From contig NC_079487.1 of assembly GCF_020520425.1 (NCBI RefSeq), forward strand, positions 131,338,385 to 131,402,384: a stretch of 64,000 bases of DNA, in the 5' to 3' direction. The notes beneath the pieces are model-generated. The model did no database searches. It worked only from the letters and a program-made list of their open reading frames with translations, and was not told the DNA's origin. The DNA is from Spinacia oleracea. Lineage: Eukaryota > Streptophyta > Magnoliopsida > Caryophyllales > Amaranthaceae. The position numbers and the translations under genes are program-made. Positions 1-64,000 of the stretch are shown one piece after another (the stretch's first letter is position 1; each line of letters opens with the position of its first letter).

Positions 1-961
1 CTCTTACCTGATGTAATAAAGTCATCCAGATTGATTCTGTTGTTAAATATAGAAACTGATCTCAGGACTTGTTCAGTTGTTCTTGCTTCTTTACTTTCAT
101 TTTCAAGAAATGATTAAAATTAATCATTGTTTTTGAGTGTTTTGACTACAATTCATAAATTGCCAGTAATATAAAGCAGGCAACCAGGCACTACTCACCA
201 TAAATAATTACTTGTAGTAATTAAAATTAACGCGTAAATGAACTATGAAATGATAAATTTAGACACAGATTGCTACCAGTAAAAAATGGAGTTTAATCTC
301 CAGCTCTTTTTCATAAAATTTAAATCAAAATTTAAATTTGAGCACATACCTGATATTGATGGTTGATGATAAACTTGAGAAGTTGGAAAAGAGAGAACTT
401 TGTAAATTAAGATGGAATTGGTTTTGATGAGGTACAGTATATAGGAAATATGGGGACCATCATCTTTTGTCCTACACTAGCTTGAGTGTCAAAACTTTTC
501 ACGGGTCGGTTCGCACCATTTTACTATATGCTCGTTTATGTTCATTTATTTAACAATGAACTGATCTAGAACAAGTTATGCAACTCATATAATACTTTAG
601 TTTAGGCCTGGCACAGCCTGGTCCTGAAATATTTTATTCAGGACCTCTCCCTGGCTTGGCCTGACTTGATGCCTAAACCGAATTAGCGCGGCCTACTACA
701 TAGAACCATGTACTGTAAATTCACTGCAATATAGTATTGTCATACCTAGAAGAAGCATAATATAAGCTTCTAGTTCAAGTTGGTTATGGTTGAAATATTT
801 ACAGAAAAACTTGGTCATGCTTTACACAGTAACTCTTTTCTTTGAAAGTTGGAAACATTCAGTTGATATATCAAAATGTAGGGAGAGGAATCCCATCAAA
901 ATGTAACTCAAGCCGAATTTCATACCAGATACAATTTATCATAGTTCCAGTAAATTCAACA
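1..961. other. Downstream flank of the CCCH gene; possible small exon at the edge
   Basis: AT-rich DNA with no convincing open reading frame. At 9-37 on the minus strand a 29-base stretch is bounded by a CAG acceptor and a GTAAG donor and could be an exon of a neighbouring minus-strand gene. A second donor-like CAG/GTATG lies near 350. Neither can be tied to a protein. Around 605-690 there are repeated 'gcctgg' words that look like a degraded transposon end. Confidence 0.3.
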
Positions 962-3900
962 TTAGTTCCTATCAGACACGTGCAAAAACTTGCAGCGAGT
1001 ACCATAGTAGCACCTGCCTTTAGGATAGTGACGACACAGCTGCTGCTGATGATTTTGACCGTGCTGAGGGTGCTGATAATTATTTGATAACGCCATAATA
1101 TAGTGGGCAGAAGTTATGAAGCTCTCATTTTCAGAAAAACGTGACATTGGCCTCTGACTGAAGTTGCAGGTTGATGTGCTTGATGCTTTCTGCTGGAATG
1201 AGTTAGGTGGTTGAACAGAATTCTTGTTGTACTCCATATAATACTGTTGTCTTGAATGTTGTTGTAACTGTGGTCTGCTATGCTGAAGTTGTGGAGGGCC
1301 ATGGTGAGATAGAGATGAATTTTGATCTTTGAATGCAAAGCACACTCGTGAAGTTGGCACTCGGTGTAAATCAGAAGGTGGCATGCTTGGTTTATTCTGC
1401 TGGGATGGCTGTAACATAGGTAACCCTGCATATAAATTCTCTTTATCTACTTTAATTTGCTGCTGCTGCTGCTGCTGCTGCTGTTGTGTTTTCTTTACCA
1501 CTGTTTGTTTCTTCTGAGCCTTGCTTTCTACATTTCTTGAATCATGGTTGGAGATATGATCTGTTGCATTTCTGCAGAAGAGTAATACCAACTTTCTAAG
1601 TGAAATTGAACCGGCCAACTCTCATCTCTGTGCTTATATTATATTTCAACATTAAGAATTCAGAAACAAGTCATAATCAATGTACCTGGTGCCTTTGAGT
1701 TCCTTCCTGGATATCTTTTTCTGAATTCGGACTTCTCTATTTGAGCGAGCTGCATTACCCCTGCTGTGCTTTTCGTTCAAAACTCGCTGTCTTTCAGATT
1801 CGTCTTCCCATCTCTGCAGTAGACAGACAATTCCAGCAATTTTCTAAGTAATTAACATCTACTGATCTACGCATAAAAATTCAGAATGGGAAGTGTCAAC
1901 ACAGTGCGTTAGTTGCCCACCTGCCTCAATGTGTTTAATCTGTAGAGGTTTCTGCCCTTAATTAGAAGGGGATGAAGTGGAGGCAGTGGTTTTTGGCCTT
2001 TACTCCATAAAACTTCAACCTGACAATAGAAAGGTGTTCAGCATAAAAGGTCTGCAAGCATTTTTGCTTCCATAACAAATGATAATGAAGCAAAGAAAGA
2101 TTTTGGCAATTGAAGATGGTCAACCATAAAAATTCAAAGTGTTGCTCGTTCGAGGTCGCTTTTCTGTCATGAGAAAGTGTTGCTCTTTTTTAAGGGTCAG
2201 TGTATTCCGTCGATGGTCGATGATGATTTTCTGTTGGTTTTGTTTAAAGGGAGTCAATTAGGTTGGTCACCCTGCCCACAAAGATCTTTCCTGAAGTCAA
2301 TAGTGTTAAACCACCAGTTAGGTCGGGGTATTATACAGCAGGTCAATTTGATGATATTCCAAGTTTCAGGGGTGTAATTTATCCCTTGGATAGACTTGGG
2401 AAGTTGTATAGTATGTTTACTAATATGTGTCATGAATTCAGCACTAACGCTTTGTTTGGAAGAAAGGAATGGGAAGGAAAAGAAAAATATAGTTTCCTAT
2501 ATTTGGTTCCAAAAAATCTTATGGGATTTGATGGGAAAATAAGGGAAATGGAAGGAAAACATCACTGACAAAATTTTCAATCTCCTTTCCTCCCAAAAGT
2601 GGGGGAATTTGGAAGGGAAAAAAATTTAAAAGTTGTTAAATAATTTTCCTTTCTTTTACCCTCAATTCCTTCCATCAAAACAAACAACGAAAAATAAATT
2701 TTCTTTCCATTCTTTTCCTTTTTCCCTTTCTTTTTCCCTTCCCTTCCTTAAGTAAAAATGTACCAAACAAAGCCTAAATTAGAGAGTCCGTTAAAAGTTT
2801 CCTACAGGGCACAAGTATTTTATGCTATTCTCAGATTATCCACCATTTACAAGTAATATCCATTTTAAGGCTACTTGATCCCATTAGGGGAACATAATGG
2901 ATACAGTATTATGAGCTAAATAGGGTTTGGACTTTGGAGTGTAAATGTGCAGTGATGTTGCACGGAAAATTCAATGATTGTCAATTCGGCAGAGTATATT
3001 CCCAGTTCATTTTCTCACCATGCAGCAGGTAGGTACATACAGCATAGTGAAATAAGAAATAGTATGCTAAGCATGGATTTAGAACTAACAGTAAATGTAT
3101 GCTGCTGCTTGGCAGCACCATAACTTTCTTTCACAATACGACCAGCAACTATTCTTTTACCGCATGGAGGGCCAGTAGCACTCCTTGAGACGATACTGAA
3201 CCTGCAACGAGCAATTCCATGGTTGAAGCAAGATTCAAAGAATCTAACGACAGTACATACAAAAAGTAAAAGGATTTTCAGAAGAAAACACAACAACATT
3301 GCAAAGCCAAAAGGAAAATTACCCTTCATAAACAGTTTGTTCAAACATCACAATGTCCCCCATACAGGCATCACCTGCACAAATCGCCCCCTAACAATCA
3401 AATTAAAGTATTGCAAAATATTTACAGAAGCAGGAAAAATAAAGCTACATTGTTGCACATCAAAATCATAGGGCACACTAGAGTTTTGCTTATAGTAATA
3501 GCGTCTACATAAACGCTAAACATGATCTTTTTAGATGTTTTCGTACTCAGGACGAATTGACTAAGTATTTACTTGACCCTGTTAATGTTTCGACCCTAGC
3601 TAGCTAAATTCAACATGATCCCAATGATGCTCAGTAAATGAAATTCAAAAGCATCCACTTACCCTTGCAGTTCAACACAAAGCTTGATGGTGGGTACTTT
3701 TTTTCTCCTCCCCCATTTAGAATCCTGATAATCAAATCCAAGCAAAAACAGAAACATCTCAATAAATTTCAACACATTGTAAAGGAAAATAACACAGCTG
3801 CAAAAATTTGTTACAAATGGTCAATGAACACATGCAACATTACTCTGAATGCTCCTTAATTCTTTGAATAAGGGTGTCTTTCTTCCCAGTCAATCTCAAC

Positions 3901-4532
3901 CCATGTTTCCTCAAATACACCTTACATTGTTCCACCTTCAATTTCTCTACCAGCCCACCTGCCAATATAACAATTAACAACTTTATTACGGGCATGTTCA
4001 TTTTTTGTTTCAACATGATTAATATCGGACTAATTGTAAGCTCATTATACAACATACGAAATATATCATATGATTTTTAAATCTTAAAACCGAAAATTGA
4101 ATACGAACAGTGATACCCTAAACATTTCAAATTGCTTACCGTCAATAACTTTCTGAATTTCCTCAAGATCCTTAATATCTTTGATTCCAAGCTTCGGCGC
4201 ACTCGTTTCCTCCGTAACTGAGATCTCATCATCATCTCTGCAACTCGAAAAGGTTTGAAAATTGTTATATCATCTGAAGTACCTGTAAAATTGAATTCTG
4301 ACCAAAACCCTAAATAAATGATTATAAAGGAGGGAATTCACCCAGAATTCGACCTTGAATTGACTGATAGATTGATGAAATTGGATTGAGCTTTATCAAG
4401 AGCATGAATGTAGGAAGGGTCTTCTTCAGAATCATCTGAATCAAATTCATCGTAATCGGAATCTTCCATTTCAGTATAGTCATCTTCTTCTAATTCAATG
4501 GGGTTTTGAGCATTTCCGTGAGATTTCGCCAT
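962..4532 (-). CDS. SAP-domain and CCCH zinc-finger protein (C3H62-like)
   Basis: Nine exons join in phase to a 488-residue protein: 4532-4342, 4237-4140, 3958-3844, 3724-3663, 3374-3323, 3201-3090, 2019-1921, 1813-1686, 1571-962. The N-terminus (1-63) is very acidic. Residues about 97-135 form a SAP motif (LKVEQCKVYLRKHGLRLTGK), known to bind DNA or RNA. A central conserved block follows (YPPSSFVLNCKGDACMGDIV). Residues 315-324 are ten glutamines in a Q/S/H-rich low-complexity region. The last 24 residues hold one CCCH finger: C465, C473, C479 and H483, spacing C-x7-C-x5-C-x3-H. The combination resembles plant 'zinc finger CCCH domain-containing protein 62', so a nuclear nucleic-acid-binding role is inferred. 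The first donor could instead lie at 4354, which keeps the same phase and drops four residues. The intron at 2020-3089 carries a MITE. Confidence 0.85.
1458..1487. repeat. CAG/CTG trinucleotide run encoding polyglutamine
   Basis: Perfect GCT repeats on the plus strand, read as CAG/CAA on the minus strand. They give ten consecutive glutamines in exon 9 of the CCCH gene. Such runs often vary in length between accessions. Confidence 0.9.
2449..2775. mobile_element. MITE inside an intron of the CCCH gene
   Basis: About 327 bp with inverted ends: GCTTTGTTTGG at the left and CCAAACAAAGC at the right. The interior is purine-rich on one side and pyrimidine-rich on the other, so it can fold back. The ends resemble hAT-type MITEs. 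No target duplication is clear. Confidence 0.6.
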
Positions 4533-4744
4533 TTGTAGGTACAATCAAAAGATAGTTAAGGAGAAGATTTTAGGTATATGAAAGGGGACGAGGACGACCG
4601 TTGCGACTTGCGAGTTTTTGAAATGGACTAATGGAATTGGAGTACGATATTGGAATTTGGAATACCAGCACTGTGGGAAAGAGTTTTTTTTTTCTTTTTT
4701 TTTAAATAAGAATAATATATTAGGAGCCCTCCGCACGATCACTG

Positions 4745-5205
4745 TCTAAAATGGAAAGTAATTGGGGACCAACATTGTGTTGCTAATTAAGTGACCAACA
4801 TTTGCGATTCAGTATGTTGTTCGGTTAGCTTCTCGGTAAATGTGCTTTATTTCCCAATTGTCGAAAAAAGTGAGAGTATCCTTGATATCTTTGATGATGT
4901 TATGAAGTTTCCACGGGATGCTCCAAGTTCTTTTGACTGAGTTAATAACCATTAGATTGTCACCTTCAATACTTAGATTCTTGATGTTGAGGCGTTTTGC
5001 TTCCTGAAGTCCTTTGTGAAGAGCACACACTTCTGCCATGAACACTTGCGTAATTCCTAGATTGCGCGTGTGGGCTGTGATAGAAGAGTCGTTGTTGTTG
5101 CGGATGATAAATCCAGCTGCTGATAATAAAACTTTACAGGATCCGTCAAAGTTAATTGAGCTTGAACGTACCCGGTGGAGGTGGGTACCATCGAACTAGA
5201 ATTGG
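4745..5205 (-). pseudogene. RNase H-like domain fragment, broken
   Basis: Reading the minus strand gives an RNase H-type fold as found in plant non-LTR retrotransposon remnants: FKLN, then NFDGS, AGFIIRN, MAEVCALHKGLQEAK, SIEGDNLMVI and IKHIYREANR. Two lesions are visible. One extra base near 5148 shifts the frame between FKLN and NFDGS. A TGA near 4809 follows NRTTY, after which the expected IANVGH continues in frame. No reverse transcriptase is next to it, so it is a truncated LINE tail or a degenerate RNase H-like host sequence. Confidence 0.7.
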
Positions 5206-5915
5206 TGGAGTGTGTTTATTTGGTGTGTGTGTGTGAAGTGAAAGGGGTACACTTAAGTTGATGCAAGTCGATATTAGTTCGAAGTTGTCATTCTTTGTGG
5301 GCTATACTAGCCTTAAGGAAAACTCTAAAAGAATTAAAGTTACCATTGTTAAAAAGAGTGTTATTCCGTATTTGAGACGAGTTTTTGAAATAGAGTACGA
5401 ATACGGTATTGAACCTACAATAAATTTTATGAAGCACTCACCAACATTACATATTTACATAACCTATGACATTTATTTTTAAAAAGGTTGCACAAAATGA
5501 ACAAAGTAATATTGATGTTAAATTATTAGTGGTGCATAGGGATACGCCGTGTAAGTCATTTACTAAATTAGTGGTAGATAGCAATACACGTTTACATTAG
5601 AATTTTCGAAGATGTATACGAATCCCAAGTCACTTGAATTCATCCTTAAAAAATAATTTTATTTGATCTAATTCAATCAGTGGACTGTGGATCATGGTGC
5701 ATAGTGAGCATGGTGCACCAAAAGAACATATGTACGTTCAACAAATAGTAATAGTACTCAAACAAATAGTTCTAGTAAACAACTCTTACAACCAATTAAC
5801 TACTCCATATCTTATTAGTCTCAAGCTCTAATTTTATTAGTGTGGCCAGACATATCTTAATTTCATCAATACCAAGTTATTTTAAGCAAAAGTTTATGTC
5901 AAAAAGCTAGTTTAA
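5206..5915. other. Intergenic, no gene seen
   Basis: AT-rich. There is a short GT microsatellite near 5223-5236. Near 5690-5725 there is a 'catggtgca...catggtgcacc' end that matches the MITE end near 7160, so it is probably a solo or truncated copy of that family. Confidence 0.4.
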
Positions 5916-6250
5916 TCTATACTAATATTAAAAGGTGTTTGTAAGAAAGTATACAATGCCACGTGGCGTCCTCCTATTTCAATTTGGCACATGTCATCAC
6001 GTGTCATCCAATATTATTCAAAAATTACAAATACAAGATTCGAACTCATGACTTGGTGATTGGAACCACTAATGACTTATCCACTTGGCTATGCAAATTT
6101 ACGTGTTATATTTTGCAAACAATATATAATAAAGTGATAGTAAAGAAAGAAAAATGATTTTAATAAAAATAAGAGTTAATTATGATTTGTTTTTATTTTT
6201 TTTTTACAGAAAAATAGACATAGTTACAATTATTCTAGTTTTGTTATAAA
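5916..6250. mobile_element. Truncated Helitron head with a tRNA-like module
   Basis: Starts with TCTATACTAATATTAAAAGG after an A, nearly matching the 5' end of the complete Helitron at 48362. On the minus strand at about 6105-6025 it contains an A-box (TAGCCAAGTGG) and a B-box-like GAGTTCGAATC, the two internal promoter elements of tRNA genes. No 3' hairpin with CTAG is visible, so the element looks truncated; the right edge given is approximate. Confidence 0.5.
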
Positions 6251-6421
6251 AAAAGCTAGTTTACTTTACTTGAATCCACTGTTATAAATAACAAGTCACT
6301 TTATCGAATCGTTAAATTTCAACGGGTTACAATCAACCTATCCGCTTATAAACAATTGTTGGTAGTTAAAGTTAATGGGTAACCTACTTATGAAATGAAT
6401 ATTCATATTACGCTTAACTTA

Positions 6422-6981
6422 GGGCTCGTTCGGTATCAGTATCAGTTTCCAGTTTTTAGTTTTTTAGTTTAGTAAGACATATGATTTAGATTGAATCATG
6501 AACTAAAAATAGGCATACACAGTAATCTTGTTGATTTTGAAAATTGACAACAAAAAACTGGAAACTACTTCTTGTGGTTTTCATATTTCAAAAGGTCTTG
6601 TGCGTATAAGGTGTACAATAAATTTATTGTACATCAAGATAACTTTAACCCTTTTTTTTGTAACTTTAACCTAGTTTTGATTAACTTTTATATTAGTAAA
6701 AAAATTTGATAGATAAATATTTTAAAGGGTTAAATGATTAATTTTATACATTATTAGTTATTTTGAAGAAATAAGTTTTACTAAAATGAAAAAATTTATC
6801 ACTGAAAAATAGATAACTTTTACCTATATATGCTTAACTTTTAAGCATTTTGAGTTAATTTTTACTCCGGTGTACAATATTTATTGTACAACCATTGTAA
6901 ATAAGAATTTGTGTTCATATTTTGGTTTTAGTTTTGTAAAAAACAGAAAAATGGAAACAAAAAATGATACCGAACATACCC
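6422..6981. mobile_element. MITE with GGGCTCGTTCGGTATCA ends
   Basis: The left end GGGCTCGTTCGGTATCA and right end TGATACCGAACATACCC are inverted copies with two or three mismatches, flanked by TA on both sides. The interior is broken at about 6600-6910 by a second sequence carrying TGTACAATAAATTTATTGTA-type palindromes, which looks like a nested insertion. Confidence 0.6.
6600..6910. mobile_element. Nested palindrome-ended element
   Basis: Near 6613 a perfect 22-base palindrome (tgtacaataaatttattgtaca) occurs, and near 6881 a close variant (tgtacaatatttattgtaca). They bracket about 270 bp of AT-rich DNA. The flanking sequence on both sides continues the outer MITE, which suggests an insertion. 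Boundaries are approximate and the class is unknown. Confidence 0.4.
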
Positions 6982-7153
6982 TAATTTTTTTGTTTTTTTT
7001 TGTTTAGTTGAGGGGTTCATATTACGATTATCTCTACACTCTACTTTATAGTCTACACTCCGTATATGATAACATCAAGAATACAAGAGAACCTTGTAAG
7101 AGCGGGGCCTCTGGGATAAACTCATAAAAGTGAGAGTGTGTGACCGCAATTTA

Positions 7154-7393
7154 TAAGGTGAACTATGGTGCACAATGCGCATGGTGTACCTTAAGAACAC
7201 TAGTATATAATTAAAAGAACATTTGGTTACATGAAAAGAACATAATATATTTTTTATTTTTTATTTTTAATAAATAGTGCATAATATTAAAAAATAAAAT
7301 ATTATATTGCATGTTATATTATCGTAGTGTTTTGTCCTCTTACTTATACACAATTATTCTTTTAATCTACCATATTCGCTGTGCACCATGATT
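7154..7393. mobile_element. MITE split at its right edge by a MULE
   Basis: The left end reads ctatggtgcacaatgcgc and the right end gctgtgcaccatgatt, so about 20-28 bp are inverted. The last nine bases of the right end (accatgatt) are repeated on the far side of the MULE at 9177-9185. The MULE therefore landed in the edge of this older MITE. Confidence 0.5.
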
Positions 7394-9176
7394 GAGTAAA
7401 TAGGTTTGGAGGTCCTTAAACTTTGCCAAAAGGAGCAGTTAGGTCCCTCAAGTTTCAAAAGGAGCATTTAGGTCCCTCAAAATGGATGGAAACAACTACT
7501 TTTGTTAACACCGTTTCATTTTCTGTTAAGTTTAATAAAATAATAATAAAACCGCTTTAAAGAAAAAGAAAATTAATTTACACGTGTATAAATAAATGAA
7601 AACAGCTGATTTTAATTATGACTTAGCTTTTTCAACTTACTTAGCTTTTTCATATGACTTTTTCTCCATTTACACGTTTCACCCTTTATATTCCCCTTTT
7701 CTAGGTTTTTCCACAACTCTTCCTAATCAAATCGAATTTAGTGAGTAACCCAAGCAAATTTACTCTAAATTTTCAGCAATTATCGCCATAAACTTCAGTT
7801 AATTGTTGTTCTTCCACAACTCTAAAGTTTCAAATTCTCTTCTCCCAGATGTCTGCTACTACCACTAGTTCTTCTTCTACCCTTTTCTCTCTCTTTCTCT
7901 CTCCTCTTTTATTATGGATTCTCTTCAATCTGCTTTCCTTTCTTAATTCCTGGATATCTCCAACAATTCCATTGTAATTTCACATTTTCACTGATTTTCC
8001 CCTTTTTTTGTTCCCCTGTTTTTTTATTTATTTTGGGTTGGTTTCGATTTTTTTTTCTTATTTATTCTGGGTTGGTTTCAATTGAAGAAATTCTGGGTGG
8101 GTTTCGTTACCACATCGTGACCCACACCCCTGCTCCCCCATTTTCTCTCTCCTCCCTTTCTGAAAAAAATTGATCTCCGATCTCATTTGGGGAAACCACT
8201 TTCTTCTTCATAATCCCATTCAATAATTCTGAGAAAAATAGTTACTTCGATATTTCAAAAATTACTCCGTATTTCAAAAGATTGTTACCAAGAAAAATAG
8301 AACGATGATGATTGATGGTGATCATGATGAGGATCAACGATGATTGATGGTGATCATGATGAGGATCTCAAGCTCAAGTTGATAGATGATTATTGTGATC
8401 TTTGAAGGTGCACGATTATTGTGATCTCAAGCTCAAGTTGATAGATGATAGATGATTGATGGTGATCATGATGAGGATTACAATGGAATTTTACACTTAG
8501 ACCCCGCATTGTTGTTTGATCCACAAAGTTATGTTAGCTAGCTAGGCTGTTGATAAGAATATATTTGAAAGAGTATGGTTGAGCAGAGTACTAGTAGTCG
8601 TAGGCTCGTTAGATTTCATGTATGAGTTGCTGACTTGCTGATTAAACATGAGATTGAAGACGATGATGATGATGATGCATGGAGTTTATGGGTTTGAGCT
8701 CGGATGAATTTTACCGGAAATGTAAGTTACTTGGGTGTGCACACAAGGTGTTTGATAAATTGTCTCTAAGAAATGTTGTTGATTAACCTATGCTTGTTGG
8801 GTGTGTTAATTTGGGGATTTGATTAGTAGGAAACTTTGATCCTTTTTTTTATTATTTATTTTATTAAGTGTTGAATAATTTTGGTACAAATGGTCTTGTT
8901 AAATACTTTGAACTGCTAGTTTTTGTAAAAAGCTAACTTAAAAGGGTTTCCCTTTATTTAATTATTATTAATATGTAAAAGTAACGGTTATTTTGTCCTT
9001 TTCTGCCTTTTATATTAATTTGCCTTTATTTTTAATTCATTTAACAGACGTTAGTAACAGAAGTCAAAAAGCAGCGGTTTCCATCCATTTTGAGGGACCT
9101 AAATGCTCCTTTTGAAACTTGAGGACCTAACTGCTCATTTTGACAAAGTTTAGGGACCTCCAGACCTATTTACTCT
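7394..9176. mobile_element. Non-autonomous MULE, 1.78 kb
   Basis: Inverted ends of about 100 bp: the left begins GAGTAAATAGGT and continues into 'ggtccctcaa' words; the right ends CCTATTTACTC preceded by the complementary 'tgagggacct' words. A 9 bp direct repeat, accatgatt, flanks it at 7385-7393 and 9177-9185. Long inverted ends plus a 9 bp duplication are the hallmarks of Mutator-like elements. No transposase is encoded. The interior at 7680-8240 resembles a 5' leader (pyrimidine-rich) and may be captured host sequence. Confidence 0.8.
8304..8479. repeat. Imperfect tandem repeat inside the MULE
   Basis: The word tgattgatggtgatcatgat occurs at about 8308, 8341 and 8453, and 'gtgatctcaagctcaagttg' type words occur twice between them. 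It is a small local expansion made of TGATGA-rich units. Confidence 0.7.
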
Positions 9177-9430
9177 ACCATGATTCATAGTCCGTCCATA
9201 GTCCATAAATTGGTGTGTGATTGTTGAGATCATAAAAGTGAAATACGGTGAAAATAGAACGACCGTTCCATTTCTCAACACACCGTAAAAGACAAATTGA
9301 CATCAAAGAAAATCAGATTAAACCCCCAAATTTGTACTTGTGTTCTCCAAACACTTCCATAACTGCTAACTCCATTTTAAGCAACCCCGCCAAAAGCTAC
9401 CGAACTTCTCATTCGCTTGAAATTTCTGCA

Positions 9431-9481
9431 ATGAATCGAAATGGATCGTCGTCAAGAGGTAGAGGTAGAGGTAGAGGTAGA

Positions 9482-9514
<33 letters not shown>

Positions 9515-12500
9515 CGAGGTGCCCAAGTATGGCAGAAAGTTACTGGCGATTCCTCTCTTCATCTTCAAACCCCTGTAATTTCCCTTTTCTTTTCTCCCAT
9601 CTCTTTTATTTGCGAATTTTTGGGGTTCCCCCCAGTTTTTAATTCAATTTTCAGAGTTAGGGTTTATAATTTTTTTTTTTGGTTCTTAAGTGTTGCATGC
9701 TGCTATAATCTTGCGAATTTGCAAAAAATCATGATATGGGTTGTTCTTGTCTTGGCTAATTCAATTATTTATTCTTCTTTAGCAAGGAAAATGAAATTTT
9801 AAATGTTTTCCGTTTTCGGATGCTTTCTCAATTTTATTATTGATACTTGTGACTGGAATATTTCAAAAATGGAGACCTATGATTAAGATATAGAGCTTGT
9901 AATGTTTAAAAGACGATTTGTTGACCTAAAATCGTGGTTTGCAATTGTTCAATTCAATTTAAAATGGTCTTTGATATTTGGTATGAGTGAAAGATACATG
10001 CATGGCTTTTATCAATTATAATCTGCAGTTTTGATTTCGTGGCCGATATAGTAATGAAGAGATGAAGTTGCTCAATTTGGTGATAATTGTATTGTTGGTA
10101 GGATTACAGTTGTAACTAATTTCTGATTAAGTTAGTGCATAAGTGTGAGGTTCCAAATTCGCAATTTAGATCCTACATTTGGTGCATTATAAAATATTTT
10201 ATGTTCAATTGTGCCCAGGTTTTTTTTTGGTCATTGTTATGCCTCAAACATTCATAAGATTGAATTTTTTTGTGGCGCTGGTTATTTTTCCTCTAAGGTG
10301 GTTTGCATTCGATAGACCGAGTAACCACATTGAATTTGAGACTGTTGTTTACTTACCATCACGCAGATTCAAGATGCATCTTCTAATGAGCGCATGTCAG
10401 GCTCTCTAGATAGAAAGCCATATAGCTCTCGGCAAGTAAAAGGGCACAATTCAGATGGTGTAGTCTCAGTAAAATATGAGAATGTGACTCCTGTAGGTCA
10501 CCACAGCCAGCAACAGGGAAGTTCTACGTTCAGGGGTGGTGGTTCTTTAGATAGAAAACCACATGGATCACGGCAAGTAAAAGGGCATAATTCGGATGGT
10601 GTTGTCTCACAAGATAATGACAATGGGACTTCTGCAAGTCGCCAGAACCAGCAACGGGGAAGTTCTTCGTTTGGGGGGGAAAGTTTTGGGGGTAGGGAAA
10701 AGCAATGGAGAACCTCCTCCAAGGCTAGCAGTACTGCTGGTAATTCTAGTCATGATAAACAACTTGGATCCACCTTTGTTGAAGAAAAAGTGCCAATAAA
10801 CCTTGGTTGTTCATTCATGGGAAGTGTTGACCATCTCACAGGCGTGTCTTGCCTTTCACTAGAATCAGCAGCGGAAAACAGAAATTTTTCCGGTGCCAAC
10901 ATTGTAACAAGTACTGAGAATGAACTTGACCACGAAAAGAACGAGCATCCTAATAGCTCTACTGTAGTTGAAGTTTTTGATATCTGCCCTCTGAAATCAG
11001 GTTATGTTGCGTTGAAACCATCCTTGATAGTGATGAATAGGGAAAAGCGAAATGAGAAGAAAAATTATCAAGGGATTATTTTGAGATCTGGGATGGTTCA
11101 TCTGAAGAGCTATTTTTCAACCTCAGAACAGGTACCTATATTTTCTAGATTTCTTTTTCAAATGCATCCATCCGGAATATTAGTACCTGCTCGTCACATT
11201 AGATGAGATGAAACAATCCATTATTTTGCGTTTGAAAAACTGTTCCTCACTGGAAGGTTGTAGTATCACGCCAATTTACCTATATGATGCTAACCTAACC
11301 GTTTATCGGAAGGTGAAATAATGGTTTTAAACAACTGTTTTTAATTTTTTTCTGTACCTTGTGTGTAAGGCAAAGAGAAAACTTCTGATAAAGAAAATGG
11401 TGGTATATAAGATTTGAGCCACGTGCATGAGCAGTATAGTTGCTTTTTTTTTGTTGCTTTTCTGATGGGGAAATTACAAATGCACTAGGGATGAAATTCT
11501 TTCTTATTTGAGTTATTCCTCTCTTATAGTAGGAGAGGAGAGGACAGAGGACCATATGAATTAGTACTTGATCTGTACTATGTTAAACCTAAACATACTA
11601 AAGATTATAATATATTGACATGGGTGAATTCTGTACACTGCAGGCAAAAATTCTAAAGATATGCCGAAACCATGGTATGGGCCCTGCAGGTTTCTATCAG
11701 CCTGGTTTCCGTGAAGGAGGGAAGTTGCATTTGAAAATGATGTGTTTTGGTGAGTTTTGGGATCCTGAGACCAGCAAATACGGGGAAGTACGACCAATTG
11801 ATCAAGCAAAACCACCCTCAGTTCCACAGGAGTTTCAGCTGTTAATTAGTAGAATCATCAAGGACTCTCATTCCCTCATAGCTGAACAAACTGGGGTAAA
11901 AAATGTAGAAGATGTTCTTCCCCCAGTAAAACCAGATATATGCCTTGTAAATTATTATGCACCATCTGGACGCCTTGGTTTACATCAGGTGCGTAAATCT
12001 CAAGCTTTTCCGACTTTCTTGCATGTTCTAGTTGTTAGTGTGATAACCAACGACACTTTCATGTTGGAGATACATTTGGACAATGCCTTTTAGCAATAGA
12101 AGTCGTTTTTTAATTGCTTGTTTGTTGGCTGTCTAATGGAATCTTGAATCTTGTTAAGTCCTAAAAGTATGTAGATGAGCTCCAAAACTTAAGTTACTGG
12201 CTATTGAATCACACAATAAAACTCATCTTCGTGAATTTGTCAAAAAAAGTACTAGATTCTTTTCTTTTTCGTGCCTAGTGGGCCAACCTACCAGAAGGCA
12301 GAAGAAAATGAAACTGTTGGTTTTGCTGACTTGTTTTACGCTCTATAGCCTCTATTTTTATACAGGGCCAAAAATTTCCTTTTCCTTTACAAAAGTCTAT
12401 CGGCCTAATAAGTTTGGCAACTACCTGGTTATTGGACAGGGTAGTCCAATGGATATAGGGTTAGGGTCAAGTTAATAGGGCTTTTATTGGGCAGGACTCT

Positions 12501-13406
12501 TATTGGACAGGGCCTTTATTGGACAGGGTCATTATAGGGTCAAACTTATACTACAATTATTTTGAAAATTAAAATAGTAATGATACAAAAAATTAAGTGT
12601 ATAGCTTCGTATTTACTTGTACTTGCACATGGCTCTTTTGTTTTTCATTTTTCATTGCTCGTTTATTGACCCGCCCACTAATGACCCGCTATTGACCCGC
12701 AACCCGCTTTTGACCCGCCCATTATCGACCCGCTAAAAATGACCCTTTCAATACCCGACCCTATTTTGACCCGCACCGACCCTGACCCGCCCCGCCCGAT
12801 AACCAGGTCTATTACCAACATGTCCATATAAACCAAATTTGGGTAGTTTTCTGTTTTTGGTCAAGGTGAAGTGTAAATATGGCGATGGACTTTTATCCCG
12901 TGTTAGTTGCCTAACTGTTAGGCAATTGGCTTGGTTCTTTTGTTTTTACAGTTATGCTACAAACTGAGGCTATGTTGTTAGCCGACCCCAAAACATTTTG
13001 GGACTAAGGCTTTGTTCTTGTTGTTGCTACAAACTGAAACTAAAGTACTAAGGTTGTACTGCTGTCAAACAAATTGGAGCTCCAGTATCTCATTGCCTCG
13101 ATTGATACATTCGTCTGCTTGTTTCAGGACAAGGATGAGGGTCGAGAAAGTCTTGGCAAAGGAATACCCATCGTGTCTTTCTCTATTGGTGACACTGCAG
13201 AGTTTCTATACGGTGATCAGGTAGATGTTGAAAAGGCAAATAAGATCAATTTAGAGTCTGGAGATGTTCTAGTTTTCGGAGGTAAGTCAAGACATATTTT
13301 CCATGGAGTTTCTAGGATTCTAAAAGACACTGCCCCTGCATCTCTGCTCCAAGAAACAAACTTCCGCCCTGGTCGTCTGAATCTAACTTTCAGACAGAAT
13401 CTTTGA
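9431..13406 (+). CDS. AlkB-homologue 2-oxoglutarate/Fe(II) dioxygenase (ALKBH1-like)
   Basis: Four exons, all phase 0, give 510 residues: 9431-9574, 10367-11131, 11644-11988, 13128-13406. The AlkB-type catalytic fold is in the last 200 residues. Iron ligands are H417 and D419 (LGLHQDKDE, with an intron falling between Q418 and D419) and H477 (RHIFHG). The 2-oxoglutarate-binding RxNxTxR motif is R501, N503, T505 and R507. This family oxidatively removes methyl groups from nucleic acids; the subgroup looks like plant ALKBH1, but the exact substrate cannot be read from sequence. The N-terminus has RG/QG repeats (residues 9-30), and exon 2 encodes a disordered region with a 48-residue internal duplication. 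The ATG at 9431 was chosen because it begins the RG-rich tract; the frame stays open upstream to 9248, which I treat as leader. Confidence 0.88.
9456..9523 (+). repeat. Hexanucleotide repeat coding RG and QG dipeptides
   Basis: Repeated aggtag/aggtca hexamers within exon 1 of the AlkB gene encode alternating Arg-Gly then Gln-Gly pairs, like RGG-type RNA-binding tails. Confidence 0.85.
12421..12810. mobile_element. MITE in intron 3 of the AlkB gene
   Basis: The inverted ends ACCTGGTTATTGGACAGGG and (complement of the right end) ACCTGGTTATCGGGCGGGG bound about 390 bp. The left half holds repeated 'ttattggacagggc' words and the right half repeated 'gacccgc' words, so the element carries short clustered repeats at both ends. 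Confidence 0.55.
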
Positions 13407-14145
13407 TCCACCATCTTCTTCTCTTTCTCTTTTGGACTTCGGGGTCTGAGGCTCTCATTAAATATTTTAGTGGGCCAATTTTTTTTGGATGGTAGTGGAA
13501 GGGGATCTAGCTTGGTTATGACTTGTTTTGTATGGAAGAACATATGTAAAGAAATAGTTTTAATTCCTGGTAATGATCTGTTTGTCCTTGTTTTGCCTTT
13601 TCATCTTTCTATTTGTTTACAGTATTACTCATTGGGCTGTTGTCCTATGCTTGTATATTCCAGTAAAAGAATCAGGGAAGATTAAAAGCTCAATCGATTA
13701 TTGTTCCCTACAGAAGCAGGGAAGAAATCTCATGGTTTGAATTCTTCTTCAATAAATGAAGTATTGTTCACCAGACATGTATACAGAACGCCAAAACAAA
13801 GGTAAAGTATTTTATTATTCCTCTGCTGTTGTATTTTATGCTTAGGATCCTGCTATATTCCGGTATATGCATATCTGATAAGAGTTTTGTTGATATTGTT
13901 CCCTAATAAAAAACTACCTTTGGTGCCGAAAGAGAATATGAGTCATAAAGAATATTTAGAACAATAAGAAGGTACTATATATTCATATCCCAAAAGACTG
14001 AGATTTTGATTGCAATCACTTTTTTCTTAATTATGTTTTTCATATTACAAGTGTTAATATACATATAGAAGAGGGTGTTGAAATGACCAACAAAAGACGA
14101 TGCTTTGCATTATTTCTTTATAAATCAGCCCCAAAACATAATATT
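13407..14145. other. 3' region of the AlkB gene and intergenic DNA
   Basis: No further coding. An AATAAA near 13751 is a candidate polyadenylation signal for the AlkB transcript. The rest is AT-rich. Confidence 0.4.
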
Positions 14146-14333
14146 GAAAGTTTCTTGATTTCCTTCCTCATTGTTCGAATACCTCGAAATTTATCATTAA
14201 AGTCATCTACACTCCACAAAATATACTTCATTTTCATCTATTTTAAATGTGAAAATTTTGCTGCTCAATCTGGTATCTACCCTGAAACCTCTAGCCATTG
14301 TCACAGACTTCCGCCTTAGAGAAGTTGTTAATG
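14146..14333 (+). pseudogene. N-terminal fragment of a berberine-bridge-enzyme-like gene
   Basis: About 190 bases are closely similar in DNA to codons 26-82 of the BBE-like gene at 15312: 'tttcttgatt.ccttcc', 'aaagtcatctacactccaca' and 'cctagccattgtcacag' all recur in order. Small insertions, deletions and stops break the frame, and nothing homologous follows. It is a truncated duplicate lying 1 kb upstream of the longer copy. Confidence 0.75.
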
Positions 14334-15311
14334 TTTGATATATGCATAATATTTTCACTTTTAGCTCGTTGGATACATAATCTTTGCAATTATTCTCTTC
14401 ACTTCTAAGATTTCATGATGCCAATCCTTGAATCAACTTGGCATTAGAGAGGCTTTTTTGAATCCACTCAGATACTCTCAACTCTGTACTACTTAAAAGT
14501 AACAATACTCTTGTAGATGTCGTGTGACTTTTTCTATTAATGAATTACTTTTACTATCAAAAAGAAAGTAACAATCTCTTCAATTCTCCATCCCAGTATA
14601 GATGTCACATTAACCATTCATATATATTAAGCTATGAATATGACTATTAATTTGAGAGGGAGGGAGTAGTAACTAATACAACACATTTAAGGTTCTTGTG
14701 CAAACTGACTTTTACTTATTGAAACTAATATTAATCTATAAGCTATAAGAACTTATTTTCTCCGATTCTCTGGTGTTTTTATTGTATGAGATCACTGATT
14801 TTTTTTTACTGATTCTTCTTTTTACTGATTAGAACTTATTTGTACTAAAATACGCTGTAAATTTTTTATGGACAGTGATCTGAACAGTGCCCTTAAGGAG
14901 TTATCAAATATAGGAGAAAAGAATGGCTAATTGATTACAATATTAAAATTTTTATATTGATATCTTTGCAATAATTATTGCATTAAAATGGTGATATGGA
15001 AAAGGAAGGGATGTGTAAAACTTATAACAACACATTAAATAGTAGTAAAAGTAAATTAATGTGTTGTGTTTGAAACGGATGATTTTTTATTTTTGATGAT
15101 GGAAAATACCATTTTTTATATTTGAAATGGAAACACACATTTTATTAAAATGCAATAAAAGCAGATTGTAGAGTAAAACATAAAATTGATGATATATTTC
15201 CTTAATTATCAGGATTTATGATGCTTAATATGTGATTGCATTCATTCTTATGGATTCTTTTTTCATATATAAGAGGATGTTCAAGAAAGAAATTATTAAA
15301 CCAAAAAAAAG
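14334..15311. other. Intergenic and promoter region of the BBE-like gene
   Basis: AT-rich DNA without coding potential. The last part contains the core promoter described separately. Confidence 0.4.
15266..15272 (+). promoter_or_regulatory. Candidate TATA box of the BBE-like gene
   Basis: TATATAA lies 40 bases before the start codon at 15312. This leaves a very short leader of roughly 10-15 bases if transcription starts 30 bases downstream, so the true start may use a further upstream element. Confidence 0.4.
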
Positions 15312-16885
15312 ATGATGCCCCAAATTTTGATGCTAATTTTCGTTCTTATACAAATAGATGCATCAGTTTCAGAAATTAATAGCGAAAACTTTCTTGATTG
15401 CCTTCCCCAGCATTCTAATACCTCAAATTTGATCACTGATGTCATCTACACTCCACAAAATGCTTCATTTTCATCCATTTTGAATGCAAATGTTAGAAAT
15501 TTACGGTTCAACATGTCATCTACCCCAAAACCCCTAGCTATTGTCACAGCCCTAGAAAAGTCTCATGTCCAAGCAACTATTTTGTGTGCTAAGGCTCATG
15601 GTCTAGAAATGAGGATCCGAAGTGGTGGCCATGATTACGAGGGTCTCTCCTATGTATCCCCAAACCCATTTATAATACTCGACCTTTTCAACCTTCGATC
15701 AATCAATATTGATCTAGGAACCGACACTGCATGGGTCCAATCTGGGGCAACACTTGGTGAGCTTTACTATAGCATAGCGAATGTAAGCAATACACGTGCC
15801 TTCCCTGGAGGCGTGTGTCCGTCTGTTGGGGTAGGAGGTCATTTTACCGGAGGTGGTTATGGTAATATGCTTAGGAAATTCGGGTTGACAGTTGATAACA
15901 TCATTGATGCTGAAATTGTGGATGTTAATGGTGTGATTCTTAACCGGGAAACTATGGGAGAAGACCTATTTTGGGCTATTAGAGGTGGTGGTGCTGCTAG
16001 TTTTTGTGTTGTTTTAGCATGGAAGATTAGTTTAGTCCAAGTTCCTGAAACAGTAACCACCTTTCTTGTAAATAAGACCTTAGATGGTGGGGGGAACGCC
16101 ATTTTCGATCAATGGCAACATATTGCATACAATTTAGACCCTAACTTGTTCTTAAGAATAGAAGCTCATGTCCGGCCAAATGAAACCGAAAAGGGTAAAA
16201 AAAAATGGTGCAACTTCAGTTCATAGGAATGTACCTAGGACAGTCCAACACCCTTATTGAGCTGCTAAAAGAACATCTTCCTCTGTTAGGGTTGAAGAAA
16301 GATGAATGTAATGAACAGAGTTGGGTTGAATCAACTGTGTTTTTCTATGGTTTACCAATAAATACTTCCCTCGAGATTTTGCTTGATCGTTATCCACCTC
16401 TCGGTTTGTCATTTGATAAACACAAGTCAGATTATGTAAAAGAGCCGATCCCTAATACGGGATTAGATATATTATGGAAGAAGATGCTTGAAGTAGAGAA
16501 TGTAACCATGCAATTTAATCCATATGGTGGAAAAATGAGTGAAATTCCTGAGACTGCAACACCCTTCCCTCACAGGAAAGGGAACCTTTTCAAGATTCAA
16601 TACCTTTCTTATTGGAAAGAAAACTCGAGGGAGCTTACACAACGAAGTATTGAACAAACGAAAGAGGTTTACGAGTTGATGACTCCTTATGTATCTAAGA
16701 GTCCGAGGGAAGCCTTTCTGAATTACAGGGATATTGATATTGGAACCAATGCAAATAATAGCTTAGCTTTTGCTGTAAACTTTTTCAAAGGGAACGTCGA
16801 TCGGTTGTTGATGGTGAAGGCTAAGGTTGATCCCAGCAATTTCTTTAGGAATGAGCAAAGTATTCCTGTTTTGGTTAGAAACTAA
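15312..16885 (+). pseudogene. Berberine-bridge-enzyme-like FAD oxidase, single frameshift
   Basis: A single-exon gene, as usual for plant BBE-like proteins. The first part (15312-16226) has a hydrophobic signal peptide (residues 1-20) and the FAD-binding domain. The two residues that attach FAD covalently in this family are present: H107 in RSGGHDYEG and C169 in GGVCPSVGVGGH, 62 residues apart. The second part (16203-16885) carries the substrate domain and the expected ending NYRDIDIG, FFKGNVDRLL and VDPSNFFRNEQSIP. The two halves are in different frames at a run of nine A (16197-16205); one base is missing for continuity, and translation stops at 16226 after 304 residues. Members oxidise alcohols, carbohydrates or alkaloids in the secretory pathway or wall. 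It is otherwise full length (about 525 residues), so this is either a very recent pseudogene or a homopolymer error in the assembly. Confidence 0.8.
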
Positions 16886-17165
16886 CATACTGGTTATAAG
16901 CTTTAAAATCTATTTGTGCCACATTTTATGTTTGTATTTCATGGTTAGTTCACCATTTAGAGAGGGTGATTCCTACTTTTGGCCCCCTGTGAAATAATAT
17001 ACGAATAATGTCTTGTTTTATACCCCAGTTCTTGAAAAAGCTCTGTAAAATAACTCTTTATCAGAGTAGGTTAGATCAGAATATGTGGTTTATGTACCTG
17101 GCAATGTGCATCCTGTTTTTAAACGAACGTATTGTTCAAATCCAAAGAGCATATATTTTAAAAAC

Positions 17166-18640
17166 GTATTGTTCTTTCACTTTACATTCTTGGTCATTAC
17201 ATCTGAAAAAATTGTCGGGATCAACTTTAGCCTTGGTCATTAACATTTAACAACCTTGGCAAATTCCCCTTGAAGTACATAGAGCCAAATGTGGTGTTCC
17301 CATCCTTATTTGTACCAATATCAATGTCCCTATTGTTCAAAAAATGTTCCCTTGGATTCTTGGAAACATAAGGAGCTAACGTATCGTAAAGTTCTCTAGA
17401 CGCGTTTAGGTAACGATTAGCAATTTCCTCCCCGTCTTCATACCATATTGCATTGTACTGAATTTTGAATAAATATCCCGATCTATGAGGGAAGAGAGTT
17501 GCAAATTCAGGGATTTTGCTCATTTCTCCACCATAAGGATTAAATTGCATGAACATGACTTCTAACTCGATCATCTTCTTCCATATTGCTTCTAACCCTT
17601 CCTTTGGGATCAATTTTTGAACATAATCTGATCTGAACTTTGAGTGATATTGTTCAATTGGTGTCCTTTTGAGTAGGTCTTCAGTTGTGGCGCCTTTAGG
17701 GAAACTGTACCAATATAGGGTTGTTTCAATCCAAGGCATTTCAATGCAATCTTGTAAATGCAAACCTAATAAAGGAAACGATTTTCCAACGATTCGTTAG
17801 CCCTTCCGAGGTAAAGGGCAATGAAAGTGACCTTTACCGTCTTATTTCCCTCTCGACTCCCATTTACAACGCGAGGAATTGCCCTAATGAAGAGTTTAGG
17901 ATCAATTTTAACCCTTTGCCATTGATCAAAAATATTTGTTGCCTCTTCGTCTAGAGTTCTTCCAACGTTAAAGACCGTGACAATTTCCGGAACTTGTACT
18001 AGTTTGAGTTTCCATGAAAGCACAACACAAAAACTCGAGGCTCCACCGCCTCTGATGGCCCAGAAAAGGTCCTCCCCCATCGATTTCCTATCAAGTATAT
18101 CTCCATTAGCATCCACAACTTTAGCATCCATTACATTATCACTAGAAAGTCCGTATTTCGTATCAAATTACCATAACCACCTCCACTAATGTGCCCACCT
18201 AACCCAAGTGTTGTGCAAATCCCATCCGGGAAACGCGAGTGTGTTGCTCAAGTTTGCGATTTTATAGTAAAGCTCACCTGACTGTTGCCTTAGCTTCGGC
18301 CCATGCTGTCTCATTTGCAACGTCGATATCAATGGATCGAAGATTGAACATGTCTAACACGATAAAAGATTTAGGCGACGTGTATGACAAACCTTCATAA
18401 TCGTGACCCCCACTTCGTATCCTAACATTTAAGCCATGAGCCTTGGCACAAATAATAGGGCTTGGACATGAAATTCATCTAAGGGTGTCACAATGGCTAA
18501 AGGTGACACGTGAAATTCATCTAAGATTTGTTAAATCTTTCGTTTCGAATGTAAGATCGAAGAACATAAGACAAGGTTGCATTATGCAAAGTATATATTA
18601 TGTAGTTGTTTCGCATATATTTAGCCAACGAGTTAGCCGA
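17166..18640 (-). pseudogene. Second berberine-bridge-enzyme-like gene, inverted and multiply broken
   Basis: On the minus strand the family order is kept from IIYTLHNATL (about 18610) through [34 protein letters not shown] (18085), FMQFNPYGGEM, NNRDIDIG and VDPDNFFR (about 17190). The reading frame changes at several points: near 18275 (a TGA before the ELYYKIA block), near 18220, near 18155, near 17770 and near 17235. The signal peptide and first about 40 residues are not recognisable. It faces the copy at 15312 tail to tail. Clearly non-functional. Confidence 0.85.
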
Positions 18641-19951
18641 ATTGTTTTTCACCCCTTAACAAACAAAACTAATGGAAAATTTCTTCCCCTTAGTTTTGTA
18701 CCCATCTTGACAAATCTTAATGAAAAAGCCTTGTTTTTGGCAGCCAAACTTCAACAGTAATTACAGCACCTTTAGAACTGCTAAACAACAAACACAGATT
18801 TGGGTCAAACCCAACAAATACCCATAATCAAGCATTCAACCATCATTATCAAAAACCACCCATCTAATTTGCAAACATGTCAACAACTAAACAAACATTA
18901 TATTAGCTGTTAGTTTGTTACAATTCTCACCAAATATTATAATCTTATTATTCATGTTACATATATATACACACTTTTCATGCAATTAACTCTTCTAAAC
19001 CTAAAATCATCAAAAACTTGAAAAAATGACAAATCTCCTAAAAGAGGGTAACTTAGCCATGGTGGAGAAGCAGGGCACATGCTTCATACATGTAAATGTT
19101 TTTCAGACACTGCATTTTTATGTTGGTGTCTTGAGAATTACTTCCTCGGTCCGGAATTAAGTATACGATAAGTAAATCCGGATAAAGGTAGTATATACTA
19201 TATATGTAGGCTTGTGTCCTGCCTCACCATCTTGGTAACTTGCCCTGATGCAGATCGAAAGACGTCGTAATCAACAGTTCTGTACACATTTGAGGAAGTA
19301 TGTACGTACGAGGAATTGGTAATAATGTTTACACTGCATTTCATGAACGTGCTAAGCATTTTGGGTCATTAACTTTGATCAGCTGATTCCAGCATTATAA
19401 TACATTTATCCTGCTTGTTTTAGTTGACTAGTTGTACTATATTATGTTTATTTCAGGCTTAGTTATGAATTCTACTCTTATTTTCGTACGCAAATGCAGG
19501 GAAACATGTTTCGTTATGGCCTTGCAACATGTTTCAGTAAAAATCAGTTCTAATTAGTATAAATGATAATTGTAAATGACAGAAAAATTAGTAAATCAGG
19601 AAAGATCAGTTTCGATTAACAGAAGTCGATTTTAGTCAATAAAAAACCAGTAACAATCTATGTACTGAATCATATCACAACATTGGTGCTGAATCAGCTG
19701 CCGCGAAAATTAGTGGAAATGGAAATAGTAATGCAAGAGAACCTCAATGGGTCACCTTTGTATTCAGTAAGTAATTTACAGAATTTCCAGCATCAGAAAT
19801 TGTTCTTTTCTCAAGCTTAATCTATGTAATTCCCACCCCTTGGGATTGAACATATTAAATTTCAGCATAATTAAATTAATATCATAAATTAGAGAAATAA
19901 GAATAACCCAAAAAAACTAATTCAAATACAACTTTGGACTTGTATTTTCAG
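18641..19951. other. Intergenic, no gene seen
   Basis: AT-rich. Near 19143 there is 'cttcctcggtccggaattaagta', resembling one end of a Stowaway-like element, but no matching second end was found. Confidence 0.35.
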
Positions 19952-22900
19952 TCATTTACGATCTGATCTGTTCTCGAGAGCTGATGCAGCAGAGTCTATA
20001 TGAAGAAGCAAGCATGCGTAAACTTTCTTCTTAAGCTTATCAACTCTTTCTGAAATACCATCATCATTATTACTCGTACTTCCTTTTAATTTGTCTAACC
20101 ACTCATTAGCTTGCTTAAGTTGTGATAATGTCAATGCAATATGATTATCAGGTTCTAATGATCTCCTCCCAAAACTATCTTTAATGCATTTCTTCTTCTC
20201 CACTCGAAAACCACTATCTAGTGCTGCATCTAAGAACCTCAAAAACCATGATCGCGATTCTTTCAATAAAATTAGTCTGACCTCTTTTGTGTCATTCATT
20301 CCTTGGCCTTTATTAGACCATTCAAACTTATCAGCCATGCTTAGTTCTGATGCCGGCTTTAAGGATTTCGTGGTGTTCTTTCCATTTATGGAAAGTCGTG
20401 GTGGTGTTGTGTTAGGGTTATCGTTGCTTTGTGAGGATGAATTGTTGTGTAATATCAGGAGTTTTTCCTTTGAGGAGCTTTGTTGATCAATGACTTGGTG
20501 TAGCGCGAAGAACTTTGTAAGAGAGGCGTGAGGATTCGTGGGTGAAGCAGAGGAACACAGATCAGAAAACATGCTGAGTGAAACAGAATGTGTTTGTTAA
20601 TTAACAATATATATATATATAGGAGCTTAATTTAATACCAAATTAAGTTATGTTTGGAGATTACTATGAACAACTTACTCTATACACTTGACAAGAATTG
20701 CAGCTGTAGTTGCTTCTTTTTGAGCTTCTGCTGCAACTAAGGATGCTAAGTCTCTTCTCCTAAGCATTACCTGATAAAAATTATACAACCATAACAGAAT
20801 TTGAGAAACCTACTAAGTTAGGGAAGAAAAATACTCGAAATATTAAGGCTATGTTTGGCAAAACTAACTAAAATAGAGAGATAGAGTTAAAACTGGAAAG
20901 GTTGTTGCTGAAACTGATAAGGTTGTAGCTGAAACCGATAAGGTGCTGAATTAATAAGGTACCTGATTAGATAGATATGAGTTGTTTAAGGAGTTGGAAT
21001 TCATAAAATAATTGTTTTAAATAAAAAATTAAAGGTAAAATACATGAAAATTTAAGGACCTTAAATTGAAACGTTACTCAAAGTAATGTCTCAATTTAAG
21101 TCACTTTCAAGACCTAATATTTTATTTAAGGTGTTTGACAAACTGCTCTAATCATTTAAGATGACTTAAAATTTCAGCACTTTATCATTTAAGATGCCTG
21201 AAATGACGTGCCAAACACAGCCTAAAAATTGAGGAAATATTCGCCAAAAATGAGTACCTGTCCTGGCTTCAAAAGACTTGCAGGAAGAGAACTCCAGGGG
21301 ACTGTTTGCTGATCAGAAGTTTGAGTCTTGTCTTTAGCATTAGTCGAGTAATTTAAATCTATGTTTTCTTGTTTGGTAACGCTTTTTCTAGGTGCGGTCT
21401 TAAGAAAGGTTTCTCTAGTAGACTCAACCTTCACTTCAAGAGTATCTGGTCGTGTTCGGGTTGGAGTCATTGGACGAGAGCGGGAAGGAACTGTGGGGCG
21501 TTGACGGTTAGGTGTCGTAGGACGAACTCGAGAAGGAGTCACTGGACGACTGTTACAAGGAGTTGCAGGGAGACTCTGCCACTACAACCATTTAGTAATA
21601 TGTATATCAGCATAATAGTTGATTACAAGGTAAATGGATTTTTTTTGGTAGAAATGATCTTTTAAAGTTCAAAAATTATGACAAATGACCTATAAAACAT
21701 TGTTGTGAGATGGGACCTAAAATTGATTTTTGTTGTGAGATGGGAACTTTACCCATTTTCAATGATTGACTCCGATTTTCCGGCGTTGACTCGCGTGTGC
21801 CGTTCACGTGCTTGTTAAAAAATAATTTTAGATAAACCCTAACTTTCACAAAACTGAAACTGGACGAATTGATGCGAAAAAAAATTTGGGGTTTTTGATC
21901 TTACCTTGTTCGAATAGAAACGAATTTTTATGGGAAGCAACGGTTTCTTTTTAAGGTATCGTGCACGAATTGAAGGAATGGTCAAAGAAGATGAAGGAGG
22001 GAACAAAGCTTTGAGGAAGGAGAAAGCATAGATTTTTTTTTTTAGGTTAGTTAAAGGAGGGGAGGGAATTGGAGGGAAAATTGATGATTTTTTTTTATAT
22101 AAAATCATTTTGTAATAAGCACGTGAATGACACGCGCGAGTCAATGCCAGAAAATTTGGAGTCACCTATCGGAAAATGGGTAAAGGTCCATCTCACAACA
22201 AGAAAATCAATTTCAGATCTCATCTCAGGGCAATTTTTTTTATAAGGTTCATTTGTCACAATTTTTTGAAAAATTTCCAAATTATAATGAAGTTTAAAGT
22301 CTTAAAAAAAGACAGAGTATAAAATTGTGGAATATGACAGATTGAAAGTTGAAGTACATACCTGACCTTTAGGCTCTTGTAACTTAGATTTTAAGGCCAC
22401 AACCTTACCACCACCTCCAATGCTTTCAGCATCACTACTCTTCATACTGATAGAATCACTACTACTAATTCTATGATGAGTTGATGATAACACACCCTCC
22501 ATATAACGCGATGAAACAGACGACTTTTCTTCTTTTATTACAAGCTTATGTAATCTCGAACTCCTAACCTTCATCTCTGATGCCTTAGAACCGTTGCTGA
22601 TGTTACGAGCATCAACACGAACAGGACCTTCAGAAGGGTCTAAAATTTGCATCAAATCTTTAGGATTACCTATAAATGGGTTCCTACCAGGAAGGGGCCT
22701 AATTCCGACAACGGTAGGGACCGGAGTTCCGGCCTCTAAACGGTCAATATAGAAGAATTGGCCTAATTGTAGCTTATTATTGAGTATAAGCTCGATACCT
22801 TCCTTGTTTAAGGACACGTATGTGGAATGTGAAGAGTCGGAGACTTTGAGGAAGAAGCCGTGACCAGGCCATAACTCTCCTCCGCTTAAAGCTGGAACGA

Positions 22901-23006
22901 TGCTGATTACTTGTAGGAGGACTGATCGGTATTCCCCTCGGATTTTTGCTTTTGAATCTATGTTTTGGAGTAGTTTGAGTAGCACCCCTGGTATTAGGGA
23001 TGCCAT
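19952..23006 (-). CDS. DUF936 family protein
   Basis: Four exons joined in phase give 558 residues: 23006-22362, 21575-21258, 20770-20679, 20573-19952. The N-terminus [20 protein letters not shown] and the following block ([58 protein letters not shown]) are the signature of the plant DUF936 family. The middle has a basic, proline-rich repeat, RPxTPxR, at about residues 222-250. The C-terminal part holds a DUF936-type tail with [18 protein letters not shown] and a likely coiled coil ([18 protein letters not shown]). Function of the family is not settled. The ATG at 23006 is used because the family begins with MASL; the frame is open a little further upstream. Introns 1 and 2 each carry a MITE-like element. 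Confidence 0.88.
20847..21223. mobile_element. MITE in intron 2 of the DUF936 gene
   Basis: Ends GGCTATGTTTGGCA and TGCCAAACACAGCC are inverted with two mismatches and enclose about 375 bp of AT-rich DNA, as in hAT-type MITEs. It fills most of the intron. Confidence 0.6.
21650..22275. mobile_element. Long-inverted-repeat element in intron 1 of the DUF936 gene
   Basis: About 160 bases at each side are inverted, imperfect copies: left 'tgacaaatgacc', 'ttgttgtgagatggga' and 'gttgactcgcgtgtg'; right 'acacgcgcgagtcaa', 'ccatctcacaacaa' and 'ttcatttgtca'. Overall about 630 bp. Long ends and no coding capacity suggest a non-autonomous MULE, but no target duplication was seen. Confidence 0.6.
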
Positions 23007-25467
23007 CTTGATGAGGCCTTCAACTCTGCACTTGTGTAGACTTTTTTTTGATGAAAATGCAGTTTTGCTCTTTTCTTTTCTCAGGTACTTCAATATGGCA
23101 AGTAACTTGACAAAACTTTACAATAAGAAATCCTGATTAAAATCCGCCATAAAATTTTAGGGTCTTGAACAGGATTTTGGACCTGAAACCTGAAATAACC
23201 CGGAAAAAAACAACTAAATAGTGGGTTGACCCAAAACCGACCTATACTAAACCCAAATACACTAAACCCGAATCCAACATGATCAGCCAATCAAAGAGGC
23301 TTAGGTGAAAGTCAATGGTTTTAAAAATTTTGTTTACAGCATTTCAACAAAATCAAAAATTAAATTAAATTAAATTAAATACATTTGTAGATTAGCATGA
23401 GAAAATATAAGGGTTCCTATAGGCATGTCATATGTGTGTATGATCTAATTACGACTTATGTACAGAGAAACTGAATGTAAAACAGGAATATAAAGAAGAA
23501 GAAAAATTTGCAGAAGATGAAATCACCTGAAACGAAGAGCAGAACCCGATCAAGGAAGAGAAGTAGGACGAATTCAGATGAACAACAAATCGACAAAGAA
23601 TATCCAAACAAAAAACAAATCAAAAAATCTATACAGGACGTTGAATTTGTGCAAAAATGATGAACATTGTTTCTGTTGTAAGGGATAAACAACTAACAAC
23701 AGAAACAAGACCCTTTCTTTTTTAGCTAACTTTGCATGCCAGGCACGTAACTATCTACTTCTCTTCCTTTTCAAGTCAAGAGGAACCAATTAAACTCCAC
23801 ACTATTTTTTTTCATGAAAAAAACAATGAATATCAATTATGTTACATGGACCATGTCACATTATTATTATTAACTTTTTTTTATATTATTGTTACAATTA
23901 TTATTTTTTAAGTGGTATGAATTGGTATAGCAAGATCACTAAATTCTAATTTAGATATGGGTCCCTTTCAGGTAAAATTCTCTTTCAGAAAGAGGAGATG
24001 AAGCTATAAGAATTGGTAAGGAGTCCTGAGAAAAAACAGATATGTATATTTGATCTTTTTTAGTCACTTAAACATGATATAGAAAATGATGTTAGATCTT
24101 AAAACATACATATATCGTAATATCGAGAGAGTATTTACCATTCAATTGATTGTGCATGTTATGCCTTGCAAGACGAAGTCAATTTTCCAACCAATGTACG
24201 TGCTCACATGGTACGCGTATAAGAAGAAATACTTATAGTTGAACAATGCACGAGGTATGTATAACCGGTCCTACATGAAGAATGGTTGCTTATATCCAAA
24301 TTACCAAATATCTAATAAAAGTATAATATATGGTGGCATGAAGCATCCAAGTATGAAGTCCAACTTTATGCAAGAATGTATCAAACGTGTGACACATGAA
24401 CATGTTTGAAAAGGTCTTTTAATTAAGTAAAAGGTTACTAATAGGTCAATTTATTCAAATAATTAGCTATCAAACATGTTTTCCACTCATGCTTTCAGGG
24501 CACTTAATTCAAGTACATTCCTGGATTATTGGACCCCATTTGACAAAATTTCTATTCCATGAGAAACATTTATTAGTACCCGACTACCGTTAATGTTTAT
24601 AATATTTATAAATAACACCAAATAATATTTTAGAAATATTTAACATTCATGTACTTCATACTGAATAATATAAATTTACAATATTTATATAAAATGTCAC
24701 TTACGCATTGCATGCTTAAACACATTAACATAAATGGGGAATGCTTGAAAAGGTATTTCAATTAGGTAAAATAAAAAGTTATCATTATATCAAATTTATT
24801 CAATAATTAACTACTAAACATGTTTTCCATTCATGCTTTTGTATTATGTAGCAAAGGCACTTGATCAACTTATTAGTAAACCAAAAACCTGGTGAATTCA
24901 AGTACATTGTTGAAATATTAGACACCGTTTGACTGGCTTTTTTTTCCATTTAGTACGGATCAATTGAAAATTATACGCTTTCTTATTTGAAATTTTTTGG
25001 ACTATTGAAAACTTATTTCAAGCCTAAAAAAATGTTAAGAATCATAAATTGAACAAAACATTTCTAATGGTAAGCAACAAGAAAACGTACGTACACTGCT
25101 ACTTTACTTTTTACCTACAATACATTATAGCTTGCCAAAAAACATACTAATAAAATTTGTTATGTACATGTCACTTTTTAAGCAGAGCTTGCATTTCTTT
25201 ATCTTTCAAACGTGTAGCTTGTTTGGGCTAACACAACTTGAAAGCTACGGATGAATTATTTATTTTTATTTTTTTGTCTCTAATGGTGAGCTTGTAGTTA
25301 TACTTTTTGAAAATTTGAAAAAAAACAAGAATCAACATCATTCTTACTATAGAAGATAGGGATTTATTATCATCAATCCTCTTCTCCATGCCCATTTAAG
25401 AATAATTACAACAATTAAGAACACAGGGGAGGTGATTTAAGATATAAAAACTAAACATATCAAACAA
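23007..25467. other. Upstream of the DUF936 gene; gene-poor stretch
   Basis: The first few hundred bases should hold the DUF936 leader and promoter. There is an (aaatt)n run near 23357. About 150 bases at 24390-24545 and again at about 24735-24945 are diverged direct copies (see findings). No coding region is seen. Confidence 0.4.
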
Positions 25468-25540
25468 GCCCGTCTAGCTCAGTTGGTAGAGCGCAAGGCT
25501 CTTAACCTTGTGGTCGTGGGTTCGAGCCCCACGGTGGGCG
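25468..25540 (+). tRNA. tRNA-Lys (CTT anticodon)
   Basis: A 73-base cloverleaf. The acceptor stem GCCCGTC pairs with the closing GGTGGGC (with a G-T pair), followed by discriminator G. The A-box is TAGCTCAGTTGG and the B-box GGTTCGAGCCC. The anticodon loop CTCTTAA carries CTT, reading lysine AAG codons. No intron, and CCA is not encoded, as expected for a plant nuclear tRNA gene. Confidence 0.95.
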
Positions 25541-25639
25541 ATTGCATCTTTTTATTTTCTGACAAATCACTTTTTGTTATTATACGCTTTTTTTATTTTT
25601 TGGAATTCTATAAACATTTCCAATAACTGTTTAATGCTA

Positions 25640-25832
25640 GTACGAGGAGTCGGTCCAAAATAATAGGTCATATTTGGCTTCGTTCATCAAAGTGTCATAG
25701 AAGTATTACGCAATGGGTTTTTCCCGAATACGTTTTAAGATCTAACGATTACATAGAATAACGATTCAATAATATGACACTTTGATGGACGAAGCCAAAT
25801 ATGACCTATTATTTTGGACTGACTCCTTGTAC
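25640..25832. mobile_element. Compact fold-back element with 58 bp inverted ends
   Basis: The first about 58 bases (GTACGAGGAGTCGGTCC, then 'aaaataataggtcatatttg', 'gcttcgttcatcaaagtg') recur inverted at the right end with only three or four differences. Total length is 193 bp. It sits 100 bp downstream of the tRNA gene. The ends do not match the Stowaway, hAT or MULE elements elsewhere in the window. Confidence 0.75.
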
Positions 25833-26471
25833 TCATAATGTCCATTACAGCAATGAAAAAAAATAAAATAAAATGGAATTGACATTGAATTAAGCCATGA
25901 TCCCAAATTTTATACATAAGGAGAACTTACAGAAAAAAGGGTTTACATTTTTTACACTTCAAAAGTTGATTATTACACTCCCAACCTCGAGTACACATTT
26001 TTCGATGCTCCTCTCACAAGAATGAATGTAAAGATCAACTTTAGCAGTGCGAAAATCAGTTCCCTCGGGTATTATTCCGGGACTTGAGTCCCGTGAGTAG
26101 ATGCACTGATGTAGTAAAATCTGGGGTTAAAAAATGGAGTGGGATACAATAGACATCAGAAAAGGAAGAAGAAAGAATGCTGTGGGCACTACCAAAAATC
26201 ACAGTATCATTCCGCCAATAGGCAACTGTTCAACCATTACAAATATACAACATATCTTGAAACCAAACTACATTTTGGTATCAAAACCAACAATAGATGC
26301 TGTACCTTAATTCCATTTACCTCAAGATTTCCCGAACTACTTCGTATGTTTTATGCTTCTCATTCTTTACATTCTATCCTCTCTTGAGATGATTCGAACC
26401 ATTGCAACAATCTTCAACCTTCAAGTAATTCTCTATGCTTTGCCTTTAAATGTGTTGATTGTAAAGAATTA

Positions 26472-35526
<9,055 letters not shown>

Positions 35527-37912
35527 TTTCCTCTTTTCAACACAGCAGCACTCACCCTACTGCCCCTTTCAACTTCTAAAATCCTGGCCTCGCAATCATA
35601 CGTAGGTACATTGCACAAAGCAACCCCGGTTATTCAGTGCTTAACATAGATAACTCTACACCTGAATGAGAAATCCCAACTAACCTTCAGCTAAACTCAA
35701 AACAAACTAGTAATTAATCCTATCCCATAATTCCAAATCAATGCCAATATAGTACCAAATTAAAACTTCAGTCAACACTTAATGTAGACTCCAAACAAGT
35801 CCATAACTTAACTTACAAATGTACAATCAAAAATTCAATTTAAAGCTAAATTCACATCAAATCAATCGAGCAGTACTTGAAACACAGTTAAAAACCCCAT
35901 TTAATTAACAAAAATAGATCCCAATCCCAAAATCAAAAATTGCAAATGCACCAACAAAATTTGGAATTTCAAGTGCTCCTGGATCTGATTCAAGCAACTA
36001 AAACCCAATCAAACCCAATCGTAATCTGAGCAAAATGAAAAATACCCAGATAGCAAAAGTACAAGAAAAGTTGAAACTTACCAAAAAGATCTTACAGCTA
36101 AGATCTTAAAATATCCAGATTCAGTTCAAATTAGAACACAGCATTTCCTCCACTAAAACACTGAAAACCCCAGTGTTAAAAATGTCAAGCTTTTCTCAAT
36201 CTAAGCTAATCCAAATCTCTATCCACCAATCAATGTTTATGTGTGCTGCATTAACAGAAGGAGAGAGGAAAAGGAGGTGTTCTTAATTATGTGGGACAAT
36301 TCAAAAAAAACCCTACAAAATGAGGATGGAAAATTGAAAATACTACTATTACAAAAAAAAATACTATTACTACCCACTGATAGTTTATGCTTTACTCCTT
36401 TCTCAAAGTGATCCCCCACACCAAAACACCTCCTTCTTGCTTTCTATGAAGGGTCACTTTCTTTTGCTCTTTCTCTCTCCAACTTTCTCCCTCTAATTAC
36501 AGAAATACATACCCAGAGATTGTTGTTCTTCAACCCAGAGAAAAACAGAGGGGGAATGATGGGAGGAGAGAGAAAGTAAGTGAGCGAGAGGGAGATTGAT
36601 TTTTTGGATTTTGGAATGTGGTTTGTGTGTTGTGCAGAGTGAGAGAGAAAAAAAGGGGAAGGTTTTTGGGTTGTTTCACTTGTTTGTTCAAAAATTGAAA
36701 TGGGTTTGACTATGCTAATTTTATGCTAATTGCTGATTATTACTTTTTGATTATCCACTAAGATTTTTTTACTCAGAGATTACCCAGATTTCTGACTTCT
36801 CAGTTCTAGATCTTTATCATTACACATTTACACCCACTGTTGAGAAGTACAAATTTTGTGGATTTTGAGTAAATGCTTTAAAAATGTTCCTTTTGTGCTA
36901 TAGAGGGGTTTATACTTTATCATGACTTCGTCAGATTAACTTGATGTGCTCATTCAACTAACCTACTTCATAACATGTGTATAAGCTAATTTAAAGAGGT
37001 CTTAAAGTTACATGATTGAAATTCAAACTGAGTTATTCTCACTCGAGTATATAAAGTCGGTCCAAAACAACTTATTTTCCAACCTCAAAGTAGAACGAAG
37101 TACCAACAAATTTCAAATAGTCATTACCTATATGAATTTGGCCTAGTAGTAAAGATATTACCTTGTAGGTTCAATTCCTACTCGAGGCACTCTGAAAATG
37201 AAAATCATTAGTCCTCATCCGTTATCAAAAGGCCTATCCAGCAAGACGCCAACCCAAACAAAGTTTATTCATGTGAGATTTTGGCCACGCAATTCTTCAT
37301 ACCTAAAAAATAAATAATTCAAATAGCCAACTTTACTTTTTAATATTTACTACAAAATAATTATTTCCCTTTTATAATTAAATTCAAGTATATGTACAAA
37401 TTATGGGCATTGTCTAATTAGATATTTAGATCCAAACTAACAAGTTAAAACTTGAATATGCTTGTTTGGACTTCGTTGAAAATTAGATTTCGACTCATAT
37501 TCTTAAAATGAATTTATTCAAATTGGATTATATACTATTTGAATTTCAAGCCGAAATCAAAAGTAAACAAATTCTGAGTAAACTCCTGATTGCATTTAGC
37601 ACATTTCCATTAACAGGATCTCAAACTCCTTAATTTTTAACACTCATTTGGAATAATGTTTTGGATTAAGCCCATATACTTCGTATTGCTATACCAAGTT
37701 AGCTATATATATACGTAATATGTATAACGTACGTACTACGAGTACGTTGTAAATAATAAGATACGGAGTATTTAAAACATTTACTCAAACCATCTAGAAC
37801 GGAGTTTTTTTATTAATAATTTTTGTATACAATTAGGGAAATGGTTCATCATACGTCTGGCATAATTTTGACTCTACCTCGTCTCCAAACAATTACGTTT
37901 ATACTTTGTTTC
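35527..37912. other. 5' leader and promoter of the CIP7-like gene, then intergenic DNA
   Basis: Directly upstream of the start codon the minus strand is rich in C/T and A/G tracts (36400-36660), typical of a plant leader and core promoter. A spliced leader is likely but cannot be placed. At about 37140-37185 there is a tRNA-like A-box TGGCCTAGTAG and B-box GGTTCAATTCC, as in the head of a tRNA-derived SINE (see findings). Confidence 0.4.
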
Positions 37913-38295
37913 TGATGAAATCGAACAAACAATGTGAACAAAGCTTGAGCAATACACAAACAATGGAGCTCATCAACTGTAAACTGAGTTGATGAGGAGA
38001 GAATAATTCTTTTATTACTAACTTGCTTAGAGTACAAGCTGATATTATGAAACGTAGTAAATAGAATAATGCTAAGGATAAAACTTATATAGTAGGAGCA
38101 ATGATGTGCTGTCTCAACCAATCAGAAGAGAGGAGCTTGCTGACAACCAATCAGATATCAACTCACTAACAAACAAACTGCCATGTCAGCATGTCAGTTA
38201 TGGAATTCAGTTACAAGAGGAATCATCCTGTGTGTGCGTATGCATGACTGCTACTGTGTGGCATCTCTGGTGCAACTATGTCATGCTGTCCAACA
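37913..38295 (-). repeat. 3' LTR of the Copia element
   Basis: 383 bp, TGATGAAATCG ... CTGTCCAACA. Matches the copy at 43048-43430. The pol frame runs 73 bases into it before its stop at 38223. Confidence 0.95.
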
Positions 38296-41200
38296 CCCCC
38301 CCTCAAGCTAGGGGTGACAGAGGAAAGTCCTAGCTTGGACAATAAATCATTGAACTGAGGAGAGGGTAAAGCTTTGGTGAACACATCTGCAAGTTGTGAA
38401 TGTGTAGGCAAATAAGTTAGTTGAATCAAACCTTCCAAAACCTTATCCCTTGTGAAATGGCAATCGATTTCAATGTGTTTAGTTCTCTCATGAAAAACTG
38501 GATTCTTGCCTATGTAAATTGCTGATTGATTGTCACAATGTAAAGTCACTGGTTTCAAGTTGGTGACACCAATCTCCTCTAGGAGCCTAACCAACCAAGT
38601 AACCTCTGAAGCAGCTGCAGCCATGGCCCTGTACTCAGCTTCAGAGGAGCTTTTAGAAACTGTTCCTTGCTTCTTTGATTTCCATGAAACTGGTGAGTTA
38701 CCAAACAATAACACATATCCAGTGACAGATTTTCTGGTGTTGGGGCAAGCAGCCCAATCACTATCAGAAAAGGCTTGCAATGTGAGAGAATTTGTAGCTC
38801 TAAGAAGGATACCTTGTCCTGCAGTATGAGCAACATACCTAAGAACATGATGCAGAGCTGAAACATGAGGAATTCTTGGTAGGTGCATAAACTGACTTAG
38901 AAGTTGAACAGCAAAACACAGATCTGGTCTGGTGTGAGTGAGGAAATTCAGCTTGCCAACCAATGTTCTGTAGTGTTCTGGCTTCTCATAAGGCATCCCC
39001 TCATCTGAAAACAACTTAGTATTGAGAGAGAGAGGTGTTGCTGCAGTTTTGTGAAGATCAAAATCACAATCTGTCAGGAGTGATTTAGTGAACTTTTTCT
39101 GTGTAAGCACAACACCTTCTGGTAAGTATCCAACCTCAATGCCAAGGAAAAAACTCATGATTCCCAAATCTTTAATGCTAAACACATCATCCAAATGTTT
39201 CTTGAGAGCTGTAATGGTAGGTAGATGATCTCCTGTAAGCAAAATGTCATCCACATACACAGCAGCTAAAGTGATGTGAGTGTCAGTTTTCTTAATGAAT
39301 AAAGAATAGTCATTCTTTGACTGTATGAAACCCAGAAGATGTAGTTCACCATGGAGCTTGGCAAACCACTGCCTGGAAGCTTGTTTGAGTCCATATAAGG
39401 ATTTTTTTAGTTTGCAAACTTGATTATCAGGATTTGGAATTCCTTCAGGCATTTTCATGTAAACTTCCTCATGGAGATCCCCATGTAGGAATGCATTGTT
39501 TACATCTAGCTGGTAGATTGTCCATTTCATGCTTGCTGCATAAGCAATAATACATCTCACAGTGGACATCTTAACTACAGGAGAAAAAGTCTCTTCATAG
39601 TCAATGCCAAACTTCTGTGTAAAACCTTGAGCTACCAATCTGGCTTTACATCTTTCAAGAGAACCATCAGCTTTAAGTTTAACCTTGAACACCCATTTGC
39701 AGCCAATAGGTTTCTTTCCAGCTGGTAGTGCAACCACTTCCCATGTGTCATTGTGCAACAAGGCTTGAATCTCCTTTTCCATGGCTTGAACCCATTCTGG
39801 TTTCTGAACAGCCTCCTTATAACTTCTAGGTTCAGTCATATTTTCAAGCAGAACAACCATGGCATGATGACTATCTGGAAGATTCTTGTAAGAAACAAGA
39901 TTGCACCAATGTGTAGATGTGTAACAATGGTAGTTGTCCAAATAGGAAGGTGGTTTGTGAGTTCTACTAGATGTTCTAGGGAGTTGGGATGAGATTGGTG
40001 GTGTAACAACAGAACTGGTAATAGAAGAAACAGAAGAAGAGAGAAGAGAAGAATCAGGTGGAGAATTAGATTGAGAGAAAGGTGTGAAAGGAGTGGAAGA
40101 AGAAGAAGAAGTTTCAGGAGAAGATGCAGATGTAGATGTTTGTGAAGGTGTGAAAGGAAGAATAGTGTTTGGGTCTGGTTGCAAAGGTGTATGAACTGGT
40201 AGGAAAAGATAAGAAGGAAAAGAAGAAGAATCTGGTGGAATTTCAGTGAGGAGATTGTTAGAATGATGAAATGGAAAGTGAGTTTCATGGAAAACAACAT
40301 CTCTTGATACACTTATTTTTCCTGTTTTGGGATCCAGGACTTTGTAACCTTTCTGTGAGGGAGAATATCCAATGAAAACACAAGCTGTAGCTCTTGGATC
40401 AAACTTGGTTCTATGTGCTTTTGAGGTTGAAACATACACCAAACAACCAAAAGATCTCAAGTGTTCATAAAGGGGTTTGTGTCCATGAAGTTTCTCATAG
40501 GGAGTAAGGTTACCAATACTTTTTAATGGCATTCTATTGATGAGATATGTGGCACACAGTACACATTCTCCCCAATACTTCATAGGCAGCTTAGACTGAA
40601 AGTGTAGAGACCTTGCAGTTTCAAGTAAATGTCTGTGTTTCCTCTCAACAACCCCATTTTGTTGAGGAGTACCACTGCAACTAGTCTGTTGAACTATTCC
40701 CTTTTGTAGCAGAACTTGTTTCATATCCCCTTCACACAGTTCCAAAGCATTGTCTGATCTAATACACAATACTTTTGAACTAAATTGTGTTTCAACCATA
40801 TTCAGAAAAGAAATAATCACAGAAACTGCATCTGATTTAGATTTCAACAAGTGAGTCCAAGTTGTTCTTGTAAAATCATCCACTATAGTAAGAAACATGG
40901 TACAACCAGTGTGAGTTTTGTGTTTATATGGACCCCAGGTGTCTAAATGGATCATCTGAAACATCTTAGTACTCTTTATGCTACTGACTGGAAATGAACT
41001 TCTAGGTTGTTTAGCTACAGGACATATTTGGCATATGCTATCATGTGCCAAAGGTGCTGCTAGACTATCAATCACCATCTTTATTTTATGATAGGGAACA
41101 TGTCCAAGTCTCATATGCCAAAGTTGTGCAGCAGCAGTGTTATTGTTGGAAGCTTTGAGGCAAGCAGCTGAAGAATCTTCATTCACTTGTAGCTTGTTGT

Positions 41201-41684
41201 CATCCACACTGTATAGACCTGATCTGACACTACCAAGAACCTGTGGCCCTTTCATTGAATGGCCCTGAACATAGCATTTATCAGCTGTGAATGAGACTGT
41301 ACAACTCTGATCTTTGCATAATTTATTGATGGATAACAGGTTGTAATGAAAATCAGGAACATGTAAGACTCCTTTTAACTGAATATGACAATTTAAAGTG
41401 ACTGTTCCCTTATGATGCACTGCCACTTTTCTTCCATCAGGAATAGTAATGAACTCATTATCATCAAGTATAGCTTCATAAGTGTCAAACATGTTCAAGC
41501 TAGCACACATGTGATCTGATGCTCCACTATCCAATAGCCAACTAGATTTTGAACAGGTAAGAAAACAATATGTATTACCTGCCATGAAGGCATGACCTGC
41601 AGTATCTCCTTCCTCATTATGGTGTTCTGCTGCACTTGTCTTATCATTTTGTTGTTTGTTCAGAAGGCTCAACAGTTGAGTGCA
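38223..41684 (-). CDS. Copia pol: protease, integrase, reverse transcriptase, RNase H
   Basis: An open frame of about 1150 codons, same frame as gag and separated from it only by a TAA. In order: aspartic protease DSGAS (WLLDSGASDHMC); GAG-pre-integrase block (AQLWHMRLGHV); integrase core with the catalytic acids in HLDTWGPY, RSDNALE and QQNGVVERKHR; reverse transcriptase with LDVNNAFLHGDL and the catalytic YVDDILL; RNase H with DSDWAACPNTRKS and SSSEAEYRA; ending in a tail (HSQLADVFTKALP) typical of Copia. No internal frameshift is seen. There is no obvious start codon at the beginning of the frame, as expected if gag and pol were one polyprotein. Confidence 0.95.
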   Translation of the reverse strand, partial: CTQLLSLLNKQQNDKTSAAEHHNEEGDTAGHAFMAGNTYCFLTCSKSSWLLDSGASDHMCASLNMFDTYEAILDDNEFITIPDGRKVAVHHKGTVTLNCHIQLKGVLHVPDFHYNLLSINKLCKDQSCTVSFTADKCYVQGHSMKGPQVLGSVRSGLYSVDDNKLQVNEDSSAACLKASNNNTAAAQLWHMRLGHVPYHKIKMVIDSLAAPLAHDSICQICPVAKQPRSSFPVSSIKSTKMFQMIHLDTWGPYKHKTHTGCTMFLTIVDDFTRTTWTHLLKSKSDAVSVIISFLNMVETQFSSKVLCIRSDNALELCEGDMKQVLLQKGIVQQTSCSGTPQQNGVVERKHRHLLETARSLHFQSKLPMKYWGECVLCATYLINRMPLKSIGNLTPYEKLHGHKPLYEHLRSFGCLVYVSTSKAHRTKFDPRATACVFIGYSPSQKGYKVLDPKTGKISVSRDVVFHETHFPFHHSNNLLTEIPPDSSSFPSYLFLPVHTPLQPDPNTILPFTPSQTSTSASSPETSSSSSTPFTPFSQSNSPPDSSLLSSSVSSITSSVVTPPISSQLPRTSSRTHKPPSYLDNYHCYTSTHWCNLVSYKNLPDSHHAMVVLLENMTEPRSYKEAVQKPEWVQAMEKEIQALLHNDTWEVVALPAGKKPIGCKWVFKVKLKADGSLERCKARLVAQGFTQKFGIDYEETFSPVVKMSTVRCIIAYAASMKWTIYQLDVNNAFLHGDLHEEVYMKMPEGIPNPDNQVCKLKKSLYGLKQASRQWFAKLHGELHLLGFIQSKNDYSLFIKKTDTHITLAAVYVDDILLTGDHLPTITALKKHLDDVFSIKDLGIMSFFLGIEVGYLPEGVVLTQKKFTKSLLTDCDFDLHKTAATPLSLNTKLFSDEGMPYEKPEHYRTLVGKLNFLTHTRPDLCFAVQLLSQFMHLPRIPHVSALHHVLRYVAHTAGQGILLRATNSLTLQAFSDSDWAACPNTRKSVTGYVLLFGNSPVSWKSKKQGTVSKSSSEAEYRAMAAAASEVTWLVRLLEEIGVTNLKPVTLHCDNQSAIYIGKNPVFHERTKHIEIDCHFTRDKVLEGLIQLTYLPTHSQLADVFTKALPSPQFNDLLSKLGLSSVTPSLRGGVGQHDIVAPEMPHSSSHAYAHTG
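38296..38306 (-). other. Polypurine tract of the Copia element
   Basis: On the minus strand a run GAGGGGGGG lies directly before the 3' LTR, where plus-strand DNA synthesis is primed. Confidence 0.8.
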
Positions 41685-42779
41685 TTATTCTGCAGTGAGA
41701 AAACCAGGTTGAGTCTGTGAGTGTTCTTTTTCTGCAGTAGTATAGTGTTGCTGCTGATATTCCATCAGATCTTCATCTGTATAGCCTTCATCTGTGTAAG
41801 CAGCTCCTGCAACTCTTTTATCAGACTTAAAACCAGTGAAACCAGGTGGAAAACCATGCAATTTAAAACATCTTTCAGTGCTATGACCATTGACTTTACA
41901 ATGATCACAGAAATAGATGGATGGCTTCTTATATGTTGTTGGCTTACTCCCAGCAGCCACACCATTATACTGATAGTTGTTCTTGTAGTATGGTTGACTC
42001 TTGTAAGAGTTGTATCCACCTCTATTCTGATTGTCATTGTATCTCCTTCTGTCTGCTCCAAAAGCATGACTCTCATGATGTGGTGCAGGTGCGCCAATCT
42101 CTCTTTGCTTTTCTTCTTGTGCCAGCATTCTGTAAGCATGAGATATTGTAGGTAAAGGTTGCATCATCAAGAGACTTCCTCTGGTTGTAGCCAGATGTTC
42201 CCCCAATTTCATGAGAAATTGCATCAACCTTTGATCCTGTTGCATCTTAACAATCCTCTGAGTCAGATTACAAGTACACTGATTACAGGTACAAGTTGGC
42301 AATGGATTTGCTGCACTTATTTTATCCCATATTGACTTAATTTCTGTGAAGAACTCTGCTACTGTATGACCTCCTTGTGTGATCTCAGCTGATTGTTGTT
42401 CTAATGAGAACAATTGTGGTCCAGATACAAAACCAAATCTCTCCTCTAAATCTAGCCATATCTCTCTAGCAGTATGGTAATACAAAACACTTTTGGCAAT
42501 AGAGCCATCAAGGTTAAACAGCAACCATGATATCATCATATCATTGCATCTCATCCATGCTTGATAAGTAGCATCTGTAGGATCTGGCCTTGTTAATGTT
42601 CCATTCACAAAACCTAACTTGTTCTTGGATGACATTGAAATCATCATGCTTCTTTTCCAATCTCCATAGCCTTCTCCTTTGAATTTAATCGAGACTAACT
42701 GACTAGCTGTGTTATCAGTTGGATGCAAGTAAAAAGGACTAGCAGGATCCTGATTTGGGGCTAAAATTGGTGTTGCCAT
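41685..42779 (-). CDS. Copia gag
   Basis: 364 residues starting at the first ATG after the primer site. The N-terminal part (SPFYLHPTDNTASQLVS, GDWKRSMMISMSSKNKLGFV) is the Copia gag domain. Near the end lies one zinc knuckle, CDHCKVNGHSTERC (C-x2-C-x4-H-x4-C), for RNA binding. It ends at a TAA (41687-41685) after FLTAE. The reading frame continues beyond the stop into pol. Confidence 0.95.
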   Translation of the reverse strand: MATPILAPNQDPASPFYLHPTDNTASQLVSIKFKGEGYGDWKRSMMISMSSKNKLGFVNGTLTRPDPTDATYQAWMRCNDMMISWLLFNLDGSIAKSVLYYHTAREIWLDLEERFGFVSGPQLFSLEQQSAEITQGGHTVAEFFTEIKSIWDKISAANPLPTCTCNQCTCNLTQRIVKMQQDQRLMQFLMKLGEHLATTRGSLLMMQPLPTISHAYRMLAQEEKQREIGAPAPHHESHAFGADRRRYNDNQNRGGYNSYKSQPYYKNNYQYNGVAAGSKPTTYKKPSIYFCDHCKVNGHSTERCFKLHGFPPGFTGFKSDKRVAGAAYTDEGYTDEDLMEYQQQHYTTAEKEHSQTQPGFLTAE

Positions 42780-43035
42780 TCTATTCTAGATAGAAATGCA
42801 GTAATGCAATAATTTGAGAGAGTAACCAGCAAAAGATTTCAATGAAACTTTCAAGAAGATTTCAGCAGAAACACAGAATTGGCAGAAGAAGTTCCTAATC
42901 AATCAGCAATTAGGAATACAGACAACAAAGAAGAAATGAGGATTAACAGACCTCAAAATCGAAGAACTCAGAATTTTGATTGAATTGTACCAACAGAATA
43001 GGAGAGAAAATCTGATCCAGGATCTTGATTCTACT

Positions 43036-43047
43036 GCTCTGATACCA
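43036..43047 (-). other. Primer binding site of the Copia element
   Basis: On the minus strand TGGTATCAGAGC starts immediately after the 5' LTR. This is complementary to the 3' end of plant initiator methionine tRNA. Confidence 0.9.
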
Positions 43048-43430
43048 TGATGAAATCGAACAAACAATGTGAACAAAGCTTGAGCAATACACAAACAATG
43101 GAGCTCATCAACTGTAAACTGAGTTGATGAGGAGAGAATAATTCTTTTATTACTAACTTGCTTAGAGTACAAGCTGATATTATGAAACGTAGTAAATAGA
43201 ATAATGCTAAGGATAAAACTTATATAGTAGGAGCAATGATGTGCTGTCTCAACCAATCAGAAGAGAGGAGCTTGCTGACAACCAATCAGATATCAACTCA
43301 CTAACAAACAAACTGCCATGTCAGCATGTCAGTTATGGAATTCAGTTACAAGAGGAATCATCCTGTGTGTGCGTATGCATGACTGCTACTGTGTGGCATC
43401 TCTGGTGCAACTATGTCATGCTGTCCAACA
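43048..43430 (-). repeat. 5' LTR of the Copia element
   Basis: 383 bp, apparently identical to the copy at 37913. Flanked by the GTTTC duplication at 43431. Confidence 0.95.
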
Positions 43431-43435
43431 GTTTC

Positions 43436-46400
43436 GATGAGAGTAAACGGAGAGAAAGGTAGGGGAACATTCTTGGTTGGATAAAGAGGAGGAATAGTTT
43501 CAATTTTTCTTGTAATTTATACAACTCGCTAATTTGGGCAAAAAATAGCAGGTTTTGGGTCATTTTCGAACAAGGCCAAATTTATAACTAAAAAAATCAA
43601 TTTTGAGTTGCTCAAAACGCACCCAATTTTTTTTTTAAATCGAGTCTGACCAGAAAGCGGGCCTAAAAATCTACCCAAACCCCGTTATTTTCGGGTCGGA
43701 CCAGCAGCTCGAGCTCATCGATCATGATCAAGTCTAAGAAAAAGTGTAAGAAACGGGAGAAGGTGGAGGACCCAGAAGGCCAGAAGTACTTGTATATAAG
43801 ATTAGGTTTTGGTTCTTTATTTAATTTTCTATTTTATGAATATTATTGCAAAAATGAAAATAAAAACTGAAGTATTATATGAAAATAAAAACTGAAGTAT
43901 TATATGAAAATAAAACCCTTCAATACCTCTTTTCTATCATCCTTTGATAATGTTGTCTGGCTTGTACCAATAAAAAGTAGAATGCATAATAATTCTATAA
44001 GTGAGAAAGCATTGAAATATTCCCTCAAAAAATAGAAAGCATTGAGTTAACACAAAGATATTGCATGTGGCCTATATTCAAAGGCCATGTCATTTACGCA
44101 CATGTTAGAAAAATTGATCAAAAAATAATACATGTGCTTTTGGAAAGAAAATTATCAAATTGTGATCAAAAAATAATACATGTGCTTTTGGAAAGAAAAT
44201 TATCAAATTGATGTGCTTTTAGAACTACCTTTAAAATGTTGCATTTACCAATAACCGCTACTTAATTAACAGTATTTTGCTAATCAATTATAAAAAGATT
44301 CAATCATTAAAAAAAGTGTTAAACCTTCTTAAAACTAGATATTATCTGAGACGCTATCGCCAAATACAAAGACCTAAATCTTAAACAAAAATTTCATGAT
44401 TAATTGATGATATTAGTACAAGTACTTCGTATATACTCCGTACTACGGAGTACATAGTAATTTAGTATTTGGCGTATGGTATCGATCGAAATAGACCGTA
44501 AGCAATGTGAGTATGTGACAATCAAATTTCGCAATATGTGATTATGTGTGGCAATGTGGGGAATTTTACTTCTTTAGCCGGAGAATGTGGTGGTAAGGTA
44601 ACTACTAGATGGGGACTTTAATCTATAAACTAGTACGAATAGTAACTCTTATTAAGACTTTGTGTGGAGAAATCATGCCAATGTTTTTTAGAAAGATCAC
44701 ATGATCACATCTATATTAACTAATAAGGGGGCACATTGTCCCATTCCCACCAACAATTACATTTCATTTTCAGATGTAATATTCACCATTTGGAATCCAA
44801 CGACTACTTGTATGATTATATAATTTATATTCTACATATATTCATAACCATTACGTACACATTTGCGCGTAAAGTTCGACAACAAAATAATATATTGTAT
44901 TCAGGTATCTTATGTCTGTTAGCTCACTTATGCAGGTTAACGCTTGAGAGAAGGGGACGGTTAGGGAATCAACGTTCCCAAGCTTGACACGGGTGATGGA
45001 GCTCAAATTTACTATCTTCAAGTCGCAAAATGAGTTCCCTACGCCTCATCAACTATACCAAACAAGTTTGGTTATGTATAAAGTTTATGTGAAACCAAAA
45101 TTATGACCATAATTTAAAGCGTAATATACGTACATAGATGCATATAATCCATACATAATTAAAGCTACTAGTCATGGTTTGGGTTTGTTGACTTGGGTCA
45201 ATCATGAGGTGCTCGAGCATGATTTAAGTGATTTTCTAAGACATCAATTTGTTACTTGTGTGAAATATAATTTGCTTATAATCAAAGAAAATGCACCAGG
45301 GTCTAGGCCAAAAATCCAGGGTTTAACTAAACTTGACAAATTAATTCATGTTCCCCTCAATTTGTGGATTATATATTGCATGTAATTAGTTTAGTTAGTC
45401 TATTACTCGCTCGTAGACATCATTTAAGTTAAAATAGGAAGATCCATAAGAAACGAAGGGAGTACTTATTAAATAGATAATTAAAATTAAGATCTCAGCT
45501 CAAATAAAATTTCTACGAATTTAAGGTTTAGCAAAACAAAAAAATTTAGGGATCAATGAACTTAATTTGAGGATTGGAAAAAAGATTATGGGATCAATGA
45601 ACTTAATTGTGTATGTCACTGAAGAAGTATTTGCATTTCCACCCGTTTTGTATTTGATTAATAAGACCGACCAAAAATCATGGTAGTATCCATATACGAT
45701 AATACGAAGTGAAGTATCTTGATATGCAGGGTCGGAATATCGGGGGGTTAGCGGGAGCCTTGGCACCTCTACGTTCCGATTCTTTTGAAAAAACCAGTTC
45801 GAAAATATTTAAAATTTTGAAAAATAGGCAAATCTTCTTACTTTGTCCTCTAAATAAGGTATAATTTAGTTTTGACCCTCATATATATAATTTCTGATCC
45901 ACTGTTAATATGGATATAAAACTATAGATTAGTCGGTGTGAGTGTGACCCATGGAAACTATAATCTATTAAAGTATTAATTAATTATATCGAAGCACTAC
46001 ATAGTAGTAGTAGTAAAATAAATCAACTCATCCTAGAATAAACTTCAATTCCTCAACCTCAAGTTAATTGCATATATAGATCTGAAAAACACATCGATCA
46101 ACTTCATTTATATAAAATCCTACTCCGTAATAATTAATCCAGAATCCAGCTATAAAGAAAGTACACTATAACTAATAATATAATAGAAAATGCCAAATAA
46201 AGAAAAGCAAATGAAGGTTCCCACAAAATAAATAATGTAGAATGGTCTTAATTTATTGAATAATTCATGTTCCTTGTTGAAATTCTCATTGATAAATGAT
46301 TTTAGTAGTAAATAATGAGTGTGCCTTGAGTACAAGGCAAGTGCCATAACATCCACGGTATGGACCAATTAATCTCATGCATATTAGTCAACATATGTAT

Positions 46401-46463
46401 GCATCACAAATTCCCAATTGCCTACGTACTTAATTACGTTGATCATTACTATAATTAATCTAT
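43436..46463. other. Gene-poor intergenic DNA
   Basis: No coding region is recognised. Two very short tandem duplications occur: a 24-base unit at about 43855-43915 and a 48-base unit at about 44115-44210. Near 44890-45110 on the plus strand a GC-richer patch reads open for about 40 codons but matches nothing I know. Confidence 0.4.
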
Positions 46464-46465
46464 TA

Positions 46466-46889
46466 CTCCCTCCATTTCTTTTTTATGTATCCATTTCAGA
46501 AAGTGGGGAATTTTTAAGAAAATTGGAATCTTGGTTTGTATTGGTATAAATGTAATGATTGGGTGTAAGAAAAATGATTGTATGTAAGAGATTATAATAA
46601 ATAAAAAAGGAGAAAATAATAAAGAAATAAGGTACGGAGTAAGAGAGAGGAGTGATAATGATGGGTGATAAAGGAGGTGAGAGAGTGGGTATATGGGGAA
46701 GGGAAAGAATTAAATAATAGGGGTGGGGAAATTTAGGTGGGAATATGGGTAGAATCTTTAGGTATTTCGGTAATTAGATAGAAATGTAAGGGTATTTTAG
46801 GATAAAATGTATGTCCAAAAATAGAAACGGATACAACAAAAAGAAACGCTTAAAATTGAAACGGATACAACAAAAAGAAATGGAGGGAG
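46466..46889. mobile_element. Stowaway MITE, 424 bp
   Basis: Ends CTCCCTCCATTTCTTTTT and AAAAAGAAATGGAGGGAG are inverted, and TA lies on both sides (46464-46465, 46890-46891), as in Tc1/mariner-derived Stowaway elements. Near the right end the word 'gaaacggatacaacaaaaag' is tandemly duplicated. Confidence 0.85.
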
Positions 46890-46891
46890 TA

Positions 46892-47804
46892 CTATATACT
46901 AAAAGAGACACCAAGAAGGAATGACACGTGTCAATTCCTGGTGCGATTTTTTCCCGCCAAATATCACTTTTCCAAAAAAGTGTATCTGTTTGATTTTATT
47001 TTTATTCTCTACCTTTTTTTATAAACTACTCCTTATTTATGTATGGAAACAAATTTTTGTTTATAAATTATGGCAATAATAGATACGACGTAATAATTAT
47101 TATTATAAGTTGGTAATATTTTAGTCAAAACGCTATATTAATAATGGAAAATATATCACTCAATATTTGGTCAAATTTTCATATTAGCATTTTAAATATG
47201 CATATTAGATGAATAAATTTAGACGAGTATGTTGAAAAATTTATAACTATGCAAAAAATATCAAAATTCGTGCGTGTACGGAGTCTAATCTAGTTATATT
47301 ATAAAACAATCTACACATCACAAATTTGGCCCATTTGGACCACTTTAGAAAGTGTTTTATACACTTGATTTTCACTTTTATTTATTTATTTATTTATTTA
47401 CTTGAACTTATTTGAACATATTATGATGCAAGTAATGGAACTTATTTTAGTTATATTTAATTAATTATATTCGGGCAATTCTTTTTTTCTCGAACTTATC
47501 TTATTTGCACTTATCTGAATTTTTTTCCTAAAATAAGTGAAAATAAGATAAAAATAACAAATCTTCGTATTCTTGCGCACAATGTGGCATGCATGGCACC
47601 ATATATATAATTCCACAATTCGACCCACTTTCTTATTTCCTTCAAACCCTTTAGGATCCATTTACCACATTAGGCTTTCCATTGTACTAGCTTCCTTGAA
47701 ATTTTATTTTCAAACAAAAATGATAGCTATAAATTTTGCAATTTTAGATTCTCGTTCCAACTCCCTTAAGCTTAAAATTCACACAATGCAGTACATATAA
47801 AGTA
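46892..47804. other. AT-rich intergenic DNA, no gene seen
   Basis: Includes a TTTA microsatellite near 47380. The piece from 46893 to about 47297 begins 'tatatactaaaagagacacc' and ends '...taatctagttat', which vaguely resembles a degraded Helitron, but without a 3' hairpin. Confidence 0.3.
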
Positions 47805-48062
47805 CTTCCTCCATTTTTTTTTATAATTGCACCATCTTGGTTTTAGCACTATTCGCTTATTCTTATATAGTTATTTTTTGTGATTTATATGTAAGGAAAA
47901 ATATACTCATGTGGAATCTTGTTAGATTCGTCTCGAAATATACTCTCAAATTATCAGATTTTTATAATTTTTTAAAATGTATAATGAGAGATATTAGTAG
48001 TTAAAATAGTGCATTGGCAAGCGTGAAATCCCAGATGGTGCAATTAAAAAAAATGGAGGAAG
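47805..48062. mobile_element. Stowaway-like MITE, family member 1
   Basis: Ends CTTCCTCCATTTTTTTT and AAAAATGGAGGAAG are inverted and flanked by TA. The interior holds 'tcttgttagattcgtctcg', shared with three other copies in the window. Confidence 0.8.
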
Positions 48063-48361
48063 TATATATTTCATATACCAATTCGTGGACTATGGAAAAG
48101 AGTAAACATTTTCCAAAAGAAAATAAAATCATAGGTAAATAATACATTATTTATTTATTTATTAAAACTATTGATAGAAAAAATATCCCAAAATCTATTA
48201 GCTTAGAGCCGTGTTTTGTTATCCAAACACTTTTGTTATTTGCAATGTGCACCTCTCTTCTGTTTTCCACCATCTAAATTGCAGCAATATACCTCTCCAA
48301 TTATTAATAAATTTAAAATACATCAATACTCTATTTTAAAGTATTTATATTAAAGGTAATA

Positions 48362-48943
48362 TCTATACTAATATATTAAAAGGCGTTGTGAAAAATGTAT
48401 ATGTGTCACGTAAAATCAATACAATGAGGTTCGAACACCAGACCTCCAGTTTGGATGATAATTCTCATTACCATCTTAACCAACCACCAATTGTGGTTTA
48501 TCTCTTCACATTAATTTATAAATAAATGTTCACATGAAATCTATAACAAATAAATTTTTATGTGCTTTTTAATTTCTATAGACATTTTGAAAAGGAAAAA
48601 AATTAAAGTATTATGACAAACATGAAGAAACCTGATGTCATAAGTTTCATAAGAATCAACTATAGGATTGTCTTACATAGCTGCATATATATCTAATTTG
48701 GTGTTTATTAATTTGACGCACTTAGTTCCACGAGAAAACAAATTATACAAATTGTAAGATGATATGATTGAAAACTTACTTGCCATGATAAATGACTTAG
48801 CGTGCCTGTGTAGTTGACGAACTTAACGGATATTTTTCATTCTAGAGAATACAAGTATTTTGGTCAAATATTGAGCTCAAGAAAAATCTAAAACTTTAGT
48901 TATTCAATGTAGCAACCGGGGCATCGCCCGGGCCACACACTAG
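48362..48943 (+). mobile_element. Complete non-autonomous Helitron, 582 bp
   Basis: Starts TCTATACTAATATATTAAAA and ends ...ACACACTAG, inserted between A and T. Just inside the 3' end a GC-rich palindrome (CCGGGGCATCGCCCGGG) can form the terminal hairpin. These three traits define Helitrons. On the minus strand at about 48500-48430 there is a tRNA-like A-box (TGGTTAAGATGG) and B-box-like TGTTCGAACCT. No Rep/helicase gene is present. Confidence 0.8.
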
Positions 48944-49149
48944 TTAAGTATTGAAATAGGGATATTTTATGTATTATGAAAGTTGAGAGGTATTTTATGA
49001 ATGAAAGTTAAGAGGTATTTTATGAATTTTTTTAAAACTCGGGGTATTCTATATAAAAACCTTTAATTCAATTACTAAAGCAGCGCGTCTCCTGTGAGAC
49101 CAGTCACACCATCAACTTGATGGTGTGACGAGCGCGAAACCAATAGCGT

Positions 49150-49575
49150 ACCTCCCCTAAAACTATAAAAAAAAAAAGTAACAGATCTAAACTATAGAAG
49201 TAACATACCTAAACTAAAAAGTACCTCCTCTAAAATTATATATAAAAAAAATTAACATGTCTAAACTATAGAAGTAACATACCTAAACTAAAAATGTACC
49301 TTCCCTAAAACTATTCCGTATAAAAAAAAGTAACATGTCTAAACTATAAAAGTAACATACCTAAACTAAAAAAGTACCTCATCTAAAATTTTAAAAAAAA
49401 GTAACATGTCTAAACTATAGAAGTAACATACCTAAACTAAAAAAAATACCTCCTCTAAAATTATTAAAAAAAAACTAACATGTCTAAACTATAGAAGTAA
49501 CATACCTAAACTAAGAAGGTATTTCCCCTAAAACTACTCCGTATAAAAAAAGTAACATGTCTCATATAAGAATTT
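49150..49575. repeat. Minisatellite with 71-79 bp units
   Basis: About five and a half copies. Each unit holds 'aacatgtctaaactatag', 'gtaacatacctaaact', a 'gtacctcc.ctaaaa' word and a poly-A of variable length. Unit starts fall near 49179, 49252, 49331, 49402, 49477 and 49552; the last is broken off. Confidence 0.85.
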
Positions 49576-50243
49576 GGGTTACTAAAGAGGCCAAATGAGA
49601 ATAATATATCCAAACCTCGTACCTAAAATCAAAGTCTTATTTTCTTCATGATTAATGACTCAAATACAATCCTAATGCGGTCAATTCTCATTTTTATTTT
49701 GAATAATTAGCTCCTTTGTTTCATCATTTAGGAGCTGACAAACAATAATTCATGGTGATTTATTTCATTTATATATGACTATGAAATACCTCGTACGATA
49801 TATGCTTAATTTTTTCCTTCCATGAATCAAGATGACTAGATTTATGAAATATATATACTGCAATACAAATAGTTGTACTTGTTAGTCGAATACTTAGGGA
49901 TGTTAATGAGGTGGATTTTATGGGAGATCCGCCTCAAATAGGTGGGGATAGGGGGAAATTTAACGGGTAAGGGGGAAGGAATGGGTATAAAAATGATACG
50001 AAGCCGCCATGGGTGATGGGCGGGTTTGAATTTTGTGTTGGACCCACCCCACCTCTCTTCATACCCCTCAACCCGATCCGAGAATCCTTTCCTACATGAA
50101 TTAAAAAAATTATGAGAAGATCTAAAATTGAACATTATTTTTATGTGTTTGGATTTGTTTGTACGTGATGAATGAATTTAGGTGAGACTTTTAAGTATGT
50201 TTTTTTGGATTTTTTATTATGGCATGTACTTTTTTCCATTATA
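49576..50243. other. Intergenic, no gene seen
   Basis: At about 49895-50095 a GC-richer, G-strand-biased patch ('gggatgttaatgaggtggat', 'atgggcgggtttg') looks like a piece of a common plant repeat whose ends I cannot define. Confidence 0.3.
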
Positions 50244-50498
50244 CTTCCTCCGTTTCAAAAAGATCTTTACCGTTACTATTTGCACGAACTCCAATGCAAT
50301 ATTTAACTACTAATATATCCAATTTCGTATGTGAAAAAGTTATAAAAATTTAATATTCTGAAAATACATACCGAGACCAATCTGACAAGATCTTACATGT
50401 AACATTTTGATGTATATAATAGTGAGAATTTACGGTCAAAGTTTTTATACTTTGGACATATTTTCCAAAGCGTAAAGAACTTTCAGAAACGGAGGTAG
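50244..50498. mobile_element. Stowaway-like MITE, family member 2
   Basis: Ends CTTCCTCCGTTTC and GAAACGGAGGTAG with TA on both sides; 255 bp. The interior has 'cgagaccaatctgacaagat', matching the related copies. Confidence 0.75.
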
Positions 50499-50500
50499 TA

Positions 50501-51379
50501 TATGTTATTTTAGTTGTATTTACATATGTTGTCATAATCAACATAAGTTTTCACCTTGTCACAAGTCAAACTTATGTGTGAACTGTGAAGTCAATTGCGA
50601 AATGATTAGGAGTGGCTCAAGCGAAAACCTGCATAGCTAGCTAGGTTGGTTAACATGCTATAAGTACTATATGTTATCATTGTTTGCTAAATAAGAAAAA
50701 TTAGGAGAATATTGTTTGCTAAATAGGAAAAATTAGGAGAGTATTGGCGCGGGGTACACATTGGTGGGTCCGGGAAGGCCATAAACGCTTGTCCGTAAAA
50801 GGAAAAAAATAACAAAATTGATGCCAACAACTGTGTGACAACTGTCACCATATATTTGACACCAACAAATCGTGTGGTAAGACCGTGATTTTTAAACATT
50901 TATAATTGTAAAAAAATACTCTTTTTAAGGGGAAGAAAGTGACAAAATGTACAATTTTATCGAGCTGGGTAGAAAAGAAAATTATTAGGTGCACTCGGGT
51001 GTAGCGGACACCCAATGATATCTTTATGCCTTTTGGTGGTCCTTCTTGCATTTCTCTTCACATGTACCGAAAAAATGTGAGAGGATGCACGGTGCACCCA
51101 GGTGCGTCTAATATGTTTGAGGGTAGAAAATGTTAGTATTTGACTTTCAACCATCGCCCATCGGGGTCGGTCGTCTTCTGAGAAATGAATGATCTGGGAC
51201 CAATTTGTCTTAAAATTAGGAAGATAGGTGAAGATTCAAAACCGCCCTTGTTCAAATTCCCCAAAATGCTTTTTGTATAATTAATCAAAGTGAAACCAAC
51301 TCAATGTGTGAACTGTGAAGTGTCAACTAACACAAAATTGAACCACACATTTAACATGCTACTTTCGTGGTCCATTTTA
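50501..51379. other. Intergenic, no gene seen
   Basis: A 26-base word, starting 'tgtttgctaaataagaaaaa', is repeated in tandem near 50680-50740. No coding region. Confidence 0.35.
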
Positions 51380-51381
51380 TA

Positions 51382-51637
51382 CTTCCTCTATTTTTTTTTA
51401 ATTGCACCATCTGGTATTTCACGCTTGCCAATGCACTATTTTAACCACTAATATCTCTCATTATACATTTTAAAAAATTATAAAAAATTGATAATTTGAA
51501 AGTATATTTCGAGACGAATCTAACAAGATCCCACATGAATATATATTTCCTTACATATAAATCGCAAAAAATAACTATATAAGAATATGGGAATAGTGCT
51601 AAAACCAAGATGGTGCAATTATTAAAAATGGAGGAAG
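51382..51637. mobile_element. Stowaway-like MITE, family member 3 (inverted to member 1)
   Basis: 256 bp, ends CTTCCTCTATTTTTT and AAAAATGGAGGAAG, flanked by TA. Its sequence is essentially the reverse complement of the copy at 47805, including 'cgagacgaatctaacaagat', so the two lie in opposite orientation 3.3 kb apart. Confidence 0.8.
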
Positions 51638-51639
51638 TA

Positions 51640-52320
51640 GGATTCATAGAATACTAAACGAACAAGGATGATTTATAATGTACTTCTTTGAAAAAGCTGG
51701 TACAGTGGTACATGTTAGATCAATCGAGAGAATAACCTGGTTCATAATCGGATTGGTGAATTTTAGTTGGCCTTTGATGAAATAGGATTCTTAGTTCCTG
51801 TATATGGTTGTATATTAAGGTGTTTCTGGCCGATTGTTGAAACAAGGTGAGCAAAGTCTCAATTTGAAAGGATATGTCGTTCTTTCTTACTTCTTACCTT
51901 TAATAGGTTTGATTTAGTCTCATATACTATTCATCAAGGAACTGAAACTAATTTTACATACCACTTATAATATATGGTACACCTCTATGCGCATATTAGA
52001 GAATGTGACAACATCATTTATCATTCCTCAACCATCGTCTATTCATACGATCACATTGCGTATGAGTATTTAATTTTTATAATAATTTTTGAACTACCAA
52101 AAGTACAAATCTTTATTAAGTGAAAAAAAAGTTACTGCCAATCTCCTTGTAATAGGGTCAATTTTACTCATTTTGGTGGAATGTAGGAAAGTAAGTAGAA
52201 TTTACTAATAAATGAAAAAGATAATCGTAACAAAAATTAATGGATTAATGCATCTTTAACCTTTTAAAAGTTGGAGATGTGTTTCTTATGAACAGTAACT
52301 CCCAATCTCCTATGTTCTAT
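51640..52320. other. Intergenic, no gene seen
   Basis: AT-rich with no open frame of note. Confidence 0.35.
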
Positions 52321-52802
52321 TCATGAGCTCCGGGCCTTATAAATTTCGCTTCCCCAACTAAAGTCAAGGCCATAAAGGGGAACGGTCAACCGACTAATGA
52401 CCCCAAGATTTGGTTTAGCATAAAATGAGCCATTATTACTCTTACGTGAACGGAGGTCTTGAAAAGGGGAAAAATCAATCAAACTTTTGTAAAGGCAATA
52501 TATTGATCGTCAACTTTATCAATTGCTTACCTTGTTCTAGCACAAGTACAACCTAAGGGTAGTGTTATGATATCCCCTGGCTTAGAGGAGGCAACCACGT
52601 CTAAGATAGCATTCCCGAAGTATTTGGGCGGTAGTGGTGGATACAAACGGTTGCGTACATCGACAGAGAAGCCTAAGCACGTAAGGCTGCTCACGGTGGG
52701 GCTCACGCGCCTACAAGTTGGGGTGAGGAGAAAGAGATCGATAAAGCTACTTGGGCAAAATACCTTGTTATCAGTAGTAAGATGATGACCTGTTGTCTCC
52801 AA
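52321..52802 (-). pseudogene. BAHD acyltransferase remnant
   Basis: Minus strand. The first block (52802-52530) includes FSVDVRNRLYPPLPPKYFGN, the middle signature of BAHD acyltransferases, then a donor GTAAGC. The second block (about 52440-52321) reads LGVISRLTVPLYGLDFSWGS, which carries the C-terminal family motif DFGWG changed to DFSWG, followed by a stop. The catalytic HxxxD part and about 55 residues between the blocks are missing. BAHD enzymes acylate small molecules from CoA thioesters, but this copy cannot be active. Confidence 0.7.
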
Positions 52803-54676
52803 CTTTTAAATAGTTAAAGATAGAAGAATGTCTACCTAAAGTTAATTGCCCTCCTCCCCTCCTAAAAACTGTTACAACTAACCTGACTATTGAAGCCAAC
52901 CACCAATACGTACAATATTTTGAAGAAAGATATAGTAAAAAAAATGTTTGTGTTTTGCTTTTTATTTATGCATGATATGAAGCTCAAAATTTTTGTGTCA
53001 TGAGCAAGAAAAGGTTATGAAAGCCTAACAATGACGATTCTATGGAAAATTCTTGCTAGAAAAGTTGAAGAGGATGTACAAGAAATAACGGAAGAATTTA
53101 TGTAGACCTATCCGAAAATTAACATAAAATACGCCCATAAGAGAATAGCTTATCTCCTTCAAAGTATTTAATTGATGTATCACATGGTGTCATATTATAC
53201 TAAAACTATGTCTTCTACCTATCATTTGTTTATTAAATTCTTCTTTAACTTGTCACGTGTATAAGTCATTTCAATTCATAACTTTTAGATATACGCATAT
53301 AGAGTATTGAACAAAGTTGGTGCCATGTAGCCACTCCTAGCGCGCACGTGCGCGCGGCCAGGCCACTAGTATACTTAAAAGTTTTTTATTTGACATACTT
53401 TGATGTTACATTTTTATATACGTATACATGGTGCATCAACTATAGGTTATCAAATAAGACTTGGCCTAATGGTAAAAGTTTGGCCTTACTTATAAGCTAA
53501 AGATTATAAGATAAAACCCCACAGACTCTTTAGAGGTAAGGATTCTCATATGATCCTTCCTCACTTTCAACGAATATGCATGACCTATAAAGCTGCCTAG
53601 AAATACCTGTGACTTTGTGAGAGACAACATTTCAATAGAGTCGTTTATCTTACCTCCGTCCATGATAATAGAGTATACTCACTAGTCACTACTATAAGGT
53701 CCCCCTCTGCAGCTCTGCCCTATTTATTTGCCCCATTTTGCATTTATGTTCGTCTTCCAAATATTGTCTCTTTACTGTAAATGCGGGACAACAACTTTAC
53801 TCTTATATAAAATACATTTGGTTCATCCCTTTTGTCTCTTTTTAATTCCACTCACCAATTTCTTAATAAACACATTTATTTTATGGCCAAACAATAAGGG
53901 ACAGAGAAAATATAATTAGTGGACAAATGTACAACTTTAAGTAGAAATCAGACAAAAGATTACTCCATATTAGATTAAAACCTGGGCCCAACTCCATATT
54001 AGATTATTGGGTTGTACCATTGTAAAATGGGGCTCCATGCGGCTCCATATTGCTTTTATGAATATTTAACCCAGGAATTTGTGATCCAACCAGATGAATG
54101 TATTGTCTAAAAACCTAAAGATTTCTGAAGTTCTTTCACTTTTCAATCCCAAGTGTATATGCAGTTGCCCCGTAAGGCCCGTAACGACATTCGTACTTTG
54201 TACTTAGTATACTATGAATAATAGAATTAGCGTGGATCGGATAAAATATAACTAATCATTTGTCAATTGTCATATAACATGAATTTTAAAAAAGACGCGC
54301 AGCTCATTTCAATACTCGCTCGTACATTTTCTCTCCCCTCCCACACCTTACACATTTTCACATAATCCTTCTTTATATAATATTGACTCTTCTTGTTTGA
54401 CAAAACTCAATAGACTGCACATGTATGATGTATTATACGGAGTATAAAACAACAGAATTATGTAAAATTGAAATATTGTACCAGAGAACATAAGAAATAC
54501 TCATCATACATAACAAACACACAAGTAATATTGTTTAAGTATTTTACACACAAGTAATTATTAAATCATACAGTACAAAAACTGTTGATAATACACTAAT
54601 GCACACTTATATAGAAATGCATGTTAACAAATAAATCGTCCTAACACAATTGCATAAACGTTACAGAAATTCCTGG
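52803..54676. other. Intergenic; possible Helitron 3' end
   Basis: No gene is seen. At 53340-53370 a GC-rich perfect 16-base palindrome (gcgcgcacgtgcgcgc) is followed by 'ggccaggccactag' then T, like a Helitron 3' terminus; the matching 5' end was not found. Near 53465 'ttggcctaatggtaaaag' resembles a tRNA A-box. Confidence 0.4.
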
Positions 54677-57013
54677 TTAAATGTCTCCGTAGACAAAATC
54701 TTCAACAACATTACCAAACCCATAATCATCATTCGGTCCTTGGTCAGACTTTAAAGCCCGATCAACATTTTCTTGGTCCCAAACACGAAGGCGGCATGCA
54801 TTGGGTATTAAGTTTAGGTTAGCCCTTGACGAAGCAAGTCTATCGATGTAGATAATCTGATCAAGACAAACTGTATATGTTAAAAATTTACATGCATATA
54901 CGCTTGATAATAACAAATAACGTTATAAAGTAAATGTACTTACGAGCAAGAGTAGAGTACAACCCCCATAGCCCTCCTTCGAGGCATTGAATTTCTTTCC
55001 GTATTTCACAAGCCAGTCCAACACATATCGTGCCCAGTTATAATCAGATGATTCACTAGCAAGTGATACGACACTCGCAAGCAAAGGGCTTATCCATCCA
55101 CACTTTTGTGTTGGACATAAAATGGTACCAAGTGCGTATAATAAGAAGTGCATTTGAAATGTCTTCTTATTAGGTGTCTCACCAACGATTTTTCCACATA
55201 CCTCAGACTCTTTAATAGCTCCGTATATCGTATTCTCCTTGTACATCTTCTTAATGTTAAGAGCGACACTCTTGCATGAGTAACTTGGGTGGAATAGATG
55301 GTCACCATACTGTAATCCTAAGACCCGACCTACCATTTCTTCATCTATCCTCACTTTGTAGTTATCCCTTATTTTAAGTTCTAACGTGTTGGGATCAAAC
55401 CTAGAAGTAATCCAATAACCAAATCGGGGATCAATGTTACCGATCCTCATAAACAAATTAAAGTTCCTCGAAACCCATATCTACAACCCACTTTTTTTGT
55501 GTATGTGTTAAATTTGCAACAAGAGTTGCAAATTGAGAAACAGCACATCCCATTCCAAGAATCTGAAAAGATGAAAATGTTCTTAGTAGGAGTAGTATTA
55601 TTAGCTACACTGATAGCAATCATCATGATTCATGACCAAATAAAGTTGTATATTGCACTACATTAATTTTATGTTGTTTACGAAACATAATCGTTAGTAC
55701 GGAGTATATAATTAATGTAGCCAACAATAGGGTCAAAGTGATTTATGTGAATAGTGCAAAAAGTCAAACTAGGTCGAGTATTAAGGATTTAAGGGACGGA
55801 GGGAGTATGTCATACCATACCTTCTGGATACATTGACCATCACTGATATTATCCCTATTCTGTTGACTGTTACCCCTAACTTCGATTGTTCTTGATCTGG
55901 TACACTGCATATTAAAAGTAACTCAATTCAGAAATAAACACAATTCACAGTTTTGTAAAAGGGATCATTTTACAATTAGCTCATGTAACTCAATTTTATT
56001 AATATGCAAATATATTGAAATATAATAATAAGCTTTTTCGATTGTACCATTTGTGCCACTTCAGTATGTGTTGTAGTTGATATCCCAACCATGTTTTCAC
56101 TCTCATGTACCTCTTGTGAAACGACATGCACCCTCTGATTATCATCAACCCCTTCTTTATTCAACTCATCAGGTTTCGAAGATTTAGCCTGAGAGATTTC
56201 ACATTAACTTCAAACACAAGTCTCACAAACAAATTAATGAGGAAGTAAAAACCCATATAAGATATGTATTACTACTAATTAAATACATATCTGCCAACAA
56301 AAAGACAAAATAGGGAAAAGACAAACACTAAACGACAGAGTACTAAAGGACAAACACATCAATCAAGTTGTGTTTTTATGTGAAAAATGGAGATTTTATG
56401 TCTCTGATATGTTTTTGCTAATACATCTCTGAGTGCCGCCTCACCGTTCTCCAAACAATATGTTATATAGCACTATAGCAGAGAACAGAGAATAGTATAA
56501 TTTACCTCTCTTGGTTTTGGTTGACTTATCCGAACTTTGCTAGGACGTAAGTTGACCTTTAACATTTCAGTTGGTGGTTTGGTTGGAACTCCAACTATGT
56601 TTTCTTTATCCTTCCGATCAAGCCACGGAGGTCGTGAAAAGGGTTTTCCAATTGGGTACTCCTTACCATACAGCACATCACGCACAACCTATATATTGTG
56701 TAATTACAAATTATTTTTTACATACACTTCAACGTATGTATATAAAATAATAAGTTGGTTGTACGTTGGATTACCTGCGCGTGGCCAAAATTTCCATCAG
56801 GTCCCTTATCCTGCGCAATAACAGACTCCACGTCGTCTGTGTTCCAAGCTTCAAGTCGTGGCTTATCTGTTTTCCAACCCTTTGGAGTTTTTTTGTACTT
56901 AATCCTGTCTAGATATGCAATCTACAAAAGATGCAACCATGCATTGAAGATGGTCACCAACAACACTTACTAAATTTGCAAGTAAGCAACTAATTTTTTA
57001 AAAAAATATCATA

Positions 57014-57272
57014 ATTCCTCCGATTTTTAATACTTGCAACGTTTGAGATTTTTACACTATTCACATATTCTATTTTGACAATTGTTGGTAATTTATACGT
57101 AAGATAAAACATAGGCATGTGGGATCTTGTTAGATTTGTCTTAATGTGTATTTTCAAAATATAAATTTTTTATATTTTTTGCTTAAAAAGAATTAAAGAT
57201 AATAATGATCAAAGTTTTGCATTGACATGCGTGAAAGTAACCAACGTTGCAAGTAAAAATGAATAGAGGAAG
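57014..57272. mobile_element. Stowaway-like MITE, family member 4, in an intron of the AT-hook gene
   Basis: Degenerate ends ATTCCTCCGATTTTTA and TGAATAGAGGAAG. The interior 'tgggatcttgttagatttgt' ties it to the copies at 47805, 50244 and 51382. It lies between exons 57877-57295 and 56921-56775. Confidence 0.65.
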
Positions 57273-58251
57273 TATATTAGAGAGTAAAACTTACCAACAA
57301 AACAAATGCAGATGGTTTTCCGGGCTCTTTACCACGCCCCGTCATCCATTCATATACGAAACCACACCAATTCCACTCAAATGGGTCAGTGATGTAGTCT
57401 GATTTGAGTAAGGGCAACAACTTAGGTGAAATTGTACTTGTTCATGCAAAACAGGCTTCCTAAAGTGAGGAGTATGAAATGCCTTAAAAACCAAAATCGG
57501 TTTTCCTCTATACAACACTTGTTGTATACATCAATGTAATTAATTCCCGTCCTAGTGTCATACACATTCTCAAACTCGTCAATTTCCTCATCATCTAATT
57601 TCAATGATTTGAAATCTTGGTCCCTTTGCGGAATTCCAGTTATCCAAGAGATCATATTCTCGTCTATTTCAACCTCATAATCGTCACGTATGCGCAACAC
57701 TTGTCTCTTCCAATCCCATCTCCCCTCTAGCCAAGACATAAAATGCCTGTCTACCTTGGTAATTTTTAGATCTAATATGGGCCCAAAACCCGCCCACTGA
57801 ACCCAGTTTCTTCGTACGGGGCACAATGTTTCAACCATTTCTGTCACAAGAAAAGGATACAACCTCAACGAAGTATGCTGCATTCCACATGTCAAAACAG
57901 AATACATTTAACAATTATTAACAAAATATTATAGAATATGAAAGTGTTGTTGTCAGTTTTAAATACCTGCTTATGTGCCTTACTTTGACCCTCTTTCAGA
58001 GGAGGCCTTCCCGGTCCTCCCGGAACCCATTTTCCAGCCGGCTTCTTCCTAACCGCTCTTTCGGCTTCAGTTAACTTAGGCCTCCCCCGCTTTCTCCTAG
58101 GGGGGTTGTTATCCACTATGTGGGACAATTTCTGTGTTGTGTTGGTTGGGTTGTTAGGAGGAATGTGAGACTCCATCTTCGGACTCTGAGAATCACTTAC
58201 TGAGTTTAAGTTATGATCATTACTTTTCTGGAAGGCATCATTCTGTTGCAA

Positions 58252-59582
58252 TGTATTTCTTAATTAGTATAAACATATCGAAGGCGCATAAAACCGTGTT
58301 CGATCCCCCGCAGCAAACATATCGAACACGTAATAAAGTAAATAAATTACTCGAACACAACAATATTAAGAGTAAATCAGTCAAATTGTAAGCAATAATA
58401 AGGGGAGACTCTTATTTAGGGCTCGTAATCTTTCTCCTATGCCACCTAAATACAAACTCAAAATAAGAGTCTCTTCCAAAAAATTGCAGACATGAACTAA
58501 CTCTTTAACACTACCTCTTATTCTCTTTTACCCTAACTTTTTTATTTTATTTTCATGCAAAAAAATAACTGATATAGCACTTGCTCTTATTTGTAAGAGC
58601 TAGCTCTTATTTCAGATTTTTATCTTACAAACTCTAAATAAGTCTCTCATTTCTCACCTAAAAGCTAGCTCATTATGGCACTAGCTCTTAGTGGTCATAA
58701 CTGGTTCCGATTACGGATCTAGATTTCAGGGACTCGATACCTAGTGGGTGGTACCCAATGGGTATCCGTTGGCTCCAGTTCTAGGACCGGGTACCCAGTG
58801 GGACCAGTTCCAAAACCAGATACCCGTTACCAAACGAATACAGATAGCTCAAAAGCTATAATAACTAGTTGTTGTTTTGAGTTAAGAAGTGTAGAAAAAA
58901 TAAATAAGTAAACTTAAAAAATTGACAATTTGATAGTTTATTAGAAGAAAAAAAATCACAAGTATAAATTCAACTTTTAACTTAATTGTTAATTAAAACA
59001 AGCATGAGAAAAGTGAAGGCTAATCGGATACCGGTAACCAGTTCCACTAGTTTTAGTACTGGTTCTAAAAAAATTCGATCCGATTTGACTGATTCCGATA
59101 CCAGATCCAAAACTCAGGACCCGCATCTGATTGATACCAGCACCGGTTCCTTATTTTTTAACTGGGTACCTGGTCCCCTTCGAGGAAGTACAAATACATA
59201 TCAGATATGTATGGGCAAATACATATCAGAACAAAAGACAAAATAGGAAAAATGTCAAAAAGAAATTAAATGGTACTTTTCTAAACACAAATGGTACTTT
59301 TTTTCACAAAATGGTACTCTTTTTTACATGAATGGTACTTCCTTTTTTGTCTTTTACCTATTTATCTTTTAGTAAACGACCCCGGTCCCGTTCACCTCCA
59401 TATATATTCACGTTAGAATAAAATAAATACATAACTAACATACTCAGTAAATAACGTGTTACATACACAAATAAATAAATACCATACTCAGATTATTATA
59501 AGAAATAACTTCATTTAAACAAACTAAACTTCATGTAAAGAAATCAAATTGTTTAACTAATTAATTAAATCCTCGAAAATAC
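58252..59582. other. Long intron of the AT-hook gene
   Basis: 1.3 kb between the first two recognised exons. It contains GC-richer stretches at about 58705-58850 and 59025-59185 made of 'ggtaccc' and 'ggttcc' words in both orientations, probably one MITE with complex ends, and a short run of 'aaatggtac' repeats at 59270-59340. Confidence 0.4.
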
Positions 59583-59997
59583 CTCGGCCAGAAAAGATGC
59601 AGGTCCAGTTTCTCCTATGTCGGGCTTCTCAACAGGGTCATGTGTTCGGTTGTCAATCGTGTTGCCGATTGGAACTTCAGTTTTGCCCTCAATGTTGTCG
59701 CCGGTTGTGTCTCCAATTGGTTTTGTACTTGGATTTCCGTTCAGTTTCACAATTTCGTTGCTTCTTGGGGCTCCGATTGAGTCCTCATTCGGGTTCGAAA
59801 CCACATCTTTTAAGTCATTAAAGGCGGGGTTTTCCCTATACAAATAATCGCAATCGAGTTAAAACTGTTGTTCAAAACTTAATGTAATTCATCAAGTGAT
59901 ATAAAAATGAAGAAAATTGAAAGTGATTCCCATACATAATTAACCTCGTACATGCAAATACGAATAATTAAAATCGTTAATTGAAACACAAAGTGAT

Positions 59998-60690
59998 TGT
60001 CTACTGTTATCCCACTTTTTGGACTAACGACATAACCGTTCTAACGTTTGGTCATGTCGTGTCAGCCAGGTCATGTCGTGTCGCAGGTAAACACAGCTCC
60101 AGGGAGATACGTCCGACGTAGCATCATACAACGAGGTATAGCCGACGAAGGACAGGCGACAAAGTACAAGCAACTGAGACGCGTCCTCGAGAAACGGGCT
60201 GATGAAGATAAGTTGACCTAAAGCCCATGATAGGCAGCGCCGTCAAGCTAGCAAGAACGAGTCCAAGACTCACGCGAGAAGCGCGGAAGCAGTTGAAGGC
60301 TGAAGAGACGTGTGATGAAGATACTCCTATCTTTGTGGGATTTTCTCAACCGATTAGACCGTTGAGAATACCCTATAAAAGGACGGAGATAATGATAAGC
60401 AAGCCACGTTCACTCAAGCACCGAAACTCTTAAGTTATAAACTGTTTCATTATTCATTATTGTACTTGAGATTTTAGTTATCGATTCTCAGAAAGAAAAG
60501 CATAAACAATCATATAGAATACTTAGTGGATTGATAGCCTCATAGCTATCCGCGGTTTTTTACCTTGTTCCTGGGTTTTCCGCGTCAACACTCCTCTGTG
60601 TCGTGCCTCTTTATTTGTGTCGTTGATTCTTTGCTTAGTTAGTGTCGACCCTAGCCGAAAGTCGCCCCCATACGAATTTTGGCATAAACA
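59998..60690 (+). repeat. 5' LTR of the Gypsy element
   Basis: About 693 bp from TGTCTACTGTTATCCC to ...GGCATAAACA. A TATAAAA box lies at 60374-60380. The left edge is fixed only by the TG and by the 3' position of the primer site, because the partner LTR is outside the window. Confidence 0.75.
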
Positions 60691-60710
60691 GTTTGGCGCC
60701 GTCTGTGGGG
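60691..60710 (+). other. Primer binding site of the Gypsy element
   Basis: GTTTGGCGCCGTCTGTGGGG directly follows the LTR. The TGGCGCCGTC core is the usual primer-site sequence in plant Tat-like Gypsy elements. Confidence 0.75.
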
Positions 60711-60748
60711 ACATTAACTAGGTTTTACACAAAAGCACCCCTCTCACC

Positions 60749-62755
60749 ATGACTACTGGAGAGATGACGATCGCAGAGATGAAGGCGGCTTACGAGAAAG
60801 CCCAAGCCGAACTAGCCCAAGAGAGGGCATCCAATGAAACCCTCCAGAAAGAGCTCGAATCTGTAAAGAGCAACAAGCACCAGTCCCGCTACAAAGGTGG
60901 GAAGCCAAAAAAGCTAACGTTCGAGATGCCCGATGACTTTGAAGACGTGACCGACGATGAGGAGGAAACCCGTGAGGAAGAAGACAAAGAAGCTCCCGAT
61001 CCGGTGACCCAACGCCTGAACAAGATGGATGCACGCATGACAAAGCACTATTCCCGCCTGATGAAGTTGATGACCAGGTTCCCCGGGGCACCTACACCAG
61101 TGGAGACCGAGCCGACCGACGGATATGCCGCGTCGCCGTTCTGCGAAGCGATCGCTAGAGTGACAGTTCCGCACACACTCCGGCTCCCAACCTGGACCAC
61201 CCTGTACGACGGGACATCCGACCCCTATAGGCACGTCAACTTCTACAAGCAGCGCATGTGGCAGATCGGGATTCCGCACGACCTAGTGGAACCTGTTATG
61301 TGCAAATCATTCGGCGGCACCCTTGATGGAGCAGCTTTGGAATGGCTCACGAACGTCCCTCCCAGATCCATCTCCTGTCTGTCCGACCTCATCAACGCCT
61401 TCTATCAACAATTCGCCAGCAGTCGCCAGTTAGAAAAACAAACCAGTGATCTCTATCGGTTGGTTCAAGGGCCAACCGAGTCGGTACGCGATTATTTTAA
61501 CCGTTTTAATTGTGAAAAAATTGGTATAAAAAATTGTGATGTCAGGACTGCTATTGAGGCGTTCAAGAGAGGCCTCATCCCCAATTCGGAGCTATACCGG
61601 GAAATAACCAAATACCCCTGTGCAACTTTCGAAGAGGTGCGATCAAGGGCCACCGCCCAGATGCGAATCGAAGACGACGAGGTTATCCGAACAGCATCTC
61701 AACGATCGACGGGGGGCAGCAGCGACAGAAGATCGTACACCCCAAGGAACAACAATTGGCGACACCAACCATATGTTCGGCAAAACCAGGTACAAAGTGT
61801 CAATCAGTATTATGATACTAACAATGTTTACAGGAACGAGCGGGTCGAACACCCCAACATCTCCGACTACGGCTTCAACGTCGACATTGGAGGTGTGGTG
61901 AACGCCCTTCAAAATGTAGGTGGAACAGTCAGATGGCCCCGGAAGAACGACAGACCGGACTCCATGAAGGACATGAGCAAATGGTGCGACTTCCACCGCG
62001 ACAACGGACACACAACCGAGGAGTGCATCTCCCTCCGAAAGGAAGTCGCATACCTCCTGAAACGGGGGCATCTAAAGGAACTGTTGAGCGACAAGGGAAA
62101 AGAAACATTTTCCAAAGAGCAAACCACCCTACCCGGCCCAGCGACAAGCAGCGAGCGACCAGACCCACCACCGTTCAATAAAGTGGTAAATGTTATTTCC
62201 GGTGGTTCAGATATTTGTGGACTAACCTCTTCTGCAGCTAAAAAAATTAACAGGGGAGAATCTGAGACCGTAGAAGAGGGACAAACCGAAGACGAGGTCG
62301 CACTACACAGGTCCCTGACCGCAATGGCTATTACTTTCGACGATTCAGATTCTGTAGATACACAGCGGGAGCACCACGACGGGTTGGTAATATCGCTCCC
62401 AATAGGGAACGCATTGATCAAAAGGATACTGGTCGACAACGGAAGCTCAGCCAACGTACTGTTCTTGGAAGCACTACAAGAAATGGGATTAGAAGAGACA
62501 AACATAGTAAGGAGATCAACAGTCCTGGTAGGGTTCAGTGGAGAAGCACTACGGACGGTAGGAGAGATATCGCTGCCTACATACGCAGAAGGCGTCAACA
62601 TGATGACCAAGTTCAACGTCGTCGATTGTCCATCAGCGTACAACGTCATCCTAGGACGACCATGGATCCACAAAATGAAGGCAGTGCCATCAACATATCA
62701 CCAATCAATCAAATTTCCAACCAAGTGGGGGGTCATGGAAATCAAAGGGCAGTAA
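60749..62755 (+). CDS. Gypsy gag and protease
   Basis: 668 residues from the first ATG after the primer site. Residues about 8-50 form a coiled coil (AEMKAAYEKAQAELAQERAS). The retrotransposon gag domain spans about 125-310 (GAALEWLTNVPPRSI, SVRDYFNRFN). A zinc-finger-like C-x2-H-x4-H-x4-C, CDFHRDNGHTTEEC, lies near 412. The protease active site is DNGSS (LVDNGSSANVLFL) near 567. The frame ends at TAA after VMEIKGQ, but the same frame continues into pol. Confidence 0.92.
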   Translation: MTTGEMTIAEMKAAYEKAQAELAQERASNETLQKELESVKSNKHQSRYKGGKPKKLTFEMPDDFEDVTDDEEETREEEDKEAPDPVTQRLNKMDARMTKHYSRLMKLMTRFPGAPTPVETEPTDGYAASPFCEAIARVTVPHTLRLPTWTTLYDGTSDPYRHVNFYKQRMWQIGIPHDLVEPVMCKSFGGTLDGAALEWLTNVPPRSISCLSDLINAFYQQFASSRQLEKQTSDLYRLVQGPTESVRDYFNRFNCEKIGIKNCDVRTAIEAFKRGLIPNSELYREITKYPCATFEEVRSRATAQMRIEDDEVIRTASQRSTGGSSDRRSYTPRNNNWRHQPYVRQNQVQSVNQYYDTNNVYRNERVEHPNISDYGFNVDIGGVVNALQNVGGTVRWPRKNDRPDSMKDMSKWCDFHRDNGHTTEECISLRKEVAYLLKRGHLKELLSDKGKETFSKEQTTLPGPATSSERPDPPPFNKVVNVISGGSDICGLTSSAAKKINRGESETVEEGQTEDEVALHRSLTAMAITFDDSDSVDTQREHHDGLVISLPIGNALIKRILVDNGSSANVLFLEALQEMGLEETNIVRRSTVLVGFSGEALRTVGEISLPTYAEGVNMMTKFNVVDCPSAYNVILGRPWIHKMKAVPSTYHQSIKFPTKWGVMEIKGQ

Positions 62756-62812
62756 AGGGATGCGAAGAAATGTTACGAGACAGCACTGAAACCATCCAAG
62801 TCACCCATCTAG

Positions 62813-64000
62813 CAATTACAGCCAGGGTCGACGTCGGACGACCCCGACGACCAACAAATCGACGAGATAGTACTAGACCAGACAAAGCCAGACCAAGTCA
62901 TAAGGATCGGAGCCTCACTGCCTGACAACATCAAAAGTCAGATAGTGTCGTTTCTAAGAGAAAACTCGGACTGTTTCGCTTGGTCACACGAGGACATGAC
63001 AGGAATTAGCCCAGACGTGATTACCCACAAGCTCAACGTCGACCCCAGCTTCAGACCGGTAAAACAGAAACGACGTAAGTTCGCACCCGAAAGGAATAAA
63101 ATCATAGACGAAGAAGTACAAAACCTGATAGATTCAGGGAAGATCAGAGAGGTCAAATATCCAGACTGGTTAGCAAACGTCGTCGTCGTCAGCAAAAAGA
63201 ACGGAAAATGGAGAGTCTGCATCGACTTCACAGATATCAACAAAGCTTGCCCCAAGGACCCATTCCCTCTGCCGCACATCGACGCCCTGGTCGACGCCAC
63301 AGCCGGACACGAGCTACTCACATTCATGGACGCCTACTCAGGATACAACCAAATCCTTATGCACACAGACGACCAGGAAAAAACATCTTTTGTAACGGAT
63401 AGAGGAATTTATTGTTATAAAGTCATGCCTTTTGGTCTTAAAAATGCAGGTGCGACGTACCAAAGATTAGTCAACAAGATGTTTAAAGACCAACTCGGAG
63501 ACACAATGGAGGTATACATTGACGACATGCTGGTGAAATCGAGGAAGGCTGACGATCACGTGGAACACCTACGACAATCCTTCGACATACTAAAAAAGTA
63601 CGGTATGAAACTTAACCCGACTAAATGTTCTTTCGGAGTGTCCGCAGGAAAATTCTTAGGTTACATCGTCACCCAACGAGGAATCGAGGCCAGCCCCGAC
63701 CAAGTGCGCGCGATCATCAACATTCAATCCCCGCGGAACATAAAAGAGGTACAACGCTTGACAGGGAGAGTGGCGGCACTGAACCGTTTTATATCACGGT
63801 CGTCGGACAAGTGCCGATTATTTTACGACGTCCTACGCAAAAACAAGGGGTTTAACTGGTCCGACGACCACGAAGCAGCCCTGCAGAACCTCAAAAAATA
63901 CATGATGTCGCCGCCCCTCCTATCCAAGCCAAAAGAAGGAGAAGTCTTACAACTCTATTTAGCCGTTAGCTCGACGGCAGTGAGCGCGGTCCTAGCTCGA
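62813..64000 (+). CDS. Gypsy pol: reverse transcriptase, incomplete
   Basis: Open to the window end, same frame as gag. The RT motifs are in order: WLANVVVVSKKNGKWRVCID, FMDAYSGYNQI, MPFGLKNAGATYQRLV, the catalytic YIDDM, and KCSFGVSAGKFLGYIV. It then enters the RNase H region (YLAVSSTAVSAVLAR). It begins after a TAG at 62810-62812; between that and the gag TAA there are 18 codons in the same frame. Confidence 0.9.

Follow-up and report, generated by a model that had tools for sequence, protein, structure and literature searches.

A probable decaying fragment of a Mutator-like transposon in spinach, with two paralogous domains remotely related to the Plant Mobile Domain and DUF1985

According to PMC5735166, VANC proteins carry a DUF1985 domain and demethylate the transposon family to which they belong; they bind to motifs that lie in non-coding tandem repeats. 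Some VANC genes, the KIUs, additionally bear Ulp1 according to PMC13317346, and in the KI-MULEs the orientation of KIU is reversed relative to mudrA, as stated in PMC2528002. More broadly, relatives with the Plant Mobile Domain (PMD) or DUF1985 are credited with roles in silencing or anti-silencing in PMC5418596 and PMC5735166. Here we analyze a locus in a stretch of 64,000 nucleotides of the Spinacia oleracea genome (the window), which an earlier note had read as one minus-strand gene with AT-hooks followed by an internally duplicated domain, and as possibly a domesticated transposon protein or a piece of a DNA transposon. Our analysis makes it very probable that the locus derives from a Mutator-like DNA transposon (MULE), of which it is a rearranged fragment in decay.

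Six exons of the locus, all on the minus strand, have homologues elsewhere, and each is preceded by AG and ended by GT or a stop codon (the GT at 54944 being read straight from the letters of the window). The lengths of these exons are divisible by three, save for two that are frameshifted. Four of them are of A-type: 1) the exon at 57967..58242 (AG/GT borders, phase 0), with two AT-hook-like motifs, is 54-57% identical to relatives C and D and 48% to L063, and Pfam gave no family for it at E<=1. 2) The main exon of unit A (57295..57877), with the PMD/DUF1985-like domain and a frameshift in its 3' part, is 583 nt long, where two relatives have 588 and 591 nt, and is 68-69% identical to the five closest A-type matches among those listed. 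3) The second exon of unit A (56775..56921, phase 0), with the block IAYLDRI ... D.GPDG, is 61-69% identical to its counterparts in C, D, F and L063. 4) The next exon of the A-type gene (56506..56688), which contains VVRDVLYGKEYPIGKP, has homologues in C, L063 and F at 54%, 59% and 40% identity respectively. The other two belong to a B-type gene: the main exon of unit B (54944..55562), whose 5' part is frameshifted by 4 bases, is 81% identical to the closest B-type match listed and 72-74% to the next ones, and the last exon with its stop codon (54677..54856), containing IIYIDRL ... DQGPNDDYG, is 64-78% identical to the B-type loci C to O and 40% to the giant family. The DNA likeness of unit B to the other B-type loci compared ends at 55592 or earlier. 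Pfam searches with pieces of the window yielded no family above its cut-off.

Among the other exons listed in the earlier note, the candidates at 56048..56188 and 55821..55904 (both minus strand, AG/GT borders) and the first of the list, an open frame at 59583..59846 (minus strand), have, respectively, no homologue, no convincing homologue and no homologue in the loci compared. The end proposed for the gene, 59835, is beyond 58242, the limit of the last exon with homologues. Of the two AT-hooks placed ahead of the repeats, KRGRPK is what we take to be the canonical form and PGRPP a weaker one. The intron of unit A holds a high-copy, MITE-like repeat (57011..57276, unstranded), matched at 88-92% identity by 27 of the 45 rows of a similarity search. 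An inverted-repeat search of positions 50000-62000 recognized no TIR pair, but only short matches and a MITE-like inverted pair (51417-51604 and 57049-57236).

Unit A (57877-56775) and unit B (55562-54677) do repeat the same order of motifs, as had been noticed: 36 of 117 residues are identical (31%; E 2e-14 in BLASTP, for that one pairwise comparison), and both have an intron before the I.Y.DR motif. The A/B duplication is far older than the window locus, because unit A is 68-69% identical to A-type and unit B 81% to B-type sequences, as against 31% between the two. Phase 0 introns, which the earlier note had seen as favoring tandem exon duplication, are a trait of the whole family (nine of nine in the uninterrupted relative L063, counted with the first exon taken from an arbitrary internal point); a duplication inside one gene is not supported. 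Each unit has a frameshift that is lacking in the two relatives aligned with it: unit A has lost 5 bases (and a further 3 in frame), and unit B has gained 4 bases. A structure prediction for unit B alone had a mean pLDDT of 41 and was not used for fold search.

Searches of the same genome returned at least 150 matches for unit A and at least 151 for unit B, some being pieces of one copy. From the best 150 matches of unit A we compiled 66 A-type entries (identity >=44%; two adjacent pieces were joined, and a 44% row that belonged to a different element type was omitted), from those of unit B 73 B-type entries (pieces merged, other element families at <=47% identity left out), and from 123 transposase matches 114 transposase entries (pieces merged). 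Only the best candidates were scored, and an absent neighbor in the following counts may be an unscored one. A divergent B-type gene lies beside 48 of the 66 A-type entries, at 4.6-6.8 kb in 43 of these; B is upstream of A in seven, which are 44-53% identical to unit A; ten have no B-type gene within 30 kb; and A lies upstream of B on one strand in a single entry, the window. A MULE-type transposase is convergent on A in 52 of the 66 (at 3.7-5.6 kb in 42 of them), on the same strand in one, and absent within 40 kb in 13, the window included. The exons of the supposed single gene therefore come from two separate genes, A-type and B-type, an outcome that the earlier note had named as refuting its reading; of the 56 A-B pairs found within 30 kb, 48 are divergent. 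In seven of eight loci compared (query sources included), B is preceded by further exons and a GRF gene lies downstream; both are absent from the window. Among the 12 pairs reported, dN/dS is 0.09-0.38, most dS values being high and the ratios rough, and it is 0.17 for unit B against its closest relative; as judged from codon substitutions, these values show the domain to be under selection in other copies.

A related family, whose domain is 32-47% identical to the units of the window, provided complete elements. Two of its copies, C6 and C4, are complete Mutator-like elements, one of them 38.5 kb and the other 32.9 kb long, and have TIRs at both ends (best match 63 nt at 84%). One target site duplication, ACTTAATAG, is exactly 9 bp; that of the C6 copy, TAGATAGAT, lies in a GATA repeat and is ambiguous in length. 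TIRs and 9-bp duplications thus pertain to this one related family, in two copies. Their presence, along with the MULE transposase, led us to drop a CACTA, Helitron or LTR identity for the large elements. The transposase of L029 has MULE (PF10551; 6e-24) and SWIM (4e-6) domains and that of L026 MULE (1.2e-32) and FAR1 (3e-17); FAR1 is above its cut-off in L026 and below it in L029 and L031. We presume the companion transposase to be of the Jittery type. Two compared copies of the 33-38 kb MULEs are 99.6-99.8% identical, which suggests recent movement. The earlier suggestion of a DNA transposon piece is accordingly borne out by homologues of the locus within Mutator-like elements. Among the open-access papers listed in our literature searches, none described giant MULEs in spinach.

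The domain itself is a remote relative of the Plant Mobile Domain and DUF1985. In hhalign it aligned collinearly with the PMDs of the same genome over 159 columns (score 48, E 3.1e-6; 43 with a 20-sequence profile), where the best of 100 column shuffles reached 18.8 and the reversed profile 15.8. Against six sequences of the genome with DUF1985 hits the score was 35 (E 1.4e-4), with a maximum of 21.7 in 100 shuffles. The Pfam models remained below their gathering thresholds: PF10536 (Plant Mobile Domain) matched six of 20 members (best E 1.1e-5; one member scored 24.7 bits, the cut-off being 34.9), and PF09331 (DUF1985) four of 20 (best E 0.008). The absence of a named family, as perceived earlier, thus holds for Pfam cut-offs, while a remote kinship is detectable. 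Stray Pfam matches in single members, such as 2TM at 3.9e-4, were taken as chance.

Direct links to VANC and Ulp1 are weak. VANC21 matched a 13-sequence profile at no better than E 0.13 and did not match with 20 sequences; we retain it as a lead. Ulp1-like motifs were spotted by eye in the C-terminal region of A-type genes; Pfam had no Ulp1 match there, the profile score was within that of shuffles, and pairwise scores were reached in 1-19 of 300 shuffles, leaving an Ulp1 identity statistically unsupported. At the positions where the Ulp1 histidine and catalytic cysteine would be expected, L063 has Asn for the former, and the latter is Arg in relative C, Thr in two genes of copy A and Cys in L063. 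Long-unit tandem arrays were found in related loci. A VANC-like motif, TTAGGT, common to several arrays was rejected, as 119 of 300 shuffled sets did equally well or better for some 6-mer.

The genes of related elements mostly follow a set order: a MULE-type transposase, an A-type gene convergent on it, with AT-hooks, the PMD/DUF1985-like domain and a C-terminal region with Ulp1-like motifs, and a B-type gene divergent from A, in which N-terminal exons precede a second version of the domain. The window yielded neither a transposase nor the exons for the C-terminus of A and the N-terminus of B, and B is downstream of A on one strand; given these features and a frameshift in each unit, the locus most likely makes no working protein. 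The alternative of a single host gene, its domain duplicated internally by tandem exon duplication, draws on the common strand, similar exon pattern and phase 0 introns of A and B, and is exceedingly improbable: elsewhere the two are distinct paralogues in other orientations, each far closer to its own type (68-69% and 81%) than to the other (31%), and both are frameshifted here. Had a transposon gene been domesticated for a role in the host, as in FAR1/FHY3 or MAIN/MAIL1, the lack of a transposase in the window would be expected, and the dN/dS of 0.17 between unit B and its closest relative might be accounted for. However, the reading frame is broken in both units, exons are lost and the family is repeated, and low dN/dS values are also seen in other copies, where they reflect selection on source elements; we regard domestication as highly improbable. 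Somewhat less remote, yet still improbable, is that the locus represents a subfamily of its own in which A and B lie in tandem, in place of a local rearrangement. Seven other tandem pairs with B upstream of A speak for it, but these show the reverse order and an identity to unit A of 44-53%, and the order of the window recurs in no other entry among the 66.

What the proteins of intact copies do is a separate matter. By analogy with the reported action of VANC and KIU on VANDAL elements, we tentatively favor, as a real possibility, that the A and B proteins provide sequence-specific anti-silencing: by binding to non-coding DNA of their own element they would lift host silencing, so that the transposase is expressed. 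Alternatively, with the fragment interpretation retained, both proteins could serve transposition itself, as transposase partners or in end binding or integration. This possibility, which we hold to be somewhat doubtful, gains from the adjoining transposase in 52 of 66 cases, from the constraint on the domain and from the AT-hooks, which would fit binding of AT-rich ends; against it stand the roles in silencing or anti-silencing that PMC5418596 and PMC5735166 report for PMD/DUF1985 relatives. Taking anti-silencing further, the giant TIR-bearing MULEs of this genome could possess a VANC/KIU-like system in which two PMD/DUF1985-type proteins, products of an ancient duplication, share a divergent control region and target family-specific tandem arrays, with AT-hooks and a degenerate Ulp1-like tail in one of the two, a scheme that in its entirety we consider rather unlikely.

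The window locus is hence best viewed as transposon debris, for which annotation as a two-domain gene is unwarranted. More interesting than this ordinary locus is the element family, which includes MULEs of 33-38 kb and keeps the order transposase-A-B in many copies. Should anti-silencing prove to be the role of A and B, MULEs beyond VANDAL would also escape DNA methylation in a sequence-specific manner, a proposition testable in a crop plant; were the two-protein system true, it could explain the continued mobility of such long elements.

Among known systems, the Jittery/FAR1-type transposases resemble the companion transposase in combining MULE and SWIM domains, with FAR1 above cut-off in L026, but differ in element size and accessory genes, and FAR1 is below cut-off in L029 and L031. 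The Plant Mobile Domain proteins (PF10536; MAIN, MAIL1 and the MULE- and Gypsy-borne PMDs) share a homologous domain core, whereas the spinach members fall below the Pfam cut-off and have different flanking parts. With KI-MULEs and KIU the spinach elements share an accessory gene reversed to the transposase and perhaps a Ulp1-like tail that follows a DUF1985-like domain, though the Ulp1 identity of that tail lacks statistical support. The Arabidopsis VANDAL MULEs likewise have accessory genes beside the transposase and family-specific non-coding tandem repeats, and the DUF1985 of VANC is related to the spinach domain at the profile level. In contrast, VANDALs are described as non-TIR elements in PMC13317346, whereas the related spinach family has TIRs, and the spinach elements extend over 33-38 kb and carry two paralogous domain genes, one of them with AT-hooks.

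The minus-strand exons of unit A (57877-56775), an A-type gene part, and of unit B (55562-54677), a B-type gene part, are present in the window sequence with AG/GT at their borders. The candidate exons at 56188-56048, 55904-55821 and 59846-59583 had no homologue among the loci compared. The internal repeat described in the earlier note is real, because the two units show homology (identity at 36 of 117 residues, E 2e-14 in one single BLASTP comparison) and follow the same plan, in which a main exon with a hydrophobic block at its end is followed by an intron and an exon opening I.Y.DR. Alignment with two relatives revealed a frameshift in each unit, and the stretch between the units includes MITE-like sequence.

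Searches of the genome (894 Mb in 242 contigs, six of chromosome length among those seen) gave at least 150 matches to unit A and at least 151 to unit B, some being pieces of a single copy and the two sets overlapping at low identity. Since each unit lies nearer to matches of its own type (top identity among those listed 69% for A-type and 81% for B-type), the A-type and B-type genes are distinct lineages, much older than the window locus. When 66 A-type entries were paired with 73 B-type entries from the matches listed, 48 had a divergently oriented B-type neighbour, spaced by 4.6-6.8 kb in 43 of these. In seven entries, 44-53% identical to unit A, both genes are on the same strand with B as the upstream one, and three of the 48 divergent entries are partial matches, likewise with 48-50% identity to unit A. 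Ten have no B-type match within 30 kb among those listed, and a same-strand pair with A as the upstream gene occurs once among the 66, in the window itself. A and B are separate genes, contrary to the proposal of a single one. A comparable analysis of 114 transposase entries showed that in 52 of the 66 entries the A-type gene faces a convergent MULE-type transposase, 3.7-5.6 kb away in 42 of them; in one entry the transposase is on the same strand. The remaining 13, including the window, have no transposase within 40 kb among the matches listed, and the nearest one listed on C1, where the window spans 131338385-131402384, lies at a distance of 23 Mb from its copy. Elements are usually arranged with the transposase first, then A in reverse and B in forward orientation.

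The window copy lacks several parts. The A-type gene of L063 (C4:172.66 Mb) is uninterrupted; read from inside the AT-hook exon, it comprises 10 exons, nine phase-0 introns and 685 residues, and nothing in the window corresponds to the last six of these exons. In B-type loci the gene is preceded by one exon with RRWSKYM.VE and by another that gave no Pfam hit and that we take to be PB1-like, and a GRF zinc-finger gene lies downstream; each of the three was found in seven of eight loci compared (query sources counted). The GRF gene lies at 4308-4841 on the minus strand of locus L028 (Pfam 6e-6), with plus-strand matches at L022 6319-6420 and L020 6613-7065. Comparison of both upstream exons, the GRF gene and the transposase with the window returned nothing except one match at E 0.91. 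Locus G, to which unit B is most closely related, shows neither the RRWSKYM.VE exon nor the GRF gene in the 10 kb covered, and the DNA similarity of the window to the other B-type loci ends at 55592 or earlier. The locus is an ordinary broken MULE fragment, in agreement with the earlier note's alternative of a piece of a DNA transposon, and we infer that its arrangement arose by deletion and inversion, or by deletion between a pair of elements in opposite orientation. The dN/dS values of 0.09-0.38 across the 12 pairs reported are rough because dS exceeds 0.9 in 11 of them, and the near-identical loci J and K are counted twice; the ratio of 0.17 for the window against its nearest relative is inherited from earlier history and is no sign of present function.

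Two other elements were seen in the window. Upstream of the locus, 60502-64000 has a 3.5-kb match, at 82% identity, in the sequence next to another copy, and is presumably a gypsy-type LTR retrotransposon with gag- and reverse-transcriptase-like frames. The segment at about 37852-43459 contains a long open frame at 41684-38226 and has repeated flanks resembling LTRs; we assume it to be of the Ty1/copia type.

Element ends were read in a related family, the window subfamily being closer to elements C, H, J and L063. The two complete copies compared in this related family, C6 3398770-3437292 (38.5 kb, of which about 5.7 kb is an insertion absent from the other) and C4 170711443-170744362 (32.9 kb), are 99.6-99.8% identical across long shared parts. 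Their ends carry inverted repeats (best match 63 nt, 84%); the C4 copy has ACTTAATAG at both flanks, and the C6 copy is flanked by TAGATAGAT inside a GATA repeat. Both contain three domain genes along with a transposase in which MULE and SWIM domains are present, and the series of three domain genes recurs at nine places among the unit B matches listed. Candidate captured-gene frames in or adjoining elements, at L016 3617-4279, L025 348-935 and L028 438-1130, are in our estimation NAC-domain-like, and L015 2396-3067 is presumably an XRCC3-like fragment, which suggests capture of host genes.

The domain shared by A and B is a remote relative of PMD/DUF1985, as profile scores exceed those of shuffles. 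Among the 13 members of one alignment, four matched the Pfam model of PMD (best 1.1e-5) and three that of DUF1985, all weakly; in a 20-member set the corresponding counts, below the Pfam cut-off, were six and four. Against nine PMD sequences from this genome the domain profile scored 48 (E 3.1e-6, 159 columns), with 100 column shuffles at or below 18.8 and the reversed profile at 15.8, and the 20-member profile scored 43 (E 2e-5). Against six DUF1985-hit sequences the score was 35 (E 1.4e-4; shuffles at or below 21.7, reversed 16.6). With the 13-member profile, VANC21 gave a collinear match at E 0.13, and the 20-member profile had no VANC21 match. Nine sequences of the genome (L042-L050) exceed the Pfam DUF1985 cut-off, eight with a PMD-like TNTFH motif, and a profile from six of them reached E 1.5e-10 against that of PMD, so that the two families look like parts of a single superfamily.

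As for function, the VANC proteins of Arabidopsis VANDAL MULEs are described as containing DUF1985, binding short motifs of non-coding tandem repeats and stripping methylation from their own family (PMC5735166, PMC10398659). By analogy, the A and B proteins of intact copies could act in anti-silencing, a reading we advance tentatively; a role in transposition itself seems to us nearly as likely. Arrays of at least 2.8 copies with units of at least 69 bp were found in eight of ten related loci scanned, of which H and I form one family and J and K another. Those near B-type genes (L022 1593-2542, L023 1-2147, L024 8601-9686, L025 8390-9443, L028 8447-9259 and L020 2227-3029) have units of about 90-300 bp that differ from family to family, and a 6-mer common to the arrays was no better than in shuffles. 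The large array of C sits in a segment absent from copy D. Across the window as a whole, two arrays reached a score of at least 200, a rough control only because the thresholds differ from those of the related-loci scan; one, at 49148-49562 (5.6 copies of a 74-bp unit), lies 5 kb downstream of unit B.

MAIN and MAIL1 are reported to be PMD proteins with a silencing role, and MULEs to have captured PMDs (PMC5418596); KIUs are the subset of VANC genes with a Ulp1 domain (PMC13317346), and KIU genes in KI-MULEs are reversed in orientation relative to mudrA (PMC2528002). Pfam and profile tests gave no support for the A-type tail as Ulp1, pairwise scores being marginal only. The A-type gene fits the KIU/VANC layout in being reversed relative to the transposase and in having a PMD/DUF1985-like domain and, after it, a tail that bears W.V.NI and DCG-like motifs. 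The window locus itself is ordinary; the element family, a variant of a kind already known, is of moderate interest.
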